A stretch of DNA of 64,000 nt from positions 2,356,001-2,420,000 of the forward strand of contig NZ_CP109132.1 of assembly GCF_035918015.1 (NCBI RefSeq), in the 5' to 3' direction. The notes under the pieces are model-generated. The model was not told the origin of the DNA. It worked only from the letters and a program-made list of their open reading frames with translations, and searched no databases. Of the stretch, positions 1 through 64,000 are shown one piece after another (position 1 is the stretch's first letter; every line of letters begins with the position of its first letter). The stretch comes from Streptomyces sp. NBC_01754 (lineage in GTDB: Bacteria > Actinomycetota > Actinomycetes > Streptomycetales > Streptomycetaceae). The translations under genes were made by a program, and so were the position numbers.

Positions 1-48
1 TCCGTTGTCCTCGCCGCCGTCCAGGCGCATGGTGCTCATCCGGTACAT
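1..48 (-). CDS. Possible 5' end of a leftward gene (partial)
   Basis: An open frame runs leftwards off the window edge from an ATG at 48. The first residues read MYRMSTMRLDGGEDNG, with further ATG codons at 39 and 30 that could be the true start. Only 16 codons are visible, so no function can be given. The orientation matches the neighbouring minus-strand operon, but a hairpin at 240-290 and about 200 non-coding bases separate them, so it is probably a separate transcription unit. No clear ribosome-binding site decides between the starts. Confidence 0.35.
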   Translation of the reverse strand, partial: MYRMSTMRLDGGEDNG

Positions 49-239
49 CTCGGGGTTCGCCGCTGATCCCTTTAGTTCACTGATCGACGCAGGCCATCCC
101 CGCGTCGCTGTGCACTTGCAACCCACCCGACCGCCAACCGTCCAAGGGGACGGCCGGGTGGGGGTCTCGGCCCCGCCCCGGACGGCACTTGACCTGTCCA
201 GATTTCGAAACGTCCGGGGCGGGGCGGGGGTGGAAAGGG

Positions 240-290
240 CCGTCCTGCGCGGGGCGGGCTACCCGGGGAGGTATTCACCGCGCAGGACGG
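240..290 (-). terminator. Hairpin downstream of the XRE operon
   Basis: Two 13-bp perfectly complementary arms (CCGTCCTGCGCGG at 240-252 and its complement at 278-290) flank a 25-nt loop. The hairpin starts 6 bases after the stop codon of the last minus-strand gene, so it is the likely transcription terminator of the regulator operon. There is no U tract, which is usual in high-GC actinomycetes. Confidence 0.65.
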
Positions 291-296
291 ACCGGC

Positions 297-407
297 TCAG
301 GGGGTCGGTCGGCCGACGATGGCCAGACCGATGACGAGGCCGATGGAAACGAGGATCAGGAACGTGAACAGGGGGCCGGCCGCTCGGCCGATCGCTCGCC
401 AGATCAC
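297..407 (-). CDS. 36-residue membrane microprotein
   Basis: A GTG start at 407 overlaps the TGA of the preceding DUF7848 gene (GTGA arrangement), a standard sign of translational coupling. The product is 36 residues: a short basic amphipathic head (MIWRAIGRAAG), then one hydrophobic helix (about residues 12-31, PLFTFLILVSIGLVIGLAIV), ending GRPTP. It would be a single-pass inner-membrane peptide. The coupling, the clean helix and the terminator 6 bases later make it more than a chance frame. I do not recognise a family. It may work with the XRE regulator or the two small proteins encoded just before it. It is short enough to be missed by automatic gene calling. Confidence 0.6.
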   Translation of the reverse strand: MIWRAIGRAAGPLFTFLILVSIGLVIGLAIVGRPTP

Positions 408-643
408 GACTGCATCCAGGTGCGCCACGGCCGGGTGATGATCTCCCGGTAGGTGTGGTGACTGGGGTTGCCCCCGGAGTGGCGAAGCGCCCACTCCTGC
501 GGTTCTTCCCAGTCCTCTGACCGCTCGGACCGCTCGCCGCACACCACGCACCGCATGGCGTAGGTGGTGGGCTCGGCGTCCGGCTCCCGGTCCGGGGTCA
601 GCGTCCACTTCACGTGCCGGACGATGGCACGGGTCGCGCTCAC
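404..643 (-). CDS. DUF7848-type small protein
   Basis: A 79-residue protein with a CVVCG motif (residues 32-36) and a conserved C-terminal block, GGNPSHHTYREIITRPWRTW. I recognise this as the actinomycete family DUF7848, whose members have nearly the same tail (NPSHHTFREIITRPWRAW). Function is unknown; only one cysteine pair is present, so a complete zinc ribbon within one chain is unlikely. The ATG overlaps the stop of the upstream gene by 4 nt, and its own stop overlaps the next start by 3 nt, so the three small genes are translated as a chain below an XRE regulator. Homologues commonly sit next to such regulators in Streptomyces. Confidence 0.85.
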   Translation of the reverse strand: MSATRAIVRHVKWTLTPDREPDAEPTTYAMRCVVCGERSERSEDWEEPQEWALRHSGGNPSHHTYREIITRPWRTWMQS

Positions 644-906
644 ACCCTGTTCCGGGAGTAGTAGTTGGCCAAGGCTGTACGGGCGCTGAGCAGCTCTATC
701 GAGGTGAGGTCTCGGAGCTGCTCGGGGTCGACCTCCCAGCGCTCGTCACTGGAGACGGCCTGTAAGCGGACCGCGCCGTCATGCGTACGCTGCACGACTC
801 CCACTCGGCCGGTCTCCGCGTCCCTCTTCACCGAACCGATCTCGACCAGAGGCTCAGCTTGTTCGTCACCAAACATGACGCCGACGTTACGCACGGTAGT
901 GGACAT
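640..906 (-). CDS. Small hypothetical protein of XRE operon
   Basis: An 88-residue acidic, soluble protein beginning MSTTVRNVGVMFGDEQ. It has no signal peptide, membrane segment or recognisable motif. The middle (VEIGSVKRDAETGRVGVVQR) looks like a small beta-rich fold. The stop overlaps the start of the DUF7848 gene by 4 nt, which ties the two together in translation. The XRE regulator ends 64 bases upstream, so all four genes can share one transcript. I do not recognise the family; proteins of this length and place recur beside DUF7848 genes in Streptomyces. Function unknown. Confidence 0.75.
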   Translation of the reverse strand: MSTTVRNVGVMFGDEQAEPLVEIGSVKRDAETGRVGVVQRTHDGAVRLQAVSSDERWEVDPEQLRDLTSIELLSARTALANYYSRNRV

Positions 907-970
907 CGGCCAGACGCAAGATGATGCACTTCTGCCAATGGGCCGTCAGAAGTGCATTGCCACAGTGCAG

Positions 971-2212
971 TTACACGTAAACGCCGAGGTGGGCGCCTAC
1001 CTCGCGCATCTCGGTCGTGAGAGTCCTGCGCTTCTTCACGACCTCCTCGAAGGTGACGGCGGCGGACGCCTGGTGACGGAACCACTCGGGTGCGAGGTTC
1101 GCCAGGCGTGCGAGTTCCTCCATGGCTGCGGTCGGATCGCCCGAGCGGACCTGGGCCCGCGCAAGGTCGAGGTGGTAGCGGTTGCCGTCGTTGGTGCTCG
1201 GCCCCCCAAGTTGCTTCCAGTGCCTTTCCTGGAGAGTGGGGTCCTCCTTGGACTTCCGGATCACAGAGGGCGCGTCGCCCTCGATCATGTAGTCCTCAAG
1301 CTCCTTCATGGCGGCCGTGACGGGGCCGAACATCGACCAGTGCCGCAGCAGATTCTTGTGCGTCTTCCCCACCGCCTTCGCAGCGGTGCCGGCCGCCTTG
1401 CGGAGAGCCTTGGCTTCCTTCGGGCGGTTGTTCCGCGCTGCCGCAGCCGCCGCCTCCATCGCCAGGCCACCCCACGTCGAGTACTCGTCTGCGGTGGCTC
1501 CCATGATCTTCGGCTCGACGATGTCCATCGTCGTGACCGCGATGTGCTCGGCTTCGTCGAACCGCTCGGTCCGTACGAGCAGCCAGCACATCCCGCCGAC
1601 CCCGGAGGCCGCCACGATGTTGTTCCCGGCCGCCTTGGCGTCCTCGATGGCGCCCCTGGCTGCCACATGGGCAAGGTCGAACTGGCGGATCTGTGTCAAA
1701 TACCGCCCGACCAGGTTCAGAGCCCGTGAACGCTCCACCAGAGCGTTCGCACGCTCCTCGCCTGAGTCGTAGTAGGCCACCGCATCGTTCGCCGCCCTGA
1801 TGAGCGTGGGCAGGTCGGCAGCGATGCTCTGATAGGTGTCGCCGAAGTACAGGACAGAGTTGTCGTACGTCATGCGGCTGAGACGGCGCAGGTCCGGTTC
1901 GTCACCCGCCGGGGCGCCGAGCGGGCCGAGGCTGAGCGCGGGCGTGAGCGCGATGCGCAGCTCGCGCAGGTTCTGACTGTTCGGATCGTCGTGCTTGACC
2001 GGCTGCGGAGGGCCGGCAGCCATCAGGTCCGAGGTCTTCACCTCCAGGACACGGGCGAGTGTATGGAGGGTTTCCATCCGCACGCCCGTGTGGCCCTGTT
2101 CAATCTTCCGGATCGGCCCGACCGAGACCCCGGCACGATGCGCGAGCTGCTCCTGACTGAGCCCTGCCGCGCGCCGGTAACGTCGTAGGTTGTCTGCGAG
2201 TTCTTCCGACAT
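971..2212 (-). CDS. XRE-family regulator with TPR-like domain
   Basis: A 413-residue protein. Residues 1-60 form a canonical Cro/C1 helix-turn-helix (LSQEQLAHRAGVSVGPIRKI). The remaining 350 residues are alpha-helical with TPR-like Ala-rich repeats (for example NALVERSRALNLVGRYL and DLARAQVRSGDPTAAMEEL). This architecture matches the large actinomycete family of XRE regulators with C-terminal TPRs that may sense peptides or small ligands. The ATG at 2212 is preferred because GAGGG lies 8 bases upstream; a GTG at 2221 is an alternative. It heads the small-protein operon and probably regulates it. The ligand is unknown. Confidence 0.9.
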   Translation of the reverse strand: MSEELADNLRRYRRAAGLSQEQLAHRAGVSVGPIRKIEQGHTGVRMETLHTLARVLEVKTSDLMAAGPPQPVKHDDPNSQNLRELRIALTPALSLGPLGAPAGDEPDLRRLSRMTYDNSVLYFGDTYQSIAADLPTLIRAANDAVAYYDSGEERANALVERSRALNLVGRYLTQIRQFDLAHVAARGAIEDAKAAGNNIVAASGVGGMCWLLVRTERFDEAEHIAVTTMDIVEPKIMGATADEYSTWGGLAMEAAAAAARNNRPKEAKALRKAAGTAAKAVGKTHKNLLRHWSMFGPVTAAMKELEDYMIEGDAPSVIRKSKEDPTLQERHWKQLGGPSTNDGNRYHLDLARAQVRSGDPTAAMEELARLANLAPEWFRHQASAAVTFEEVVKKRRTLTTEMREVGAHLGVYV

Positions 2213-2729
2213 CTGCACCACCCTCTTTCGTCAGGGTAAGCCTTCCCCGGAAATGGCAAGTCCCCTTCGGGACCGGCCTGTAGAGGAGTTCGGGCACCAG
2301 ATGAGTGAGTCCGCTGTTCGTACTCGCCTCGACCATGGCGAAGGGCGCCCGTCGGTTTGTGTGTGAAGACGAACCTGGGCGCCCTTCTGGCGTCGCTGTA
2401 CGGGGTCACGTCGCGGACGGAGACGATCCACTCGTCCGCGTACCGCCGCGCCGCCTCCCCGGACGACCTCAACTGGTCGGCAGGGGCGGCCCCCGTGCCG
2501 CGCGGCGGCGACGGTACCTCCTCCCCCAGGCCCCCAGGCCGGCATCCCCGCGTGCGCGGGGAGCAGAAGACGTCCAGCTGGAGCTGACCGGCCGCCCCGG
2601 GACCATCCCCGCCGCGCGGGGAGCGGTGCCGGACTGCGTGGACCAGTCAATCAGTCAATCAGCCGGTCGTGCAGTCCCACGGTGAAGCAGTGACGCGGTC
2701 GCGGGCCGTCCCGCGTGCCCGCAGCTCCC
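2213..2729. other. Intergenic stretch with CRISPR relic
   Basis: No convincing gene lies between the XRE regulator and mmsA. Several overlapping frames are open, as expected at this GC content, but none has a good start or recognisable content. The stretch holds the degenerate CRISPR unit at 2538-2627 and, just after it, a short direct repeat of CAGTCAAT near 2643-2660. The promoter of the XRE operon should lie close to 2220-2270. Confidence 0.6.
2538..2627 (-). CRISPR. Two-repeat type I-E CRISPR relic
   Basis: Two copies of a hairpin repeat, CATCCCCGCGTGCGCGGGG at 2543 and CATCCCCGCCGCGCGGGG at 2604, are exactly 61 bases apart. That equals the 29-bp repeat plus 32-bp spacer period of type I-E arrays. 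Read on the minus strand the unit resembles the actinobacterial I-E repeat family (CTCCCCGCGCACGCGGGGAT core). Copy 1 has diverged at its outer flank; copy 2 has lost one base in the loop. The single spacer is about 2567-2598. No cas gene and no third repeat are visible, so this is a relic or an orphan mini-array. Confidence 0.6.
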
Positions 2730-4229
2730 TCAGTGGTTGCGGGGGAAGCCCAGGTCCACGCCCGCCGGGGCGTCCGCCGGGTCCGGCCAGCGGGTGGTGA
2801 CCACCTTGCCTCGGGTGTAGAAGTGCACCCCGTCGTTGCCGTAGATGTGGTGGTCGCCGAAGAGGGAGTCCTTCCAGCCGCCGAAGGAGTGGTAGCCGAC
2901 CGGGACCGGGATCGGGACGTTGACGCCGACCATGCCGGCCTCGATCTCCAACTGGAAGCGGCGGGCCGCGCCGCCGTCGCGGGTGAAGATCGCGGTGCCG
3001 TTGCCGAACGGCGAGGCGTTCATGAGGGCGACGCCCTCCTCGTACGTGTCCACGCGCAGCACGCACAGCACCGGGCCGAAGATCTCGTCGTGGTAGGCGT
3101 CGGAGTCCGTGGAGACGTGATCGAGGAGGGAGAGGCCGATCCAGTGGCCGTCCTCGAAGCCCTCGACGGTGAAGTCCGTGCCGTCCAGGACCACGTGCGC
3201 TCCTTGGGCGGCGGCACCCCTGACGTACGAGGCGACCTTGTCGCGGTGGGCGGCCGTGATCAGCGGGCCCATCTCGGAGGCGGGGTCGGTGCCGGGGCCG
3301 ATCCTGACCGTCGCGGCGCGTTCCTTGATCCGGGTGACCAGCTCGTCGGCGACCGAACTCACGGCGACGACCACCGAGATGGCCATACAGCGCTCGCCGG
3401 CGGAACCGTAGGCGGCCGAGACCGCCGCGTCGGCGGCGGCGTCCAGGTCTGCGTCCGGCAGGACCAGCATGTGGTTCTTCGCGCCGCCGAGCGCCTGGAC
3501 GCGCTTGCCGTTCGCGGAGGCGGTGGCGTGGATGTGGCGGGCGACCGGGGTGGAGCCGACGAAGGAGACGGCGGCGACGTCGGGGTGGCCCAGGAGGGCG
3601 TCCACGGCCACCCTGTCCCCGTGGACGACGTTGAGTACGCCGTCGGGCAGACCCGCCTCGGCGGCCAGTTCGGCCAGCAGGTTGGCGGCCGAGGGGTCCT
3701 TCTCGCTGGGCTTCAGTACGAAGGTGTTGCCGCACGCGACGGCCAGCGGGAACATCCACATCGGCACCATCGCCGGGAAGTTGAACGGAGTGATCCCCGC
3801 GACCACGCCGAGCGGCTGCCGGATCGAGGACACGTCCACCCGGCTGGAGACCTCGGTGGACAGCTCGCCCTTGAGCTGGGTGGTGATCCCGCAGGCCAGC
3901 TCCACGATCTCCAGACCGCGTGCCACCTCTCCGAGCGCGTCGGCGCGCACCTTGCCGTGCTCGGCGGTGATCAGCGCGGCGATCTCGTCCCGGTGGGCGT
4001 CCAGCAGCGCGCGGTACCGGAAGAGGACCGCCGTACGGGCGGAGAGGGAGGACGACCGCCAGGTCGTGTACGCGGCCTTGGCGGCGGCGACCGCCGCGTC
4101 CACCTCGTCCGGTGAGGCGAGGGCGACCTGGGTGGTGACGACGCCGGTCGCCGGATCGGTGACCGGACCGTAGGTGCCCGATGTGCCCTCGACGGTCTTG
4201 CCGGCGATCCAGTGGTGGAGGGTCTTCAT
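2730..4229 (-). CDS. mmsA: Methylmalonate-semialdehyde dehydrogenase (CoA-acylating)
   Basis: A 499-residue aldehyde dehydrogenase of the MmsA/IolA group. It oxidises malonate or methylmalonate semialdehyde with NAD+ and CoA, giving acetyl- or propionyl-CoA, the last step of myo-inositol and valine breakdown. Visible features: the GITPFNFPAMVPMW block (near 147), KPSEKDP (near 179), FVGSTPVA, and the catalytic cysteine in SAGERCMAISVV (near 286), which is characteristic of MmsA rather than other ALDHs. AAGGAG lies 8 bases before the ATG. It is the last gene of the minus-strand iol set, 133 bases after iolD, so the product probably serves inositol catabolism (iolA role). Length and motifs are complete. 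Confidence 0.95.
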   Translation of the reverse strand: MKTLHHWIAGKTVEGTSGTYGPVTDPATGVVTTQVALASPDEVDAAVAAAKAAYTTWRSSSLSARTAVLFRYRALLDAHRDEIAALITAEHGKVRADALGEVARGLEIVELACGITTQLKGELSTEVSSRVDVSSIRQPLGVVAGITPFNFPAMVPMWMFPLAVACGNTFVLKPSEKDPSAANLLAELAAEAGLPDGVLNVVHGDRVAVDALLGHPDVAAVSFVGSTPVARHIHATASANGKRVQALGGAKNHMLVLPDADLDAAADAAVSAAYGSAGERCMAISVVVAVSSVADELVTRIKERAATVRIGPGTDPASEMGPLITAAHRDKVASYVRGAAAQGAHVVLDGTDFTVEGFEDGHWIGLSLLDHVSTDSDAYHDEIFGPVLCVLRVDTYEEGVALMNASPFGNGTAIFTRDGGAARRFQLEIEAGMVGVNVPIPVPVGYHSFGGWKDSLFGDHHIYGNDGVHFYTRGKVVTTRWPDPADAPAGVDLGFPRNH

Positions 4230-4275
4230 GGCTGGACTCCTTCGGGTGTGGTGGCCGGATTGCGGAGCGGTGGGC

Positions 4276-4295
4276 GGTTCGGTTCGGTTCGGTTC
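4276..4295. repeat. Four tandem GGTTC units
   Basis: Four perfect copies of the pentamer GGTTC lie in the iolD-mmsA gap, followed by an imperfect fifth. Such a run is prone to slippage. No role is evident. Confidence 0.8.
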
Positions 4296-4362
4296 GTTAC
4301 GGGACGATGCGGGCGTTCAGCTGGTTCGTGCGGGGGGCCCGGGGCACCGGGGGTACGCGGAT

Positions 4363-6303
4363 TCACAGATGGCGGCGGCGGGTCGTGCTCCGGCGGTCGT
4401 ATTCCCTCCTGGCCTCGGCCGCCGCCGGCCGGCGTGCGGTCTCGGCCACGGGAACATCCCACCACGCCTGTGCCGGAGGGGGCCCCGACCCGGCGTCCGC
4501 CGTCGCGGTCTCGACGTGGACGCATGTGGGGCGGTCCGCGCCGCGTGCCTCGGCCAGGGCGTGGCGCAGGTCGCGTACGGTGCGGGCTCGCAGGACCCGC
4601 ATGCCGAGCGAGGCGGCGTTGGCGGCGAGGTCGACGGGCAGCGGGAGGCCCGTGTAGCGGCCGTCCTGGTCCCGGTAGCGGTAGGCCGTGCCGAAGCGTT
4701 CGGCGCCCACGGACTCGGAGAGGCCGCCGATGGAGGCGTAGCCGTGGTTCTGGAGGATGACCAGCTTGACGGGCAGGGACTCCTGGACGGCGGTGACGAT
4801 CTCGGTGGGGTTCATCAGGTACGTACCGTCGCCGACGAGCGCCCAGACCGGACGGCCGGGTGCGGCGAGCTGGACGCCCAGGGCGGCCGGGATCTCGTAG
4901 CCCATGCAGGAGTAGCCGTACTCGACGTGGTACTGGCGCGGGGAGCGGGCCCGCCACAGCTTGTGGAGGTCTCCGGGCAGCGAACCGGCCGCGTTGACGA
5001 GGATGTCGTCCTCGGTGACCAGGGCGTCCAGCAGCCCGACGACCTGGGCCTGGGTGGGGCGGGCGTCCTCGTCGGGGGCGGCGAACGCGGCGTCCACGCG
5101 CCGCTCCCAGCGGGCCTTGGCGTCGGTGTACTCCGTCTCGTAGCAGGCCCCCACCCGGTACGCGCGTGATTCGAGTGCCGCGCCGAGCTCTTCCAGGCAG
5201 GTACGGGCGTCGCCGACGAGTGGGAGGGCGGCGAGTTTGTGGGCGTCGAAGCCGGTGATGTTGAGGTTGAGGAAGCGGACGCCCGGGGCGGCGAAGAGGG
5301 TGCCGGAGGCGGTGGTGAAGTCGGTGTGGCGGGTGCCGACGCCGATCACCAGGTCCGCGTCGCGGGCGAGGTCGTCGGCGGTGGCGGTGCCGGTGTGCCC
5401 GATGCCGCCGACGTCTGCCGGGTGGTCGTGGCGCAGCGAGCCCTTGCCCGCCTGGGTGGAGGCGACGGGGATGCGAGTGGAGGCGGCGAAGGCGGCGAGG
5501 GTCTCCTCGGCGGCGCTGTGGTGGACGCCTCCACCCGCGACGACCAGGGGGCGGCGCGCGGCGCGTACGGCCCGGACCGCCTGCTCCAGTTCGTACGGGT
5601 CGGGCGCGGGCCTGCGTACGTGCCAGACGCGCTCGGCGAAGAACTCCGCCGGCCAGTCGTACGCCTCGGCCTGCACGTCCTGGGGCAGGGCGAGCGTGAC
5701 CGCTCCGGTGGCCGCCGGGTCGGTGAGTGTCCGCATCGCCTGGAGCGCGGCCGGGATCAGCGCCTCGGGGCGGGTGATCCGGTCGAAGTACCGGGAGACG
5801 GGGCGCAGGCAGTCGTTGACCGAGACATCCCCGGTGTGCGGCACTTCGAGCTGCTGGAGCACCGGGTCGGCGGGCCGGGTCGCGAAGGTGTCACCGGGGA
5901 GCAGCAGGACGGGGAGATGGTTGACGGTGGCGAGGGCGGCGCCGGTGACGAGGTTGGTGGCGCCGGGGCCGATGGAGGTGGTGACGGCGTGTGCGGAGAG
6001 GCGGCCGGACTGGCGGGCGTATCCCACGGCGGCGTGGACCATGGCCTGTTCGCTGCGGCCCTGGAGGTAGGGCATCGCGGGGCCCGCCTCGACGAGCGCC
6101 TGACCGATGCCGGCGACGTTGCCGTGGCCGAAGATGCCCCAGGTGGCCTGGATCAGCCGGTGGCGGAGGCCGTCACGCTCGGTGTACTGCCGGGCCAGGA
6201 AGGCGATCAGGGCCTGGGCGGTGGTGAGCCTGCGGGTGGGGGTGGGCGACGACGCGGGGGTGGGTGCGGATGCGGGTGCGGGATCGTGCGACGGTTCGGT
6301 CAC
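4363..6303 (-). CDS. iolD: 3D-(3,5/4)-trihydroxycyclohexane-1,2-dione hydrolase
   Basis: A 646-residue thiamine-diphosphate enzyme that opens the ring of trihydroxycyclohexane-1,2-dione to 5-deoxyglucuronate in inositol catabolism. The N-terminal TPP domain carries GIFGHGNVAGIGQAL and the glutamate region GRSEQAMVHAAVGYA. The central domain has ADLVIGVGTRHTDFT. The C-terminal pyrophosphate domain has EYGYSCMGYEIPAALG and the metal-binding GDGTYLMNPTEI. The GTG start at 6303 overlaps the iolB stop by 4 nt. The first 25 residues are a Pro/Ala/Ser/Thr-rich tail typical of actinomycete copies. The family is about 630-650 residues, so the protein is complete. A longer open frame upstream is only read-through of the iolB region. 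Confidence 0.95.
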   Translation of the reverse strand: MTEPSHDPAPASAPTPASSPTPTRRLTTAQALIAFLARQYTERDGLRHRLIQATWGIFGHGNVAGIGQALVEAGPAMPYLQGRSEQAMVHAAVGYARQSGRLSAHAVTTSIGPGATNLVTGAALATVNHLPVLLLPGDTFATRPADPVLQQLEVPHTGDVSVNDCLRPVSRYFDRITRPEALIPAALQAMRTLTDPAATGAVTLALPQDVQAEAYDWPAEFFAERVWHVRRPAPDPYELEQAVRAVRAARRPLVVAGGGVHHSAAEETLAAFAASTRIPVASTQAGKGSLRHDHPADVGGIGHTGTATADDLARDADLVIGVGTRHTDFTTASGTLFAAPGVRFLNLNITGFDAHKLAALPLVGDARTCLEELGAALESRAYRVGACYETEYTDAKARWERRVDAAFAAPDEDARPTQAQVVGLLDALVTEDDILVNAAGSLPGDLHKLWRARSPRQYHVEYGYSCMGYEIPAALGVQLAAPGRPVWALVGDGTYLMNPTEIVTAVQESLPVKLVILQNHGYASIGGLSESVGAERFGTAYRYRDQDGRYTGLPLPVDLAANAASLGMRVLRARTVRDLRHALAEARGADRPTCVHVETATADAGSGPPPAQAWWDVPVAETARRPAAAEARREYDRRSTTRRRHL

Positions 6304-7268
6304 CGGGCGGCCTCCGGGGCCTCGGGGGTGTTCGGCTCCCCCTGTGGGGCCTCGGGCGGGGCCTCGGGGTCCGGGGGCGGACCGTACAGCGGCAGTCGGG
6401 GGTCGGTGGGCAGGCCGGGCCAGGTGTCGCGGATCCAGCGGTGGTCGGGGTGGTCGCGGATCAGCCACGCGCGTTCCTCGCCGGGGCCCGCCATCACGTT
6501 CAGGTAGTAGAGGGTGCGGCCGGGCGGGGCGATGGACGGACCGTGCCAGCCGTCGGGGATGAGGACCGCGTCCCCGGTGGCGACTTCGGCGAGGACGTCC
6601 GTGCCGCCCGCTCGGGACGGTGACACCCGGTGGTAGCCCAGGCCGTCGTCCTCGACCTCGAAGTAGTAGATCTCCTCCAGTTCGCACTCGACGCCCGGGT
6701 GGTGCTCGTCGTGCTTGTGCGGCGGGTACGAGGACCAGTTGCCCCCGGGGGTCAGCACCTCGACGGCGATGAGGCGGTCACAGGCGAAGGTGTCGGCGGC
6801 CGCGAAGTTGTTGACCTGCCGTGAGCAGGTCCCCGATCCGCGTAGTTCCACCGGTACCTCCGGCGCGGGGCCGTAGCGAGCGGGGAGTCGTCGCTCGCAC
6901 TTCGCTCCTGCCAGGGCGAAGCGGCCTCCTGCGCCGGAGGCGATCTGGGCGAGGGTGTCCCGGGGCAGGTAGACGAAATCGGACACAGAGCTGAACACGT
7001 CTTCTCTGCCCAGCAGTTCGAAGACGACACCTGCCGTCTGAACCGTACAGCCACCGGACAGCGGCAAGACGATCCATTCGCTTTCCCCGGTCGCCAGGGT
7101 GTGGACACCGCCGGGGCCGAGCTCCAGGACACGCAGGCTCGACCGGTCCCAGCCGGCGGTCTCCGGGCCGATGTCGAGGGCGTACGCGCCGCTCGCCGCC
7201 CGGCCGGCCGGCAGGTGGTACCGCCGGTGCACGTCGTGTGTCGTCCCTCGCTCGCTGCCCGTCGTCAT
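6300..7268 (-). CDS. iolB: 5-deoxy-glucuronate isomerase
   Basis: A 322-residue bicupin protein. It converts 5-deoxyglucuronate to 5-dehydro-2-deoxygluconate, the step between IolD and IolC. The metal-binding cupin signature PPHKHDEHHPGVECELEEIYYF (written here only as key residues: His in HKHDEHH, then the Glu of ELEEIYYF) and the later DGWHGPSIAPPG are intact. I prefer the ATG at 7268, where GGGA lies 8 bases upstream; an ATG at 7277 has a poorly spaced site. The C-terminal 30 residues are a Pro/Glu/Ala tail absent from most IolB. The gene is coupled to iolD and lies 125 bases after the aldolase gene, so it may have its own internal promoter. Confidence 0.95.
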   Translation of the reverse strand: MTTGSERGTTHDVHRRYHLPAGRAASGAYALDIGPETAGWDRSSLRVLELGPGGVHTLATGESEWIVLPLSGGCTVQTAGVVFELLGREDVFSSVSDFVYLPRDTLAQIASGAGGRFALAGAKCERRLPARYGPAPEVPVELRGSGTCSRQVNNFAAADTFACDRLIAVEVLTPGGNWSSYPPHKHDEHHPGVECELEEIYYFEVEDDGLGYHRVSPSRAGGTDVLAEVATGDAVLIPDGWHGPSIAPPGRTLYYLNVMAGPGEERAWLIRDHPDHRWIRDTWPGLPTDPRLPLYGPPPDPEAPPEAPQGEPNTPEAPEAAR

Positions 7269-7392
7269 GGTGTCCATCCCTACCCGTCTCCGCCTCGTAA
7301 CCGCTCACTTCGACGGGGCCGTGCGGACACGGCACCCGTCCCGACGCCCGCCCCGGCGCTCACAGCGGCTCGACGACTGTGCCTGCGGGCGG

Positions 7393-8286
7393 TCACAGCA
7401 GCCCGACAGCCGTGTCGACCGCGCCGGCCACGTCGCCGTCGGCCGGGTAGAGCAGCGAACGCCCGGCGACCAGTCCTCGTACGGTCGGCAGGCGCAGCGC
7501 GGCACGCCACTTCTCGTACGTCCGGTCCAGGTCGCCTCCCACTTCGCCGCCCAGCAGGACGGCCGGCAGGGTCGAGGCGTGCATCACCCGAGCCATGGCG
7601 TCGGGGTCGTCGGTGACGGGAACCTTCAGCCAGGTGTACGCCGAGGTGCCGCCGAGGCCGGAGGCAACGGCGATCGAGGTGGTGACGGCCGCGGGTGTCA
7701 GGTCGATGCGGAGTCTTCCGCCGCCGTTGCGGTGGCAGAGGAACGGCTCGATGAACACCGGCAGTCGGAGAGCGGCCATCTCGTCCACGGTGCGGGCCGC
7801 GGTGTGCAGGGTCTCCAGTGAGCCGGGGTCGTCGTGGTCGATCCTCAGCAGGAGTTTTCCCGCGTCGAGTCGCTGGCGCGAGAGGTCGGCGGGACGATGG
7901 CCGGTGAAACGGTCGTCGAGCTCGAAGGCGGCCCCCGCGAGGCCGCCTCGGTTCATGGACCCGATGACGACTCTGCCCTCCAGGGCGCCGAGCAGCAGCA
8001 GGTCCTCCAGGACGTCGGCGCCGGCCAGGACCCCGTCGACGCCGGGGCGGGAGAGGGCCAGGCACAGCCTGCGCAGCAGGTCGAAGCGGTCGGCCATGGC
8101 GTAGGCGTCGTTCCCGACCGCCAGCGCACCGCGCGCCGGATGGTCCGCCGCGATGATCATCAGCCGCCCGGAGGGGCCGACCAGGGGCCGCCTGCCCCGG
8201 GCCTCGGCCGCCTCGGCCACGGCTTCGGGGTGGTGCGCCCGGAGGCGGACGAGGTCGGCGACGCTCTCCGCGGCGGGCGCGCTCAT
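7393..8286 (-). CDS. Aldolase-like (beta/alpha)8 protein of inositol catabolism
   Basis: A 297-residue protein of the class annotated in actinomycetes as deoxyribose-phosphate-aldolase-like or Cgl0158-type barrel. Visible motifs: RLMIIAADHPARGAL near residue 42, VIGSMNRGGLAG, LLRIDHDDPGS, VFIEPFLCHRN and LLGGEVGGD. In iol clusters this position is filled by the aldolase that splits phosphorylated 5-dehydro-2-deoxygluconate into dihydroxyacetone phosphate and malonate semialdehyde (IolJ role). That assignment comes from context, since no other aldolase is present. Its start overlaps the iolC stop by 4 nt, so kinase and aldolase are made together. I leave the symbol empty because the sequence is not a classical IolJ. 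Confidence 0.85.
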   Translation of the reverse strand: MSAPAAESVADLVRLRAHHPEAVAEAAEARGRRPLVGPSGRLMIIAADHPARGALAVGNDAYAMADRFDLLRRLCLALSRPGVDGVLAGADVLEDLLLLGALEGRVVIGSMNRGGLAGAAFELDDRFTGHRPADLSRQRLDAGKLLLRIDHDDPGSLETLHTAARTVDEMAALRLPVFIEPFLCHRNGGGRLRIDLTPAAVTTSIAVASGLGGTSAYTWLKVPVTDDPDAMARVMHASTLPAVLLGGEVGGDLDRTYEKWRAALRLPTVRGLVAGRSLLYPADGDVAGAVDTAVGLL

Positions 8287-9422
8287 GGGGTGGCTCCGAG
8301 GGCTCCGGAAGCTCCGGAACCCTCAGGTGCCCCAGGGGGTTCAGGGGCTGCAAGCACTCCAGGAGGTTCAGCGGCTTCCGTTGCTTGCGCCCCTGTCGTC
8401 GTCGGCGGCGTCGCGCCCGGGACGGCGCCGTCGGCGAGGGCTTGGGCGACCTCGTGGGGGAAGGGCATCGCCGAGGAACAGGGGAGGCGGGAGGTGACGA
8501 TCGCGCCGGAGGCGTTCGCGTACCGCATGATGCGTGCCGTGTCCCAGCCGGAGAGCAGTCCGTGGCAGAGGGCACCGCCGAACGCGTCCCCGGCGCCCAG
8601 CCCGTTGACCACCTCCACCGGCAGGGGCGGGATCTCGGCCGAGGTGCCGTCCCGGTGTACGGCGAGGACACCGGCGGGGCCCTGCTTGACGACGGCGAGC
8701 TCCACGCCGGCGGCCAGCAGGGCGCGGGCGGCGGCGTACGGATCACGCTCCCCGGTCGCGATCTCGCACTCGTCGACGTTGCCGATGGCGACCGTGGCGT
8801 GGGCGAGTGCCTCGCGGTAGCGGTCGGGCGCCGAGGAGGAGGGGCAGAGGGCCGTGCGGTCGGAGCCGCTTCCCTCGGCCCAGAACATGGGGCGCCAGTC
8901 CAGATCGAAGACGGTGGCGCGAGGGATCGCGGTCCCCGGTGCGGCGCTGCGGGCCCGGAGGGCGGTGAGGGTCGCGGTGCGGCTCGGCTCGGCACACAGT
9001 CCGGTGCCGGTCATCCAGAAGATCCGGGCCTCGCGCACCGCGTCCAGGTCGAGTTCGTCTCCGCGGATCTCCAGGTCGGGCGCCTTGGGCTGCCGGTAGA
9101 AGTAGAGAGGGAAGTCGTCCGGCGGGAACAGCTCGCAGAAGGTGACCGGTGTCGGGTACCCCGCGACGGGGGTCACCCACCGGTCGTCCACCCCGAACTC
9201 CTCCAGGGCACTGTGGAGATAGTCGCCGAAGGGATCGCGGCCGGTCCGGGTGATCACGGCGACGCGGCGGCCCAGTCTGGCCGCGGCCACGGCGACGTTG
9301 GCCGGTGAACCGCCGAGGAACTTGCCGAAGGTCTCGACGCGGGCCAGCGGTACACCGGTCTGCAACGGGTAGATGTCCACCCCGATCCGGCCCATGGTGA
9401 TCACGTCGTACGGCTCAGGCAT
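8283..9422 (-). CDS. iolC: 5-dehydro-2-deoxygluconokinase
   Basis: A 379-residue PfkB/ribokinase-family kinase that phosphorylates 5-dehydro-2-deoxygluconate. The N-terminal signature GGSPANVAVAAARLG (near residue 37) and the C-terminal anion-hole/catalytic motif NGLGAGDAFGGALCHGLL are present. The ATG at 9422 has GAAGGG 6 bases upstream; an ATG at 9428 is too close to it. The last 40 residues are a low-complexity Pro/Gly/Ala tail beyond the kinase fold. It is first in the minus-strand iol set, immediately downstream of a consensus-like promoter and the TGTCCGGACA operator. Confidence 0.95.
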   Translation of the reverse strand: MPEPYDVITMGRIGVDIYPLQTGVPLARVETFGKFLGGSPANVAVAAARLGRRVAVITRTGRDPFGDYLHSALEEFGVDDRWVTPVAGYPTPVTFCELFPPDDFPLYFYRQPKAPDLEIRGDELDLDAVREARIFWMTGTGLCAEPSRTATLTALRARSAAPGTAIPRATVFDLDWRPMFWAEGSGSDRTALCPSSSAPDRYREALAHATVAIGNVDECEIATGERDPYAAARALLAAGVELAVVKQGPAGVLAVHRDGTSAEIPPLPVEVVNGLGAGDAFGGALCHGLLSGWDTARIMRYANASGAIVTSRLPCSSAMPFPHEVAQALADGAVPGATPPTTTGAQATEAAEPPGVLAAPEPPGAPEGSGASGALGATP

Positions 9423-9445
9423 ACACATCCCTTCGACTGGCCCCA

Positions 9446-9489
9446 GGTCTAGCCCTACCCAGAAACCCTGTCAACACTTTGTCCGGACA
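9446..9489 (-). promoter_or_regulatory. iolC promoter with palindromic operator
   Basis: On the minus strand TTGACA (9474-9469) and TAGACC (9451-9446) are separated by 17 bases, a good sigma-70/HrdB-type promoter for iolC. Immediately upstream lies the perfect palindrome TGTCCGGACA (9480-9489), placed to control both iolC and the divergent iolE-like gene. Sites of this form are bound by GntR-type regulators; none is encoded next to it. For the plus strand, a TTGACA at 9503-9508 has no clear -10 partner. Confidence 0.65.
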
Positions 9490-9538
9490 TTCGGATGAAC
9501 GCTTGACACCCCTTCATGAGGCCGGAAGTGTGGGCGAT

Positions 9539-10465
9539 ATGACCTCCTTCGCACCGTCTCCGGTCGGCATCCGCATCGGTTCGGCACCCGATTCGTGGGG
9601 GGTGTGGTTCCCCGACGATCCACGGCAGGTGCCATGGGAACGCTTCCTGGACGAGGTCTCCGAGGCGGGTTACGCGTGGATCGAGCTCGGCCCGTACGGC
9701 TACCTGCCGACCGACCCCGCGCGACTCCGGGACGAGACCGCCCGACGGGGTCTGGCCGTCTCCGCGGGGACCGTCTTCACGGGATTGCACCACGGCCCCG
9801 CCGTCTGGGACCGGACCTGGGCGCATGTCGCCGACAACGCGGCACTCGCCCAGGCCATGGGGGCCGGACACCTGGTGGTCATCCCGTCGTTCTGGCGGGA
9901 CGACAAGACGGGCGAGGTGCTGGAGGACCGTACGCTCACGGCGGCGCAGTGGCGCGACCTCACCGCGCAGACCGAGCGACTGGCCCGCGAGGTTCGGGAC
10001 CGCTACGGACTGCGGACCGTGGTGCACCCGCACGCCGACACTCACATCGACGGCGAGGAGAACGTCAACCGCTTCCTCGACGCCACCGACCCCGATCTGG
10101 TCTCGCTCTGCCTCGACACCGGTCACTACGCGTACTGCGGTGGCGACAGCGTGAAGCTCATCGAGACCTACGGCGAACGCATCGGATACCTGCACCTCAA
10201 GCAGGTCGATCCGGAGGTCCTCGCCGATGTCGTGGCACGGGGAGTGCCGTTCGGCCCGGCGGTGGCGCGCGGGGTGATGTGCGAACCGCCCGGCGGAGTG
10301 CCCGCGCTGGAACCGGTCCTGGACGCCGCACGCGCCCTGGGCAAGGACCTGTTCGCCATCGTCGAGCAGGACATGTACCCCTGCCCTCCCGACAAGCCCC
10401 TGCCCATCGCCCGCCGCACGCGCGCGTTCCTCCGCACCTGCGGCCCCGCCCGCCCGGCCCCCTGA
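9539..10465 (+). CDS. IolE-like sugar phosphate isomerase/epimerase
   Basis: A 308-residue TIM-barrel protein of the AP-endonuclease-2 family (IolE/IolI type). It starts IRIGSAPDSWGVWFPDDP, the N-terminus typical of 2-keto-myo-inositol (scyllo-inosose) dehydratases, and carries metal-site motifs TVVHPHADTHID, LCLDTGHYAYCGGD and YLHLKQVDPE. The probable reaction is dehydration of 2-keto-myo-inositol, the step before IolD. It is transcribed divergently from iolC and shares the operator region. The ATG at 9539 matches the family start; an upstream extension to 9479 is unlikely. No inositol dehydrogenase (IolG) is clear next to it, so that step must be encoded elsewhere. Confidence 0.9.
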   Translation: MTSFAPSPVGIRIGSAPDSWGVWFPDDPRQVPWERFLDEVSEAGYAWIELGPYGYLPTDPARLRDETARRGLAVSAGTVFTGLHHGPAVWDRTWAHVADNAALAQAMGAGHLVVIPSFWRDDKTGEVLEDRTLTAAQWRDLTAQTERLAREVRDRYGLRTVVHPHADTHIDGEENVNRFLDATDPDLVSLCLDTGHYAYCGGDSVKLIETYGERIGYLHLKQVDPEVLADVVARGVPFGPAVARGVMCEPPGGVPALEPVLDAARALGKDLFAIVEQDMYPCPPDKPLPIARRTRAFLRTCGPARPAP

Positions 10466-10643
10466 GCCGGACCCGTATCGCGGAAATGTGGCGTTCGCCG
10501 CCTTCACCTCCGGGCTCGGTCCGGCCATGGCCCACGAAGGCGCCGAACCGACCGCGTACATCGATGAGTTGAAGCCCGTCACACACGGCTGCCCGGAGCC
10601 ACTGACCTCCCACCGCCCGGCCGGGGCGACGACAGGCGACTTG

Positions 10644-10660
10644 ATACCCCCTAGGGGTAT
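10644..10660. promoter_or_regulatory. CsoR-type copper operator
   Basis: ATACCCCCTAGGGGTAT is a near-perfect dyad of the form bound by the Cu(I)-sensing repressor CsoR in Streptomyces. It overlaps a TATAGTATG -10-like element (10658-10666) 77 bases before copZ, so bound repressor would block the promoter and Cu(I) would release it. The csoR gene itself is not in the window. Confidence 0.8.
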
Positions 10661-10742
10661 AGTATGGGTGCAGTGAGGGCACACCGGGCTCCCCAGTGAT
10701 CCCTCACGCCCATCCACGTGTGCCCGCGAAGAGGAGAACGTC

Positions 10743-11048
10743 ATGACCGCCGAAACCGAGACCCCCCGGACCACCGGCTCCTGCTGCTCGCCCACCGGTT
10801 CCTGCTCCGACGAGGCGGCGGAAGCCCCGTCGGACGGCGTCACCACCGTGTACGAGGTGACGGGCATGACCTGCGGCCACTGCGAAGGCGCTGTGTCCGA
10901 GGAGATCTCCGCCCTGGAGGGCGTCACCTCCGTCACGGCCGAGGCGTCGAGCGGCCGGGTGACCGTGACCTCCGCGGCCGCGCTGCCCGAGGACGTCGTG
11001 CGCGCCGCGGTCGACGAAGCCGGTTACGAGCTCGCCGGCCGGGCCTGA
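10743..11048 (+). CDS. copZ: Copper chaperone, heavy-metal-associated domain
   Basis: A 101-residue protein with one HMA domain (about residues 36-101). The Cu(I)-binding motif is GMTCGHCEGAV, with two cysteines in MTCxxC. A 35-residue N-terminal extension holds two more cysteine clusters (GSCCSPTGSCSDE), not part of the standard 68-residue CopZ and possibly an extra metal site. It should carry Cu(I) to the ATPase encoded next. GAGGAG lies 7 bases before the ATG. It is the first gene after the CsoR-type operator and shares control with copA, although a strong hairpin sits between the two. Confidence 0.93.
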   Translation: MTAETETPRTTGSCCSPTGSCSDEAAEAPSDGVTTVYEVTGMTCGHCEGAVSEEISALEGVTSVTAEASSGRVTVTSAAALPEDVVRAAVDEAGYELAGRA

Positions 11049-11225
11049 GAGATCAGGAAGGCCGGTCATGAGAGGCCCCAGGGGCCGGGCCTGAGAGAGA
11101 CCCGGGCCCGCCCGGTCTCCCGGCCCCAGGCCCCAGGCCCCCGGCCCCGGCCTCCGACCCCTCGGCCTCCAGACCTCCCGGCGCCGCGGTCCCTACCCGG
11201 ACCGCGCCCCTCCCCCTCCATCCGC

Positions 11226-11284
11226 CGGGCCGGTTCCCTCACCAGGAGATCCGCATGAGCGGACCCTGGTGAGGGAACGGCCCG
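11226..11284 (+). terminator. Long hairpin between copZ and copA
   Basis: Arms at 11226-11246 and 11265-11284 are complementary over 20 bp with one bulged G (core GTTCCCTCACCAGG). An inner stem TCCGC/GCGGA (11250-11254 and 11259-11263) closes on an ATGA tetraloop. It ends 14 bases before the copA ribosome-binding site. It could be a partial terminator that lowers copA relative to copZ, or a processing or stability element. Confidence 0.65.
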
Positions 11285-11310
11285 ATCCGCGTCCACCAAG
11301 GAGTCCGGAC

Positions 11311-13686
11311 ATGGCCGGCACCACCACAGCTGACGCCCCGGCGGCGGAAACCTCCGAGGCCGAACTGACGATCGGCGGAATGACCTGCGCCTCGTGCGCG
11401 GCCCGCATCGAGAAGAAGCTCAACCGGATGGACGGCGTCACCGCCGCCACCGTCAACTACGCGACCGAGAAGGCCCGCGTCCGGTTCGCCGCCGGGACGA
11501 CGCTCGACGACCTCGTCGCCACCGTCGTGCGGACCGGCTACACCGCGCGACCCGTACCCCGGGCGGCTCCCGCACCGCCTCCGGCCGCCCCGGCCCGCCG
11601 CAGCGGCCCGTCGGCGTCCCCCATACACGCCCCCGGCGACGCCCCTCGCGACGAGCCCGGTGCCGCCGAGGACGACCCCGCCACCGCCCAGGACGCGGCC
11701 GATCGCGGCGCCGCCGAGGCGTTGGCCGCACTGCGGCAGCGCCTGTTGGTCTCCTTGACGCTCTCCGTGCCCGTCATCCTGATGGCCATGGTCCCCGCCC
11801 TCCAGTTCGACAACTGGCAGTGGCTCTCCCTCACCCTCACCGCCCCCGTGGTCGTCTGGGGCGCGCTGCCCTTCCACCGCGCCACCTGGACGAACCTCAA
11901 GCACGGCGCGGCGACGATGGACACCCTGGTCTCGGTCGGGACCCTCGCCGCGTTCGGCTGGTCGGTGTGGGCCCTGTTCTTCGGCCACGCGGGCCTGGCG
12001 GGGATGCGGCACGGGTTCGAGTTCACCGTCTCCCGCTCGGACCCCTCCTCCACCATCTACCTGGAGGTCGCGGCCGGAGTCATCACCTTCATCCTGCTGG
12101 GCCGCTACCTGGAGGGCCGGTCCAAGCGACAGGCCGGTTCCGCCCTGCGCGCCCTGATGCACCTGGGTGCGAAGGACGTCACCGTCCTGCGCGACGGCAG
12201 GGAGGTACGGATCCCCGTGAGCCGGCTCGCCGTCGGGGACCGTTTCGTGGTCCGGCCCGGCGAGAAGATCGCCACGGACGGCACCGTCGTCGAGGGCTCC
12301 TCGGCCGTCGACGCCTCGATGCTCACCGGGGAGTCCGTACCGGTGGACTCCGCCTCGGGCGACTTCGTCGCGGGGGCCACGCTCAACGTCTCCGGTCGCC
12401 TCGTCGTCGAGGCGACCCGGGTCGGCGCGGACACCCAGCTGGCCCGGATGGCGAAGCTCGTCGAGGACGCCCAGAGCGGCAAGGCAGCCGCCCAGCGCCT
12501 CGCGGACCGCGTCTCCGCCGTCTTCGTCCCCGTCGTGCTGGTGATCGCCCTGGTCACACTGGTCACCTGGTTGCTGATCACCGGCGACGCCACCGCGTCG
12601 TTCACCGCCGCCGTCGCCGTACTGATCATCGCCTGCCCGTGCGCCCTCGGGCTCGCCACGCCCACCGCCCTGATGGTCGGCACCGGGCGCGGCGCCCAGC
12701 TCGGCATCCTCATCAAGGGCCCCGAGGTCCTGGAGACCACCCGCCGCGCCGACACCATCGTGCTCGACAAGACGGGTACGGTCACCACCGGCCGGATGAC
12801 CCTGGGGGCCGTGCACACCGCGACCGGCACGGACGAGGCCGACGTACTGCGGCTCGCCGGCGGCCTGGAGAACGCCTCCGAGCACCCGATCGCCCAGGCG
12901 ATCGCCGCCGGAGCGGCCGACCGCGTCACCGGGGCGCTGCCCACACCCGAGCCGTTCACCAACGTGCCGGGGCTCGGGGTACGCGGGACCGTCGAAGGAC
13001 ACGAGGTACTGGCCGGCCGTCCCAAGCTGCTCGCCGACGCGGGCATCACCCTGCCCGACGCGCTGTCCGACGCCCTGACGGGCGCCGCGGGGCAGGGGCG
13101 CACCGCGATCGCGGTCGCCTGGGACGGCGAGGCCAGGGGGGTGCTGGAGGTCGCCGACGCGGTGAAGGAGACCAGCGCGGACGCCGTCGCGGAGCTGCGC
13201 GCCCTCGGCCTGCGGCCGATCCTGCTCACCGGTGACAACCAGGCCGTCGCGGACGCGGTGGCCCGGGCCGTCGGGATCGACGAGGTCTACGCGGAGGTCA
13301 TGCCGGAGGACAAGGTGGACGTGGTCCGCCGCCTCCAGTCCGAGGGCCGGTCGGTGGCGATGGTCGGTGACGGCGTCAACGACGCGGCGGCGCTCGCCGT
13401 CGCCGATCTCGGACTGTCGATGGGCACCGGGACGGACGCGGCGATCGAGGCGGGCGATCTCACGCTGGTTCGTGGAGATCTCAAGGTGGCCGCTGACGCC
13501 ATCCGGCTGTCAAGGCGTACGCTGTCGACCATCAGAAGCAACCTCTTCTGGGCCTTCGGTTACAACGTGGCCGCACTGCCTCTGGCTGCGTTCGGGCTGC
13601 TCAGCCCCATGATTGCGGGTGCGGCGATGGCGTTTTCGTCGGTCTTCGTCGTGACGAACAGCCTGCGGCTGCGCTCCTTCACATAA
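11311..13686 (+). CDS. copA: Copper-translocating P-type ATPase
   Basis: A 791-residue P1B-type ATPase that exports Cu(I) across the cytoplasmic membrane. In order: one N-terminal HMA domain ([16 protein letters not shown], near residue 25); a variable Pro/Ala linker (80-135); transmembrane segments; the actuator TGES motif (LTGESVPVD); the transmembrane CPC motif ([16 protein letters not shown]); phosphorylation site [10 protein letters not shown]; the HP motif (SEHPIAQAI); [20 protein letters not shown]; and C-terminal helices with [17 protein letters not shown]. All class IB-1 residues are visible. AAGGAG is 7 bases before the ATG. The open frame upstream of 11311 is not coding. Confidence 0.95.
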
Positions 13687-13765
13687 TTTCTACAAAGAGA
13701 CTTAGATCACACCGATTCGAGGGTAACCATCTGCTGGGTTGGTGAGTCTAAGAGTGCGATGCCAA

Positions 13766-13810
13766 GGATGTCTTGGGGGACGTCCGACGGAGCGTCTTGG
13801 GGGACGCTCC
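13766..13810. repeat. Two tandem hairpins with identical TTGGGG loops
   Basis: GGATGTC/GACGTCC (13766-13785, one wobble pair) and GGAGCGTC/GACGCTCC (13789-13810, perfect) are stem-loops three bases apart, each with the six-base loop TTGGGG. The shared 13-base core GTCTTGGGGGACG makes them a direct repeat as well. They could be a bidirectional terminator pair for copA and gltA, or a protein-binding element. Confidence 0.7.
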
Positions 13811-14124
13811 TGGCAAGCGTTGGCCGGGGCACGTGCACCGGGGAGCTTTGAGCGGCCCTCCCGTGCGTACGTACCCCGGCAGATCGCACAGCAGGACCGA
13901 ACTGAATACGCACCATCGCAGGAACAACGGGAGCCTCGGCTCCCCGCAGACGCCCGGCCGGATCCCGTGGGGGGAATCCGCTCCGGGGGATATGGGAAGC
14001 GCCCCGTCCGTCGACCCGTGGGGGGATCGGCAGGCGGGGCGCTTCTCGCGTGGTGCGGGGCCGCTTCACCCGCGATACCGCCACGGGCCACCGGAACGTC
14101 TCGGGCACCGCCAAGGCCCCACCG

Positions 14125-14179
14125 CCCCGGAACACCGGGTCACCCCGGAACACCGAATCGCCCCGGACACCGCGCTCGG
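14125..14179. repeat. Three 18-bp tandem repeats
   Basis: CCCCGGAACACCGGGTCA, CCCCGGAACACCGAATCG and a shortened CCCCGGACACCGCGCTCGG follow each other head to tail about 85 bases after the end of gltA. No function is apparent. Confidence 0.7.
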
Positions 14180-14263
14180 TGGGAGAGCGCGGCACGCGGG
14201 GCGAAGGAAGAGGACCCTGAGGGGCCCGGGGGTTCCACGGCGGAGCGGAACCGGCGGCCGGCC

Positions 14264-15562
14264 TCAGCGGCTCTCGACGGGGACGAAGTCGCGCAGGACC
14301 TCGCCGGTGTAGATCTGGCGCGGGCGGCCGATGCGGGAACCCGGCTCCTTGATCATCTCGTGCCACTGGGCGACCCAGCCGGGGAGCCGGCCGATCGCGA
14401 ACAGCACGGTGAACATCTCGCTCGGGAAGCCCATGGCCCGGTAGATCAGGCCGGTGTAGAAGTCCACGTTGGGGTAGAGGTTGCGCGAGACGAAGTAGTC
14501 GTCGGAGAGCGCGTGCTCCTCCAGCTTGAGCGCGATGTCCAGGAGCTCGTCGGACTTGCCGAGCGAGGACAGCACGTCGTGGGCCGCCGCCTTGATGATC
14601 TTGGCGCGCGGGTCGAAGGACTTGTACACCCGGTGGCCGAAGCCCATCAGGCGGACGCCGTCCTCCTTGTTCTTGACCTTCTCGATGAAGGAGTCGACGT
14701 CGCCGCCGTCGGCCTGGATGCCTTCCAGCATCTCCAGCACCGACTGGTTGGCACCGCCGTGCAGGGGGCCCCACAGCGCGGAGATACCGGCGGAGATGGA
14801 GGCGAACATGTTGGCCTGCGAGGAGCCGACGAGACGCACGGTGGAGGTCGAGCAGTTCTGCTCGTGGTCCGCGTGCAGGATGAGCAGCTTCTCCAGCGCC
14901 GAGACGACGACCGGGTCCGGCACGTACTCCTGGGCCGGGACCGAGAAGGTCATGCGCAGGAAGTTCTCGACGTAGCCGAGGTCGTTGCTCGGGTAGACGA
15001 ACGGGTGACCGATCGACTTCTTGTACGCGTACGCCGCGATCGTCGGGAGCTTGGCCAGCAGCCGGATCGTCGAGAGGTGGCGCTGCTCCTCGTCGAACGG
15101 GTTGTGGCTGTCCTGGTAGAACGTGGACAGCGCGCTGACGACCGAGGACAGCATGGCCATCGGGTGGGCGTCACGCGGGAAGCCGTCGAAGAAGCGCTTG
15201 ACGTCCTCGTGCAGCAGCGTGTGCTGGGTGACCTCGTTCTTGAAGGCCGCCAGCTCGTCGGCCTTGGGAAGGTCGCCGTTGATCAGCGTGTAGGCGACCT
15301 CGAGGAACGACGAGCTCTCCGCGAGCTGCTCGATCGGGTACCCGCGGTAGCGCAGGATGCCCTGTTCGCCGTCGAGGTAGGTGATGGCGGATTTATAGGC
15401 GGCGGTGTTGCCGTATCCGCTGTCCAGCGTGACCAGGCCCGTATTGGCCCGGAGCTTCCCGATGTCGAAGCCCTTGTCGCCGACGGTGCTGTCGATCACC
15501 GGGTAGGTGTACTCGTCATCGCCGTACCGCAGTACTACAGCGTTGTTGGTGTGCTCGCTCAC
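14264..15562 (-). CDS. gltA: Citrate synthase
   Basis: A 432-residue type I (hexameric-type) citrate synthase that condenses acetyl-CoA with oxaloacetate to enter the TCA cycle. Key features: the family start YPVIDSTVGDKGFDIGKL, GYGNTAAYKSAITYLDG, RGYPIEQLAE, the catalytic His-containing HADHEQNCSTSTVRLVGSS and GPLHGGANQSVLEML, FGHRVYKSFDPRA, and the C-terminal NVDFYTGLIYRAMGFP. The GTG at 15562 has GAGG 8 bases upstream; a longer frame to 15616 lacks a ribosome site. Length matches the family. Housekeeping gene, transcribed alone. Confidence 0.96.
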   Translation of the reverse strand: MSEHTNNAVVLRYGDDEYTYPVIDSTVGDKGFDIGKLRANTGLVTLDSGYGNTAAYKSAITYLDGEQGILRYRGYPIEQLAESSSFLEVAYTLINGDLPKADELAAFKNEVTQHTLLHEDVKRFFDGFPRDAHPMAMLSSVVSALSTFYQDSHNPFDEEQRHLSTIRLLAKLPTIAAYAYKKSIGHPFVYPSNDLGYVENFLRMTFSVPAQEYVPDPVVVSALEKLLILHADHEQNCSTSTVRLVGSSQANMFASISAGISALWGPLHGGANQSVLEMLEGIQADGGDVDSFIEKVKNKEDGVRLMGFGHRVYKSFDPRAKIIKAAAHDVLSSLGKSDELLDIALKLEEHALSDDYFVSRNLYPNVDFYTGLIYRAMGFPSEMFTVLFAIGRLPGWVAQWHEMIKEPGSRIGRPRQIYTGEVLRDFVPVESR

Positions 15563-15759
15563 GTCATCCCTCACCGACGTAGTGCCTCTTCTTCGAGGTG
15601 CCCTGACTGTCTCCACCCTCCCCCATTTGGCTCAGGAGAGTGCACTCGGGGTCGTCCATTGGACCTACAGACGGCACTGAGTGCCGCCAAGTTCCTCATC
15701 CTGCCCCCTCTCACCCGGTTCCGGAAGGGCGTAGTGACGTTTCCCACCGTTTTGATCGA

Positions 15760-17991
15760 TCATTTCTCCGCGAAGTCTCCTGCGGCGCCTCCGCGCAGCC
15801 GGAAAGCCAGTCCCGTACAGCGTCTCCCGGCGGAAACCGTGCGGACCGCCTGCCCGATGGCCTTGCGTGAGCCGACCAGGACGACGAGCTTCTTGGCCCT
15901 GGTCACCGCCGTGTACAGCAGGTTCCGCTGGAGCATCATCCAGGCGCTGGTGGTGACGGGGACGACGACCGCCGGGTATTCGCTGCCCTGGGAACGGTGG
16001 ATCGTCATGGCGTAGGCGTGGGACAGCTCGTCGAGCTCGTCGAAGTCGTACGCGATCTCCTCGTCCTCGTCCGTGAGGACCGTCAGCGACTGCTCGTCCG
16101 GGTCGAGGGCGGTGACCACGCCGACCGTGCCGTTGAAGACGCCGTTCTCGCCCTTCTCGTAGTTGTTCCGGATCTGGGTGACCTTGTCGCCGACCCGGAA
16201 GACCCGGCCGCCGAACCGCTTCTCCGCGAGGCCGGGGCGGCCCGGGGTGATGGCCTGCTGGAGCAGGCCGTTGAGATGGCCCGCGCCCGCCGGTCCCCGG
16301 TGCATCGGGGCGAGTACCTGCACGTCACGGCGGGGGTTCAGGCCGAACTTGGCGGGGATGCGGCGGGCCGCGACGTCCACCGCGAGCACCCCCGCGTCCT
16401 CCGTCTCGTCCTCCACGAAGAGGAAGAAGTCGTTCAGCCCCTCGGTGAGCGGCGGGACGCCGGCGTTGATGCGGTGGGCGTTGGTGACCACCCCCGACTG
16501 CTGGGCCTGCCGGAAGATCGTGGTCAGCCGCACGGACGGCACCGGCCCGTCCTCGGCGAGCAGATCGCGCAGCACCTCCCCCGCGCCGACCGAGGGCAGC
16601 TGGTCCACGTCCCCGACCAGGAGGATGTGGGCACCGGGTGCCACCGCCTTGACCAGCTTGTTGGCGAGCAGCAGATCGAGCATCGACGCCTCGTCGACGA
16701 CCACCAGATCGGCGTCCAGCGGCCGCTCCCGGTCGTACGCGGCGTCACCGCCGGGCTTCAGCTCCAGCAGCCGGTGCACGGTGGACGCCTCGGCGCCGGT
16801 CAGCTCCGAGAGCCGCTTCGCCGCCCGGCCGGTGGGCGCGGCCAGTACCACCTTGGCGTTCTTGGCGCGGGCCAGCTCGACGACGGACCGGACGGTGAAC
16901 GACTTGCCGCAGCCCGGCCCGCCGGTCAGGACGGCGACCTTCCGGCTGAGCGCGAGCCGCACGGCGGCCTCCTGCTCGGGCGCCAGCTTCACCCCCGTAC
17001 GCCGGGCCAGCCAGGCCAGTGCCGCGTCCCAGTCCACGTCCCGGAAGGCCGGCATCCGGTCCTCCGGCGTACGCAGCAGCCGCTGCACCTGGGCGGCGAG
17101 CGACAGCTCGGCACGGTGGAAGGGCACCAGATAGACGGCGGTGACCAGCTCCCCGCCCTCCGGGCCCGGCACCTTCTCCCGCACGACGCCCTCCGGGTCC
17201 TCGGCGAGCTCGGCCAGGCAGTCGATCACCAGCCCCGTGTCCACCTGGAGGAGCTTGACCCCGTCCGCGATGAGCCGTTCCTCGGGGAGGAAGCAGTGCC
17301 CCTGGTCGGTGGACTGCGACAGTGCGTACTGGAGGCCGGCCTTGACCCGCTCCGGGCTGTCGTGCGGGATGCCGACGGCCTGGGCGATGCGGTCGGCGGT
17401 GAGGAAACCGATGCCCCAGACGTCCGCGGCCAGCCGGTAGGGCTGGTTCTTCACGACGGAGATCGAGGCGTCGGCGTACTTCTTGTAGATGCGGACGGCG
17501 ATGGAGGTCGAGACGCCGACGCTCTGGAGGAAGACCATGACCTCCTTGATCGCCTTCTGCTCCTCCCAGGCCACGGCGATCATCTTCGTCCGCTTCGGAC
17601 CCAGCCCCGGCACCTCGACCAGCCGCTTCGGGTGCTGCTCGATGATGTCCAGGGTGTCCACGCCGAAGTGGGTGGTGATGCGGTCGGCCATCACCGGCCC
17701 GATGCCCTTGATCAGTCCGGAACCGAGATAGCGGCGGATGCCCTGGATCGTGGCCGGGAGGACCGTCGTGTAGTTGTCCACCTGGAACTGCTTGCCGAAC
17801 TGCGGGTGCGAGGCCCAACGCCCCTCCATCCGCAGGGACTCACCGGGCTGCGCCCCCAGCAGCGAACCCACGACGGTGAGCAGGTCACCGCTCCCCCGCC
17901 CGGTGTCGACGCGGGCGACGGTGTACCCGTTCTCCTCGTTGGCGTAGGTGATCCGTTCCAGGACGCCTTCGAGCACTGCCGTGTTGGACAT
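15760..17991 (-). CDS. recD2: RecD2-type ATP-dependent DNA helicase
   Basis: A 743-residue SF1B helicase of the RecD2 type, which acts without RecBC. The N-terminal region (1-330) holds helix-hairpin-helix elements (LGSGLIKGIGPVMADRI and VEVPGLGPKRTKMI). The helicase core has Walker A GGPGCGKSFT (near residue 358), Walker B VVVDEASMLDLLL, and late motifs including GDVDQLPSVGAGEVL, TTIFRQAQQSG, MHRGPAGAGHLN and HAYAMTIHRSQGSEYPAVV. Expected role: 5'-3' unwinding in DNA repair. It is complete and ends 198 bases before the gltA start, so it is a separate unit. Confidence 0.94.
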   Translation of the reverse strand: MSNTAVLEGVLERITYANEENGYTVARVDTGRGSGDLLTVVGSLLGAQPGESLRMEGRWASHPQFGKQFQVDNYTTVLPATIQGIRRYLGSGLIKGIGPVMADRITTHFGVDTLDIIEQHPKRLVEVPGLGPKRTKMIAVAWEEQKAIKEVMVFLQSVGVSTSIAVRIYKKYADASISVVKNQPYRLAADVWGIGFLTADRIAQAVGIPHDSPERVKAGLQYALSQSTDQGHCFLPEERLIADGVKLLQVDTGLVIDCLAELAEDPEGVVREKVPGPEGGELVTAVYLVPFHRAELSLAAQVQRLLRTPEDRMPAFRDVDWDAALAWLARRTGVKLAPEQEAAVRLALSRKVAVLTGGPGCGKSFTVRSVVELARAKNAKVVLAAPTGRAAKRLSELTGAEASTVHRLLELKPGGDAAYDRERPLDADLVVVDEASMLDLLLANKLVKAVAPGAHILLVGDVDQLPSVGAGEVLRDLLAEDGPVPSVRLTTIFRQAQQSGVVTNAHRINAGVPPLTEGLNDFFLFVEDETEDAGVLAVDVAARRIPAKFGLNPRRDVQVLAPMHRGPAGAGHLNGLLQQAITPGRPGLAEKRFGGRVFRVGDKVTQIRNNYEKGENGVFNGTVGVVTALDPDEQSLTVLTDEDEEIAYDFDELDELSHAYAMTIHRSQGSEYPAVVVPVTTSAWMMLQRNLLYTAVTRAKKLVVLVGSRKAIGQAVRTVSAGRRCTGLAFRLRGGAAGDFAEK

Positions 17992-18046
17992 GGGACCGAC
18001 GGTATCGGGCGGGGGTGACAGCGCCCCGCCGGGCCCACGGTGAGGG

Positions 18047-18583
18047 TTACGGCGTGGGTGGTGTCACCGACGCCAGGTACGTCGCGGCCTCGGTACCGGT
18101 GTTGGTGTAGCGGTGGGGCCGCGCGGCGTCGAAGGTCAGGGCCTCACCCGCCTGGAGTTCGAACCGCTGATCGGCGAGGTCCACGGTGACGGTGCCGCTG
18201 ATGACGTAGGCGCACTCGACCGCGACGTGGCCCCACTGCTCCTCGCTGGAGGACTGGCCGGGTTCGAGCGTCCCGAGCAGGACCTCGATCTGGCCGTTGC
18301 TCGGGGTCAGGCGCTCGTACTGCACGAGGCCCTTCGGCATCAGCAGCCGGGAGCGTTCGCTGGGGCGGCTGTGGTGGACCGTGAGCGGGGTCCGCGCGTG
18401 GAAGAGCGAAGCGGTGGACGGGCCGAAGACCGTGCTCAGGGCGCGCAGGGTCTTGAGGCTCGGCTCGCGGACACCCCGCTCCACCTGGCTGAGGAGGGTC
18501 GCCGACAGACCGGTCTGCGCCGCGAGGTCGCGCAGGCTGAGTCCCGCCTCCACCCGAAGAGTGTGTAGCTGATCTCCCATCAC
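18047..18583 (-). CDS. XRE-cupin transcriptional regulator
   Basis: A 178-residue regulator. Residues 5-60 form an XRE helix-turn-helix (LSLRDLAAQTGLSATLLSQV); residues 95-172 form a cupin_2 sensor (VECAYVISGTVTVDLADQRFELQAGEALTF and ARPHRYTNTG). Such proteins often control amino-acid or polyamine catabolism. It is divergent from the carrier and the hydroxyproline-type catabolic genes, so it probably represses or activates them in response to a metabolite bound by the cupin. Start is GTG 18583 or ATG 18580; neither has a strong ribosome site. Confidence 0.9.
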   Translation of the reverse strand: MMGDQLHTLRVEAGLSLRDLAAQTGLSATLLSQVERGVREPSLKTLRALSTVFGPSTASLFHARTPLTVHHSRPSERSRLLMPKGLVQYERLTPSNGQIEVLLGTLEPGQSSSEEQWGHVAVECAYVISGTVTVDLADQRFELQAGEALTFDAARPHRYTNTGTEAATYLASVTPPTP

Positions 18584-18611
18584 GCGACCAGGTTAACCGA
18601 GGAGACGTCAC

Positions 18612-18740
18612 ACTCTCGTACACAATTGTAAACGTAGGCTTGGCGCCCCTCAGGAGATGCGCACGTTTTGCCCGGCATGTCAACGGTTGACAGGGGCAGA
18701 GCGTGCACTGTTGTGTATCACCGTAAATAAGTACACACAC
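18612..18740. promoter_or_regulatory. Divergent control region with TACACA boxes
   Basis: The gap holds an inverted repeat TGTGTA (18712-18717) ... TACACA (18732-18737), a further TACACA (18619-18624) leading into the palindrome ACAATTGT (18622-18629), and a TTGACA hexamer (18687-18692). Repeated TACACA/TGTGTA half-sites in a divergent promoter are a plausible binding array for the XRE-cupin regulator encoded alongside. The -10 element for the plus-strand operon is not clear. Confidence 0.5.
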
Positions 18741-18776
18741 TGCTGTCCCCGACGTTGTGGAGAGAGGTTCACCGCC

Positions 18777-20234
18777 ATGAGCGAAGACCGGCCCCTGGTG
18801 TTTCGCGGAGGAAGACCCCTGGCGTTCCTGCCGGTAGTCGTCTTCCTCGCCTTCTGCGTTGTCTTCTTCGTCGTGTTCAAGACCTTCGACATGACCGCGC
18901 TGGCCGCGGGGGGCGTCATCGCGCTGCTGGTCGGTGCGGTGTTCTCCAGGTCGTACTCGAGGTACTGGTCCGCCGTGACCCGGGGCATCGGGTCCTCCAC
19001 CGCGGTGACGATCGTCATGATCCTCTTCTGCGTGGGGCTGATGTCCGCGCTGATCAAGGAGACGAACGTCTCGGGCGGGTTCGTGTGGCTCGCCGAATTC
19101 CTCGGCGTCGGCGGCGGCACCTTCACCCTGTTCACGTTCGTCGCGGTGTGCATCATCTCGATGTCGACGGCCTCGTCCATCGGCACGATGTTCACGGCGT
19201 TCCCGATCTTCTACCCGGCGGGCGTGCTCCTCGGGGCCGAGCCGGCGTTCCTCGCCGCCGCGATCATCTCCGGCGCGATCTTCGGTGACAACGTCGCACC
19301 GATCTCCGACACGACCGTCATCTCGTCGTCGACCCAGTCCTTCCGCCGGAAGGACGGGAACGCGGACATCGCCGGAGTCGTACGCAGCCGCGCCCGCTTC
19401 GCGTTCACGGCGGCGGTCCTGGCGGCCGTCGGGTTCTTCGCGCTGGGGGCGTCCGGCAGTTCGGGCGACACCGCCCAGTCCCAGCAGCTCCTCCAGGAGG
19501 CGTCCGACCCGCTCGCCCTCGTGATGCTCGTCCCCGTGGCGTTGATGCTCGTGGTGGCGCTGCGGACCCGCGACATCTTCAAGGCGGTCACCGTCGGGCT
19601 GGTGTCCGGCATCGTCACCGGACTCGCCTCGGGCCTCCTGAGCCTGGACGGCATCGTCGGCGTCGCCGACGGGGCCCCGACCGGATTCCTGGTCGCGGGC
19701 GTCGGCAGCATGCTCAGCGTGATCGCCCTGGTGGTGACCGTGTTCGGCATCATGGGCGTGCTGACCGAGGCCGGCATCCTCGACTGGCTGGTGGGAGCGC
19801 TGACCGGCAGCCGCCTGTCGCGGACCCCGAGCGGCGCGGAACTGGCGATCGGCATGGGCATCTCCGGCACCACGCTGCTGTTCGGCGGCGTGAACTCGGC
19901 CGCGATGCTCACCTTCGGCCCCGTCGCCGACAAGATCGGCGCCCGCGTCGGCCTGCACCCCTACCGCCGGGCGGTCGTCATGGACTGCTTCGCGATGGGC
20001 ATCGCCTCCATCGTGCCGGTCCTCAGTGCCTACCTCTTCATCGGCGCGCAGCTCACGACCGGGATGGAGGGCATTCCCGCACTGGCCACGACGGAGATCT
20101 TCGTCGCGATGCTCTACCCGCTCATCCTCACCGTCGTCATGGTCGTCGCGTCCGTCACCGGTTGGGGCCGGCGCTTCGAGGGCCCCGACGGCATCGAGCT
20201 CAAGCAGCCCGAGAGCACGCCGGCCACGGCCTGA
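18777..20234 (+). CDS. NhaC-family Na+/H+ antiporter-like carrier
   Basis: A 485-residue integral membrane protein with about 11-12 hydrophobic segments. Family-typical motifs include SMSTASSIGTMFTAFPIF, AAIISGAIFGDNVAPISDT and LFGGVNSAAMLTFGPVADKIG. The NhaC family covers Na+/H+ antiporters and also amino- or organic-acid/Na+ carriers. Being first in an amino-acid catabolic operon it probably imports the substrate rather than regulating pH; this is inference from context. GAGAGG lies 9 bases before the ATG at 18777. The longer frame upstream covers promoter sequence and is not coding. Confidence 0.9.
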   Translation: MSEDRPLVFRGGRPLAFLPVVVFLAFCVVFFVVFKTFDMTALAAGGVIALLVGAVFSRSYSRYWSAVTRGIGSSTAVTIVMILFCVGLMSALIKETNVSGGFVWLAEFLGVGGGTFTLFTFVAVCIISMSTASSIGTMFTAFPIFYPAGVLLGAEPAFLAAAIISGAIFGDNVAPISDTTVISSSTQSFRRKDGNADIAGVVRSRARFAFTAAVLAAVGFFALGASGSSGDTAQSQQLLQEASDPLALVMLVPVALMLVVALRTRDIFKAVTVGLVSGIVTGLASGLLSLDGIVGVADGAPTGFLVAGVGSMLSVIALVVTVFGIMGVLTEAGILDWLVGALTGSRLSRTPSGAELAIGMGISGTTLLFGGVNSAAMLTFGPVADKIGARVGLHPYRRAVVMDCFAMGIASIVPVLSAYLFIGAQLTTGMEGIPALATTEIFVAMLYPLILTVVMVVASVTGWGRRFEGPDGIELKQPESTPATA

Positions 20235-20277
20235 ACCGTCCCCGAGAGAACACCCACCGGACGAGGTTGGAGCAGAC

Positions 20278-21216
20278 ATGGACCGCAACACAGTCGACTG
20301 GCGCGGCTACATCCCCGCCGTCACCACACCCTTCACCCGCGACGGAGCGCTCGACCTCGACGCCCTGCACGTACAGGTGGCATGGCTCGCAGACGAGGGC
20401 ATCCAGGGCACGATCCTGGCCGGAACCAGCGGCGAGTGGTTCTCCATGTCGGCGCGGGAACGCGCCGACCTGTTCGCGGCGGGTGCCGAGCACCGCAGCG
20501 GCGCCTTCCCCGTTCTCGGCGCCTGCAACGCGTTCACCCCGGACGAGGCGATCACCCATGCCCGCGCCGCCCAGGCGGCCGGCCTCGACGGCATCCTCCT
20601 CACCCCCCCGCCGTACATCGTGCCCAACGGCAAGGAGATCGTCGCCTTCTACCGGGCGGTGAGTGACGCCACCGACATCCCGATGACCGTGTACAACTGG
20701 CCGCGCGGCTGCGTGGTGGACATGGACGTCGACCTGCTGGGCGAACTCGCGCAGCTCGAGAACGTCGTGGCGATCAAGAACTCGACGGGAGACTTCGCGA
20801 GCTTCCTCGCGGGCATGTACGCCCTGGAGGACCAGGTGCGGTACTTCGGTCTGCCCACCAACGCCCTCGGCGCCGACCTCGCGATACTCGGCCACGGTGA
20901 CGGACTGATGGGCACGGGCGGCATCCTCGGCCGGGACCAGGCCGACTTCTGGAACGCCGTCGACGCCGGGGACCGGGAGCGCGCGATCCGGCTGGGCGAG
21001 AAGGACCGCGTCTACATGAACGCCTGGTTCCGCCCCGACTACGGCGTGCAGTTCGGCAACCAGCAGGCGATCATCAAGACCGCGCTGCGCCTGCGTGGCA
21101 TCCCCGCGGGGTTCGTGCGGTCGCCGCTGCTCGAACTCACCGGTGACGAGGTCGCCCGCGTCGAGGCGACACTGCACGAACTCGGCATCGAGACGGTCGC
21201 CCTCAACGATGACTGA
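20278..21216 (+). CDS. DapA-family lyase, probable pyrroline-hydroxy-carboxylate deaminase
   Basis: A 312-residue protein of the dihydrodipicolinate synthase superfamily. It shows the substrate-loop motif ILAGTSGEW (near residue 45), the conserved tyrosine in MTVYNWPRG and the Schiff-base lysine in NVVAIKNSTGD. The family includes the deaminase LhpC, which converts 1-pyrroline-4-hydroxy-2-carboxylate to alpha-ketoglutarate semialdehyde. Three downstream genes that look like the alpha, beta and gamma subunits of D-hydroxyproline dehydrogenase support this over DapA proper. The gene overlaps the next by 8 nt (ATGACTGA). Confidence 0.85.
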   Translation: MDRNTVDWRGYIPAVTTPFTRDGALDLDALHVQVAWLADEGIQGTILAGTSGEWFSMSARERADLFAAGAEHRSGAFPVLGACNAFTPDEAITHARAAQAAGLDGILLTPPPYIVPNGKEIVAFYRAVSDATDIPMTVYNWPRGCVVDMDVDLLGELAQLENVVAIKNSTGDFASFLAGMYALEDQVRYFGLPTNALGADLAILGHGDGLMGTGGILGRDQADFWNAVDAGDRERAIRLGEKDRVYMNAWFRPDYGVQFGNQQAIIKTALRLRGIPAGFVRSPLLELTGDEVARVEATLHELGIETVALNDD

Positions 21217-22411
21217 GCGGCACGACGTCGTGGTCGTCGGCGGTGGTCTGCTCGGCTGCCTCACGGCCTGGATGGCGGCACGCGACGGCGCACGCGTGCT
21301 GCTGGTCGACAAGGACCAGGTGAACCAGCACGCCTCGGGGCAGAACGCCGGCAGCCTGCACTTCCAGCTGGAGTACCGGATGGTCGAGGACGGCGAGGAG
21401 GCCGCACGCGTCGCGGCGGAGGCCATGCCGCTGCACCTCGACGCCGCCGCGATGTGGGCCCGGCTGGAGAGCGAGATCGGCGAGTCGCTCGGTGTGCGCC
21501 AGACGGGCGGGCTCATGGTCGCCGAGAACGCGGACCAGGTCGGGATGCTCGAGTTCAAGGCCGAACTGGAACGCTCCTGGGGCCTCGACGTGCGCACGCT
21601 CGACCGCTCCGAGCTCGACACCGTCGCGCCGTACCTCTCCCAGGACATCGTCGCGGCCAACCTCAGCGCACTGGAGGGCAAGGCCGACGCACGCGTCGCC
21701 GCTCCCGCGGTCGGCCGTGCCGCCGTCGCGGCCGGGGCGAGTGTGTGTGCCCGCTCCCGCCTGGTCGGAGCGCGTCGCGCACCGGCCGGGTGGGACGTCA
21801 CCCTCGAGGAGACGGACCGCACGGGAAGGGTGCGGACACGCACCGTCCGGACGGCCGCGGTCGTGATCGCCGCCGGCGTGTGGACGACCGGGCTCGGCCG
21901 GGTCTTCGGCGCCGAGCTGCCCACCGTCCCGCTCGCCCTGACGATGACGGTCACCTCGAAGGTCCCCGCCTTCATCCCCCACCTCGTACAGCACGCCGGC
22001 GCCCGTCTGTCGCTCAAGCAGTCACTCGACAAGACGGTTCTCATCGGTGGGGGCTGGCCCGCACGACTCATGAGGGACGCGGACGGCGTCCCTGAGTTCG
22101 ACCGCAAGCACCAGTTGATCCCGCAGTCGATCGCCGGCAACGCCCGCGCGGCGGTGAACGCCGTTCCCGTGCTGGACCGGGTGCCCGCCGTGCGCAGCTG
22201 GGTCGGCGCCACGACGGTCGCCCCCGACCAGCTGCCACTCGTCGGTGCGGTCAAGGACGCGCCGGGCGTGTTCGTCGCCACCGGCGGATCGGCGTTCACA
22301 CTGGGTCCGAGCTTCGCGCGGGTACTGACCGGCCTGCTCGCCGGGCGCTCGCCCGACATCGACCTCGCACCGTACGACCCGGCCCGCTTCGTGGAAGGGA
22401 GCACCCCGTGA
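21209..22411 (+). CDS. FAD-dependent amino-acid dehydrogenase subunit (HypDH beta-like)
   Basis: A 400-residue DAO/glycine-oxidase-type flavoprotein. The Rossmann motif VVVVGGGLLGCLTAW (residue 7 on) binds FAD, followed by GQNAGSLHFQ and the C-terminal GGSAFTLGPSFARVLTGLL. It is probably the catalytic, FAD-carrying subunit of a heteromeric dehydrogenase that oxidises D-hydroxyproline (or D-proline). It overlaps both neighbours (8 nt upstream, 4 nt downstream), so the subunits are translationally coupled. Alternative: a sarcosine-oxidase-like or octopine-oxidase-like complex with the same subunit types. Confidence 0.85.
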   Translation: MTERHDVVVVGGGLLGCLTAWMAARDGARVLLVDKDQVNQHASGQNAGSLHFQLEYRMVEDGEEAARVAAEAMPLHLDAAAMWARLESEIGESLGVRQTGGLMVAENADQVGMLEFKAELERSWGLDVRTLDRSELDTVAPYLSQDIVAANLSALEGKADARVAAPAVGRAAVAAGASVCARSRLVGARRAPAGWDVTLEETDRTGRVRTRTVRTAAVVIAAGVWTTGLGRVFGAELPTVPLALTMTVTSKVPAFIPHLVQHAGARLSLKQSLDKTVLIGGGWPARLMRDADGVPEFDRKHQLIPQSIAGNARAAVNAVPVLDRVPAVRSWVGATTVAPDQLPLVGAVKDAPGVFVATGGSAFTLGPSFARVLTGLLAGRSPDIDLAPYDPARFVEGSTP

Positions 22412-22698
22412 CCAGGGACGACACCTGGCGTCGTACCGCGCGTCAGCGCGGCGCCGCCGTGACCATCGTGGTGGACGGCGAACCGGTCCCCGCCTGTACG
22501 GGCGAGACGGTTGCCACGGCCATGCTCGCCGCAGGGATCCCGTTCGAACGGGACCGCACCGGAACGCCTCGCGCGCCGCTGTGCAACATGGGGACGTGCT
22601 TCGAGTGCTCCGCCACCGTCGACGGCCGGCCGCTGACCCGCACCTGTCTCGTCCCGGTACGCGACGGCCTGGTCGTCGAGACGTCGGGGAGGCTGTGA
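22408..22698 (+). CDS. Small [2Fe-2S] subunit (HypDH gamma-like)
   Basis: A 96-residue ferredoxin-like protein with the plant-type 2Fe-2S fold. Cysteine ligands appear in CNMGTCFEC and a final Cys about 13 residues later (RTCLVPV). Domains like this form the small subunit of octopine/nopaline oxidases, hydrogen cyanide synthase HcnA and hydroxyproline dehydrogenase, where it passes electrons between the flavin subunits. The GTG start overlaps the previous stop by 4 nt, and its TGA shares one base with the next ATG. Confidence 0.9.
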   Translation: MTRDDTWRRTARQRGAAVTIVVDGEPVPACTGETVATAMLAAGIPFERDRTGTPRAPLCNMGTCFECSATVDGRPLTRTCLVPVRDGLVVETSGRL

Positions 22699-24212
22699 TG
22701 GCTCAGGGCGGAACGGGAACGGGAACGGGACAGACCGGGACCGGGCAGGGCGGAACGGGGCAGGGCGGGATGTTCGACCTCGCGGTCGTCGGTGCGGGTC
22801 CGGCGGGCATGTCGGCGGCTCTCACGGCGGCCGATCACGGGCTGAAGGTCGTCGTCGTCGACGAACAGCAGCGGGCCGGCGGACAGATCTTCCGCCAGCC
22901 GCCCGAGGCCTTCACCGGGAGCGTCCTGCACCCCACCGCCGGCTACGGCTGGGCCACCGAGCTCGTCCGCCGCTTCGAGGCGGACGAGCGGCTGACGACC
23001 GAGTTCGGCTGGTCGGCGATCGGTGTCCTGTACGACGACGCGCTGCCCGACGGGCTGTGCGTGGCGATCAACCACCCGGAGGCCGGCACACGCGTCATCG
23101 GCGCGCGTCGCCTGCTGATCGCGACCGGTGCGTACGACCTTCCCGTCGCCTTCCCCGGCTGGACGCTGCCGGGCGTCATGACCGCCGGCGCCGTCCAGAC
23201 GCTCGTCAAGGCGCAGAAGATCGCACCCGTCGGCGACGTGGTGCTGGCCGGGGCCCATCCGCTGCTGCTGCTCGTGGCCGACCTGCTCGTCCGCGAGGGC
23301 GTGCGGGTGAGCGAGGTCGCCTTCGCCCAGAGCATCCCGACGCCGACGGACCTGCTCCATGCGCTGGGCGCGGTGCCCGGTCATGTGCGGATGCTCGCGG
23401 AGACGGGCGGCATCCTGGCGCGGCTGGTGCGCAACGGCGTGCGTGTCTCGTCCCGGACCGTCGTGACCGCCGCCCGCGGCGAGGAACACGTCGCCCAGGT
23501 GGATCTGGCCCGGGTCGACCGGCAGTGGAAGGCGACCGGCGCACGCCGCCGGGTCGACGCCTCCCATCTCGTGCTGGGGTACGGCTTCTCCGCCTCCACG
23601 GAACTCGCCCGCCAGATCGGCTGCGACCTCGTGTACGACTCACCGAAGGGCGGCTGGGTCGTCTCGCACGACGATCGGCTGCGGACCTCCGTCCCGGAGG
23701 TCTTCGTCGCAGGCGAGCCCACCGGCGTCGCCGGGGCCGACCAGTCCCGTGCCGAGGGCTCGCTGGCGGGCCTGGCGATCGCCGCCGACCTCGGCCGCGA
23801 CGTACCTCCCGCCGCCCTGGCCGCGGCGAAACGCGACATCCGTACGGCGACACGCTTCTCCACCGTGGTGCAGCGGATGTTCGCGCCGGACCGCGGAGGG
23901 CTCGGCGACCTCGCCGGGCGGGACACCACCGTGTGCCGGTGCGAGATGGTCACCCGCGGCACCCTCGACGATTTCCTCGAGGCGTCACCGTTCGTCAGCG
24001 ACGTCAACGCCGTCAAACTCTCCTGCCGCACGGGTATGGGCCCCTGCCAGGGCCGCTACTGCGAAGGCAGCGTGGGCACGATCCTGGCGTCGGCGCGGGA
24101 GCAGCCGATCGGGCTCGGCGGGCGCTTCTCGGCCCATCTGCCGATCAAACCCGTACCGGTCGGAGACCTCCGGGCCCTCGACTCACCACCGGAGCAGTCC
24201 GCTGACAGCTAG
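22698..24212 (+). CDS. FAD/NAD(P)-binding oxidoreductase (HypDH alpha-like)
   Basis: A 504-residue flavoprotein. After an odd Gly/Thr/Gln-rich head (residues 3-23) comes the FAD motif DLAVVGAGPAGMSAAL, then DEQQRAGGQIFRQPPEA, an NAD(P)-type middle region, VFVAGEPTGVAGADQSRAEG, and a C-terminal BFD-like [2Fe-2S] domain (VCRCEMVTRGTL ... SCRTGMGPCQGRYC). This is the arrangement of HcnB/OoxA/LhpE-type alpha subunits. GGGGAGG precedes the ATG by 5 bases. The stop codon TAG lies on the left boundary of the IS630-type element, so the last residues may have been altered by insertion. Confidence 0.87.
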   Translation: MAQGGTGTGTGQTGTGQGGTGQGGMFDLAVVGAGPAGMSAALTAADHGLKVVVVDEQQRAGGQIFRQPPEAFTGSVLHPTAGYGWATELVRRFEADERLTTEFGWSAIGVLYDDALPDGLCVAINHPEAGTRVIGARRLLIATGAYDLPVAFPGWTLPGVMTAGAVQTLVKAQKIAPVGDVVLAGAHPLLLLVADLLVREGVRVSEVAFAQSIPTPTDLLHALGAVPGHVRMLAETGGILARLVRNGVRVSSRTVVTAARGEEHVAQVDLARVDRQWKATGARRRVDASHLVLGYGFSASTELARQIGCDLVYDSPKGGWVVSHDDRLRTSVPEVFVAGEPTGVAGADQSRAEGSLAGLAIAADLGRDVPPAALAAAKRDIRTATRFSTVVQRMFAPDRGGLGDLAGRDTTVCRCEMVTRGTLDDFLEASPFVSDVNAVKLSCRTGMGPCQGRYCEGSVGTILASAREQPIGLGGRFSAHLPIKPVPVGDLRALDSPPEQSADS

Positions 24213-24351
24213 TGCCGGATCAGTCGAGGTTTGCCCTGTTGTGATTCTGATGGAGCACCGAAGCTGGCCGGTGAGCGCGCGACTTCGGCCAGCCCGGGAG
24301 TTCGCGGTCCCCTACGCTTGGGCAGACCTGACGGACCCGACTCCGGCGCGC

Positions 24352-25083
24352 TCAGCTGTGAGCGGGTAGTTGCAGGGCGAAGCGGCGCACGGCATCGGTG
24401 AAGGCATCTGGATCGTCGAAGTTCGCGAGATGTCGCGCTCGCGGGATCAATTCGATGCGGGCGTGCGGATGCGCGTGGACGAAGTCCATCTCGCCGGACC
24501 GGAAGACGGTGTCCTTCTCGCCGTTCAGGATGAGCACGGGAGCCGCCACATGACGCATCGCATCCGCGTCGAAGCGGCCCAGCACCTCGCCCCAGGCGGC
24601 TGGCAGGGTGTGGAAGGCGTAGCCGGAGCGGATGGTGGCATCCACCACCTCGGGAGGGTAGAGCCGACGCAGCAACCTGTCATTCCAGCGGGACAACCGG
24701 TCCGCCGGTATACGAGGGACAAGTCCGGCGACCCATCGATACGGCGTGGCCCACGGACCACACGTTGAGGCGCTGGCCCCCGCAAGAACCAGCCCCCGCA
24801 GCTGCTCCGGGCAGCGCCGCGCGAACTCCAGCGATGCGTATCCGCCAAGCGAGTGCCCGACGACCAGAGCCGGCCCGTGGTCGAGCGAGTCCACCGCGGA
24901 AGCGATGATCTCCGTCGCCGCTTTCAGACTCCAGGGTTGCGCAGAGCGCGCGCCGTGGCCTGGTAGGTCAACGGCGGCCAACCGGAAGTCCTCCTGGAGC
25001 GCGGCGAGCTGTGGGCTCCATTGGCCCGCGCTGAACCGCGTCCCGTGTACGAAGATGATGGGCGGTGCATCCGTAGCCGCCAT
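24352..25083 (-). CDS. Alpha/beta hydrolase
   Basis: A 243-residue alpha/beta-fold hydrolase. It has the oxyanion motif IIFVHGTRFSAGQW, the DLPGHGARS loop, the nucleophile elbow VVGHSLGGYAS (Ser near residue 86), an acid in NGEKDTVFRSGE and the terminal histidine in PRARHLANFDDP. The triad is complete. The substrate cannot be told from sequence. The ATG at 25083 follows a GGGGGA stretch; a longer frame to 25215 is not supported. It lies between the putative ends of the IS630-type element, opposite to the transposase, so it may be cargo. Confidence 0.87.
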   Translation of the reverse strand: MAATDAPPIIFVHGTRFSAGQWSPQLAALQEDFRLAAVDLPGHGARSAQPWSLKAATEIIASAVDSLDHGPALVVGHSLGGYASLEFARRCPEQLRGLVLAGASASTCGPWATPYRWVAGLVPRIPADRLSRWNDRLLRRLYPPEVVDATIRSGYAFHTLPAAWGEVLGRFDADAMRHVAAPVLILNGEKDTVFRSGEMDFVHAHPHARIELIPRARHLANFDDPDAFTDAVRRFALQLPAHS

Positions 25084-25261
25084 GAGTCCCCCAGATCCGC
25101 GCTCTCTTCGGACCGACTCTACTGGCGGACGGTCCCCGGCGCTGAGACGCGGAAATGCTGACCAACGTGGACGCTCAGACTGGCCAACTGCGACGGGGCA
25201 CGGGGTGTGACGCACCGTTCGAGTGCTGCGCCGGGCGGCGCGTTGCCGTCATCCTGTCAGG

Positions 25262-26394
25262 ATGACAGAACGAGTGCGCGTCCTGAGATCGATGAACGAC
25301 GAGGGGCAGCGGCTGCTGCGGATCATCCGCAGGGGTACCGGGTCGGTGGTGACCTGGCGGCGGGCCCAGATGGTGTCGCTGTCGGCGCAGGGCATGCCGG
25401 TGGCGAGGATCGCTGAGGTGTCGTTCACCTGTGACGACCGGGTCGGGGATGTGATCCACAACTTCAACACGGATGGTTTCGAGTCGCTGTATCCGAAGTG
25501 CTCCGGAGGCCGGCCGCAGAGGTTCACGCTGCCTGAACGCCGCGAGATCAAGAAGATCGCCAAGTCCAAGCCGACCGAGCACGACCTGCCGTTCTCGACC
25601 TGGAGCCTGACCTAGCCGGCTGACTTCCTGGTTGCCGAGGGCGTGGTCGACGACATCAGCCACGAGGGCCTGCGCATCCTGCTCCGCGAGGAAGGCGTCT
25701 CGTTTCAACGCCTGAAGATCTGGAAGACCTCCCGCGATCCGGACTACGCGGCCAAGAAGTCCGTCGAGCACCTCTACGCGATCACCGACGACGTCGTCAT
25801 ACCCGAGGATGGCGAACCCGAAGTCATCTTCTGCACGGACGAGTTCGGCCCGCTCAACCTCATGCCCCACCCCGGGAAGCAGTGGGCCGAGCGCGGCGGT
25901 AGGCACAAGGACCCCGATCGTGAGCCGCGCCGGCGGCGCCGGGCGACCTACAACCGCTACGGCGGAGTGCGGCACCTGTTCGCCGCCTTGGACCTGGCCA
26001 AGGACAAGCTCTACGGCCGCATCAAGCCGGTCAAGAAGCGGACGCAGTTCCTGGAGTTCTGCCGCTACCTGCGGACGCTCTGCCCGCGAGAGGTCCGGAT
26101 CGCGATCGTCCGCGACAACTTCTCCCCGCACCTGACCACGAAGAGGTGCCAGCGGGTCGGCACCTGGGCTGCGGCGAACAACGTCGAGATCGCCTACACC
26201 CCGACCAGCAGCTCCTGGCTCAACCGCATCGAGGCCCAGTTCACGGCCCTGCGCTACTTCACCCTCGATGGCACCGATCACGCCGACCACAAGGAGCAGG
26301 GCAGCATGATCCGCCGCTACATCATCCGGGGCGAAACCGCCACGCCGACGACCAGCGCCTACGCGCCATCGTCGGCAGGGCAAACGTTGCTTGA
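25262..26394 (+). pseudogene. IS630-family transposase, disabled
   Basis: The reading frame starts MTERVRVLRSMNDEGQRLL with an N-terminal helix-turn-helix and continues into a DDE domain with FCTDEFGPL, IVRDNFSPHL and SSSWLNRIEAQF, giving all three acidic residues. Two lesions break it. A TAG codon at 25613-25615 follows FSTWSLT, where the family has a lysine (one substitution from AAG). Near 26327 about two extra bases shift the frame, so the expected tail NRHADDQRLRAIVGRANVA is found in another frame, ending at 26394. The gene is not expected to give an active enzyme unless the TAG is read through. Confidence 0.9.
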
Positions 26395-26592
26395 TGTGGC
26401 ACCAGGCCAGCTCCGTACTTCGCGGGTGGCCGGGCCGGGTCGTCGTGACCACGAGGTGTCAGCAGGGCAGCAACCGGTTCTGATTCGTTCCTGGCGTGAA
26501 TCAGGCCACCTTGCCTATGCTGCGAGCTGTCCACCGCAGCCGCCCGTTCCCCGTCCGGCTCGGCGTCGCACCGGGCCGTAAGGGATCTCGCC

Positions 26593-26931
26593 ATGTCTGT
26601 CCGCCGGAACGCCCCCTTCTTCACCGCGATACCCGTCGCCGTACTGCTTCTTGCCGCCTGCGGCAGCAACGGGGTGCACGGCACGATCACGGAGAAGGAG
26701 CACAAGGCGGCCCGCACCACGTGGACCCGTGAGCCCGTCACCGAGCGGCGGTGCACGACGGCCAAGTCCAACGGCACGTCCAAGAAGTCCTGCCGCACGG
26801 TGAAGACGGGCACCAAGCGGGTATCGCACCGCAAGCCGGAATGCTGGCAGATAGAGCTGGACGACGACAAGCACGAACTCTGCATCCCCAAGAGCCGATG
26901 GGACAAGGTACGCGTCGGCGACCGGTGGTGA
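26593..26931 (+). CDS. Small lipoprotein
   Basis: A 112-residue protein with a lipoprotein signal: basic MSVRRN, hydrophobic PFFTAIPVAVLLLAA and a lipobox LLAAC with Cys near residue 24. The mature part is strongly charged, with three further cysteines (RRCTTAK, KKSCRTVK, PECWQIEL) and a last CIPKSRW, so disulfides outside the cell are likely. No family recognised. It stands alone after the IS630 relic. Confidence 0.75.
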   Translation: MSVRRNAPFFTAIPVAVLLLAACGSNGVHGTITEKEHKAARTTWTREPVTERRCTTAKSNGTSKKSCRTVKTGTKRVSHRKPECWQIELDDDKHELCIPKSRWDKVRVGDRW

Positions 26932-27235
26932 GCGCCCGGGGCCTCACTCTTTCGTGGGTGTGGGGGAGGCGTGGGCCCGGCACTTGAGCTTCGGGATCCG
27001 AGCTTCGGGATGCGGGCTTCGGGATTCGAGCGGTGTCGGTATCCGGTGGGGAGAGAAGGGGTTCGGGAAGACCTCCCCTACCTCCCTACCCCGTCACGGC
27101 CAGCAAGTATGACTAATCGTGAGCGACTTGCCGCGTGGTGTGACGGCTGCTTACGGTGCCCTCGACGAAGCGACCCCGACGCGGTGCTGACAACACCGGC
27201 CGGGGTCTCACCCCAAGATCGAAGAGGTCGATCTC
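26932..27235. other. Intergenic stretch upstream of HTH gene
   Basis: No gene is supported. It contains three tandem 14-bp repeats (26986-27027), a purine-rich run, and an AT-richer spot TATGACTAATCG (near 27108) that may serve as promoter for the HTH gene. A short dyad, GATCGAAGAGGTCGATC, surrounds the ribosome-binding site of that gene and could fold over it. Confidence 0.4.
26986..27027. repeat. Three 14-bp tandem repeats
   Basis: GAGCTTCGGGATCC, GAGCTTCGGGATGC and GGGCTTCGGGATTC run head to tail. Non-coding; role unknown. Confidence 0.8.
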
Positions 27236-28330
27236 GTGGCTATCGAGAACCTTAGTCCCGCCCTGCGTACGCCCGCTGTCTCCCCGCCGTATGCCAGGGC
27301 GCGTAGTGGTTACGGAAAGCGCTCGGCACCGGATCAACGCCCGGCGAGTGCTTCGGACTTCGCGCTGCTGCCGGAGCGGGAGCGGTATGTCGCCGGGTTC
27401 GTGGACCGGTTGCCCGAGGGCGGTGCGATGGACGTCAAGTCGCTGGCGAAGGTGCTTCCGCTGTACGGGCAGAGGGCGGTGGGTACCGCGTTGCGGGCCT
27501 TGGGGGTCGCGGGGCATCTGCGGCGGCTGCGGTGTCAGCTGGTCGAGGACGGGCAGAAGCGCTGGGTCACCCGTACCTTCTGGTCGCGTACGGCCCGCGA
27601 CGACGCGTGGTGGGAGGCGTTCACCGCCTCGGCCAGGAACCGCCAGGCTCCCCAGGACGCCGGGCAGGCCGCGCGCGTCGCTTCCCCGCCGTCCTGGGCG
27701 ACACCGGAGGGCCCGGCCTCACCGACCGACGCAGCTCCGAGTTTCCCGGTGGCCCCGGTGGCCCCGGTGGCCCCGGTGGCCCCGGTGGCCCCGGCCGAGC
27801 CTCTCGTGGCCGCCGCGCCCGCCGTGCCCGTCGTGCCCCGGCCGAGAATTGCGCCCCGGCCGGAGCCGGTCGTCGCCTCGCCCGCGTATGTCGCCCTCGC
27901 CCGGCTGGGGCGTCGTGACCATCGTTTGGCGTTGTCGGCCGCTGACTGTGCCGTACTGGAAGGGCTGGCCACCGCGTGGCTGGACCGGGGTGTGGACGTC
28001 GACTACCTGACCTGTGCCCTCACGGCCGGGCTCCCCGAACGGATCGGCTCGCCGGTCGGCTTCGTACGGCGTCGGCTGACCGACAAGATCCCGCCCCGCG
28101 TCCCGGTCGCACCGCAGCCGCCCGCACTCGACGGGCCCGTCCGGCGCATGATGATGGAGTGCACCGAATGCGGTGTGCCCGGGCCGCCCGCGGCCCTTCC
28201 CGGCGGCCTCTGCCGCCCCTGCCGCACACCGGCACCGGACACGACCCCCGACACCCCCGCCGAGATGCCCGCCGAACGCGACGTCCACGCACTCGTCGGC
28301 AGCCTCCGCGACCTGCTGAAAGCCCCCTGA
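27236..28330 (+). CDS. Winged-helix-like protein with VAP repeats
   Basis: A 364-residue protein. Residues 40-120 (LPERERYVAGFVDRLPEGG ... LGVAGHLRRLRCQLVEDG) look like a winged-helix domain of the type often annotated MarR-like in Streptomyces. A low-complexity linker has five tandem Val-Ala-Pro units encoded by a 9-bp repeat (27746-27790). A second folded block (AYVALARLGRRDHRLALSAAD to VRRRLTDKIPP) is followed by a CxxC...CxxC zinc-ribbon-like element (MECTECGVPG ... GLCRPCRTP). It is probably a DNA-binding regulator. GTG start; GAAGAGG about 10 bases upstream. Confidence 0.75.
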   Translation: MAIENLSPALRTPAVSPPYARARSGYGKRSAPDQRPASASDFALLPERERYVAGFVDRLPEGGAMDVKSLAKVLPLYGQRAVGTALRALGVAGHLRRLRCQLVEDGQKRWVTRTFWSRTARDDAWWEAFTASARNRQAPQDAGQAARVASPPSWATPEGPASPTDAAPSFPVAPVAPVAPVAPVAPAEPLVAAAPAVPVVPRPRIAPRPEPVVASPAYVALARLGRRDHRLALSAADCAVLEGLATAWLDRGVDVDYLTCALTAGLPERIGSPVGFVRRRLTDKIPPRVPVAPQPPALDGPVRRMMMECTECGVPGPPAALPGGLCRPCRTPAPDTTPDTPAEMPAERDVHALVGSLRDLLKAP

Positions 28331-28403
28331 GCACGGGCACGTGTGGTCCGTCCGGTCCGGAAACCGGTGGTCCTCCGTACCGGGCTCCGCATACCTTCGG
28401 CCC

Positions 28404-29138
28404 ATGACGGACGCATGCTTCGCGCACCCCAGGCTCGCCTCGCTCTACGACCCTCTCGACCCCGACCGCAGCGACCTGGACGCCTACCTCCTGATGGCGG
28501 AGGAGTTCGGGGCGCGGCAGGTGCTGGACATCGGGTGCGGGACCGGGGTGTTCGCCCTTCTGCTGGCCGAGCGGGGCTTCGAGGTCGTGGGGGTCGACCC
28601 CGCCCGTGCCTCCCTCGACGTGGCCCGGGCCAAGCCCGGTGGCGACCGGGTGCGGTGGGTCTGCGGCGGCGCGGAGGCGCTTCCGCCGCTCCAGGTCGAT
28701 CTCGCCACCATGACGGCGAACGTCGCCCAGCAGATCGCCGGTCCGCAGGACTGGCGCACGACCCTGCGGACGTCGTACGAGGCCCTGCGGCCCGGCGGGC
28801 GGCTGGTGTTCGAGACGCGTGACCCGGCAGCACGGGCCTGGGAAGCGTGGAATCGTGAGGCCTCGTACACGGTGTCGGACGTCCCCGGTGTGGGGGCCGT
28901 GGAGAGCTGGGTGGAGGTCACCGCGATCGACGGCCCCCTGGTCTCCTTCCGGTGGACCTATGTGTTCGCTTCGGACGGGCAGGTACTGACCTCGGATTCG
29001 ACGCTGCGGTTCCGCGAGCGGGTGGAAGTCGAACGGGACCTGAGCGCCCAGGGGTTCCACGTGGAGGGCGTTCGCGGGGCGCCGGACAGGCCGGGAAAGG
29101 AGTTCGTCTTCGTCGCGCGGCGCCCGACCGCCCGGTAG
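28404..29138 (+). CDS. Class I SAM-dependent methyltransferase
   Basis: A 244-residue methyltransferase. Motif I VLDIGCGTGVFALLLAERG (near residue 35) and the acidic strand-2 end VVGVDPARAS bind S-adenosylmethionine; a motif IV-like MTANVAQQI and LRPGGRLVFETRDP follow. The substrate is unknown; the closest general type is the UbiE/YcgJ-like group. It starts at the ATG at 28404, 73 bases after the HTH gene, and is followed by a strong terminator. Confidence 0.88.
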   Translation: MTDACFAHPRLASLYDPLDPDRSDLDAYLLMAEEFGARQVLDIGCGTGVFALLLAERGFEVVGVDPARASLDVARAKPGGDRVRWVCGGAEALPPLQVDLATMTANVAQQIAGPQDWRTTLRTSYEALRPGGRLVFETRDPAARAWEAWNREASYTVSDVPGVGAVESWVEVTAIDGPLVSFRWTYVFASDGQVLTSDSTLRFRERVEVERDLSAQGFHVEGVRGAPDRPGKEFVFVARRPTAR

Positions 29139-29371
29139 CCGTCGCCGGGGCCTGGTCGCCTTGTGCCTGGCTCTGTCCCGCCCCGCTCGGCGGCGACCGG
29201 AAGAAGGCCGTGATCCGCCGCGCGTGCGGGTCCGCCGGGGCGATGTCCTGGGACGCCCGATCGGCCTCCTGGAACTGGCCCGTCTCGCACACCGGGGAGC
29301 TTCACCCCGGGCATCCCGCCGAGGGCCGCCCGGTCAAATCGCGCGGCCCTCGCCCTTTCCGGCTTGCGGAT

Positions 29372-29409
29372 GACGACGGCCGCCCGGCTCGATCCGGGCG
29401 GCCGTCGTC
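29372..29409. terminator. Bidirectional terminator
   Basis: A perfect 16-bp stem (GACGACGGCCGCCCGG and its complement) with a CTCGAT loop, followed on the plus strand by TGTTTC. It sits between the convergent methyltransferase gene and the coiled-coil gene and can serve both. Confidence 0.85.
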
Positions 29410-29430
29410 TGTTTCTCGGTGAGCTGTCGG

Positions 29431-30363
29431 TCAGTCGTTGGCCTCGTGGGGGAGACCGTCGTCCAGGACGATGCGAATGGCCTCGCCTTGTCCGGTGACG
29501 TCGGTGAGTTCGGCGGCGATGCGGTTGTAGGTGGTCGTGGCCAGTGCCCAGTCTGCTTGCAGCGGGGTCGCGGTGGAGCGGGTGTCCCACAGCTTGATGA
29601 GCAGGGCGATGAGGGAACGTCCGGACAGGACGGTCTGGACGCGGCCTTCCTTGATGTCCTCGACCGAGGGCGGGGTGCGAAAGTGGCTGTGGTCGACAGC
29701 CAGAGCGGTGAGCCATTCCCAGGTGTCGCGGTGCGCGATCAGGTCTGCGGAGGCCACGCCGGCGGCTTTCAGTAGCAGGACACCGTGGGTGACCCGCGGA
29801 TCCCGCCCCTCACCGGCCGGCGGGGCGGTGGCGGTGGACTGTACCGCGGGGGCGGCGCCCTGGTAGGCAGCCTCGATCGCGTACTTGAGGGCGAGATCCT
29901 GGTCGCCGTCAGGCTCCGGCCGGTGCGCGCTGCTTTCCATGGTTGCCCCCTGGGAGTCGGTGTCGGGTGAGGTGGGCGGCTGTGCCGCCGCGGATGCACT
30001 GGGTCCGGGGTCGGCCTCCACGTCGGATTCCGTCCGCGCTGTGCGAGCGTCGGGTTCTTCACCCGCCGTCCGGAGCGCCGCCAAGGGCCGGAGGATGTCG
30101 ATGAACTCCAGTAGGTGCCGGAGCTCGCCCCGGGTCTCGTTCAGGTCGCTGATCATCCGGTCCTGGCGGCGGCGCACCTCGCGATTCTCCTCGCGCAGGC
30201 CGGTGACGCCTGTCTGGACGACCTCCAAGGTCTTCAGGCGGCTCTGTACGAGCTCTCCGTGCAGGGCGGTCAGCCCGACCGTCGGGTCGTCAAGACGCGC
30301 CAGTTGGCTCCGTATGGCCTCCAGTTCCTTCATCGCGTCACCGAACGCGTCTTTCCACTTCAC
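29431..30363 (-). CDS. Coiled-coil protein of unknown function
   Basis: A 310-residue soluble, acidic protein. Residues 5-95 are strongly heptad-patterned (MKELEAIRSQLARLD ... TGLREENREVRRRQDRMISD), predicted coiled coil. A disordered Ser/Pro/Asp-rich stretch (105-160) follows, then a helical C-terminal domain (residues 175-310). I do not recognise the family. It is divergent from the Tap-like gene across a region with three helically phased CGTACG boxes, so the two are probably co-regulated and may come from a plasmid- or telomere-related module. Confidence 0.7.
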   Translation of the reverse strand: MKWKDAFGDAMKELEAIRSQLARLDDPTVGLTALHGELVQSRLKTLEVVQTGVTGLREENREVRRRQDRMISDLNETRGELRHLLEFIDILRPLAALRTAGEEPDARTARTESDVEADPGPSASAAAQPPTSPDTDSQGATMESSAHRPEPDGDQDLALKYAIEAAYQGAAPAVQSTATAPPAGEGRDPRVTHGVLLLKAAGVASADLIAHRDTWEWLTALAVDHSHFRTPPSVEDIKEGRVQTVLSGRSLIALLIKLWDTRSTATPLQADWALATTTYNRIAAELTDVTGQGEAIRIVLDDGLPHEAND

Positions 30364-30483
30364 GTGACCCCCTGGTTACTCAGAGCGTGGAACCGGCCGT
30401 ATCTCCCCATAAACAGTCCGCTTGACGCGACGGTTTCCAGCCCTTCCCTGGCCAAGACCACACCCTCCCCCTCGAACGCGATA

Positions 30484-30522
30484 CGTACGTGTTTCGTACG
30501 TCGAAAAGACGCGATTCGTACG
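30484..30522. promoter_or_regulatory. Three phased CGTACG boxes
   Basis: CGTACG occurs at 30484-30489, 30495-30500 and 30517-30522, spaced 11 and 22 bases apart, one and two helical turns on the same face. The last two share TTCGTACG. The array sits between the coiled-coil gene and the Tap-like HTH gene, a likely operator for the HTH product. Confidence 0.6.
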
Positions 30523-30557
30523 GCCCGTAGGGCAGGGTGTGGGTCAGGAGGTGTTCC

Positions 30558-30977
30558 ATGTCCGAGTTGTTCGACGCGGTCGACGCGCTACTCGCGTCCC
30601 GCGCCGTGCTGCCGCCGCCGGTGGAGCGCAAACGGCTTCGTGCCGCGCACGGTCTGACGATCGATGAGGTGGCAGGCGCGCTGAAGGTGCGGCGGGCCAC
30701 GGTGTCCGGTTGGGAGGCGGGCAGGACCGAGCCCCGTCCGCCGGAGCGCGACGCCTACGCCCGGCTGCTGGACAAGCTCGCGGAGTTCTACCCCGCCGCT
30801 CCGGCCGAGGCGGCTGTGCCCGTTCGGGACACCGCGGCGCCGGCCACGTTCACCGCCACACCCGCCCCGACGGAAGCGCCGACTCTGTCCACGGGTCCGG
30901 CCCCCCGAGGCCGCGTCCATGACCGCAGCCAAGAACACACAGCCCCCTGCTCCTGCCACCGCTGCTCCGGCGGTTGA
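30558..30977 (+). CDS. Truncated Tap-like helix-turn-helix protein
   Basis: A 139-residue protein. The first 80 residues (MSELFDAVDALLASRAV ... RPPERDAYARLLDKLAEFYP) closely resemble the N-terminus of Streptomyces telomere-associated protein Tap, including the helix-turn-helix LTIDEVAGALKVRRATVSGW. Full Tap is over 700 residues; here the frame ends soon after a C6 run at 30901-30906. The next frame reads on as PEAASMTAAKNTQPPAPATA and stops at about 31006. It is therefore a fragment or a shortened regulator that kept only the DNA-binding part. AGGAGG lies 6 bases before the ATG, so it is probably still translated. No tpg gene follows. Confidence 0.7.
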   Translation: MSELFDAVDALLASRAVLPPPVERKRLRAAHGLTIDEVAGALKVRRATVSGWEAGRTEPRPPERDAYARLLDKLAEFYPAAPAEAAVPVRDTAAPATFTATPAPTEAPTLSTGPAPRGRVHDRSQEHTAPCSCHRCSGG

Positions 30978-31160
30978 GCGCTGCACCTGGCCAGTGAGTG
31001 CGTGAGTCGGTGGAGAGCGGAGGTGGCGGGCAGGGGCGCTGGTCATGCGTTTGGCGCGGCCGGTCAGGAGATCCACGTCAGGTGAGTCTGACGATCCAGT
31101 AGACGTTCGATCTCACAGGAAGGTCCTTCCCGACCTGAGACGATCAGGAAGACCGAACAA

Positions 31161-31376
31161 ATGAACGCAGAGGCGGGAAACATGATCGTTCTGGTACTTC
31201 TCGGCGTCTTGGCTCTTGCTGCCGGCGGGTGCGTGTGTGTGGTGTGGGCGGAGCAGGGCGGGCCCCGCTGGGTCCGTGCCGTGGCGACCATGACGCTCGC
31301 CGCAGGCAGGGTGGTGCGCCGCTCCGAGAGGAACCGCCGCCCGGGCCTGAACAGGACCACCGGTGACGACGGCTAG
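31161..31376 (+). CDS. Small single-pass membrane protein
   Basis: A 71-residue protein. A hydrophobic helix (MIVLVLLGVLALAAGGCVCV, residues 8-27) is followed by a basic cytoplasmic-type tail (RVVRRSERNRR). The start may be ATG 31161 or the ATG at 31182, which has GAGGCGGGA just upstream. No family recognised. It lies just before the IS701-type remnant, so its original context is lost. Confidence 0.55.
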   Translation: MNAEAGNMIVLVLLGVLALAAGGCVCVVWAEQGGPRWVRAVATMTLAAGRVVRRSERNRRPGLNRTTGDDG

Positions 31377-31380
31377 CCGG

Positions 31381-31741
31381 CAGGGCCTGGCCCGCTTCAT
31401 CACCTCCAGCCCGTGGGATGCGGCGCATGTGCGGGCCCGTCCGGCCTGGCGCACGCAGCCGGTCGTCAAGCCCACCGCGCTGGTCATCGAGGACACCGGA
31501 TTCCTCAAGGACGGGACACCTCCGCGTGCGTGACCCGGCAGTACACCGGCACCGCCGGCAAGGCGGCACCAACTGCCAGGCCGGGGTCTCGCTGCGCCTG
31601 GCTTGCAACGGTGCCTCGGCGGCGGTGAACTGGCGTCCGCTCCTGCCCGGGAGCTGGGATTCCGCCTCGCCGAAGGCCGATCCGGTCCGGGTGGCCCGCC
31701 GTGACGAGTGCGCCGGCCCCGCCCGGGGGCCTGCCGGGTGG
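31381..31741 (+). pseudogene. IS701-family transposase remnant
   Basis: About 120 codons of an IS701-type transposase remain, split over three frames. Frame 1 from 31381 gives LARFITSSPWDAAHVRAR and PTALVIEDTGFLKDG. A shift at about 31511 leads to TSACVTRQYTGTAGK. A second shift at about 31565 leads to GTNCQAGVSLRLACNGASAA and SPKADPVRVARRDEC. Both ends of the gene are missing, and similarity stops at about 31720 beside the 3' end of the PAP2 gene. The order and spacing of the blocks match the family, so this is one decayed copy. No start, stop or terminal repeats can be assigned. Confidence 0.8.
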
Positions 31742-32641
31742 TCAGCCCGGTACGGGACGTGTGCGGCGTGCGGGCCCCGCCGCTGTGGTGGCCCAGAAAA
31801 GGGCCGCGCACAGGAAGGCCGCTGCCGCGAAGACCAGCGATTGGGTGACGGAGTCGTCCCGCGCGCCGGCGACGAGCGCGCCGGCCGCCGACAGTGCCAA
31901 GGCGACCGCCGGCAGCGCACGAGGGCGCCGCATGACGCCCGGCGCGTGGGCCGGTGGCAGCATCCGCGCCGCGAGGCCGTAGCAGGCGCAGGCCAGCAGC
32001 GTGGAGCCCAGTACGTCGCTGGGCCGGTGGTGGTAGGTGGCCTGGACGGCGCCGGCGGTGACGGCGAGCCACAACGTGCCGGCTGCGATGAGGTAGGGGC
32101 GGAGGCGGGGGGAGGCGACGAGGGCGGCGCCGAGGGCCAGCCCGGCGGGGATGGCCACGTGTCCACTGGGGAAGCTCGCCTCGATGAGCGAGACGTGCGC
32201 GTCCACCAGATCGGGGCGGGGCAGGATCATCCTGGTGAGTTCCTTGCTCCCGAGCGTGGCCATGACGATCCCGATCGCCGCGCAGCCCTGCCACCAGCAC
32301 CTGCGTACCAGAGTAACGGCCGCGATGACCGCGATGCCCACGAGCAGGGTGGGCATCGCGGTCTGTTCCAGGGGTGGCAGGGCCGACGACTTGTACGCTG
32401 CCCCCGACCAGTCGTAGATCCATGCCGGTTTGGCGCCGTAGCCGCTGAACAGCGCGTTCTCGGACCGTTGCCCGAACGGGGTGCAGACAGCGATCAGGTA
32501 GACCACCAGGAACCCCAGAAGGCACAGCGGAGCCGAGCCCCGTAGCCGTATCGTCCGCGCAGGGCTGGGTTCGGCCGCGGTCCCCGGGACCTGGCCGGGG
32601 TCCGGGTGCGCGGACAGGGCCGAGGGATCTTGCTGAGTCAT
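31742..32641 (-). CDS. PAP2-family phosphatase, membrane-bound
   Basis: A 299-residue protein with about six transmembrane helices and a PAP2/haloperoxidase-type active site: TRMILPRPDLVD (motif 1 region), EASFPSGHVAIPAG (motif 2, catalytic His) and TYHHRPSDVLGS (motif 3, His and Asp). It probably dephosphorylates a lipid phosphate such as undecaprenyl diphosphate or phosphatidate at the outer face. ATG 32641 is chosen because homology begins after it; a frame to 32725 exists. An IS701 fragment abuts the 3' end, and the last residues (ARRTRPVPG) may have been changed by it. Confidence 0.85.
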   Translation of the reverse strand: MTQQDPSALSAHPDPGQVPGTAAEPSPARTIRLRGSAPLCLLGFLVVYLIAVCTPFGQRSENALFSGYGAKPAWIYDWSGAAYKSSALPPLEQTAMPTLLVGIAVIAAVTLVRRCWWQGCAAIGIVMATLGSKELTRMILPRPDLVDAHVSLIEASFPSGHVAIPAGLALGAALVASPRLRPYLIAAGTLWLAVTAGAVQATYHHRPSDVLGSTLLACACYGLAARMLPPAHAPGVMRRPRALPAVALALSAAGALVAGARDDSVTQSLVFAAAAFLCAALFWATTAAGPARRTRPVPG

Positions 32642-32738
32642 CGCCTTCTCTGTTCTTCGTGGGGGAGCAATACCGTCACGCGCCGCTTCGGGTGCGAGGT
32701 GGGCCGACAGGCCCAGCCGGCCCACCAGGAGTCTGCTC

Positions 32739-33698
32739 CTATTCGAGGAGTGCCCGGCTCTGCCGGCGCTGGGCGGCGATCGCCAGGACCGGGAGGGGTG
32801 CGATCAGCAGGAGGAGGACGACCATGTCCGGCAGGGACTGCATGAACCCGTTCGGCTGGATGACGATCGCCTGTGTGCGGATGAACGCGACCGCCGCGAC
32901 GGGGATCAGCCACCGGTAGTCGCCGGTGGCTGACGTCGCCACCCATGCGGCGATCAGCGCGGCGACTTCGAGGGCGAACAGGCCGCGTTGGAAGGCCGGA
33001 CTGATGGAGATGATGTGCAGGCCCCCGGCCATGAACATGGCTAGCACGACGGGGACCAGCCAGCGGTACGAGTGGCGACGCAGCCGGCCAGGACGACAGA
33101 CCGCCAGTACGGCGCACGCGGTGCACAGTGCCCCGGACAGCATCAGGTCACGCGCCGTTATCGGGGCGCCCAGCCCGTAGTAACCCAGGCCCGCCTTGCC
33201 CTCGTCTCCGAAGAACGTGTTGCTGTTGAACGTGGCGCCGGCGTAGATCATCGTTGCTGCCGCCGGCAGGGCGATCCACAACTTGCCGCGCAGCAGGGCG
33301 ATCAGGCAGACCAGCGGAAGCAGCCCGTAGGGCAGGAGCCGTGTCCGCGTGCCGGGACCTCGCGCCCACGGGTACCAGCCGGAGAAGTGGAAGGCGATGG
33401 CATGCCGACCGGGATCGATGTGCAGTGCCCAGTGCCACACGTCCTGCAGGTACGGCACCAGCGCCAGCGTGGCGAGGACGAGAGCCGTCAGATGGATGCC
33501 GTCCAGCCACCACGGCCGGGCCGTGTCGTCGACGACGGCGCGTGCGCGAGCCTGCACCCCGGCACGCGCCAAGGCGACGACCTCCCGCGGCGGGGGCCAG
33601 GAGCGGCCGGGATACGCCTCGGCCAGGCAGGCCAGCAACTCCTCTCCCTGCCGGGAGCGGTAGGGCTCGGGGAAAGCCACAAGCAGCAGACGGTTCAT
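32739..33698 (-). CDS. Multi-pass membrane protein under PadR control
   Basis: A 319-residue protein. A soluble, basic N-terminal part (YRSRQGEELLACLAEAYPGR) resembles the start of actinomycete membrane proteins paired with PadR regulators; about seven hydrophobic helices follow. The ATG overlaps the PadR stop by 4 nt, so the two are translated together. The substrate is unknown; such pairs often respond to cell-envelope stress or drugs. Confidence 0.75.
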   Translation of the reverse strand: MNRLLLVAFPEPYRSRQGEELLACLAEAYPGRSWPPPREVVALARAGVQARARAVVDDTARPWWLDGIHLTALVLATLALVPYLQDVWHWALHIDPGRHAIAFHFSGWYPWARGPGTRTRLLPYGLLPLVCLIALLRGKLWIALPAAATMIYAGATFNSNTFFGDEGKAGLGYYGLGAPITARDLMLSGALCTACAVLAVCRPGRLRRHSYRWLVPVVLAMFMAGGLHIISISPAFQRGLFALEVAALIAAWVATSATGDYRWLIPVAAVAFIRTQAIVIQPNGFMQSLPDMVVLLLLIAPLPVLAIAAQRRQSRALLE

Positions 33699-34036
33699 GC
33701 CGGGGCTACCCCGGCATCCCGCGAGCGTCCGATGACGACGGCCGCCGCCTGCTGCATCCGCAGCGCCTCCCGGCCGAGCGCCTCGGTGCCGTCCTCTGTG
33801 AGCCGGTAGTAGCGCCGCGCCCGCCCGTCCACGATCTCCTCTTCGCCGGCGGCCACCAGCCCGGCCCGCGCCATCCGCTCCAGCGCGCCGTAGAGAGTGC
33901 CGACAGCGATCCGGAGCCGCCCGTTGGTGGCCTGTTCGGCGGCCTTGATAATGCCGTAACCGTGCAACGGTCCGTCCATGAGCGCAGCAAGTATGAAGTA
34001 TTGCGGTTCCGTCAGGGAGGGGTTCCGTCCTGTCAT
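33695..34036 (-). CDS. PadR-family transcriptional regulator
   Basis: A 113-residue winged-helix regulator with the PadR signature: TEPQYFILAALMDGPLHGYG, then VGTLYGALERMARAGLVAAG and ARRYYRLTEDGTEALGREA. Its ATG has no ribosome-binding site; TATGCT lies 7 bases upstream of it, which suggests a leaderless transcript. A 36-bp partly symmetrical AT-rich site lies just before the start, so autorepression is likely. Its stop overlaps the membrane-protein gene by 4 nt. Confidence 0.92.
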   Translation of the reverse strand: MTGRNPSLTEPQYFILAALMDGPLHGYGIIKAAEQATNGRLRIAVGTLYGALERMARAGLVAAGEEEIVDGRARRYYRLTEDGTEALGREALRMQQAAAVVIGRSRDAGVAPA

Positions 34037-34044
34037 GCGTCGAG

Positions 34045-34080
34045 CATATATCGAGGGACGAAATATATTCGACAGATATG
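34045..34080 (-). promoter_or_regulatory. PadR operator and leaderless promoter
   Basis: An AT-rich patch in very GC-rich DNA. It begins CATATATCGA and ends TTCGACAGATATG, giving an imperfect dyad (CATATaT ... AgATATG) with internal ATATCGA/ATATTCGA repeats. It directly precedes the padR start and includes its probable -10 element, fitting an autoregulated PadR operator. Confidence 0.6.
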
Positions 34081-34692
34081 GACGCTCACGGGCAGCGCTT
34101 CCAGGCCCGCGGCGACCTCCTCCTCTCCCGACCGGCAAGCGCGACGGCCCTCTCCTCGACGCACCCGCGCGGCGCCGGCGGATGCTCACCGCGCCCTGAC
34201 CCCGGCCGAGCGGAACGCCATTCGCGTCCGCCGGCCCCGCCTCCCCTCCGCTGAACTGCCCACGGATCAGGTTCTGTTCACGCGGTCCGGCCGCAGCGCG
34301 TGGTCGGCGAGGCGGCGCTCGGCGAAGCCCGGCCCGAGCGGCCGCTTCCCCAGTGCCTCCGGGAAGCACCGATCATCGCCTCGGCCTTCTGGTTCGCGGC
34401 GGGTCTCGTGAGCGGACAGAGGTCGCGCGGCAGGCGCACCTCGTTCCCATGGGAGCCACTCCGGCACCGAAGAAGCCGAATGGGGCCCGGCCGCAAGGCC
34501 GGACCCCCCTCGTTTTCCCCCCTGCCGGGTCTTCCCGTTCCCCCCGAACTCCCCCCGGAAGCCCCGACGCCGTATACGACGGGGGGAGGTGCGAAAAGGT
34601 TGCACTCCTTTACGTTTCCTTTACCGGACTGATCGTTCTTCCGTTGCGTCCGTCCCCTCCGGGGTTCGGTGTGCTCCCCTAGCATCCAGTCC
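34081..34692. other. 612-base gap with a terminator
   Basis: No gene is supported between padR and the lipoprotein gene. Open frames are present in several registers but without recognisable content. The stretch holds a terminator-like hairpin (34482-34507) with a CTCGTTTT tail and, near its end, a TAGCAT -10-like element for the lipoprotein gene. A decayed gene upstream of the hairpin cannot be excluded. Confidence 0.4.
34482..34507 (+). terminator. Rho-independent-like terminator
   Basis: The stem GGGGCCCGGCC/GGCCGGACCCC (one mismatch) closes on a GCAA tetraloop and is followed by a pyrimidine tail with CTCGTTTTC. It points rightwards, but no intact gene lies directly upstream, so it may end a lost or unannotated transcript. 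Confidence 0.7.
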
Positions 34693-35496
34693 ATGGGTAG
34701 ATCGAGGAACGTCATGGCAGCACTCACGACCACCGTGATCGGCGCCGCCCTTCTCACCGGATGCTCGTCCGACGACGCGGACGCGGATGCCAAGGAGCCG
34801 GCGGCCTCATCGCCCGCCGCGTCCGCCATCCCCTCGGCGGAGGAGGAGAGTTCGCCGGCGGCCTACACCACTCCGGACGTGTGTGAGGACGTGAAGCTGG
34901 AGGCGGACTCGACGATTTCCGGCAAGCTTCTCGCCGCCTGCGTGGTCGCCGCGATGGAGGCCTACGGCACCGGTACCGAGTACGTGCTCTCCTCCGACCA
35001 GTCGGGCACCACCCGGTTCCGGTTCGGGGACGATCCGGCGATGGCGGGGGACATCGACGCGACCGGCGGGGAGAAGACCTCGTTCGTCTTCCTCGGTGAC
35101 GAGGAGTGGCTCAGGACCGACGGGACATGGGTCAAGGGCGATCCCGACGGGGACGCCGGGGCGATGTTGGTGGACTCGGTCGGGAAGGCCTACCGGAAGC
35201 TCGCGGACCCGCAGGTCACGGCGGACGTCATCGCCGCCTCCCCGACCTGGAAGGTCGAGTCCGAGAAGGCCGTGATCTCGCTGGAGAACGGCAAGGACGC
35301 CGATGCCTGGCGCATCGTCAGCGTCGAACCGTTCGACTGGAACGGCGCGAAGATGTCCGAGTACATCGTGTGGCTGGAGGACGACGCCACTCCGGTCGGC
35401 GCACAGGGCACCTCCACGTTCGGCGGAGTGCGGGACACCACGGTCCAGCACTTCTACGACCTCGGGCAGCCGGTCACCATCGAACCGCCCGTGTAG
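34693..35496 (+). CDS. Putative lipoprotein
   Basis: A 267-residue exported lipoprotein. Signal MGRSRNVMAALTTTVIGAAL is followed by the lipobox LLTGCSSDD (Cys near residue 25), then an Ala/Ser/Glu-rich tether. The mature domain (residues 60-267; YVLSSDQSGTTRFRFGDD, DEEWLRTDGTWVKGD, VQHFYDLGQPVTIEPP) resembles the LolA/LppX-like lipoproteins of actinomycetes, though I cannot confirm this. The ATG at 34693 lies 7 bases after TAGCAT, suggesting a leaderless message; an ATG at 34714 has AGGA upstream but would lose the basic head of the signal. Confidence 0.8.
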   Translation: MGRSRNVMAALTTTVIGAALLTGCSSDDADADAKEPAASSPAASAIPSAEEESSPAAYTTPDVCEDVKLEADSTISGKLLAACVVAAMEAYGTGTEYVLSSDQSGTTRFRFGDDPAMAGDIDATGGEKTSFVFLGDEEWLRTDGTWVKGDPDGDAGAMLVDSVGKAYRKLADPQVTADVIAASPTWKVESEKAVISLENGKDADAWRIVSVEPFDWNGAKMSEYIVWLEDDATPVGAQGTSTFGGVRDTTVQHFYDLGQPVTIEPPV

Positions 35497-35535
35497 GACG
35501 GCCCCCGGCCTGGAACCACCGCACACACCCACCAC

Positions 35536-35578
35536 GCACCCCCGCGACCCGGACCGCACAACCGGGCCGCGGGGGTGC
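35536..35578. terminator. Convergent-gene terminator
   Basis: GCACCCCCGCGACCCGG pairs with CCGGGCCGCGGGGGTGC around a 9-nt loop, with one mismatch. It lies between the convergent lipoprotein and TIM-barrel genes. Confidence 0.8.
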
Positions 35579-35661
35579 CTGTTCAGCGGCATGCCCAGCA
35601 GCCGCCCGACCGGCCGGTACGCTCAGCAGCTCCCGCCAACAGCCTGACTCAGACGTCCTGT

Positions 35662-36495
35662 TCAGCAGGCGTGCTCCAGGTAGCGGGCGGCGACCTCCGC
35701 GACCACCTCCGCGCCGTCACGCGCCCACAGGTCCTCGTTGAAGATCTCCACCTCGATCGGACCGTCGAACCCGCTCGCCTCGACGTGCCGCCGGAAGAAG
35801 CGGAAGTCGACGCTGCCGTCGCCGAGTTGGCCGCGCCCCACGAGTACGCCCGCCGGGAGCGGGGTGATCCAGTCGGCCAGCTGGAAGGAGTGGATCCGGC
35901 CGCCCGCGCCCGCCCGGGCGATCTGCGCGGGCGCCTGGTCGTCCCACCAGACGTGGTACGCGTCCACGACCACGCCGACCTGTTCGGCCGGGAAGCGTTC
36001 CGCGAGGTCCAGCGCCTGGGAGAGGGTGGAGACCACGCAGCGGTCCGAGGCGAACATCGGGTGCAGCGGCTCGATGGCCAGCCGTACACCCCGCTCCCCC
36101 GCGTACGGGGCCAGTTGGCCCAGGGCGTCGGCGATGCGTTCACGGGCGCCGTACAGGTCCTTGTCGCCGGGCGGGAGACCACCCGAGACCAGGACCAGGG
36201 TGTCGGTGCCCACGCCTGCCGCCTCGTCGACCGCCGCCCGGTTGTCGTCCAGGGCGCGGGCCCGCCCGGCGGCGTCGATCGCCGTGAGGAAGCCGCCCCG
36301 GCACAGACTGGTGACGGTGAGCCCCGCGTCCCGCATCAGCTTCCCGGCGCGCTCGATCCCGTACTCCTGCACGGGGGCCCGCCACAGCCCCACCTGTCCG
36401 ATGCCCGCCCCGGCGCAGCTTTCGGCGAGTTCGGGCAGGGAGAGCTGCCTGACGGTCTCCTGGTTGACGGACAGTCGGGAGAGCGCGGAACTCAT
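35662..36495 (-). CDS. TIM-barrel sugar phosphate isomerase/epimerase
   Basis: A 277-residue AP-endonuclease-2 family barrel. Motifs include VGLWRAPVQEYG, VRLAIEPLHPMFASDRC (metal-binding Glu and His), VVVDAYHVWWDDQ and GPIEVEIFNEDLW (metal Glu). The enzyme probably isomerises or epimerises a keto-sugar or cyclitol. It is the last gene of a three-gene set and overlaps the DUF993 gene by 4 nt. The exact substrate is unknown. Confidence 0.87.
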   Translation of the reverse strand: MSSALSRLSVNQETVRQLSLPELAESCAGAGIGQVGLWRAPVQEYGIERAGKLMRDAGLTVTSLCRGGFLTAIDAAGRARALDDNRAAVDEAAGVGTDTLVLVSGGLPPGDKDLYGARERIADALGQLAPYAGERGVRLAIEPLHPMFASDRCVVSTLSQALDLAERFPAEQVGVVVDAYHVWWDDQAPAQIARAGAGGRIHSFQLADWITPLPAGVLVGRGQLGDGSVDFRFFRRHVEASGFDGPIEVEIFNEDLWARDGAEVVAEVAARYLEHAC

Positions 36496-37640
36496 CGGGT
36501 ACCTCCGTGGACGGACAGCAGCGCTCGCATCCGGGACTCGGCCAGCTCCGGATCGGGGAACAGGCCCAGCCGGTCGGCCAGTTCGTACGCCTTCGCCAGA
36601 TGCGGAAGCGAACGTGCGGACTGGAGGCCGCCGACCATCGTGAAGTGGTCCTGGTGGCCCGCCAGCCAGGCGAGGAGGACCACGCCCGTCTTGTAGTAGC
36701 GGGTCGGCTGCTGGAAGAGATGGCGGGAGAGCTCGACCGTGGGGTCGAGCAGGGCCCGGAAGCCCTCGGTGTCGCCGGTGTCCAGGACGCGTACGGCATG
36801 GGCGGCCAGCGGGCCCAGCGGGTCGAAGATGCCGAGCAGGGCGTGGCTGAAGCCCCGTTCGTCGCCCGCGATCAGCTCGGGGTAGTGGAAGTCGTCGCCG
36901 GTGTAGCAGCGCACCCCGCCGGGCAGGCGGCGCCGGACGTCGATCTCGCGGTCGGCGTCCAGGAGCGACATCTTGATGCCGTCCACCTTGTCCGGGTGTT
37001 CCTCGATGACCTTCAGGAAGGTGCCGGTGGCGGCGTCGAGGTCGGCGGAACCCCAGTAGCCCTCCAGCGCGGGGTCGAACATCGGGCCGAGCCAGTGCAG
37101 GACGACGGGTTCCGTGGCCTGGCGCAGGAGGTGGGCGTAGGTCTCCAGATAGTCCTCGGGGCCCTTCGCCACCGCGGCCAGGGCCCGGGATGCCATCAGG
37201 ATGGCCTGGGAGCCGCTCTCCTCGACGACGGCGAGCTGCTCCTCGTACGCCGCACGCACCTCGGCGAGCGTCGCCGGGCCGGTGAGCTGGTCGGTGCCGA
37301 CGCCGCAGGCGATCCGGCCGCCGACCGCCTTGGCCTCGGCGGCGGAACGGCGGATCAGCTCGGCGGCCCCGGCCCAGTCCAGGCCCATGCCGCGCTGCGC
37401 GGTGTCCATGGCCTCCGCGACGCCCAGCCCGTGCGACCACAGGTGGTGTCGGAAGGCGAGGGTGGCGTCCCAGTCGACGGCGGCGGGGCCCTCGGGGCCG
37501 GCGTCGGCGTACGGATCGGCGACGACGTGGGCGGCGGAGAAGACGGTACGGGAGGCGGGCGCGGCGCCGTCCGGGGCGGGAGCGAGGTCGAGCGGGGTGG
37601 TGCGCGGCTCGTACGGGCCCTGCGGGAGGTGGATGGTCAC
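36492..37640 (-). CDS. DUF993/DapA-like protein
   Basis: A 382-residue protein recognised as DUF993, a branch of the dihydrodipicolinate synthase superfamily. Visible: DWDATLAFRHHLWSHGLGVAEAMDTAQ near residue 55 (key residues HHLWSHGLG), IACGVGTDQL, LHWLGPMFDPAL, the lysine in KVDGIKMSLLD (candidate Schiff-base residue), and YTGDDFHYPELI. The GTG at 37640 has GGAG 8 bases upstream. It lies 40 bases after the oxidoreductase gene and overlaps the isomerase start. A role as aldolase or lyase in the same catabolic route is likely. Confidence 0.87.
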   Translation of the reverse strand: MTIHLPQGPYEPRTTPLDLAPAPDGAAPASRTVFSAAHVVADPYADAGPEGPAAVDWDATLAFRHHLWSHGLGVAEAMDTAQRGMGLDWAGAAELIRRSAAEAKAVGGRIACGVGTDQLTGPATLAEVRAAYEEQLAVVEESGSQAILMASRALAAVAKGPEDYLETYAHLLRQATEPVVLHWLGPMFDPALEGYWGSADLDAATGTFLKVIEEHPDKVDGIKMSLLDADREIDVRRRLPGGVRCYTGDDFHYPELIAGDERGFSHALLGIFDPLGPLAAHAVRVLDTGDTEGFRALLDPTVELSRHLFQQPTRYYKTGVVLLAWLAGHQDHFTMVGGLQSARSLPHLAKAYELADRLGLFPDPELAESRMRALLSVHGGTR

Positions 37641-37680
37641 GGGATCAGCTCCGCTACGCCGTACGGCGGTGGGGTCGTCG

Positions 37681-38832
37681 TCACAGGGACACCTCCGGGA
37701 CGTCGAGGCGCCGGCCCTCGGCGGCGGACCTGAGGCCGAGTTCGGCGAGCTGGACGCCCCGGGCGCCCGCCAGTAGGTCCCAGGTGTAGGGCTCGTCGAG
37801 GGCGATGTGGCGCAGGAACAGCTCCCACTGGGCCTTGAATCCGTTGTCGAAAACGGCGTTGTCGGGGACTTCCTGCCACTGGTCGCGGAACGGCTCGGTG
37901 ACCGGCAGGTCCGGGTTCCAGACCGGCTTGGGGGTGGCGGAGCGGTGCTGGACACGGCAGTCGCGCAGTCCCGCGACGGCGGAGCCGTGGGTCCCGTCCA
38001 CCTGGAACTCCACGAGTTCGTCGCGGTTGACGCGGACCGCCCAGGAGGAGTTGATCTGGGCGATGGCGCCGCCGGCCAGCTGGAAGGTGCCGTAGGCGGC
38101 GTCGTCCGCGGTGGCGGCGTAGGGCTTGCCCTGCTCGTCCCAGCGCTGCGGGATGTGCGTCCGGACGTGCGCGGAGACGCTGGTGACCTGGCCGAACAGC
38201 TCGTGCAGGACGTACTCCCAGTGCGGGAACATGTCGACGACGATGCCGCCGCCGTCCTCCGCGCGGTAGTTCCAGGACGGCCGCTGGGCCTCCTGCCAGT
38301 CGCCCTCGAAGACCCAGTAGCCGAACTCGCCCCGGATGGACAGGATCTCGCCGAAGAAGCCGCCGTCGATGAGGCGCTTCAGCTTCAGCAGGCCCGGCAG
38401 GAAGATCTTGTCCTGGACCACGCCGTGCTTGATTCCGGCGTCGCGGGCCAGCCGGGCCAGTTCGAGGGCGCCTTCGACGTCGGTGGCGGTGGGCTTCTCG
38501 GTGTAGACGTGCTTGCCGGCCGCGATGGCCTTCTTGAGCGCCTCGACGCGGGCCGAGGTGACCTGGGCGTCGAAGTAGATCTCGACGGACTCGTCCGCGA
38601 GGACCGCGTCCAGGTCGGTGGACCACTCGGTCAGGCCGTGCTGCTCGGCGAGCGCCTGGAGCGCGTGGGCGCGGCGGCCGACGAGCACGGGCTCCGGCCA
38701 CAGCACCTCTCCGTCACCGAGGTCGAGGCCGCCCTGCTCACGGATCGCGAGGATCGAGCGCACCAGGTGCTGCCGGTGTCCCATGCGTCCCGTGACGCCG
38801 TTCATGGCGATGCGCACTGTCCTGCGTGTCAC
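37681..38832 (-). CDS. Gfo/Idh/MocA-family oxidoreductase
   Basis: A 383-residue NAD(P)-dependent dehydrogenase. The N-terminal Rossmann region starts VRIAMNGVTGRMGHRQHLV; the diagnostic EKP motif is in GKHVYTEKPTATDVEGAL; the substrate domain has GGGIVVDMFPHWEYVL (catalytic His). It probably oxidises a sugar or cyclitol as the first step of the pathway. The GTG at 38832 has GGAGG 8 bases upstream. It is divergent from a LacI-type regulator, with a palindromic operator just upstream. Confidence 0.9.
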   Translation of the reverse strand: MTRRTVRIAMNGVTGRMGHRQHLVRSILAIREQGGLDLGDGEVLWPEPVLVGRRAHALQALAEQHGLTEWSTDLDAVLADESVEIYFDAQVTSARVEALKKAIAAGKHVYTEKPTATDVEGALELARLARDAGIKHGVVQDKIFLPGLLKLKRLIDGGFFGEILSIRGEFGYWVFEGDWQEAQRPSWNYRAEDGGGIVVDMFPHWEYVLHELFGQVTSVSAHVRTHIPQRWDEQGKPYAATADDAAYGTFQLAGGAIAQINSSWAVRVNRDELVEFQVDGTHGSAVAGLRDCRVQHRSATPKPVWNPDLPVTEPFRDQWQEVPDNAVFDNGFKAQWELFLRHIALDEPYTWDLLAGARGVQLAELGLRSAAEGRRLDVPEVSL

Positions 38833-38854
38833 GAAAGTTCCCTCCATACAGCGG

Positions 38855-38870
38855 TAGCAAGCGCTTTCTA
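38855..38870. promoter_or_regulatory. LacI-type operator
   Basis: TAGCAAGCGCTTTCTA is a 16-bp dyad with one mismatched pair, centred on AAGCGCTT. It lies 23 bases upstream of the oxidoreductase start and 74 bases before the lacI-type start, well placed for control of both divergent units by that regulator. LacI-family sites commonly have this CG-centred form. Confidence 0.8.
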
Positions 38871-38943
38871 CAAGGGGAGACGCTAGCCTGCCGACAGCGG
38901 CCCGGACAAGGGGGTGCCGCTCCCCGACTCCCTGAGGAGAGCG

Positions 38944-40008
38944 ATGACGGTCACCCTGGCGGACGTGGCGGCTCGCGCCCGGGTCTCCCCGGCCACCGTG
39001 TCCCGCGTACTGAACGGCAACTACCCGGTGGCCGCCTCCACCCGGGACCGGGTGCTGCGCGCGGTGGACGATCTGGACTACGTACTCAACGGCCCGGCCA
39101 GTTCGCTGGCCGCCGCCACCTCCGACCTGGTCGGGATCCTGGTCAACGACATCGCCGACCCGTTCTTCGGGATCATGGCGGGAGCGGCGCAGAGCCAGAT
39201 CGGCGGGCCGGGCGACGGTTCCGGCCGCGCGGGGGGCGAGAAGCTGGCCGTCGTCTGCAACACCGGCGGCTCCCCCGAGCGCGAACTGACGTATCTCACC
39301 CTGCTCCAGCGCCAGCGCGCCGCGGCGGTCATCCTCACCGGTGGCGCCCTGGAGGACCCCTCCCACCAGGACGCCATGACCGTGAAACTGGCCAAGCTCG
39401 CGGACGCCGGGACCAGGATCGTCTTCTGCGGGCGGCCCCCACTGCCCGGCACGGACGCCGTCACCGCCTCGCTGGCCTTCGACAACCGGGGCGGCGCCCG
39501 GCGGCTCACGGAGCATCTGCTGGACCTCGGCCACCGGCGGATCGGCTACGTCGCCGGCCCGCCGGAACGCACCACCACCCGGCACCGCCTGGAGGGCCAC
39601 CGCGAGGCGATGAAGGCGGCGGGGCCGCACGACGGCGAGGAGGGCCTGACCGTCCACGGCCTCTACGACCGGCGCTCCGGGTACGACGCGACACGCGAAC
39701 TCCTCGCCCGCGACGGCCGGGTGACGGCGGTGGTCGCCGCCAACGACACCGTGGCCCTGGGCGCCTGTGCGGCGGTCCGGGACCACGGGCTCCGCATCCC
39801 CGAGGACGTCTCGGTGGCGGGCTTCGACGACCTGCCGTTCTCGGTGGACGCGGTGCCGGCCCTGACGACCGTACGACTGCCGCTGGCCGAGGCGGGCGCA
39901 CGGGCGGGCCGGCTGGCGACGGGCAAGGACGAGCCGCCGGCCGGGGGCGTCGCGACGATCGGGGCCGAGCTGATGGTGCGGGGGTCGACGGCGGCTCCGC
40001 GCTGCTGA
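38944..40008 (+). CDS. LacI-family transcriptional regulator
   Basis: A 354-residue regulator. The N-terminal helix-turn-helix VTLADVAARARVSPATVSRV and hinge helix (NGPASSLAAATSD) are canonical. The periplasmic-binding-like sensor domain shows LVGILVNDIADPFFG, FDNRGGARRLTEHLLDLGH, VAANDTVALGACAAVRDHG and EDVSVAGFDDLP. AGGAG lies just before the ATG. It probably represses the oxidoreductase-DUF993-isomerase set until the sugar inducer binds. Full length. Confidence 0.94.
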   Translation: MTVTLADVAARARVSPATVSRVLNGNYPVAASTRDRVLRAVDDLDYVLNGPASSLAAATSDLVGILVNDIADPFFGIMAGAAQSQIGGPGDGSGRAGGEKLAVVCNTGGSPERELTYLTLLQRQRAAAVILTGGALEDPSHQDAMTVKLAKLADAGTRIVFCGRPPLPGTDAVTASLAFDNRGGARRLTEHLLDLGHRRIGYVAGPPERTTTRHRLEGHREAMKAAGPHDGEEGLTVHGLYDRRSGYDATRELLARDGRVTAVVAANDTVALGACAAVRDHGLRIPEDVSVAGFDDLPFSVDAVPALTTVRLPLAEAGARAGRLATGKDEPPAGGVATIGAELMVRGSTAAPRC

Positions 40009-40056
40009 GCGGACCGGCGCGGGCCGGGGAAGGGGAAAGGGAAGGGGAAAGGGCCC

Positions 40057-40653
40057 TCAGTGCATGACGTGGGGTGCCAGAGCGTCTCGGATCTGGCGAA
40101 TGTACGCGCCGCCCTCGCGGTCGATACTGCGCGGGCCGTCCTCGGGGACGGAAGTGGTCAGTGAGCAGGGATCGGCGGTCGGTTCCTCGCTCAGCCCGAA
40201 CCGGTTGCCCGCGAACTCCGAACTGGCGACGCGCTTGCCGGTACGGGCCTCATACAGCGTCACCCGGTAATTGGTCTTGTACAGGTTGACGAAGTAGTCG
40301 CCGAAGTCCGCGGTGTATTCGCAGCGCTTCACGAACTCACCCCGGCCGACGTCGTCGACGCACGCGACGAGCTGGACCTTCCCGGGCTCGGTCGGATCCC
40401 AGACATCGAGTTCCGTGCGGTCGAACATCTCCGGGTGCTCCTCGCGGACGTCCCAGGGGCCATACACGAACACCGGGTGCGGAGCCGCCTCGGACCGGGC
40501 GGCCCCCTGTTCGAACCCCTGCGGATCCGCACACATGGAACGGTAGTGGTAGACCACGAACGGCTCGTCGTCATCGCGCAGCAGCACGAGCGCGCCTCCG
40601 ACGAGAGCGGCGATTCCGGCGAGCACGAGGGTACAGATCATCCGTTTCCGCAC
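40057..40653 (-). CDS. Membrane-anchored hypothetical protein
   Basis: A 198-residue protein with one N-terminal transmembrane anchor (MICTLVLAGIAALVGGALVL, residues 5-24) and an extracellular domain of about 170 residues with a few cysteines (SMCADPQGFEQG, VACVDDVG, KRCEYTADFGDYFVNLY, DPCSLTTS) that may pair. No recognised domain. The GTG at 40653 has AAGGGG 6-7 bases upstream. Convergent with the LacI gene. Confidence 0.75.
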   Translation of the reverse strand: MRKRMICTLVLAGIAALVGGALVLLRDDDEPFVVYHYRSMCADPQGFEQGAARSEAAPHPVFVYGPWDVREEHPEMFDRTELDVWDPTEPGKVQLVACVDDVGRGEFVKRCEYTADFGDYFVNLYKTNYRVTLYEARTGKRVASSEFAGNRFGLSEEPTADPCSLTTSVPEDGPRSIDREGGAYIRQIRDALAPHVMH

Positions 40654-40977
40654 CCGCGGCCCCTTCGTCTCGTCCTGTCCGGCCTGCCGTGGCCCGAGTG
40701 TCCCATTCGCTTCATATACCTTGCAACGGGGTCGACTTGAGTCGTAGCCGCACACCCGGCGAAGAGCGCCGGGTCCTGCCGGAAGCGCCGGCAGGACCCG
40801 GCAGCGAGGTGCGTCCGGCGAGGCGGCCCCCACCCCGCCTCGCACGGAGCCGGACCGGCAGGGGACCGCTGCTTTCGGCGAGCGTGGCGAGCCGCCCGTA
40901 CGGCGCACGGGAGATCTGTATCCCTGCACGAGCGCCGGGGCGGGCGACAAGGAACGTGCCGTTGTACGGACGTGCGA
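40654..40977. other. Gap with a strong hairpin, no gene seen
   Basis: This 324-base stretch holds the 15-bp hairpin at 40768-40802 and the promoter region of the membrane-anchored protein. No coding frame is convincing. Confidence 0.5.
40768..40802 (-). terminator. 15-bp stem-loop terminator
   Basis: GCCGGGTCCTGCCGG and its perfect complement are separated by AAGCG. It lies downstream of the minus-strand hypothetical gene at 40978-41304 and probably ends its transcript. Confidence 0.75.
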
Positions 40978-41304
40978 TCAGCTGGTGCGCGGGCTCTCCT
41001 CCCTGCCGTCTTGCCCGGTGTGCTGCTCGGCGTGATCGGCGAACAGGCAGCAGCCCTCTCCATCGGGTTCCGGGCCGACCAGCGGGCAGTCCGGCAGTAC
41101 GGTCAGCTTCACGTCCGCCGTTCCGCGCCGGCGAAGCCATGGCGCGGTGCCGTATTCCGAGTCGTCGAGAAGGCCGTAGTGCTCGTCGCCCCCGTGCACG
41201 GACAGCTGACGCTGCACGGCGCTGTCGACGCACTCCGAGGCCGACTTCTCCCGAGCCTCGCGCATCAAGTCCAGTGGCAGCTGCCGCCGGCGCGCGCACC
41301 TCAT
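40978..41304 (-). CDS. Small hypothetical protein
   Basis: A 108-residue protein. Conserved-looking content includes REKSASECVDSAVQRQLSVH, EHYGLLDDSEYGTAPWLRRR and VGPEPDGEGCCLFADHAEQH. I have an impression of similar proteins in other Streptomyces but no named family. There is no signal peptide. The start is uncertain: ATG 41304 is used here, but the internal ATG at 41265 would give a product beginning MREAREK. It is transcribed away from the NUDIX relic. Confidence 0.55.
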   Translation of the reverse strand: MRCARRRQLPLDLMREAREKSASECVDSAVQRQLSVHGGDEHYGLLDDSEYGTAPWLRRRGTADVKLTVLPDCPLVGPEPDGEGCCLFADHAEQHTGQDGREESPRTS

Positions 41305-41349
41305 CACGAACCCCCGGTGGGAGCTGGTGGAGTCCCGTGCGCCGCACCG

Positions 41350-41676
41350 ATGGCACGCGCATGGCGGGAAGCCTCCGAGGTTGTCCGGGACCGCCGGGTT
41401 CTCTCCCACGCGCACCTCCGCGTGGGCCGTCTGACCGGGGTCTACAAGAACACGTCCAGGGGCATTGTCGCCCTGGTCTTCCGCTGCCACGCCGAGGGCG
41501 GCCACGAGCGGCTGTCGGAGGAGTCCGCGGCGGTCGAGTGGCTGACCCCGGGCGAGGTGACCAGCCGCATGACCGAGGTCTACGCGGTCCGCGTCACCGA
41601 TGCCCTGCTGAACGGCGCTCCCCACGTGCGAGCACACGACGGCCGGAAGCCGGCCGGCCGCCGAGGTCCTGGGTAG
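41350..41676 (+). pseudogene. NUDIX hydrolase, C-terminal relic
   Basis: The frame gives LRVGRLTGVYKNTSRGIVAL, VFRCHAEGGHERLSEES and VEWLTPGEVTSRMTEVYAVR, which I recognise as the C-terminal half of an actinomycete NUDIX hydrolase. The NUDIX box (GX5EX7REUXEEXGU) that should precede LRVGRL is absent; the sequence there (REASEVVRDRRVLSHA) shows only a trace. The N-terminal half is missing altogether, so this is a non-functional fragment. Confidence 0.7.
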
Positions 41677-41882
41677 CCGCTCCGGAATGACCTTCCGCGT
41701 CGGCACCCCGCCGCGCCGCACGCCGATCGGCGCGTATCCCCTGGCGGATGCACCGCAGGCGCGGGCTGCCCAAGGCCTCTCCTGGGCCTCAAGGCCGCAT
41801 ACGAAGCGGGGCCGGATCCCGCGACCGATACCCGGCACTGCCACCCCACCCCGTACGGCCTCTCGGCGCCGCCCCCGGAAAG

Positions 41883-41901
41883 ATGGGGGCCACTCCCCCA
41901 T
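41883..41901. promoter_or_regulatory. ATGGGGG/CCCCCAT palindrome before lanM
   Basis: ATGGGGG and CCCCCAT form perfect 7-bp arms around CCACT, 69 bases before the likely LanM start. A related ATGGGGG element occurs in the leader of the SARP gene (near 48634). It may be an operator for one of the two cluster regulators. Confidence 0.4.
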
Positions 41902-41970
41902 GTGCCTGGCCCTCCCGCCCCGCAGGATGGGTCATGGGAAGGCCGCCCGGCCTTCCACGGCCGGGGGGTG

Positions 41971-44900
41971 GACGCGGTGGCGGAGAAGAACACGGTCCGC
42001 GGGACCGAATCGGTCACGGCCCCGGCGCCGCGTGTGGCGTCGGCCCGCACGGCCCCCGGGCGCCCGCACGACATCGCCCCGGAAGCACACGAACCGCACG
42101 GTCCCGCCCGAGCGCCGCGCGAAGCCGAACCGGCCCCGCACAGCCCCGCCCCGGAACCGCACGACCCCGCCGCCGGGTCCGCGACCCACGACCGGGCGCC
42201 CGGCCCCGCGCTGCTCCTCGGCGGGCGGGAGAGCGGCGATCCCTGGTGGCGGCCCGGTGTCGTCGGGCAGCGGCCCGCCGAGGAGCCCGACTGGGCCGTG
42301 TTCGTCCGGGAGGCCGTGGCGGGCGCGCCGGCCGATGTGGTGGTCGTGGACCGGGAGTACCCAGGGCTGACCGGTTTCGAGCTGGTGATGACACCGTTCG
42401 CCGCCCGGGCCGCCGAGCGGGTGGTGGACACCGCGACCGGACGCGGCGCGAGGGCCTGCCCCGCCGCCGTACTGGACGGCTTCCGGCAGGACGTGGCCCG
42501 GCGCCTGGCTCGGCTCGCGGCCCGGACACTCGTCCTGGAGCTGCACGAGGCGCGCACCGGGGGCCGGTTGAGCGGCGAGGGGACGCGGGAGCGGTTCCGG
42601 GACTTCCTGCGGCTGGCCGGGAGCCGCTCCGGGCTCGCCTCGCTGGCCGCCCGCTACCCCGTACTCGCCAGGGTGCTGGGCCGGGCCGCCCTGAACGCCG
42701 CCGACGCCTTCGCGGAGATGCTCGGCCGGCTCGCCGCCGACCGGGACCTGCTGGCCTCCTCCGGGCTGCTCGGCGACCGGGACGCGTCCGGCAGCCTCGG
42801 GCCCGAGGCACTGACCGGGGTCACGATGGGCGCCGGTGACAGCCACCGCGGGGGCCGGTCGGTGATGCTGCTGCGGTTCGCCGACGGCACCCGGCTCGTC
42901 CACAAACCGCGTCCGCTCGCCGTCCACCAGCACTTCAACACCCTGCTCGCCTGGTTCAACTCGCTCGCGGACGGCACCGACCTGCTGACGCCTCGGGTGC
43001 TCGACCGGGGGGCCTACGGCTGGGCCGAGTTCGTTCAGGAGGCACCCTGCCGTTCGGCGGACGAGACCGCGCTCTTCTACCGGCGTCTGGGCGGGCTGCT
43101 GGCCCTGCTGCACGTCCTGGACGGCACCGATCTGCACCACGAGAACCTGATCGCCCGTGGGCCGCATCCCGTCCTGGTGGACGTGGAGACGCTGTTCCAC
43201 CCGCCGCTGGCCCCGACGGGCTTCACCGACCCGGCCGCCCGTGCCCTGCACGACTCCGTGCACCGCGTCGGACTGCTGCCGCAGCTGCTGGTCGGGGACA
43301 CCAGCGCCCTCGACATGTCCGCCGTCGGCGGGGGCCGTGCGGCGTCCTCGCCCATCGAGTCCGCGGACTGGGCGGCGGCGGGGACCGACACCATGCGTCT
43401 GGTACGCCGGGCGGGCCGGTTCACCGAGTCGGCCAACCGGCCCCGGCTCGACGGGGTCCGGACCGACCCCTCCTCGTACACCGACGCGTTGTGCGACGGT
43501 TTCCGGGCCGCCTACACGGCCATCGGCGCCAACCGCGACGAACTGCTGGGGGCGAAGGGACTGCTGCGGCTCTTCGCCAGGGACGAGGTCCGCTTCGTGC
43601 CCCGGCCGACCTGGGCGTACGCCACGCTGCTGCACGAGTCCACCCACCCCGACCTGATGCGGGACGCCACCGAGCGGCAGCGGGTGTTCGCGCTGCTGCG
43701 GACCGGCGCCGTGGGCGCGTCCGCGCTGCCCGGACTGGAGGACGAGGAGATCGCCGAGCTGTGGGAGGGGGACGTACCCGTCTTCACCACCCGGCCGGAC
43801 ACCACCGGCCTGTGGAGCGGCACCGGACGCGAGGTGCCGGGCCCCCAGGGCGCCACCGGACTGGAGCGGGCCGAGGCGAAGGTGCGCGCCCTGGACACGG
43901 TGGACCGTCAGGACCAGGAACGGATCATCCGGACCGCCATGGTCAGTACGTCCACCGAGCCCCCGCACCGCACCGGCACCGCCGGCCGGCCCCGGGTGGC
44001 GGCCACCGCGCCCGAGCCCGAGCGGCTGCTGTCCGCCGCGCGGTCGGTGGGCGACCAGCTGGTCTCGCTCGCCTACCACGACCGGGGCCGGACCAACTGG
44101 ATCGGACTGGAGCTGCTCGGCGAACGCTACTGGCGGCTCACCCCGCTGGCGGCGGACCTCGCCTACGGCTACACCGGACCCGCCCTCTTCCTCGCCCAGC
44201 TCGCCTCGCTGACCGGGGAGTCGCGGTACTCCGACGCCGCCCGGGCGGCGCTGGCGCCGGTGCCCGGTCTGCTGGACGCCCTGCACCAGCGGGTCGACGA
44301 CCTCGGCCCGCTCGGATCCGGTGCCTTCGCCGGTCTCGGCGGCATCGCTTACGCCCTCACCGAGGTGGCGACCCTGCTCGCCGACCACCAGGTGATGGAG
44401 TGGGCGGGCCCCGCCACCCGGCTGGGCTGCGCGGCGAGTTCGGCCGAGGCCGGGTACGGGGTGCGCGGCGGCGCGGCGGGCGGACTGGTGTCCTTTCTCG
44501 CGGTGCACCGGACCACCGGCCGGGCGGAGGCATGGCGGGGGGCCGAACGCTGCGCGGAGCGGCTCGCCGCGGCGCCGCTTCCGGCCGCCGGGGGGTTCGC
44601 GGAGGGGGCGGCGGGCATCGGCTGGGCGCTGCTGCGGTTCGCCGGCGCGGGCGGTGGTCCGCGCTACCGCGAGGCGGGGCTGGACGCCCTACGCCGTGCG
44701 GTGCACGGCTCCTACGACGGCAGGTCATGGTGCGAGGGGGCGACAGGCGTCGCGCTCGCGCTCGCCGACAGCCCCGAGGCGCTGACCGATCCCGAGCTGT
44801 CCGCCTGGCTGGCACGCCGGTCCGGTGAGCTGGCCGAGGGGGCTCCGCTCGCCGACGACAGCCTCTGCCACGGCGAGCTGGGCGTCCTGGAGTTACTGGG

Positions 44901-45165
44901 CCACGGCGCCCTGCCGCAGGCCCGCTCCCACTGGCTGCGCCGGACCGGCACCCTGCTGGCCGCCGCCGACCGGGCGCAGCCGTACTGCGGGACGCCCGGA
45001 CACGTACCGCACCCGGGGCTGCTCACCGGCCTGTCGGGTATCGGGCACGGGCTGCTGCGGGCGGGTTTCCCCGACCGGATCGGCTCCGCCCTGCTCCTGC
45101 GCCACTCCCTCGGCGTCCCGGACGGCCGAACAGGCCCGCAGCGCACCTCCGTCGCCGACCGATGA
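41971..45165 (+). CDS. lanM: LanM-type lanthipeptide synthetase with altered cyclase domain
   Basis: A 1064-residue class II synthetase. The N-terminal DUF4135 kinase-like dehydratase keeps its key residues: Asp290/His292 (GDSHRGG), Lys312 (VHKPRP), Asp387/His389/Asn392 (DLHHENL), Asp404/Glu406 (VDVETLF), and Arg/Thr of RFVPRPTWAY for elimination. The C-terminal LanC-like domain has the zinc ligands Cys921 (WCEGATG), Cys966 and His967 (LCHGELG). The motif that normally reads GFxHGxxG reads GFAEGAAG: Glu878 replaces the catalytic acid/base His. The first 100 residues are a Pro/Ala/His-rich extension. Start uncertain (GTG 41902, 41971 or 41980). A Cys-free peptide gene follows at 45322. Probable function: Ser/Thr dehydration without ring closure. 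Confidence 0.9.
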   Translation, partial: DAVAEKNTVRGTESVTAPAPRVASARTAPGRPHDIAPEAHEPHGPARAPREAEPAPHSPAPEPHDPAAGSATHDRAPGPALLLGGRESGDPWWRPGVVGQRPAEEPDWAVFVREAVAGAPADVVVVDREYPGLTGFELVMTPFAARAAERVVDTATGRGARACPAAVLDGFRQDVARRLARLAARTLVLELHEARTGGRLSGEGTRERFRDFLRLAGSRSGLASLAARYPVLARVLGRAALNAADAFAEMLGRLAADRDLLASSGLLGDRDASGSLGPEALTGVTMGAGDSHRGGRSVMLLRFADGTRLVHKPRPLAVHQHFNTLLAWFNSLADGTDLLTPRVLDRGAYGWAEFVQEAPCRSADETALFYRRLGGLLALLHVLDGTDLHHENLIARGPHPVLVDVETLFHPPLAPTGFTDPAARALHDSVHRVGLLPQLLVGDTSALDMSAVGGGRAASSPIESADWAAAGTDTMRLVRRAGRFTESANRPRLDGVRTDPSSYTDALCDGFRAAYTAIGANRDELLGAKGLLRLFARDEVRFVPRPTWAYATLLHESTHPDLMRDATERQRVFALLRTGAVGASALPGLEDEEIAELWEGDVPVFTTRPDTTGLWSGTGREVPGPQGATGLERAEAKVRALDTVDRQDQERIIRTAMVSTSTEPPHRTGTAGRPRVAATAPEPERLLSAARSVGDQLVSLAYHDRGRTNWIGLELLGERYWRLTPLAADLAYGYTGPALFLAQLASLTGESRYSDAARAALAPVPGLLDALHQRVDDLGPLGSGAFAGLGGIAYALTEVATLLADHQVMEWAGPATRLGCAASSAEAGYGVRGGAAGGLVSFLAVHRTTGRAEAWRGAERCAERLAAAPLPAAGGFAEGAAGIGWALLRFAGAGGGPRYREAGLDALRRAVHGSYDGRSWCEGATGVALALADSPEALTDPELSAWLARRSGELAEGAPLADDSLCHGELGVLELLGHGALPQARSHWLRRTGTLLAAADRAQPYCGTPGHVPHPGLLTGLSGIGHGLLRAGFPDRIGSALLLRHSLGVPDGRTGPQRTSVADR

Positions 45166-45172
45166 CCTCCCA

Positions 45173-45301
45173 CCGCTGAACCGAATCCCGCTGGACCGAA
45201 CACCGTCGAACCGATCACCGCTGGACGATCACCACTGGACGCATACCGCTGACCGGTCGGTGCTGGACGATCAGCGCCGAACGACGACCGATGAACGATC
45301 A
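45173..45301. repeat. Degenerate 14/15-bp tandem repeat array
   Basis: About nine imperfect copies of CCGCTGGACCGATCA fill most of the lanM-peptide gap, such as CCGCTGAACCGAATC (45173), CCGCTGGACCGAACA (45188), CCGTCGAACCGATCA (45203), CCGCTGGACGATCA (45218) and CCGATGAACGATCA (45288). No stop-free conserved peptide is encoded. It could bind a repeat-recognising regulator or alter message stability. Confidence 0.75.
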
Positions 45302-45321
45302 CCGACAAGTGAGGCAGAGAC

Positions 45322-45522
45322 ATGACCCAGATCAGCGAAACCGCCCTGTACGCAGCCGCCACCACCGCCCACGACGGCGCCTCCGAGCACCCGGCCGGCC
45401 GGATAGCGCTGGGTTCCGGCGGCGCCCTGGGGCTGCGCAGCCGACTTCTCAGCGCGTCGGACGGTGACGCCGGATACGGGGGCGAGCTGCCGCCGCTGAC
45501 CACGTTCACGAGCCCGCTCTGA
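45322..45522 (+). CDS. Cys-free candidate RiPP precursor peptide
   Basis: A 66-residue peptide starting MTQISETALYAAATTAHDG, with GAGG 9 bases before the ATG. It has no cysteine. A double-glycine site at residues 53-54 (GYGG) would release a 12-residue core, ELPPLTTFTSPL, with Thr60, Thr61, Thr63 and Ser64 as dehydration sites. A second GG occurs at 33-34. It lies 156 bases after lanM on the same strand, so it is the natural LanM substrate candidate. Without Cys no lanthionine can form in this chain. The family is not recognised. Confidence 0.7.
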   Translation: MTQISETALYAAATTAHDGASEHPAGRIALGSGGALGLRSRLLSASDGDAGYGGELPPLTTFTSPL

Positions 45523-45602
45523 CCCCTCCGGGGACCGCCGTACCGAAGTTCCGGCCTACGCGCCTACTGCCACGTCCTGTGGGGCTCCAGTAGCCTGCGG
45601 CC

Positions 45603-48518
45603 ATGCGAGCCACATCCCCGGTCATCGTGGGCCGCGAACACGAGATCGTCCTGCTGGGCAGCGCCCTGGACGCCGCGCGACGGCGTTCAGGGCGCGCGCT
45701 GTTCCTCGTCGGCGAGGCGGGGATCGGCAAATCCCGGCTGGTGGGCGAATGCGCCTACCGGGCCTACGGCCTGGGCATGCCGGTGCTGCGTGGCCGGGCC
45801 GGCTCGACCGGCCTCGTCGTACCGTTCCGCCCCCTGGTGGAAGCCCTCTCGTCCCATTTCCGGGCGGCGGGAACCCCGTCGGACCCAGAACTCACCCCCT
45901 ATCACCCGGCGTTGGCGAGACTCGTGCCGGAGTGGCGATCCACCGCCACCTCCGGCTATCCGGGCACCGTGGTCGAACTGGCCGAGGCACTGCTGCGGTT
46001 GCTGTCCGTACTGGGCAGGGAGACCGGCTGTGTGATGCTGCTGGAAGACCTGCACGACTGCGACACCGAGACCCTCGCGGTCGTCGAGTACGTCGTGGAC
46101 AACCTGGCGGACCTGCCGATCCTGCTGCTGGGCACCCTGCGCCCGGAGCCGGGCACCGCCCTGGACCTCGTACGCGCCGCCGAGCAGCGCCACACCGCGT
46201 CGGTACGGGAGCTGGGGGCGCTCGACGACGCGCAGGTGCGGATCCTGACCGGTGCCTGCCTGGAGGCGCCGCCCGAGCAGATACCCCCGGCGGTCCAGAC
46301 CCGCCTGACCGAACGGGCGTCAGGCAACCCGTACTTGGTGGAAGTGCTGCTCGCGGACCTGCTCGAGACCGGCCGGTTACGGCACACGGAGAACGGCTGG
46401 GAGGCCACGGAACAGCCGGAGGCCACACTGCCGTCCCGCATCCTGCGGGGCTGGGCGCGCAGGCTCGACCAACTGGACGAACCGGTGCGGGACCTGCTGC
46501 TGACGGCGGCCACCCTCGGCAGCCAGTTCTCCGTGGCGGTCCTCCAGACCGTCACCGGCCTGGAGGACCGGGCCCTGTTCACCCATCTGAGGTCCGCCGT
46601 GGAGACGGGCGTGATCGCCCCCGACGGCGCGGCCCCCGACCGCTACACGTTCCGCCACACGCTCACGGCGGAGGCTCTGGTCTCCTCGCTCGCACCCGCC
46701 GAACGCGCCGCACTCGCCCGCCGGGCGGCCGCGGCGGTCGAGCGGACCGATGCGCCTCTGGACGAGGACCGCAGGCAGCTCGTCGCCTCCCTGGAGCTCG
46801 CGGCGGGCAACCGGGCCGGCGCGGCACGGCAGTTCGCCGAGGCGGGACGGCGGATGCTCGCGGCGGGGTCGCACGGTTCGGCCATGGTGCTCCTGGAGCG
46901 GGCCCACTCCCTGGCGGCCGAGGCCGACCGGTCGGCCGTGACCGAGGCCCTGGCGGTCGCGCGGGCCGAGAGCGGGGACCTGGACGGTGCCCTGGCACTG
47001 GCGGACACGCTGCCACCGGTGCCCGCACGCTCCGAGGCCGCCGCCGGGCGCGGTGACGCCCACATCAAGATCGCCTGGGTCGCGGTGATGGCGGAGCGGG
47101 CCGTCGACACGGCCCGTCAGATCGCGGCGGCACGCGCTCTGCTCGGACCGTCGCCGTCCCCCGCGCGCTGTGCGTCGCTCGCCGTCGTCGACGGCCATCT
47201 CTCGCTGCTGCCCGGCGAGGAGCGGGGGGAGCCGGAGGCGGCCGAGCGGGCCGCCCGGGCGGCCGCGGAGACCGCCGAGGCCGAGGGGCTCCCGGTGGTG
47301 GCCTGCCAGGCCTGGCAGTTGCTGGCGCTGCTCGCCCGGGAGGACGGTTTCGACGCGGCCGACGCCTGTCTGGAGCGGATGCTCTCCCTGTCCACCGAGC
47401 ACTCCCTGCCGCTGTGGCGGGTGGAGGCCATGGTGCGGCTGGGCGCGAACGGCTTCATGCGTACCGGCGACCCGGCCCGGTTGTACGCGGCGCGGACGGC
47501 GGCCGCGGAACTGGGCTCGCTGCTGCTGGCGCAGACGGTCGACGGACTGCTCGCCATGAACGCGGTGATGTGTGCCCGGTGGGACGAGGCGGAGGAGACC
47601 GTCGAGCGGTCGGTGGAGTCCAGCGCCCGGATCGGGAACCTCGCCGCGCACCGCTATCTGCTGCTGGCCGGGGCCACGATGGCCGCGCACCGCGGACGCC
47701 GGAGGGAACGGGACCGCTATCTCGCCGCGTTCCGCCGGGCCGGCGGCGAGGAGTCCGGGCTGGTCCCCCTGCGGCTGGGATTCTGCCGCGCCATCGGCGC
47801 GCTGCTGGAGGAGGACCGCGCCGTGGCCCTGACCGATCTGGACGCGGCGCTGGCCTGGGAGCGGGACCACCCGAGCTACTACTACCTGAGCGGCCGTTAC
47901 GGGCTGCGGCCGCTGCTGCGGGTGCTGGCGGGCAGGTCGGACCGTGCAGAGTTCGAGGTGGTGGCCGCGTCCCCCGGGGCGGTACTCGCCTGGAACCGGC
48001 AGTTCCTGGACCTGGCGGAGGCGGTGCTGCTGGGCAGGGAGGGCGAGGCGGCCGGTGCCGAACGGCGGGTCGTGGCCTTCCAAGCCCGGTCCGAGGCGTT
48101 CCCGGTGGCCCGGCACCTCGGTCTGCGGCTGGTCGCGGAGGCGGCCCTCGCCGACGGGTGGGGAACGCCGGTGTCATGGCTGCGCAGCGCCGAGGAGTTC
48201 TTCTACGCCGCCGGGGTGCAGCCGGTGGCGGCGGCGTGCCGGGCGGCCCTCCGGCACGCCGGGGTGAGCGTGACCCAGCACCGCGACGGCCGGGACCGGA
48301 TCCCCTCGCCGCTGCGCACGCACGGTGTGACGCCCCGGGAGTACGAGGTGTTCGTCCTGCTGGCCGAACGCCCGGGCAACCAGCAGATAGCCCGGCGGCT
48401 GTCCATCTCGCCCCGCACGGTGGAGAAGCACCTGGCCAGCCTGCTCAGCAAGACGGGCCGGGCGAACCGGGCGGCGCTGTGCGAGTTCGCGGCGGAGTGC
48501 CTCGTCGACCACGCCTGA
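45603..48518 (+). CDS. LuxR-family AAA/TPR regulator (MalT/LAL type)
   Basis: A 971-residue large LuxR-type (LAL) regulator. The N-terminal AAA/STAND ATPase has VGREHEIVLLGSALDAARR, Walker A FLVGEAGIGKSRLV and Walker B VMLLEDLHDCD. A long helical TPR-like middle follows. The C-terminal LuxR helix-turn-helix is TPREYEVFVLLAERPGNQQI then ISPRTVEKHLASLLSKTG. It is a pathway-specific activator candidate for the peptide cluster. TAGCCT (45591-45596) lies 6 bases before the ATG with TGCCAC 17 bases further upstream, so the message may be leaderless. Confidence 0.92.
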   Translation: MRATSPVIVGREHEIVLLGSALDAARRRSGRALFLVGEAGIGKSRLVGECAYRAYGLGMPVLRGRAGSTGLVVPFRPLVEALSSHFRAAGTPSDPELTPYHPALARLVPEWRSTATSGYPGTVVELAEALLRLLSVLGRETGCVMLLEDLHDCDTETLAVVEYVVDNLADLPILLLGTLRPEPGTALDLVRAAEQRHTASVRELGALDDAQVRILTGACLEAPPEQIPPAVQTRLTERASGNPYLVEVLLADLLETGRLRHTENGWEATEQPEATLPSRILRGWARRLDQLDEPVRDLLLTAATLGSQFSVAVLQTVTGLEDRALFTHLRSAVETGVIAPDGAAPDRYTFRHTLTAEALVSSLAPAERAALARRAAAAVERTDAPLDEDRRQLVASLELAAGNRAGAARQFAEAGRRMLAAGSHGSAMVLLERAHSLAAEADRSAVTEALAVARAESGDLDGALALADTLPPVPARSEAAAGRGDAHIKIAWVAVMAERAVDTARQIAAARALLGPSPSPARCASLAVVDGHLSLLPGEERGEPEAAERAARAAAETAEAEGLPVVACQAWQLLALLAREDGFDAADACLERMLSLSTEHSLPLWRVEAMVRLGANGFMRTGDPARLYAARTAAAELGSLLLAQTVDGLLAMNAVMCARWDEAEETVERSVESSARIGNLAAHRYLLLAGATMAAHRGRRRERDRYLAAFRRAGGEESGLVPLRLGFCRAIGALLEEDRAVALTDLDAALAWERDHPSYYYLSGRYGLRPLLRVLAGRSDRAEFEVVAASPGAVLAWNRQFLDLAEAVLLGREGEAAGAERRVVAFQARSEAFPVARHLGLRLVAEAALADGWGTPVSWLRSAEEFFYAAGVQPVAAACRAALRHAGVSVTQHRDGRDRIPSPLRTHGVTPREYEVFVLLAERPGNQQIARRLSISPRTVEKHLASLLSKTGRANRAALCEFAAECLVDHA

Positions 48519-48805
48519 GGCCGGCTGTCCGAGCGGTGGCTCCGCGACAGGCCCGCGTACGCCCCGGGATGCGGGCCCCGTACCGCCGCACCGGGGGGTC
48601 CGGTCCGTACGTGTGGGGGCGGACCCCCGCAACATGGGGGCACGGGACCGTGGTGGTCGGGTGCGCAGCCCGGAAGATGCGGGGGTCGCACCGATGCGTC
48701 CCGGTCTGCGGCCCGGAAGGATCGGCCGGTGTACGGCAGCCCGCCCCCGTCCGGTCGGCCGGGGGTCGGCAGCCTGCCGCCCGTCCCCCACCTGGAGGCC
48801 CGCCG

Positions 48806-50719
48806 ATGAACCGACCTCCCGCCCGCCCCGGCACCGCCGGTACGGTGTACTTCTCGCTGCTGGGGCCGCTCACGGCCCTGGTCGACGGCAGTCCGCTGCC
48901 GCTCGGTCCCCGCAAGCAGCGCCTCGTCCTGGCCACCCTGCTCTCCCGACCCAACACCCCGGTACCGGTCGACGTACTGACCGACGTGGTGTGGCCGGAG
49001 GCACCGCCGCGGACCGCCCGTAAGAACCTCCAGGTCTACGTCAGTGCCGCCCGTGCGCTCTTCGGGACCGTGGACGGGGGCGACCGGGACCGGGTGGTGC
49101 ACGGCTGCGGCGGCTACCGGCTGCGGGTCGAGGAGGGCGAACTGGACACCCTGCGCTTCCACGCGCTGACCCGGGCGGGCCGGGCCGCCGGGGAGCGGGG
49201 TGACCTGCGCACCGCGGCCCGGCTCCTGCGGGAGGCCCTGGACCTCTGGGGGGAGCGCCCGCCCCTGCACGATCTGCGGGACTCCGACGTGGTGGCGCAG
49301 GAGGCCGAACGGCTGGAAGCCCGCTGTCTGACGGTCTACGAGGACTGGGCGGAGGCCGAGACCGAGACGGGCCGGGCGGCCGTCGCGGTGGACGGACTGC
49401 GGGACCTGGTGGAGCGTCACCCGCTACGGGAGCGGCTGCGGGCGGCCTGGATGAACTCCCTGCACCATTCGGGCCGCCAGGCCGAGGCGCTGGCGGTGTA
49501 CGACGACTACCGCCAGCTGCTGGCCCGGGAGCTGGGGCTGGAACCCAGTCCGGCGCTGGCCGCCCTCTACGGGCGGATCCTCCGCCGGGGGGCCTCGGCC
49601 CCGCCCGCCGCCCCGCCCGAGGCCGCCCCGCGCAAGGCCGCGTGCGACGTGTCGCTGCCCACGGACCTCCGGGCCTTCACGGGCCGCGAGGACGAACTGG
49701 CACGGCTGCACCGCTCGGCGGGCGCCCCGGACGGCGGTGTGGTGGTCGTGACGGGCCCCGCCGGGGTGGGCAAGTCGGCGCTGGCCGTCCGGGCCGCGCA
49801 TCTGCTCGACGACGTCTTTCCCGGCGGGCGGGTCCACGTCCGGGCCCGGCGCGGGGACGGCACGGCCCGGACCCCGGGCGACATGCTGGAGGAGCTGGCA
49901 CGCCTGTGCGACGTGGGCGTCCCGGACCGGCCGGACACGGCGGCGGCCGAGACCGCCTGGCAGGACTGGCTGTCCCGGCACCGGGCCCTGGTGGTCCTGG
50001 ACGACGTGGTGGACGAGGCGTCGGTGCGCGGGCTGCTGCCCCGGTCGGGGCGGTCCTCGGTGGTGCTGACCGCGCGGGGGCAGCTGGCCGGTCTGGCGCC
50101 GGTGCACCGGATCGCCCTCTCCGCGCCCGGGGAGGCGGAGGCCCTGGAGCTGCTGGCCGGACTGGTCGGCACGGACCGTCTGCGGACGGACCCGGCGGCG
50201 GCCCGGCGGATCGTACGGGCCTGCGGGGCGCTGCCGTTGGCGGTGACGGTGAGCGGCATGCGGCTGGCGGTGCTGCGGCACCTGCCGCTGGCGGAGTACG
50301 CGGCGCGGGTCGAGGACCCGGGGGCGGCCCTGGACGAACTGGTGGCCGGAGACGTCTCCGTACGGTCGCGGATCGCCGCGGGCTGGCAGGACCTGAGCGC
50401 GCACAACCGCACGGCACTGGCCCGGCTCGCGGGGCTCTCGCCGGACGGCGGCTTCACCCTGGAGGGGGCGATGGCGGCGCTGGCCCGTGGCGAACGGGAG
50501 ACCATCCGCGCGGTCGAGGCGCTCATCGACACGGGTGTGGTGGCCTCGCCCGCCGGTGAGGTCACCGCCCACGCCGCGTGGTACGAGGTGCCGCGCCTGC
50601 TCTGTCTGTACGCCCGCGAGACCGCGGACCCGGGCGGGGACGCCGGTGCCCCCGTGGTGTCCCGGGTGCCGGCCCTCCCGCTCCTCCAGCCGCCCTCCGG
50701 CTCCCTCAGCCGAGGATGA
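48806..50719 (+). CDS. SARP-family regulator with AAA domain (AfsR-like)
   Basis: A 637-residue protein. The N-terminal winged helix (LLGPLTALVDGSPLPLGPRK, VDVLTDVVWPEAPPRTARKN) and bacterial transcriptional activation domain (residues 110-255, ending ELGLEPSPALAALYGRIL) define a SARP. It is followed by an NB-ARC/STAND ATPase (VVVVTGPAGVGKSALAVRAA; LVVLDDVVD) and a short helical end. AfsR has in addition TPRs, which are missing here. GGAGG lies 7 bases before the ATG. SARPs activate antibiotic or RiPP clusters, so it is probably the second local activator. Confidence 0.93.
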   Translation: MNRPPARPGTAGTVYFSLLGPLTALVDGSPLPLGPRKQRLVLATLLSRPNTPVPVDVLTDVVWPEAPPRTARKNLQVYVSAARALFGTVDGGDRDRVVHGCGGYRLRVEEGELDTLRFHALTRAGRAAGERGDLRTAARLLREALDLWGERPPLHDLRDSDVVAQEAERLEARCLTVYEDWAEAETETGRAAVAVDGLRDLVERHPLRERLRAAWMNSLHHSGRQAEALAVYDDYRQLLARELGLEPSPALAALYGRILRRGASAPPAAPPEAAPRKAACDVSLPTDLRAFTGREDELARLHRSAGAPDGGVVVVTGPAGVGKSALAVRAAHLLDDVFPGGRVHVRARRGDGTARTPGDMLEELARLCDVGVPDRPDTAAAETAWQDWLSRHRALVVLDDVVDEASVRGLLPRSGRSSVVLTARGQLAGLAPVHRIALSAPGEAEALELLAGLVGTDRLRTDPAAARRIVRACGALPLAVTVSGMRLAVLRHLPLAEYAARVEDPGAALDELVAGDVSVRSRIAAGWQDLSAHNRTALARLAGLSPDGGFTLEGAMAALARGERETIRAVEALIDTGVVASPAGEVTAHAAWYEVPRLLCLYARETADPGGDAGAPVVSRVPALPLLQPPSGSLSRG

Positions 50720-51028
50720 GCGGGGCCGGCGGCCCGGCGGGGCCCCGCCTCCGGTGGGGTCCCGCCCCGGCGGCGGGGCGGAGCCGTGCCCGCCGTCGCC
50801 CAGCGGCCGAGGAGGTTCCGCCCGCGAGACGCTTCGGCGGCGGTATGGCCCCGGTATCGCGGCAGTTCGTCGGGGCTGTGCGTCCCGTGGCCGGCGCGGC
50901 CCCCGGCACACCCCGGCTGACCTGGGCCCATACCGCCCTTGAAGCGGCCATGGACCGCCACCGAACCACCGCGGGTCAGCCTGGGTACGCGCCCGACGCG
51001 CCCGGTCCTCTGAAGGAGGCGGCCCCGC
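50720..51028. other. Promoter region of the radical SAM operon
   Basis: No gene is supported in these 309 bases between the SARP and radical SAM genes. The first 100 bases are extremely GC-rich with short inverted CCGGCGG/CCGCC motifs; the rest should carry the operon promoter and ends with AAGGAGG before the radical SAM ATG. Confidence 0.45.
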
Positions 51029-52138
51029 ATGGAACTCGGCGAACTCGTCGGACGGCGGCCGTTCCCCGCCGCCGGTCTGCTGCTCGGACTGACCCGGCGC
51101 TGCCCCCTGAGCTGCGCCCACTGCTCGACCGGTTCGGACATGACCGTGCGGGAACGGCCGGACGCCGGCGACCTCGTGCGCTTCGTGTCCTCCTTCACCC
51201 CGGACGACCGTCCCGACGTGCTCATGCTGACCGGGGGTGAACCGCTCCTGCTGCCCGGGCTCGTGGAGCGGCTCAGCGTGCTCGCCCACCGGGCCGGATC
51301 GCGTACCGCACTGCTCAGCGGCATGTTCTTCGCCCGCTCGCGGCACATCCCGGCCCCGCTCCTGCGGGCGATCACCGGCGTCGACCACTTCTCGGCCAGC
51401 CTCGACGTCCACCACGAACGGGAGGTCGGGCGGGCCGACGTCTTCCGCGCCCTGCACCGGATCCGGGACGCGGGGGTGGCGGTGAGCTTCCATCTCACGG
51501 GTACGGGGGCCTCGGACCCGTATCTCGCGGACCTCACCCGGGCCGTCGAGGAGGAGTTCGGCGGTCAGGTGCCGTCGCTGGTCAACGAGATACGGCCGTT
51601 CGGGAGGGCGGCGGCCTGGGCCGGGCCCGCCCGCAGCGCCCCGGACGCGGGGGCGGTGTCCCCGTGCGCCATGGCCGCCTGGCCGGTGGTCGCCTTCGAC
51701 GGCACGGTCCTGGCCTGCTGCAACCAGGACACCGTCGACCTGCGGCCCGCCCCGGCCCATCTGCGCCTCGGGCACATCGCCACCGACGACTGGGCGGCGA
51801 TACGCCGACGCGCCCTGGAGTCACCGGTGCTGCGCCTGATCCGCACGGTCGGCCCCTCCCGTCTGGCCGCGATGTCCGGCCGGTTGCCCCGGGGCGGCTC
51901 CTACTGCGACGGCTGCCGGGCACTGGGCGGCGACGCGCGGGTGGCGGCCACGGCCGGGGCGGTGGCGGCGGGCCCGGCGGGCGCGCTGCTGGACCTGGCC
52001 GCTGCCCGGCAGGGTGCCGCCGGGGGCGCGGAGGGAGTGGTACGGCGCCACGGCTGCGCCGCGTACGCCCCCCTTGTCGTCACGGGCGCCACCGGAGCCG
52101 CCGGCCCGGACGGGGCCGCCCGGGGCGGTGCCCGGTGA
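51029..52138 (+). CDS. Radical SAM protein with SPASM-like C-terminal cysteines
   Basis: A 369-residue radical SAM enzyme. The [4Fe-4S] motif is CPLSCAHC (Cys near residues 27, 31 and 34), followed by the GGEP motif MLTGGEPLLLPG. The C-terminal third has SPCAMAAWPVVAFDGTVLAC, CNQDT and SYCDGCRALGG, a cysteine pattern like SPASM domains that hold extra clusters in peptide-modifying enzymes. AAGGAGG lies 9 bases before the ATG. It is translationally coupled (4-nt overlap) to the diiron protein and through it to the 81-residue peptide, which suggests these three work on one substrate. Confidence 0.9.
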   Translation: MELGELVGRRPFPAAGLLLGLTRRCPLSCAHCSTGSDMTVRERPDAGDLVRFVSSFTPDDRPDVLMLTGGEPLLLPGLVERLSVLAHRAGSRTALLSGMFFARSRHIPAPLLRAITGVDHFSASLDVHHEREVGRADVFRALHRIRDAGVAVSFHLTGTGASDPYLADLTRAVEEEFGGQVPSLVNEIRPFGRAAAWAGPARSAPDAGAVSPCAMAAWPVVAFDGTVLACCNQDTVDLRPAPAHLRLGHIATDDWAAIRRRALESPVLRLIRTVGPSRLAAMSGRLPRGGSYCDGCRALGGDARVAATAGAVAAGPAGALLDLAAARQGAAGGAEGVVRRHGCAAYAPLVVTGATGAAGPDGAARGGAR

Positions 52139-52875
52139 GCGCCGCCACCCGGCCGAACACGTCGGCGCGGCTACGGGTCACCCTGGGGCTGCTGGACGGC
52201 GAGTTACGGGAGGCGATGGAGTACCTGTGGCGTCCGGAGGACCTGCTGCCGCGCTACCGCACGTATCTGTGCGCCATGCACACGGTGGTGCGGGCCTCCG
52301 TTCCGCTGATGGAGCGGGCCCGGGAACGCGCCCTGCTGCTGGCGGCCCGGGGTGACGATCCGGTGGCCGGTCCGCTCGCGGCCTACCTGGCCGGGCACAT
52401 CCGGGAGGAGGAGGGCCACGACACCTGGCTGCTGGAGGACCTGCGGGCGGCCGGCGCCCGGCCCGGGGACGCGCTCGCCCCGATGCCCGCGCCGGTCGTC
52501 GCGGCACTCGCCGGCTCCCAGTACTACTGGATCGAGCACCACCACCCGGTCGCCCTGCTCGGCTACATCGCGGTGCTGGAGGGGTACGCCCCCGCCGACG
52601 GGCTGACCTCCCGTATCGCCCGTCTGACGGGGCTGCCGGACGCCGCCCTGCGGACCGTACGGGAACACGCGGCGCTGGACACCGGGCATCTGGACGACCT
52701 CCACGCGGCGCTGGACGCCCTTCCCCTGACGCCACGTCAGGAGGCGGACGTCGTGATCAGCGCCCTGCACTCCCTCGACGCCCTCACCCGACTGTTCGTC
52801 CGGCTCGGGCGCTCCACGGCGGTACCACCGCGGCGGGGGGCCGGACCTTCCTCACCGATGGGAGTACCACCATGA
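52135..52875 (+). CDS. Haem-oxygenase-like diiron protein
   Basis: A 246-residue all-helical protein of the iron-containing redox (haem-oxygenase-like, TenA-related) superfamily. Candidate metal ligands: Glu and His in HIREEEGHDTWLLED, Glu in YIAVLEGYAP with the preceding IEHHHP, and Asp/His in HAALDTGHLDDLH. Known relatives do C-H or C-C bond cleavage, N-oxygenation or alkene formation in natural-product pathways. The GTG start overlaps the radical SAM stop and its stop overlaps the peptide start (ATGA), so it is part of a tightly coupled trio. Substrate unknown. Confidence 0.85.
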   Translation: MSAATRPNTSARLRVTLGLLDGELREAMEYLWRPEDLLPRYRTYLCAMHTVVRASVPLMERARERALLLAARGDDPVAGPLAAYLAGHIREEEGHDTWLLEDLRAAGARPGDALAPMPAPVVAALAGSQYYWIEHHHPVALLGYIAVLEGYAPADGLTSRIARLTGLPDAALRTVREHAALDTGHLDDLHAALDALPLTPRQEADVVISALHSLDALTRLFVRLGRSTAVPPRRGAGPSSPMGVPP

Positions 52876-53117
52876 CCCGACCCCCCGAGAGCGGCGGCGC
52901 CCCCGGCCCGCCCGGCGACGGCGAACCACCCCTCGTGCCGGAGGCGTTGTACGAGGCCGGACTGCCGGTGCACCTGCTGAGCGACGAGCAGCTGCTCGTG
53001 CTCAGCCGGCTGACGCCGGAGGAGCTGGGCGTGCTGCTCGACATCAAGAGCCGGCTGGACGAGGTGGAACCGGAGGTCCAGGCCCACGGCGAGATCGCCG
53101 GCGGCGCCCTGTTCTGA
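52872..53117 (+). CDS. 81-residue peptide, aroma-sacti-like domain
   Basis: An 81-residue acidic peptide without cysteine. A Pro/Gly-rich head (residues 1-24) is followed by LYEAGLPVHLLSDEQLLVLS, RLTPEELGVLLDIKSRLDEV and a tail EPEVQAHGEIAGGALF. From memory it resembles the small domain annotated in actinomycetes as aroma-sacti cluster domain, which lies near radical SAM genes; I could not check this. It could be a precursor whose tail is modified, or a recognition/carrier peptide for the radical SAM enzyme. The ATG overlaps the diiron gene by 4 nt. Confidence 0.75.
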   Translation: MTRPPESGGAPGPPGDGEPPLVPEALYEAGLPVHLLSDEQLLVLSRLTPEELGVLLDIKSRLDEVEPEVQAHGEIAGGALF

Positions 53118-53241
53118 GCCCCGTCCGCACGGTCTCGCCCGGGCCCACGCCGTCCGGTCCTGTCCGGCGGGCCTTCGCCTGACGGGCCCCGGTGCCGTGG
53201 GCCCGGTGCACGCGGTCCACGGCGGGGCCGCCACGTACCGC

Positions 53242-53299
53242 CCCCGTGTCCCGGCGGACCACGGCTCCGCCCGGCACCCCGGTCCGCCGGGACACGGGG
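53242..53299. terminator. 19-bp inverted repeat before the cyclase gene
   Basis: CCCCGTGTCCCGGCGGACC and its perfect complement flank a 20-nt loop, ending 34 bases before the cyclase ATG. It is probably a terminator or attenuator for the radical SAM trio; it could also be an operator, since it lies where a cyclase-operon promoter would be. Confidence 0.7.
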
Positions 53300-53333
53300 C
53301 GGGGACCGACCGCCCTCCGAGAGAAGGAACCCG

Positions 53334-56300
53334 ATGACCTGCCCCTCGTGCCGTCAGGACCTGCCGCCGGACGCCCGGTTCTGCTCGTCCTGCGGGACAC
53401 CGTGCGCCGCCGCGCCCGCCCCGGGGGACGACGAACGCAAACCGGTGACGGTGCTCTTCTGCGATCTCGTCGGCTCCACGGCGCTGTCGGGCGTACTGGA
53501 CCCGGAGACCCTGCGCACGGTGACGCTCCGGTACTTCGAGGCGATGAGCGACCGGATCGTGGCCGAGGGCGGCACCCCGGAGAAGTTCATCGGGGACGCC
53601 GTGATGGCGGTGTTCGGTGTTCCGGTGGTCCGGGAGGACGACGCCCGGCGGGCGCTGGCCGCGGCGCTCGGGATGCGGGACGCGCTGGCCGAGCTCAACG
53701 AGGAACTGCACGCCACGCTCGGCATCCGGCTGGTCACCCGGGTCGGTGTGAACACCGGTCAGGTGGTGGCCGGGGGCGACGCGACGGCCCGCCAGGCCCT
53801 GGTCTCCGGGGAGACGGTCAACATCGCCGCCCGGCTGGAGCAGAACGCCGGCCCGGGCGAGATCCTCATCGGGCCGCACACCCTGCTGGCCGCCGGACCG
53901 ACGGTCTCCGCCGAGCCCACCGGGCCGCTGCGCCTCAAGGGCAAGCAGGACAGCGTGGAGGCCTACCGGCTGCTCGCACTGGGCACGGACGACCCGGCGC
54001 AGCTGCGCCGATTCGACGTGCCCTTCGTCGGCCGCCGCCGCGAACAGGACGCTCTGGACGCGGCCCTGGCCCGGACCGTGCGCGAGGGACGGGCGGGACT
54101 GCTGCGGGTCACCGGGGAGGCGGGCACCGGCAAGACCCGGCTGGTACGGGAGTGGCTGACCCGGCGCACCGCCTCGGGCTCTCTCGCCTACGGCGCGGGC
54201 CGCTGCCGCAGTCACGGGGAGCGGGGATCACTGACACCGCTCGCCGACGCCGTGCGCGCCCTGGCGTCGCTCACCGTCCGGGCGGGGCACCCCGGGGCGG
54301 CGGACGACGACGCGACGGCCCTGCTGTCGGCGGGGCTGCTGAGGGACGGCACCCCGAACGCGCCGTTCGAGGACATGTGTGCCGCGCTGACGACCGTGCT
54401 GGCCCGGGCCGCCCGGTCCCGGCCCGTCGTGGTGGTGCTCGACGACGCGCACGCGGCCGCGCCCCTGCTGCTGCGGACGCTGGAGCGGCTGGCCGAGGGG
54501 CCGGGCCCCGCGGGTGTGCTGATGGTCTGTGTGGGCCGCCCGGACGGGACCGCCGAGGGAAGGGACTTCCTCCAGGTCACCGGGCTGCCCCCCGCGGAGG
54601 CCGCGGGCCTCGCCGCGCGGCTGGCCCGGCTCGACGGACGGCGGGTACCGGTGGACGAGCGGGTCCTGGCCCGGGCCGAAGGCAATCCGCTGTACCTGGA
54701 ACAACTGCTGGTCGGGGCGGACGGGGTGGCCGCCGGAGAGGGCCCCGAGGGCGGTCTGCCGCCCACGCTCCAGGCGCTGCTCGGCGCCCGTATCGGAGCG
54801 CTGGCGAAGGCCGAGCGGACCATGGTCGATCTCGCCGCCGTGATCGGCCGCGAGTTCACCGCGGCCGAACTCGTCCTGCTGGAGGTGTCCGCGCGGCTGG
54901 CCGAACGGCCGCCGCCCGCCGTGGTGGCCGTCCCGCCCGGGGAGCGGGCCCGGCACCTGGCGCGGGTCGAGGAGGTGCTCGCGGCGCTGAGCCGGCGCCG
55001 GCTGGTGGAGCCCGCGCCGGCCGGGGGCCCGCAGGACGCGGCCTACCGCTTCAGCAGCGGGCTGGTGCACGAGGTGACCTACGCGTCGCTGTCCAAGCGG
55101 GCCAAGGCCGACCGCCACGCCTGGGCGGCGGAGCTGCCCGGTGTGCTGCGTGCCGGCGACGGCGCCGTCGGCGGCCATCTGGAACGGGCCTACCGCTACC
55201 GGGCCGAGCTGGGGCTGCTCGATGACGGCACCCGGCGGCTGCGGGACCGGGCGGCCGGGGCGCTGGCCAGGGCCGGGGCCCAGGCCGCCGCCCGCTCCGA
55301 CCTGCCCTGGGCGCACAGCCTGCTGGAGCGGGCGGTCCAACTCGCCCCCGACAACGCCGGATCGGTGCGCCGGCTGGGCGAGACACGGGTGGCGCTCGGA
55401 CACATCGAGGAGGGGGCGGCCCTGCTGCGCCGGGTGCGGGACATGGACTCGGCGCCGGTGGAGTCCGCGCACGCCCGGCTGGCGCTGGTGGTGCTGGACC
55501 CAGGCGGCCCGGGCCCCGGTCTCACCGCGACCGCCCGGGCGGTCCTGCCGGTCTTCGAAGCGGCCGGGGACTCGGTGGGCCGGGCCCGGGCACATCTGCG
55601 GCTCGCCCAGCGCCTCCAGCAGGCCGGCCGCCACGAGGAGGCCGGACGCGACCAGGCGCGGGCCCTGGAACAGGCGGTGCTGGCCGGCGCCGAACCGGAG
55701 CGCGCCGGGGCGCTCGGGGCCATCGGCATCTCGCTGTGGCGCGGCCCGGTGCCCGCACCCGAGGCGGTGGAACGCTGCCGCGCGCTGCTGGCGGCGCACG
55801 GCGGGGCCCGCCCCACGGTCCGGCTCACCCTGAACTGCCCACTGGCCGTGCTGTACGCCCTCCAGGACCGGCCCCGCGAGGCGCACGGCTGCCTGGCGGA
55901 GGCGGACGCGCTGGCCCGGAAGCTGCGGTTCGCCGAGGCGGAGGTGTTCCTGCCGGTGTTCCGGGCGGCGGTGGAGTCGCTGCTGGGCCACGGCCCGGCC
56001 GCGCTGGAGCTGCTGGCCCGCGCCGACGAGGCGGCCCGGCACACCGGCGCGGCGGGGATGCGTACGGCGGTCGCGCTGGACGCGGCCCGGATCGAGCTCG
56101 ACTCAGGACTCACCCGCCGGGCCGCCACCCGGCTCGCCGGCGTCGGCGACGGGACGGAGCTGAGCCACGCCGACGCGGTCGATCTGCAAGGGATGCGGGG
56201 CCGGCTGTCGGCCGCCGAGGGCCGCCCGTTCGAGGCGACCGTCCACGCGGACCGGGCGGTGGCGGCCTCGCTGCTCACGGACTCCCCCCTGGTCCAGGCG

Positions 56301-56582
56301 ACGGCCGAACTGGACCGCGCCCACACCCTGTACGTCCTGGGCCGAAGAGCGGACGCCCGGGCCGCCGCGCGCACCGCGCGGGAGCACTTCACGAGCAAGG
56401 GACATCTGCCGGGGGCCCGCCGGGCCGCCGGCTGGCCGCCGGAGACAGCGGTGACGGACGGACCAGTGGCCGGCACACCGGTGACGGACGGACCGGCAGC
56501 CGACAGAACCGTGCCGGACGCGACGGCGCCCGCCGAACCGGTGCCGCGGGGGACCGCGCTCACCACGAGGGAGAGGGGCTGA
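53334..56582 (+). CDS. Class III nucleotide cyclase with AAA and TPR domains
   Basis: A 1082-residue multidomain protein. Residues 1-25 form a zinc ribbon (MTCPSCRQDL ... FCSSCGTPC). Residues 35-210 form a class III cyclase domain with both metal aspartates (VLFCDLVGSTALS and FIGDAVMAVFG), a base-recognising Lys (EKF) and the transition-state Asn/Arg in ETVNIAARLEQ. An AAA/STAND ATPase follows (LRVTGEAGTGKTRLVREWL; VVVVLDDAHAA), then about 450 residues of TPR-like helices, and a Thr/Asp/Pro-rich tail. It may make cAMP or cGMP on sensing a partner. The position of the second substrate-specifying residue is Leu instead of Asp, so the nucleotide is uncertain. Three bases separate it from the protease gene. 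Confidence 0.9.
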   Translation: MTCPSCRQDLPPDARFCSSCGTPCAAAPAPGDDERKPVTVLFCDLVGSTALSGVLDPETLRTVTLRYFEAMSDRIVAEGGTPEKFIGDAVMAVFGVPVVREDDARRALAAALGMRDALAELNEELHATLGIRLVTRVGVNTGQVVAGGDATARQALVSGETVNIAARLEQNAGPGEILIGPHTLLAAGPTVSAEPTGPLRLKGKQDSVEAYRLLALGTDDPAQLRRFDVPFVGRRREQDALDAALARTVREGRAGLLRVTGEAGTGKTRLVREWLTRRTASGSLAYGAGRCRSHGERGSLTPLADAVRALASLTVRAGHPGAADDDATALLSAGLLRDGTPNAPFEDMCAALTTVLARAARSRPVVVVLDDAHAAAPLLLRTLERLAEGPGPAGVLMVCVGRPDGTAEGRDFLQVTGLPPAEAAGLAARLARLDGRRVPVDERVLARAEGNPLYLEQLLVGADGVAAGEGPEGGLPPTLQALLGARIGALAKAERTMVDLAAVIGREFTAAELVLLEVSARLAERPPPAVVAVPPGERARHLARVEEVLAALSRRRLVEPAPAGGPQDAAYRFSSGLVHEVTYASLSKRAKADRHAWAAELPGVLRAGDGAVGGHLERAYRYRAELGLLDDGTRRLRDRAAGALARAGAQAAARSDLPWAHSLLERAVQLAPDNAGSVRRLGETRVALGHIEEGAALLRRVRDMDSAPVESAHARLALVVLDPGGPGPGLTATARAVLPVFEAAGDSVGRARAHLRLAQRLQQAGRHEEAGRDQARALEQAVLAGAEPERAGALGAIGISLWRGPVPAPEAVERCRALLAAHGGARPTVRLTLNCPLAVLYALQDRPREAHGCLAEADALARKLRFAEAEVFLPVFRAAVESLLGHGPAALELLARADEAARHTGAAGMRTAVALDAARIELDSGLTRRAATRLAGVGDGTELSHADAVDLQGMRGRLSAAEGRPFEATVHADRAVAASLLTDSPLVQATAELDRAHTLYVLGRRADARAAARTAREHFTSKGHLPGARRAAGWPPETAVTDGPVAGTPVTDGPAADRTVPDATAPAEPVPRGTALTTRERG

Positions 56583-56585
56583 CCG

Positions 56586-57476
56586 ATGGGAGCCACCGGA
56601 ACGGGAACGGCACCGGAGCGGGGACTGGGACTGACCTGGAGCCTGCGCGGGCGCGGTCCCGAGGACGTGCCGGTGCCCGCCGACCCGGGGCCGCCGGGCG
56701 GCCGGCCCGAACCCCGGGCGACCGGGCGCGGGGTGCGGGTGTGCGTGGTGGACTCGGGGGTGGAGCGCGACCATCCGCTGGTAGGCCCGGTGGACGGCTC
56801 CTGGGTGGTGGTCAAGGACGGGGAGAGCGGTGCGCTCACCGTCGAGCCGACCACGACCGGGGACACCTGCGGGCACGGCACCGCGTGTGCGGGCATCATC
56901 CGCCGCACCGCCCCCGACTGCGAGCTGCACAGCGTCCGCGTCCTCGGCGAGCGCTTCTCCGGCACGGGGGACGTCCTGATGGCCGGCCTGCGCTGGGCGG
57001 TGGAGCAGCGCTTCGACGTGGTGAACCTGAGCCTGTCGACCACCCGCACCCGGTTCGCGCCGGAGCTGCACGAACTGGCCGACCGCGCCTACTTCGCCCG
57101 TACGGTGATCGTGGCGTCGGCGCACAACACCCCGGTGGAGAGCTTCCCCTGGCGGTTCGCCTCGGTGATCTCCGTCGGCAGCCACCAGGAGGACGACCCC
57201 GAACTCCACCTGTACAACCCGCGGCCCCCGGTGGAGTTCTTCGGGCCGGGGCAGAACGTGTCGGTGCCGTGGCTGGGCGGCCGGACGATCCGTACGACCG
57301 GGAACAGCTTCGCCACCCCGTACGTCGCGGGACTCTGTGCCCGGGTCCTCTCCGCACATCCCAGGATGACGGCCTTTCAGCTGAAGAACGCCCTCTATCT
57401 GTCCGCGGCCAACGTGCACGCCGGTCCGCGTCCTTCCACAGCGGCAGGAGATACCTGTGATGACTCCGAGAACTGA
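56586..57476 (+). CDS. Subtilisin-like (S8) protease without signal peptide
   Basis: A 296-residue S8 protease with the full catalytic set: Asp in VRVCVVDSGVERDH (near residue 57), His in CGHGTACAG, the oxyanion Asn in VASAHNTPVE and Ser in TTGNSFATPYVAG. There is no signal peptide and no long prodomain, so it should act in the cytoplasm. Candidate roles are leader removal from the cluster peptides (LanP-like), or regulated proteolysis controlled by the cyclase encoded before it. It overlaps the GAF gene by 20 nt. Confidence 0.9.
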   Translation: MGATGTGTAPERGLGLTWSLRGRGPEDVPVPADPGPPGGRPEPRATGRGVRVCVVDSGVERDHPLVGPVDGSWVVVKDGESGALTVEPTTTGDTCGHGTACAGIIRRTAPDCELHSVRVLGERFSGTGDVLMAGLRWAVEQRFDVVNLSLSTTRTRFAPELHELADRAYFARTVIVASAHNTPVESFPWRFASVISVGSHQEDDPELHLYNPRPPVEFFGPGQNVSVPWLGGRTIRTTGNSFATPYVAGLCARVLSAHPRMTAFQLKNALYLSAANVHAGPRPSTAAGDTCDDSEN

Positions 57477-58053
57477 CGCCACGCTCGCCGCCTCCCCCGC
57501 CCCGGGCGAGGCCGCCCGGCGCGAACTGCTCCAGTCGGTCGTCGATGTGGCACGCGCGATCTTCGGGGCTGCGGCCAGCTCCGTCTTCCTGCTCGACGAG
57601 GAGGCGGACGAACTGGTCTTCCAGGCCGTCTCCGGTGAGGGCGAGGAGTTCCTGGTGGGCCGCCGCTTCCCGGCCGGGCGGGGCATCGCCGGCTGGGTGG
57701 TGACCTCGGGTGAGCCGATGGTGGTGGACGATCTGAGCAGCGACACGTCCTTCGACCGCTCGCTGGCCGAGTCCACCGAGTTCGTACCGAACGCCCTGAT
57801 GGCGGCCCCGCTGATCAGCGACTCCCGGATCCTCGGGGTGCTGGAGGTGCTGGACCCGTCACCGCAGGCGCGGTCGGGCGTCCGCGAGCTGGACCTGCTG
57901 GCGATGTTCGCCCGGCAGGCGGCCGCCGCCCTGCGGGTCCTCTCCCCGGGACCGGTGGCGGCGGGCGCCGGACGCGCCCTGGACGACACCCGGCGGGAGG
58001 ACGCCTTGCAGCTGCTCGGCAGCCTGGAACGGCTGTTGCGGGGCACGGGCTGA
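57457..58053 (+). CDS. GAF-domain protein
   Basis: A 198-residue protein with one GAF domain (residues 20-160): FGAAASSVFLLDEEADELVF, FPAGRGIAGWVVTSGEPMVV, NALMAAPLISDSRILGVLEV. It has no output domain. GAF domains bind cyclic nucleotides or other small ligands. It is the third gene of a run with the cyclase and the protease and overlaps the latter by 20 nt, so it may be the receptor of the cyclase product. GTG 57457 has AGGAG about 8 bases upstream; ATG 57460 is the alternative. Confidence 0.88.
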   Translation: MMTPRTDATLAASPAPGEAARRELLQSVVDVARAIFGAAASSVFLLDEEADELVFQAVSGEGEEFLVGRRFPAGRGIAGWVVTSGEPMVVDDLSSDTSFDRSLAESTEFVPNALMAAPLISDSRILGVLEVLDPSPQARSGVRELDLLAMFARQAAAALRVLSPGPVAAGAGRALDDTRREDALQLLGSLERLLRGTG

Positions 58054-58173
58054 GGAGACCGTACATACGCTGGGCCGCGTGGGAGTGCCGGCCGGCACCG
58101 ACGGGCAGGAGTCGTCGGAACGCCGGGTTCCGCTCCCGCGCCGGACAGCCCGCACAGGACGGAAGGACTCACC

Positions 58174-58962
58174 GTGAAGCTCGCTTTCTCGACCCTCGGA
58201 GTGCCGGGGATGTCCGTGACCGAGGTGGTACGGCTCGCCGTGGAGCACGGGTATCAGGGGGTGGAGCTGCGCGCCCACCCCGAGGAGCCGGTGCACCCGG
58301 GCCTCACCCCGCTCGAACGGGGCGCCGTGGCGGCGGAGTTCGAGCGGGGCGGGGTGCGGGTCCTGACCGTCGCCGGGTACGCGAGGGTCGCCGCCGAGGG
58401 CGACGACGAACCGGTGCTGGCCGAGCTCGCCGGGCTGGTGGACCTGGCGCGCGACCTGGGCGCGCCGTACGTCCGGGTGTTCCCGGGCGGCGGGGGCCTG
58501 GACCCGGACGAGGCCGACGCGACCGCCGCCCGGCGGCTGGGCGCGGCCGCTCCGCACGCCGCCGACCTGGGCGTACGGATCCTGCTGGAGACCCATGACT
58601 CGCACCGCGCCGGGGCCGACGTGGCCCGGGTGGTGGGCACGGTGGGACACGGGTCGGTCGGTGCCGTCTGGGATGTGATGCACACCTGGCTGGCGGGCGA
58701 GGAGGCTCCGGCGAGCCACGCGGTGCTCGCCCCGCACCTGGGCTACGTCCAGGTCAAGGACATCGCCTCCGTCGACGACACCACCCCGCTCGCCCTCGGC
58801 ACCGGGGTGCTGCCGCTGGGGGCCTGTCTGGACCTGCTGGACCCCGGTACCTGGGTCTGCTGGGAGTACGAGAAGCGCTGGTACCCGGAGGCACCCGAGC
58901 TGCCGGGGATGCTGGCCGGGGGCCGGGAGTACCTGCTGCGGCTGGGCGCGCCGAAGCAGTAG
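58174..58962 (+). CDS. TIM-barrel sugar phosphate isomerase/epimerase
   Basis: A 262-residue AP-endonuclease-2 family protein. FSTLGVPGMSVTEVVRLAVE and GVELRAHPEEPVHP open the barrel; the metal site includes VRILLETHDSH (Glu), AVWDVMHTW (Asp, His) and YVQVKDIAS, with WVCWEYEKRWYP at the end. GGAAGGA lies 7 bases before the GTG. Its 3' end carries the first, diverged unit of a 22-bp tandem repeat that includes the stop codon. It is separate from the peptide cluster by 120 bases and probably belongs to sugar catabolism. Confidence 0.85.
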   Translation: MKLAFSTLGVPGMSVTEVVRLAVEHGYQGVELRAHPEEPVHPGLTPLERGAVAAEFERGGVRVLTVAGYARVAAEGDDEPVLAELAGLVDLARDLGAPYVRVFPGGGGLDPDEADATAARRLGAAAPHAADLGVRILLETHDSHRAGADVARVVGTVGHGSVGAVWDVMHTWLAGEEAPASHAVLAPHLGYVQVKDIASVDDTTPLALGTGVLPLGACLDLLDPGTWVCWEYEKRWYPEAPELPGMLAGGREYLLRLGAPKQ

Positions 58963-59038
58963 TCCGGTCGCCGAAGCGGTGGTCCGGGCGCGCGGAAGCG
59001 GTGGTCCGGGCGCGCGGAAGCGGTGGTCCGGGCGCGCG
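58953..59038. repeat. 22-bp tandem repeat at a gene end
   Basis: Three perfect 22-bp units (58973-58994, 58995-59016, 59017-59038; each starts GAAGCGGTGGTCCGGG) follow a diverged 20-base unit at 58953-58972. That first unit contains the last codons and TAG of the isomerase gene. The array looks like recent duplication out of the gene's 3' end. Confidence 0.9.
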
Positions 59039-59230
59039 TACCTCGGCGTCGAGGCCCGCCCCGGGCACGGGCCCCGGCGGGCCCCGAGGACCTTCCGCAC
59101 CCATGTCCGGGCATGTCCCCCCGTCCTCCCGCGTTTCCCTCCCCTTCTCGGGCGGCACCCTTGACTGGTAGTTACTTTCCATATATCCGTACCTTCTTGG
59201 AAGTTTCCTTCAGCACCGGAAGGGGCTCAC

Positions 59231-61066
59231 GTGCACCACCGCACCTCCAGACGCACCCTCCTCACCGCCACCGCGGCCACCGCCGCCGCCGCGGCGACCG
59301 GAGCCGTCGCCGTCCCCGGCGTGGCCCAGGCATCCGGCAGGTCCGGCACCTCCACCGACAGCCGCCTCAAGCGGCTCATCGCCCGGATGAGCCTGGAGGA
59401 GAAGGTCGGCCAGCTCTTCGTGATGCGGGTGTACGGGCACTCCGCCACCTCGCCCGACCAGGCGGACATCGACGCCAACCTCGACGAGATCGGGGTGCGC
59501 ACCGCCGCGGAGCTGATCTCCGCGTACCACGTCGGCGGCATCATCTACTTCACCTGGGCGCACAACACCCGCGACCCGCACCAGATCGCCGACCTCTCCA
59601 ACGGCATCCAGCGCGCCGGGCTCGCCCAGCCCACTCCGGTGCCCCTCCTCGTCTCCACGGACCAGGAGCACGGCATCGTCTGCCGGGTCGGTGAGCCCGC
59701 CACACTCCTGCCCGGGGCGATGGCCCTCGGCGCGGGCGGCTCGCGCTCGGACGCGCGCACGGCGGCCCGGATCGCCGGGGCGGAGCTGGCCGCGCTGGGG
59801 ATCAACCAGAACTACGCCCCCGACGCGGACGTCAACGTCAACCCGGCCAACCCGGTCATCGGTGTACGCTCCTTCGGCTCCGACCCGCAGTCCGTCGCGG
59901 GGCTGGTCGCCGCGCAGGTGAAGGGGTATCAGGGCGCCGGGGTCGCCTCCACGGCCAAGCACTTCCCCGGCCACGGAGACACCAGCACGGACAGCCACAC
60001 CGGGCTGCCCTCCATCCTCCACACCCGTGAGGAATGGGCCGAGCTGGACGCCCCGCCGTTCCGGGCGGCCGTCGCCGCGGGCATCGACTCGATCATGACC
60101 GCCCACATCGTGGTCCCGGCGCTGGACCCCTCCGAGGATCCCGCCACCCTCTCCCGCCCCATCCTCACCGGCATCCTCCGCGAGGAGCTGGGATACGACG
60201 GGGTCGTGGTCACCGACTCCCTCGGCATGGAGGGCGTCCGCACCAAGTACGGCGACGAGCGTGTGCCGGTGCTCGCCCTCCAGGCCGGTGTCGACCAGCT
60301 GCTGAACCCGCCGGACCTCCGCGTCGCCTGGAACGCCGTCCTGACGGCGGTGAAGAGCGGGGAGATCAGCGAGGCCCGCATCGAGGAATCGATCCTGCGG
60401 ATCCTGCGGCTGAAGGCGAGGCTCGGCCTCTTCCGCGACCCCTACGTCACCCGCCGGGGCGTCGACCGCACCGTCGGTGTCAGGGAGCACCTGGCCACCG
60501 CCGACCGCATCACCGAGCGCACGACGACCCTGCTCAGCCACACCGGCCGGCTGCTGCCGCTCTCCCGCCGTACGCACCGGAACGTGCTCGTCGTCGGAGC
60601 CGATCCGGCCTCACCGTCCGGTACGACCGGTCCGCCCACCACCACCCTGGCCGACGCCTTCCACGAGCTGGGGTTCACCGCGACCGCCCTGCCCACCGGC
60701 ACCGAGCCCTCCCCGTCGGCGATCGACCAGGCGGTGGCCGCCGCCGCGGGCAAGGACGCCGTGGTGGTGGCGACGTACAACGTCACCGCGACGAGCTCCC
60801 AGCGGACGCTGGTCCGCGCGCTCGCGGCGACGGGCGTCCCGGTGATCACCCTGGCGATCCGCAACCCGTACGACGTCGCCCATCTGACCGACACGGGACA
60901 CGCGGCGAGCCTGGCCGCCTACTCCTGGACCGACGTCGAACTGCGGGCCGCCGTCCGGGTGATCGCGGGCCGGGCCGGACCGGCGGGCCGGCTCCCGGTG
61001 CCCGTCCAGCGCGCGGACGCCCCCGCCGAGACGCTGTACCCGGTCGGCCACGGGCTGTCCTACTGA
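59231..61066 (+). CDS. Tat-exported glycoside hydrolase family 3 protein
   Basis: A 611-residue secreted hydrolase. The twin-arginine signal is TSRRTLLTATAATAAAAATG with an Ala-rich cleavage region (AQASG). The GH3 N-terminal domain has MSLEEKVGQLFVMRVYG, the substrate-binding KHFPGHGDT typical of beta-N-acetylglucosaminidases (NagZ-like, catalytic His on this loop) and the nucleophile in VVVTDSLGMEGV. A GH3 C-terminal domain follows (RNVLVVGADPAS ... YPVGHGLSY). It probably releases GlcNAc from peptidoglycan or chitin fragments outside the cell. GGAAGGGG lies 6 bases before the GTG. Confidence 0.93.
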   Translation: MHHRTSRRTLLTATAATAAAAATGAVAVPGVAQASGRSGTSTDSRLKRLIARMSLEEKVGQLFVMRVYGHSATSPDQADIDANLDEIGVRTAAELISAYHVGGIIYFTWAHNTRDPHQIADLSNGIQRAGLAQPTPVPLLVSTDQEHGIVCRVGEPATLLPGAMALGAGGSRSDARTAARIAGAELAALGINQNYAPDADVNVNPANPVIGVRSFGSDPQSVAGLVAAQVKGYQGAGVASTAKHFPGHGDTSTDSHTGLPSILHTREEWAELDAPPFRAAVAAGIDSIMTAHIVVPALDPSEDPATLSRPILTGILREELGYDGVVVTDSLGMEGVRTKYGDERVPVLALQAGVDQLLNPPDLRVAWNAVLTAVKSGEISEARIEESILRILRLKARLGLFRDPYVTRRGVDRTVGVREHLATADRITERTTTLLSHTGRLLPLSRRTHRNVLVVGADPASPSGTTGPPTTTLADAFHELGFTATALPTGTEPSPSAIDQAVAAAAGKDAVVVATYNVTATSSQRTLVRALAATGVPVITLAIRNPYDVAHLTDTGHAASLAAYSWTDVELRAAVRVIAGRAGPAGRLPVPVQRADAPAETLYPVGHGLSY

Positions 61067-61079
61067 CCGATCGCGCGGC

Positions 61080-61117
61080 CTGTGCCCCTGCCGGGACCGG
61101 TCCCGGCAGGGGCACAG
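61080..61117. terminator. Loop-less 19-bp inverted repeat
   Basis: GTGCCCCTGCCGGGACC is followed directly by its complement, giving 19-bp arms with no spacer. It lies 13 bases after the GH3 stop and is its likely terminator. Confidence 0.85.
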
Positions 61118-61283
61118 CCATGTGCCGCCCCCGGCCCCTCACCGGCGGCGGAAAGGTCCCGGGGGGCGGCCGCGCGGCGGCGCCGTTCACCCCAAGGAGC
61201 GCAAAGCCCCCGCACGGCTGGCGTCCGCCCGCCCCGGGAGGCCAGTCTGGGCGTACGTCATCACGGACGTACCGGGGGGAACC

Positions 61284-61940
61284 ATGCACCAGCGCCGATC
61301 GGCCGCGGGACCGTCGCATGTCCTGCTGACCGCCGTGGCGCTGGCGGTCCTGGCCGCGACGGCGGGCTGTCAGCAGCGGTCGGCCGGCTCTCCCGGGCCC
61401 GCCGGACAGCCGGTGCCGCCTCCGGCCCACGGAAAGGTGTTCCTGGGCCCGGGGGACTGTGGTTCGCGCGGCGACGTGGTCCGGGAGGTCTCGTGCCGCA
61501 GCGAGAAGGCGGCGGCCCGGGTGCTGGCCCGGTACTCCGGGGCGGCCTCGTCCGGCCCGGACTGCCCGCCCGCCACCGACTTCGTCCTCCACGTCGCGGA
61601 GCACCCACCGGCCGGGGCGAGCCCGACGACACCGGACGGCGTGCCCGCCTCCCCGGAGCCGGGCACGCTGCGCGGGTACGCCTGCATGCGCAATCTGGAG
61701 CCCCCGCACCCGGGCGATCCCGGGCAGGGCGGCGGCCCCCTCACGGTCGTCGGGGACTGCGTCTACTCCTCCCGCGCCGGAGAGGTCAAGGAGACGGCCT
61801 GCGACGGATCGGACGGGCGGGCACCGGAGTTCGAGGTGACGTCGGCCGTCCGGTCACGTGACCGGTGCCCCGGCACGACCGCGCTCTACGTCCAACTGGG
61901 CGGGGACGAAGCGGTGGGCTGTGCGCACCGGGTGCGGTGA
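61284..61940 (+). CDS. Putative lipoprotein
   Basis: A 218-residue exported lipoprotein: basic MHQRRSAAG, hydrophobic VLLTAVALAVLAATA and lipobox TAGCQQ (Cys near residue 30). The mature part has eight cysteines (GDCGSRG, VSCRS, PDCPPATD, YACMRN, GDCVYSS, TACDGS, DRCPG, GCAHRV), probably four disulfides, which resembles Streptomyces septum-formation/DUF-type secreted proteins. No function assigned. GGGGGA precedes the ATG. Confidence 0.8.
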   Translation: MHQRRSAAGPSHVLLTAVALAVLAATAGCQQRSAGSPGPAGQPVPPPAHGKVFLGPGDCGSRGDVVREVSCRSEKAAARVLARYSGAASSGPDCPPATDFVLHVAEHPPAGASPTTPDGVPASPEPGTLRGYACMRNLEPPHPGDPGQGGGPLTVVGDCVYSSRAGEVKETACDGSDGRAPEFEVTSAVRSRDRCPGTTALYVQLGGDEAVGCAHRVR

Positions 61941-61970
61941 GACCGGCCCGCACCCGGTGCACAGGAGCCC

Positions 61971-63452
61971 CTACGGCCGCAGGGTGCCCCGGTTCCGCTC
62001 GATCTCCGCGTCCCGCTTGTCCAGGCGCGCGTCGAACTTCGCCAGCGGCTTCGCCTGCGCCGGGTCCGCCTGGACGGCGGCGGGAGCGACGCCCGCCCAG
62101 CGCAGGATGGCGGCGGTGGCCTTAGCCTTCTCGGCGTCGACCAGACCGGAGACCTTCGAGCCGTGGTTGCCGCCGGGCACGGTGTAGACGTAACTGTCCC
62201 GGGCGCCCCGGCCGAGGCGGAAGGGCTCGGCGCCCCACGGGTCGTTCTCGCCGTAGACGTACATCATCCGCCGGGCGTTGTTCTTCACCCAGCGGTCGAC
62301 GTCCCGCATCGCCGAGTCCTGGAACTTCATCGGGATGGAGCGAGGCACGAAGGTGCGGGGCGGCTGGTAGCCGTAGCGGCTCAGGCCGCCGAGCCAGGGC
62401 TGCTTGATGTCGGGCGAGCCGAGCTGGGTGCCCGCCTGGTAGTAGTACGGCGTGTACTGCTCCAGGTCCTGGTCGGTGTAGGCGGAGAAGCCGGAGATGC
62501 CGTCGACGGAGTCCCAGATCTCCTGGTCCGTGGCCTTGCGGGCGTCGGCCGGGACGCTCTCGCAGTCGGCGAGCATGCTGTACTGCCAGAACGACCAGAC
62601 GTAGTCCATGACGACCGCCTCGTACGCCTTGTCGAGGGTGCCGACGGTACGGAAGGTGCGGCCGTTCGCGGCGGCGTAGGAGGCCAGCTTCTTCTCCAGC
62701 GGGCCCCGGCGGAGCAGCGCCTCACGCTGGACGCCGTTCAGCCGGGCGCGGCACTCCTTGGTGCCGACCTTGGCGAAGAACCGGTCGTAGGCCGAATCCT
62801 CGTCGTTCACCACGTCGTTGGGCGCGACATAGGCGACGACGCCGTCCATGTCCTCGGGGTAGAAACGCTCGAAGTAGGTGGCGGTCATGCCACCCTTGGA
62901 GCCGCCGGTGGCCAGCCACTTCTTGGAGTAGACCTTCTTCAGGGCCGTGTAGACCCGGTGCTGGTCGCTCGCGGCCTGCCAGATGTCGAGCTTCGACCAG
63001 TCGGCGGGCTGCGGCCGGGACGGGGTGAAGAAGCGGTACTCCAGGGAGACCTGGTTGCCGTCGACGATCTGGGTCGGCTCGCTGCGGCCCGGGGTGGTCG
63101 AGACGCCGTAGCCGCTGGTGTAGAAGACCGTCGGGCGGCTGGTGTCCTTGTGCAGCAGGGTGATGCGCTGCTGAAACGTTCCCTTGGACGGCCGCCCGTG
63201 GTCGATCGGCTGGGTGTACGAGAGGACGAAGTAGCGGTAACCGGCGGCCGGCTTCTCCTCGATCAGACTCATGCCCGGGATGGCCAGGATGCGGTCCTTG
63301 ATGTCCTTGCCGCTGGTCTCACCGCCGCTGGTCGAGCCGCCGTGCGTCACGGCCGGTTCCGCGGCGGTGGCCGCACCGGCGGAGGCTCCCGTCGCACTCA
63401 CCGTGCCGATGAGCACCGCGAGCGAGAGAACCCCTCTGAGCGTCTTGCGCAT
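61971..63452 (-). CDS. Secreted S28 tripeptidyl aminopeptidase
   Basis: A 493-residue secreted serine peptidase of family S28. A signal peptide (MRKTLRGVLSLAVLIGTVSA, cleaved after ASAGAATA) is followed by YFVLSYTQPIDHGRPSKGTF. The nucleophile is in WLATGGSKGGMTATYFERF, the acid in YVYGENDPWGAEPF, and the His in PGGNHGSKVSGL. Streptomyces enzymes of this type cleave tripeptides from extracellular proteins during growth on protein. GGGAGG precedes the ATG. Full length. Confidence 0.92.
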   Translation of the reverse strand: MRKTLRGVLSLAVLIGTVSATGASAGAATAAEPAVTHGGSTSGGETSGKDIKDRILAIPGMSLIEEKPAAGYRYFVLSYTQPIDHGRPSKGTFQQRITLLHKDTSRPTVFYTSGYGVSTTPGRSEPTQIVDGNQVSLEYRFFTPSRPQPADWSKLDIWQAASDQHRVYTALKKVYSKKWLATGGSKGGMTATYFERFYPEDMDGVVAYVAPNDVVNDEDSAYDRFFAKVGTKECRARLNGVQREALLRRGPLEKKLASYAAANGRTFRTVGTLDKAYEAVVMDYVWSFWQYSMLADCESVPADARKATDQEIWDSVDGISGFSAYTDQDLEQYTPYYYQAGTQLGSPDIKQPWLGGLSRYGYQPPRTFVPRSIPMKFQDSAMRDVDRWVKNNARRMMYVYGENDPWGAEPFRLGRGARDSYVYTVPGGNHGSKVSGLVDAEKAKATAAILRWAGVAPAAVQADPAQAKPLAKFDARLDKRDAEIERNRGTLRP

Positions 63453-63462
63453 GCATCCTCCC

Positions 63463-63492
63463 CTAGGTTCACGACAGACGCCGTGAACCTAG
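63463..63492 (-). promoter_or_regulatory. Inverted repeat just upstream of the S28 gene
   Basis: CTAGGTTCAC and GTGAACCTAG are perfect 10-bp arms around a 10-nt spacer. The near arm ends 11 bases before the ATG, touching the ribosome-binding site, so it is either an operator or a leader hairpin that limits translation. Confidence 0.6.
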
Positions 63493-63708
63493 TGGGGGCG
63501 GCACCTGCCACGCCAGACCCGGTGACGTGTCAGCACCGGATCCACCCGGTGGAACCCGCCGCCCCGGCGACGGATCCGCAGACCCGGACGCAGCGGTTCA
63601 GCGCGCGGACCCTGACCGGCGTACGCCGTCCACGTCGCCCGCCCCGCCACACTGTCGAACACACGGAGCTTCGTCCGACACACGTGCGGATCGGCGAGTG
63701 GTGCCCGG

Positions 63709-64000
63709 TCAGACGGTGGCCGGGGCTCCCTCCCCCAGGTCCTCCCCTGTGAAGGTGCGCCACAGCCGGGCGTACCGGCCGTCCAGCGCGAGCAGTTCCT
63801 CGTGCGTACCGTCCTCCGCGACCCGGCCCCCGTCCATCACCACGACCCGGTCGGCGCGGGCCGCCGTGGTCAGCCGGTGGGCGACCACGAGGGTGGTCCG
63901 GCGGCCGGCGAGCCGGTCGGTGGCCTGGTTGACCAGGGCCTCGCTGGCCAGGTCCAGGGAGGCCGTCGCCTCGTCCAGGAGCAGGACGTCCGGATCGACC
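63709..64000 (-). CDS. ABC transporter ATP-binding protein (partial)
   Basis: The C-terminal 96 residues of an ABC ATPase are visible; the rest lies beyond the right edge. Walker B and D-loop: [19 protein letters not shown]-loop: [16 protein letters not shown]; then [20 protein letters not shown] and a short tail ending GEGAPATV. This tail form is typical of the fused membrane/ATPase exporters (MsbA/MDR type). The substrate is not visible. Confidence 0.93.

Follow-up and report, generated by a model that had tools for sequence, protein, structure and literature searches.

A Streptomyces LanM-type synthetase without the ring-closing histidine that probably dehydrates a cysteine-free peptide

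Results

A class II synthetase lacking the GFxHG histidine

A LanM-type enzyme of Streptomyces sp. NBC_01754 probably retains the phosphorylate-and-eliminate chemistry of class II synthetases without thioether cyclisation, and would dehydrate a neighbouring 66-aa peptide that acquires no lanthionine rings. Based on sequence features and their distribution among relatives, this reading is given a probability of roughly three in four. The gene lies within the window, the 64,000-nt stretch of DNA analysed in this work (Table 1), and is the single match to the LanM family model in the whole genome by profile search. The protein contains both a DUF4135 dehydratase domain with kinase-like residues and a LanC-like domain with Cys/Cys/His zinc ligands, in the same fold as the class II enzymes LicM2 and CylM, but differs from these in the loss of the GFxHG His and the LYxG Tyr and in a precursor devoid of Cys. 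Tested directly as a feature, the active-site His is missing. In a profile alignment Glu879 lines up with the GFSHG histidine of LicM2 and the GFGHG histidine of CylM, and the first zinc ligand lies in WCEG, compared to WCHG in 19 of 22 canonical LanMs. The sequence-only reading had described GFAEGAAG in place of GFxHG with the zinc ligands and dehydratase residues kept, which alignment confirmed; its codon and its Glu were right, but the residue is number 879 counted from GTG 41968 rather than 878, which counts from 41971, where there is no start codon. Gene starts were taken from a simple caller, for which GTG 41968 is the best-scoring LanM start, and the database copy of the protein has 1062 aa, three fewer than from this position.

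Table 1. Coordinates of the features within the window
Feature	Position	Strand	Evidence or comment
LanM-type synthetase	41968..45165	+	start uncertain: GTG 41968; ORF open from 41902
Dehydratase (DUF4135) domain	42415..43887	+	residues about 150-640; conserved positions intact
LanC-like cyclase domain	44035..45117	+	residues about 690-1050; fold predicted intact
GAG, Glu879, at the GFxHG histidine position	44602..44604	+	inside GFAEGAAG
Zinc ligand Cys922 (WCEG)	44731..44733	+	alignment
Zinc ligands Cys967-His968 (LCHG)	44866..44871	+	alignment
66-aa Cys-free precursor peptide	45322..45522	+	ORF, homologues, conserved columns
Putative leader motif EHPAGRIAL	45385..45411	+	resemblance to a canonical precursor
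Thr/Ser-rich tail LPPLTTFTSPL	45487..45519	+	predicted dehydration site
LAL-type LuxR regulator (AAA_16 + GerE), constant partner	45603..48518	+	domain search, locus comparison
SARP/AfsR-like regulator	48806..50719	+	in main group except G107
Radical SAM protein, adjacent separable RiPP module	51029..52138	+	family/domain models, locus comparison
Haem-oxygenase-like iron enzyme (PF14518), adjacent module	52135..52875	+	domain model
81-aa aroma-sacti domain protein, candidate module precursor	52872..53117	+	NF045560, 70.8 bits (cut-off 30)
Adenylate/guanylate cyclase + AAA regulator, adjacent module	53334..56582	+	domain models
Subtilase-family protein, adjacent module	56586..57476	+	domain models
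GAF-domain protein, adjacent module	57460..58053	+	domain model

All 11 dehydratase positions listed for the window protein (D258, D291, H293, K313, D388, H390, N393, D405, E407, R542 and R546) are identical in 55/55 clade relatives, and the catalytic ones among them are known from work on CylM. The window cyclase domain is, judged by its substitution pattern, still under purifying selection (dN/dS 0.23-0.29 in comparisons with three close relatives); for the more distant L030, of S. albidoflavus type, the ratio is 0.55 in the cyclase domain and 0.54 in the dehydratase domain. A decayed gene was dropped as an explanation given the ratios to the close relatives and the folded model, and the equation of the LYDG Asp with NisC D141 was dropped because the alignment is ambiguous. 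According to the accessible part of PMC7296275, NisC H212N and H212F retain zinc and do not cyclise. No report of an assay of Asp or Glu at this site was found in the literature covered, which was accessible in part.

Loss of the histidine across a clade

Among the best 120 of 1237 LanM homologues, the window's own included, the site holds Asp in 79, Glu in 40, Asn in one and His in none, so that Glu879 is neither chance nor a sequencing error. Judged from alignments, loss of the presumed ring-closing residue is a property of a whole clade and not of the window LanM alone. Of 54 distinct clade LanMs encoded beside a LAL, 52 have a residue other than His (31 Asp, 11 Glu and ten others) and two keep it, whereas His occupies the site in 22/22 canonical LanMs; it does so too in seven of seven further LanMs from other orders. 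The LYxG Tyr is likewise found in 0/54 clade rows versus 22/22 canonical ones, the zinc ligands themselves are lost in 9/54 clade rows, and a tree of 58 LanM rows splits 36 clade members from 22 canonical enzymes with an SH-aLRT of 100. The LanM counts were de-duplicated by the last 600 residues. They leave out L002, L011, L021, L024, L075 and L089 (under 850 aa or not called), the partial below-cut-off matches L069-L073, L162, and matches without a locus (8/38 in one search and 17/47 in another, three of the 17 being already covered); L107, with a frame change inside the cyclase domain, is outside the site counts but inside the 55-row residue count. By motif check, L075, L089 and L162, removed by the length filter, carry His and L002 and L024 carry Asp, and the sequences of L011 and L021 stop short of the site.

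In the main group (n = 40) the zinc site is intact, with the ligand His968 in 40/40, and three further His, H1015 (40/40), H979 (39/40) and H1027 (39/40), are nearly fixed at positions that mostly differ in the rest of the clade and in canonical enzymes; together these make a rebuilt active site possible. A repurposed zinc site, in which zinc and Asp/Glu, perhaps with the newly fixed His, catalyse different chemistry, for instance hydrolysis or the addition of some nucleophile that is not a peptide Cys, would also fit the D or E found in 42/54 clade rows and a cyclase dN/dS of at most 0.29 in the three closest comparisons. It is nevertheless unlikely, as the site is N or T in the subclade rows L049, L050, L083 and L102, and the sister group has lost the zinc ligands. 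A general role for Asp/Glu as new catalytic acid was dropped since N, T, R, F, G and Q are also found within the clade.

A precursor peptide without cysteine

The 66-aa ORF has 14 homologues, and 25 columns are invariant over the 15 sequences, which identifies it as a real gene; NCBIfam models gave no match to it. That the small peptide beside lanM has no Cys, as first noticed, was upheld. Its EHPAGxIxL motif resembles THPAGTIDL in the Cys-containing precursor of the canonical locus L045, and AWK plus HPAG occurs in L046. Homologue tails read LPWTTFTVPM, LPWTTMTAPW and similar. Among 57 clade peptides, not de-duplicated by genome, 53 have no Cys within their final 25 residues and a Cys occurs somewhere in 16; L055, L082, L083 and L086 each have one Cys within that tail. 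No peptide was counted for L106, where no small ORF was called, or for L050 and L063, at contig ends. The expectation that non-His LanMs always stand beside Cys-free precursors therefore holds for 53/57 tails and fails as a strict rule, Cys-containing precursors having been found in orthologous loci (4/57 in the tail, 16/57 anywhere). Strict coupling of the two losses is also contradicted from the other side, since L054 and L081, the two clade LanMs that keep His, have peptides without Cys in the last 25 residues.

Precursors of the FxsA cyclophanes have a conserved C-terminal FxSxx. An FxSxx-COOH precursor of this type was dropped as a candidate because the FTSPL ending of the window peptide is not conserved (FTVPM, MTAPW) and no FxsA family match was obtained. 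A His-to-Dhb crosslink, as described for peptides in the accessible part of PMC10206099, was dropped because the window tail has no His.

With the ring-closing residue mostly missing from the clade and Cys mostly missing from the peptide tails, the LanM probably only dehydrates. The earlier proposal, a LanM that acts solely as dehydratase on a partner peptide poor in Cys, is in this respect supported by the clade-wide pattern (52/54 non-His, 53/57 tails without Cys). In the proposed mechanism, the 66-aa peptide would be bound through EHPAGxIxL, a putative leader motif of ancestral class II type, together with a conserved LRSRLLS stretch, and Ser/Thr of the C-terminal tail (TTFTS) would be dehydrated to Dhb/Dha, yielding a product free of lanthionine rings. 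The cyclase domain, which keeps its predicted fold and, in the window's subgroup, the zinc ligands, probably serves as a platform that holds the substrate.

A constant LAL partner within varying clusters

LanM, the peptide and the LAL form a constant unit. The LAL is present in 29/29 peptide-selected loci and in 34/36 clade rows of the tree, the remaining two ending at a contig end, as opposed to 0/22 canonical rows. The surrounding clusters vary: a class III LanKC in some loci, a radical SAM protein grouped with a weak match to a glycosyltransferase in L120, NRPS and P450 in L110, NRPS in L109, and a class V system with LxmK and LxmA leaders in L114. In G107 the trio stands alone, with none of these clusters and with no dedicated protease or exporter seen beside it. 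Constancy of the trio across class III, class V, NRPS and other surroundings keeps alive a bolder reading, that of a portable peptide-regulator cassette in which the LanM-modified peptide would act on the adjacent LAL as its ligand or signal and the trio would switch the neighbouring biosynthetic cluster. LanM and LAL identities correlate with r = 0.97 over 53 loci (0/999 permutations), and the next LAL encoded in that genome shares only 32% identity across some 435 residues. However, a LAL beside a cluster may be a plain pathway activator, co-inheritance by itself gives correlated divergence, cluster genes crowd in Streptomyces, and in L066 the LAL lies on the strand opposite to LanM and peptide. 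The cassette is accordingly held as a tentative possibility. Its fullest form, a mobile intracellular signalling cassette in which the dehydrated Cys-poor peptide is the LAL ligand and which is plugged as a common switch into clusters of class III, class V, NRPS and radical-SAM type, is more doubtful. The cassette reading adds a function to dehydration without ring closure and is compatible with that chemistry. To our knowledge, the ligands of STAND-type LuxR regulators are in general little known, and with a LAL as its constant partner this peptide lets one ask directly if such a regulator can have a RiPP as internal ligand.

The LanKC clusters also bear on ordinary lanthionine chemistry, with a Cys peptide encoded elsewhere or Cys supplied in trans, for instance by the LanKC precursor. 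A LanKC precursor with a single Cys is present in 8/12 fetched main-group clusters, and a two-peptide complex is suggested in the accessible part of PMC11251773. Given the lost site His, the lack of a LanKC orthologue in the window genome, where the best partial match reaches 34%, and persistence of the clade where the 20 kb fetched hold no LanKC, this is highly improbable.

A separable aroma-sacti module downstream

The sequence-only reading had suggested that the radical SAM or diiron enzyme of the cluster might finish the LanM product. By domain and locus comparison, these genes are instead a separable module with its own candidate precursor. Radical SAM, haem-oxygenase-like (HDO) and aroma-domain genes occur together in G102 and G127, which have no LanM hit at 1e-80, and in G003 they lie on another contig than LanM. 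The set is also together in G024, with a weak radical SAM match, and in G012 the aroma domain stands without a radical SAM or HDO gene within about 1.5 kb. Conversely, the trio is found without the module in G107 and in 8/8 genomes outside the main group, with 20 kb downstream covered. Set against this, the aroma-sacti domain is present in 13/14 main-group genomes (one sample of 101), and the LanM and aroma-sacti halves stay together though the intervening genes are exchanged. On balance the suggestion is not supported and is judged very unlikely. A literature search on 'aroma-sacti' found nothing.

Discussion

Hybrid LanM/LanKC clusters with Cys-free LanM precursors are already published (Zhang 2015, ref 25 in PMC7268733; subfamily C in PMC11251773; both accessible in part). 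These hybrids, in which a LanKC precursor bearing CxSxxS is accompanied by another, Cys-free peptide, are very probably the main-group clusters. Cys-free LanM precursors are thus known, whereas the literature searched gave no sign of the lost His, of the clade at large or of its linkage to a LAL; the accessible parts of PMC7268733 and PMC11251773 hold no mention of these, of the zinc-less sister group or of the aroma-sacti half, and Zhang 2015 may mention them.

In the accessible parts of the literature searched, nothing closer to a ring-less LanM was found than these two papers, PMC10676384 and PMC10301443. The LanMbC dehydrazole dehydratases (CcaM, PMC10676384, accessible in part) are similar in using a DUF4135 enzyme as dehydratase fused to a cyclase-like domain. 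As described there, the cyclase domain of CcaM is of class III type and lacks zinc ligands, its substrates are azole-containing peptides and it goes with a YcaO, whereas the window LanM keeps its zinc ligands and no YcaO was found among the cluster genes scanned, which places it outside that group. The CA_C0082 LanM-like proteins are likewise thought to be non-cyclising and are tied to regulation, but, according to the accessible part of PMC10301443, lack the zinc-binding and dehydratase residues and lie beside agr genes.

The genome-mining pipeline of PMC7268733 can, by the accessible part of that paper, discard peptides lacking Cys, and genome mining may miss peptides such as these. The clade further represents a natural decay series, from His with a Cys-poor peptide, through loss of His with zinc ligands kept, to loss of the zinc ligands, and lets one ask which roles the LanC fold has beyond cyclisation.

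The altered cyclase site of the LanM and its relatives

Re-inspection of the window bore out the LanM reading frame, its GFAEGAAG motif with a GAG codon, the zinc ligands and the neighbouring 66-aa peptide without Cys, features from which the sequence-only reading had proposed that this enzyme no longer forms rings. Profile alignment of the cyclase domain to solved structures, the check proposed there, placed Glu879 at the His of LicM2 GFSHG and CylM GFGHG. The NisC variants H212N and H212F retain zinc and lose cyclisation, as stated in part of a review (PMC7296275), and a section of a structure paper (PMC9889658) proposes acid-base chemistry for Asp141 and His212. The host genome (7.77 Mb, 2 contigs) contains a single match to the LanM model.

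Among the top 120 of 1237 LanM homologues (window LanM included), the site was Asp in 79, Glu in 40 and Asn in one, and among the 27 LanMs of peptide-selected loci that reach the site it was Asp in 23 and Glu in four. LanM was also searched for in three overlapping samples (81, 101 and 119 genomes), and the matches with a locus were added. A clade set of 54 LanMs was assembled by a neighbouring LuxR-family regulator gene (LAL), or, in the case of L050 and L063 at contig ends, by membership of the same tree clade, with the window itself, near-duplicates and L107 removed. These carried D (31), E (11), R (3), T (3), H (2) or N, F, G and Q (one each) at the site; the Tyr of LYxG was missing in 54/54, and zinc ligands were present in 45 and lost in nine. 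All 22 canonical LanMs, which have no LAL neighbour, kept His, Tyr and zinc ligands, and the His was also kept in seven further LanMs of other orders and in three dropped by a length filter (L075, L089, L162). At eleven dehydratase positions, 55/55 clade rows (L107 included) have the same residue as the window protein. From these comparisons, the predicted loss of ring formation by the window LanM is well supported.

A quick tree of 58 LanMs (36 clade including the window, 22 canonical), in which the program flagged some long branches, split the two sets with an SH-aLRT of 100. Apart from L050 and L063, every clade row had a LAL neighbour; the tree and the LAL criterion thus agree independently.

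The sister LanMs that lost the zinc ligands are L052, L053, L081, L084, L103-L106 and L108, and their peptides, wherever called, have a tail near GMVLTSGIVITLSTLDTSVSAPR. Four zinc-less sisters fetched further (L110, L111, L122, L123) have megasynthase-size ORFs downstream, with NRPS and P450 confirmed in L110. In L107 (G183), a LanM orthologue, the frame changes within the cyclase domain, either by natural truncation or by sequencing error.

Features of the window and of compared loci
Feature	Coordinates	Locus	Basis
LanM	41968..45165 (+), putative start	window	
GAG codon of GFAEGAAG motif	44602-44604	window LanM	sequence
66-aa peptide	45322..45522 (+)	window	
LAL	45603..48518 (+)	window	
SARP	48806..50719 (+)	window	
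Junction where relatives carry the middle block	50719-51029	window	
Second RiPP module: radical SAM, HDO (PF14518), aroma-sacti domain protein, adenylate-cyclase/AAA regulator, subtilase, GAF protein	51029-58053	window	
Middle block	15360-19706	L018	
Middle block	5455-13574	L120	
29-aa ORF with three Cys	3625-3714	L112 (G026)	
Class V lanthipeptide cluster	8961-16616	L114	

Precursor peptides and their cysteines

The 66-aa peptide is genuine and conserved, with fourteen homologues among 5.8 billion proteins. Across the 15 aligned sequences the EHPAG, I-L, LG-RS-LLS and TT-T positions were invariant or nearly so; one homologue had a Cys in the leader, and no homologue had one in the tail. The window leader motif resembles THPAGTIDL of canonical L045, whose core has Cys, and L046 joins AWK with GHPAGQIRL; these likenesses point to descent of the window peptide from a class II precursor.

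The expectation that a LanM without the His always lies beside a Cys-free precursor held in large part: among 57 clade peptides, 41 had no Cys at all and 53 had none in the last 25 residues, but L055, L082, L083 and L086 carry a single Cys there. In 20/21 cases a canonical LanM lay beside a small neighbour whose last 25 residues include Cys (exception L051; L088, with no small ORF called, is outside this count). Because the two His-keeping clade LanMs, L054 (zinc ligands present) and L081 (absent), have peptides Cys-free in the last 25 residues, loss of Cys may have preceded loss of His. Against this order, the locus of L054 carries, behind its LAL gene, an ORF of 29 aa that contains three Cys.

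That ORF, at the only zinc-bearing clade locus with the LanM His, could be a separate RiPP precursor. The two related subclade peptides of L055 and L083 have one Cys as their last residue (TITVC, TVPLC), although the LanMs beside them lack the His; in the sisters L049 and L102 the last residue is Ser and Phe, respectively.

LanM/LanKC clusters are known from Zhang 2015, according to a portion of PMC7268733, which states that the precursors paired with LanM in these clusters have no Cys and were excluded. An excerpt of PMC11251773 describes a Cys-free second peptide that accompanies class III peptides with CxSxxS, and proposes that the two form a complex. These portions mention neither the catalytic His, the clade nor the LAL. 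As partial accounts of each system state, a LanM-like enzyme used as a dehydratase (CcaM, PMC10676384) and a LanM-like protein without catalytic residues in a regulatory role (CA_C0082, PMC10301443) were already known.

A separable radical SAM/diiron module

The sequence-only reading had further suggested that the radical SAM or diiron enzyme (HDO, haem-oxygenase-like) might finish the LanM product. The aroma-sacti domain was above its cut-off in 22/101 genomes, six of which (G012, G024, G102, G106, G115, G127) had no LanM hit at 1e-80; it was present in 13 of this sample's 14 genomes of the main group, a subgroup of the clade. In the exception, G107, LanM, peptide and LAL are present, and SARP, middle block and the radical SAM/HDO/aroma-sacti half are all absent. 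Neighbours were checked where a locus was available (G106 and G115 had none): radical SAM and HDO adjoin the domain in G102, G127 and G003, in the last on a contig other than that of the LanM; G024 has a weak radical SAM match nearby, and G012 and G062 have neither within about 1.5 kb. Given this distribution, the two halves are associated but separable. Since the module is separable and the pair has a candidate precursor of its own, the aroma-sacti protein, tailoring of the LanM product by these enzymes is unlikely.

A constant LanM-peptide-LAL unit beside different clusters

The strongest new point is that LanM, peptide and LAL form a constant unit beside several different cluster kinds. A peptide scan of 84,980 species genomes returned 29 loci, all with LanM and LAL and 27 with SARP, the other two stopping at a contig end. 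The LAL gene of L066 runs opposite to LanM and the peptide. LanM and LAL identities correlated across 53 loci (r 0.97, reached by 0/999 permutations), a correlation that co-inheritance would produce by itself. LALs of loci with LanMs at 41-52% identity share 45-60% identity over the part present, exceeding the next most similar LAL in the same genome (32% over about 435 residues), and the LAL partner thus appears to be a dedicated lineage.

Gene order in the 12 main-group genomes fetched began with LanM-peptide-LAL-SARP, followed by an exchangeable middle block and by radical SAM-HDO-aroma-sacti protein-cyclase/AAA regulator-subtilase-GAF; subtilase and GAF did not always fall within the fetched stretch. 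In 8/12 the block comprised LanKC, MFS and a precursor of 51-55 aa that has a single Cys; in the other 4/12 it held other genes, the last of them for a 37-39-aa peptide, and among those of L120 are a radical SAM protein and a glycosyltransferase match that is weak and below cut-off. The middle block is missing from the window, whose genome lacks a LanKC orthologue. In 8/8 genomes outside the main group, the 20 kb fetched gave no match for radical SAM, HDO or aroma, and family-scanned flanks held NRPS with P450 (L110), NRPS (L109) or class V genes with LxmK and LxmA leaders (L114). The class V cluster of L114 adjoins the LAL of the unit and contains LxmK, a luciferase-like oxidoreductase, HopA1 and four short candidate precursors, of which the two tested both match the LxmA leader.
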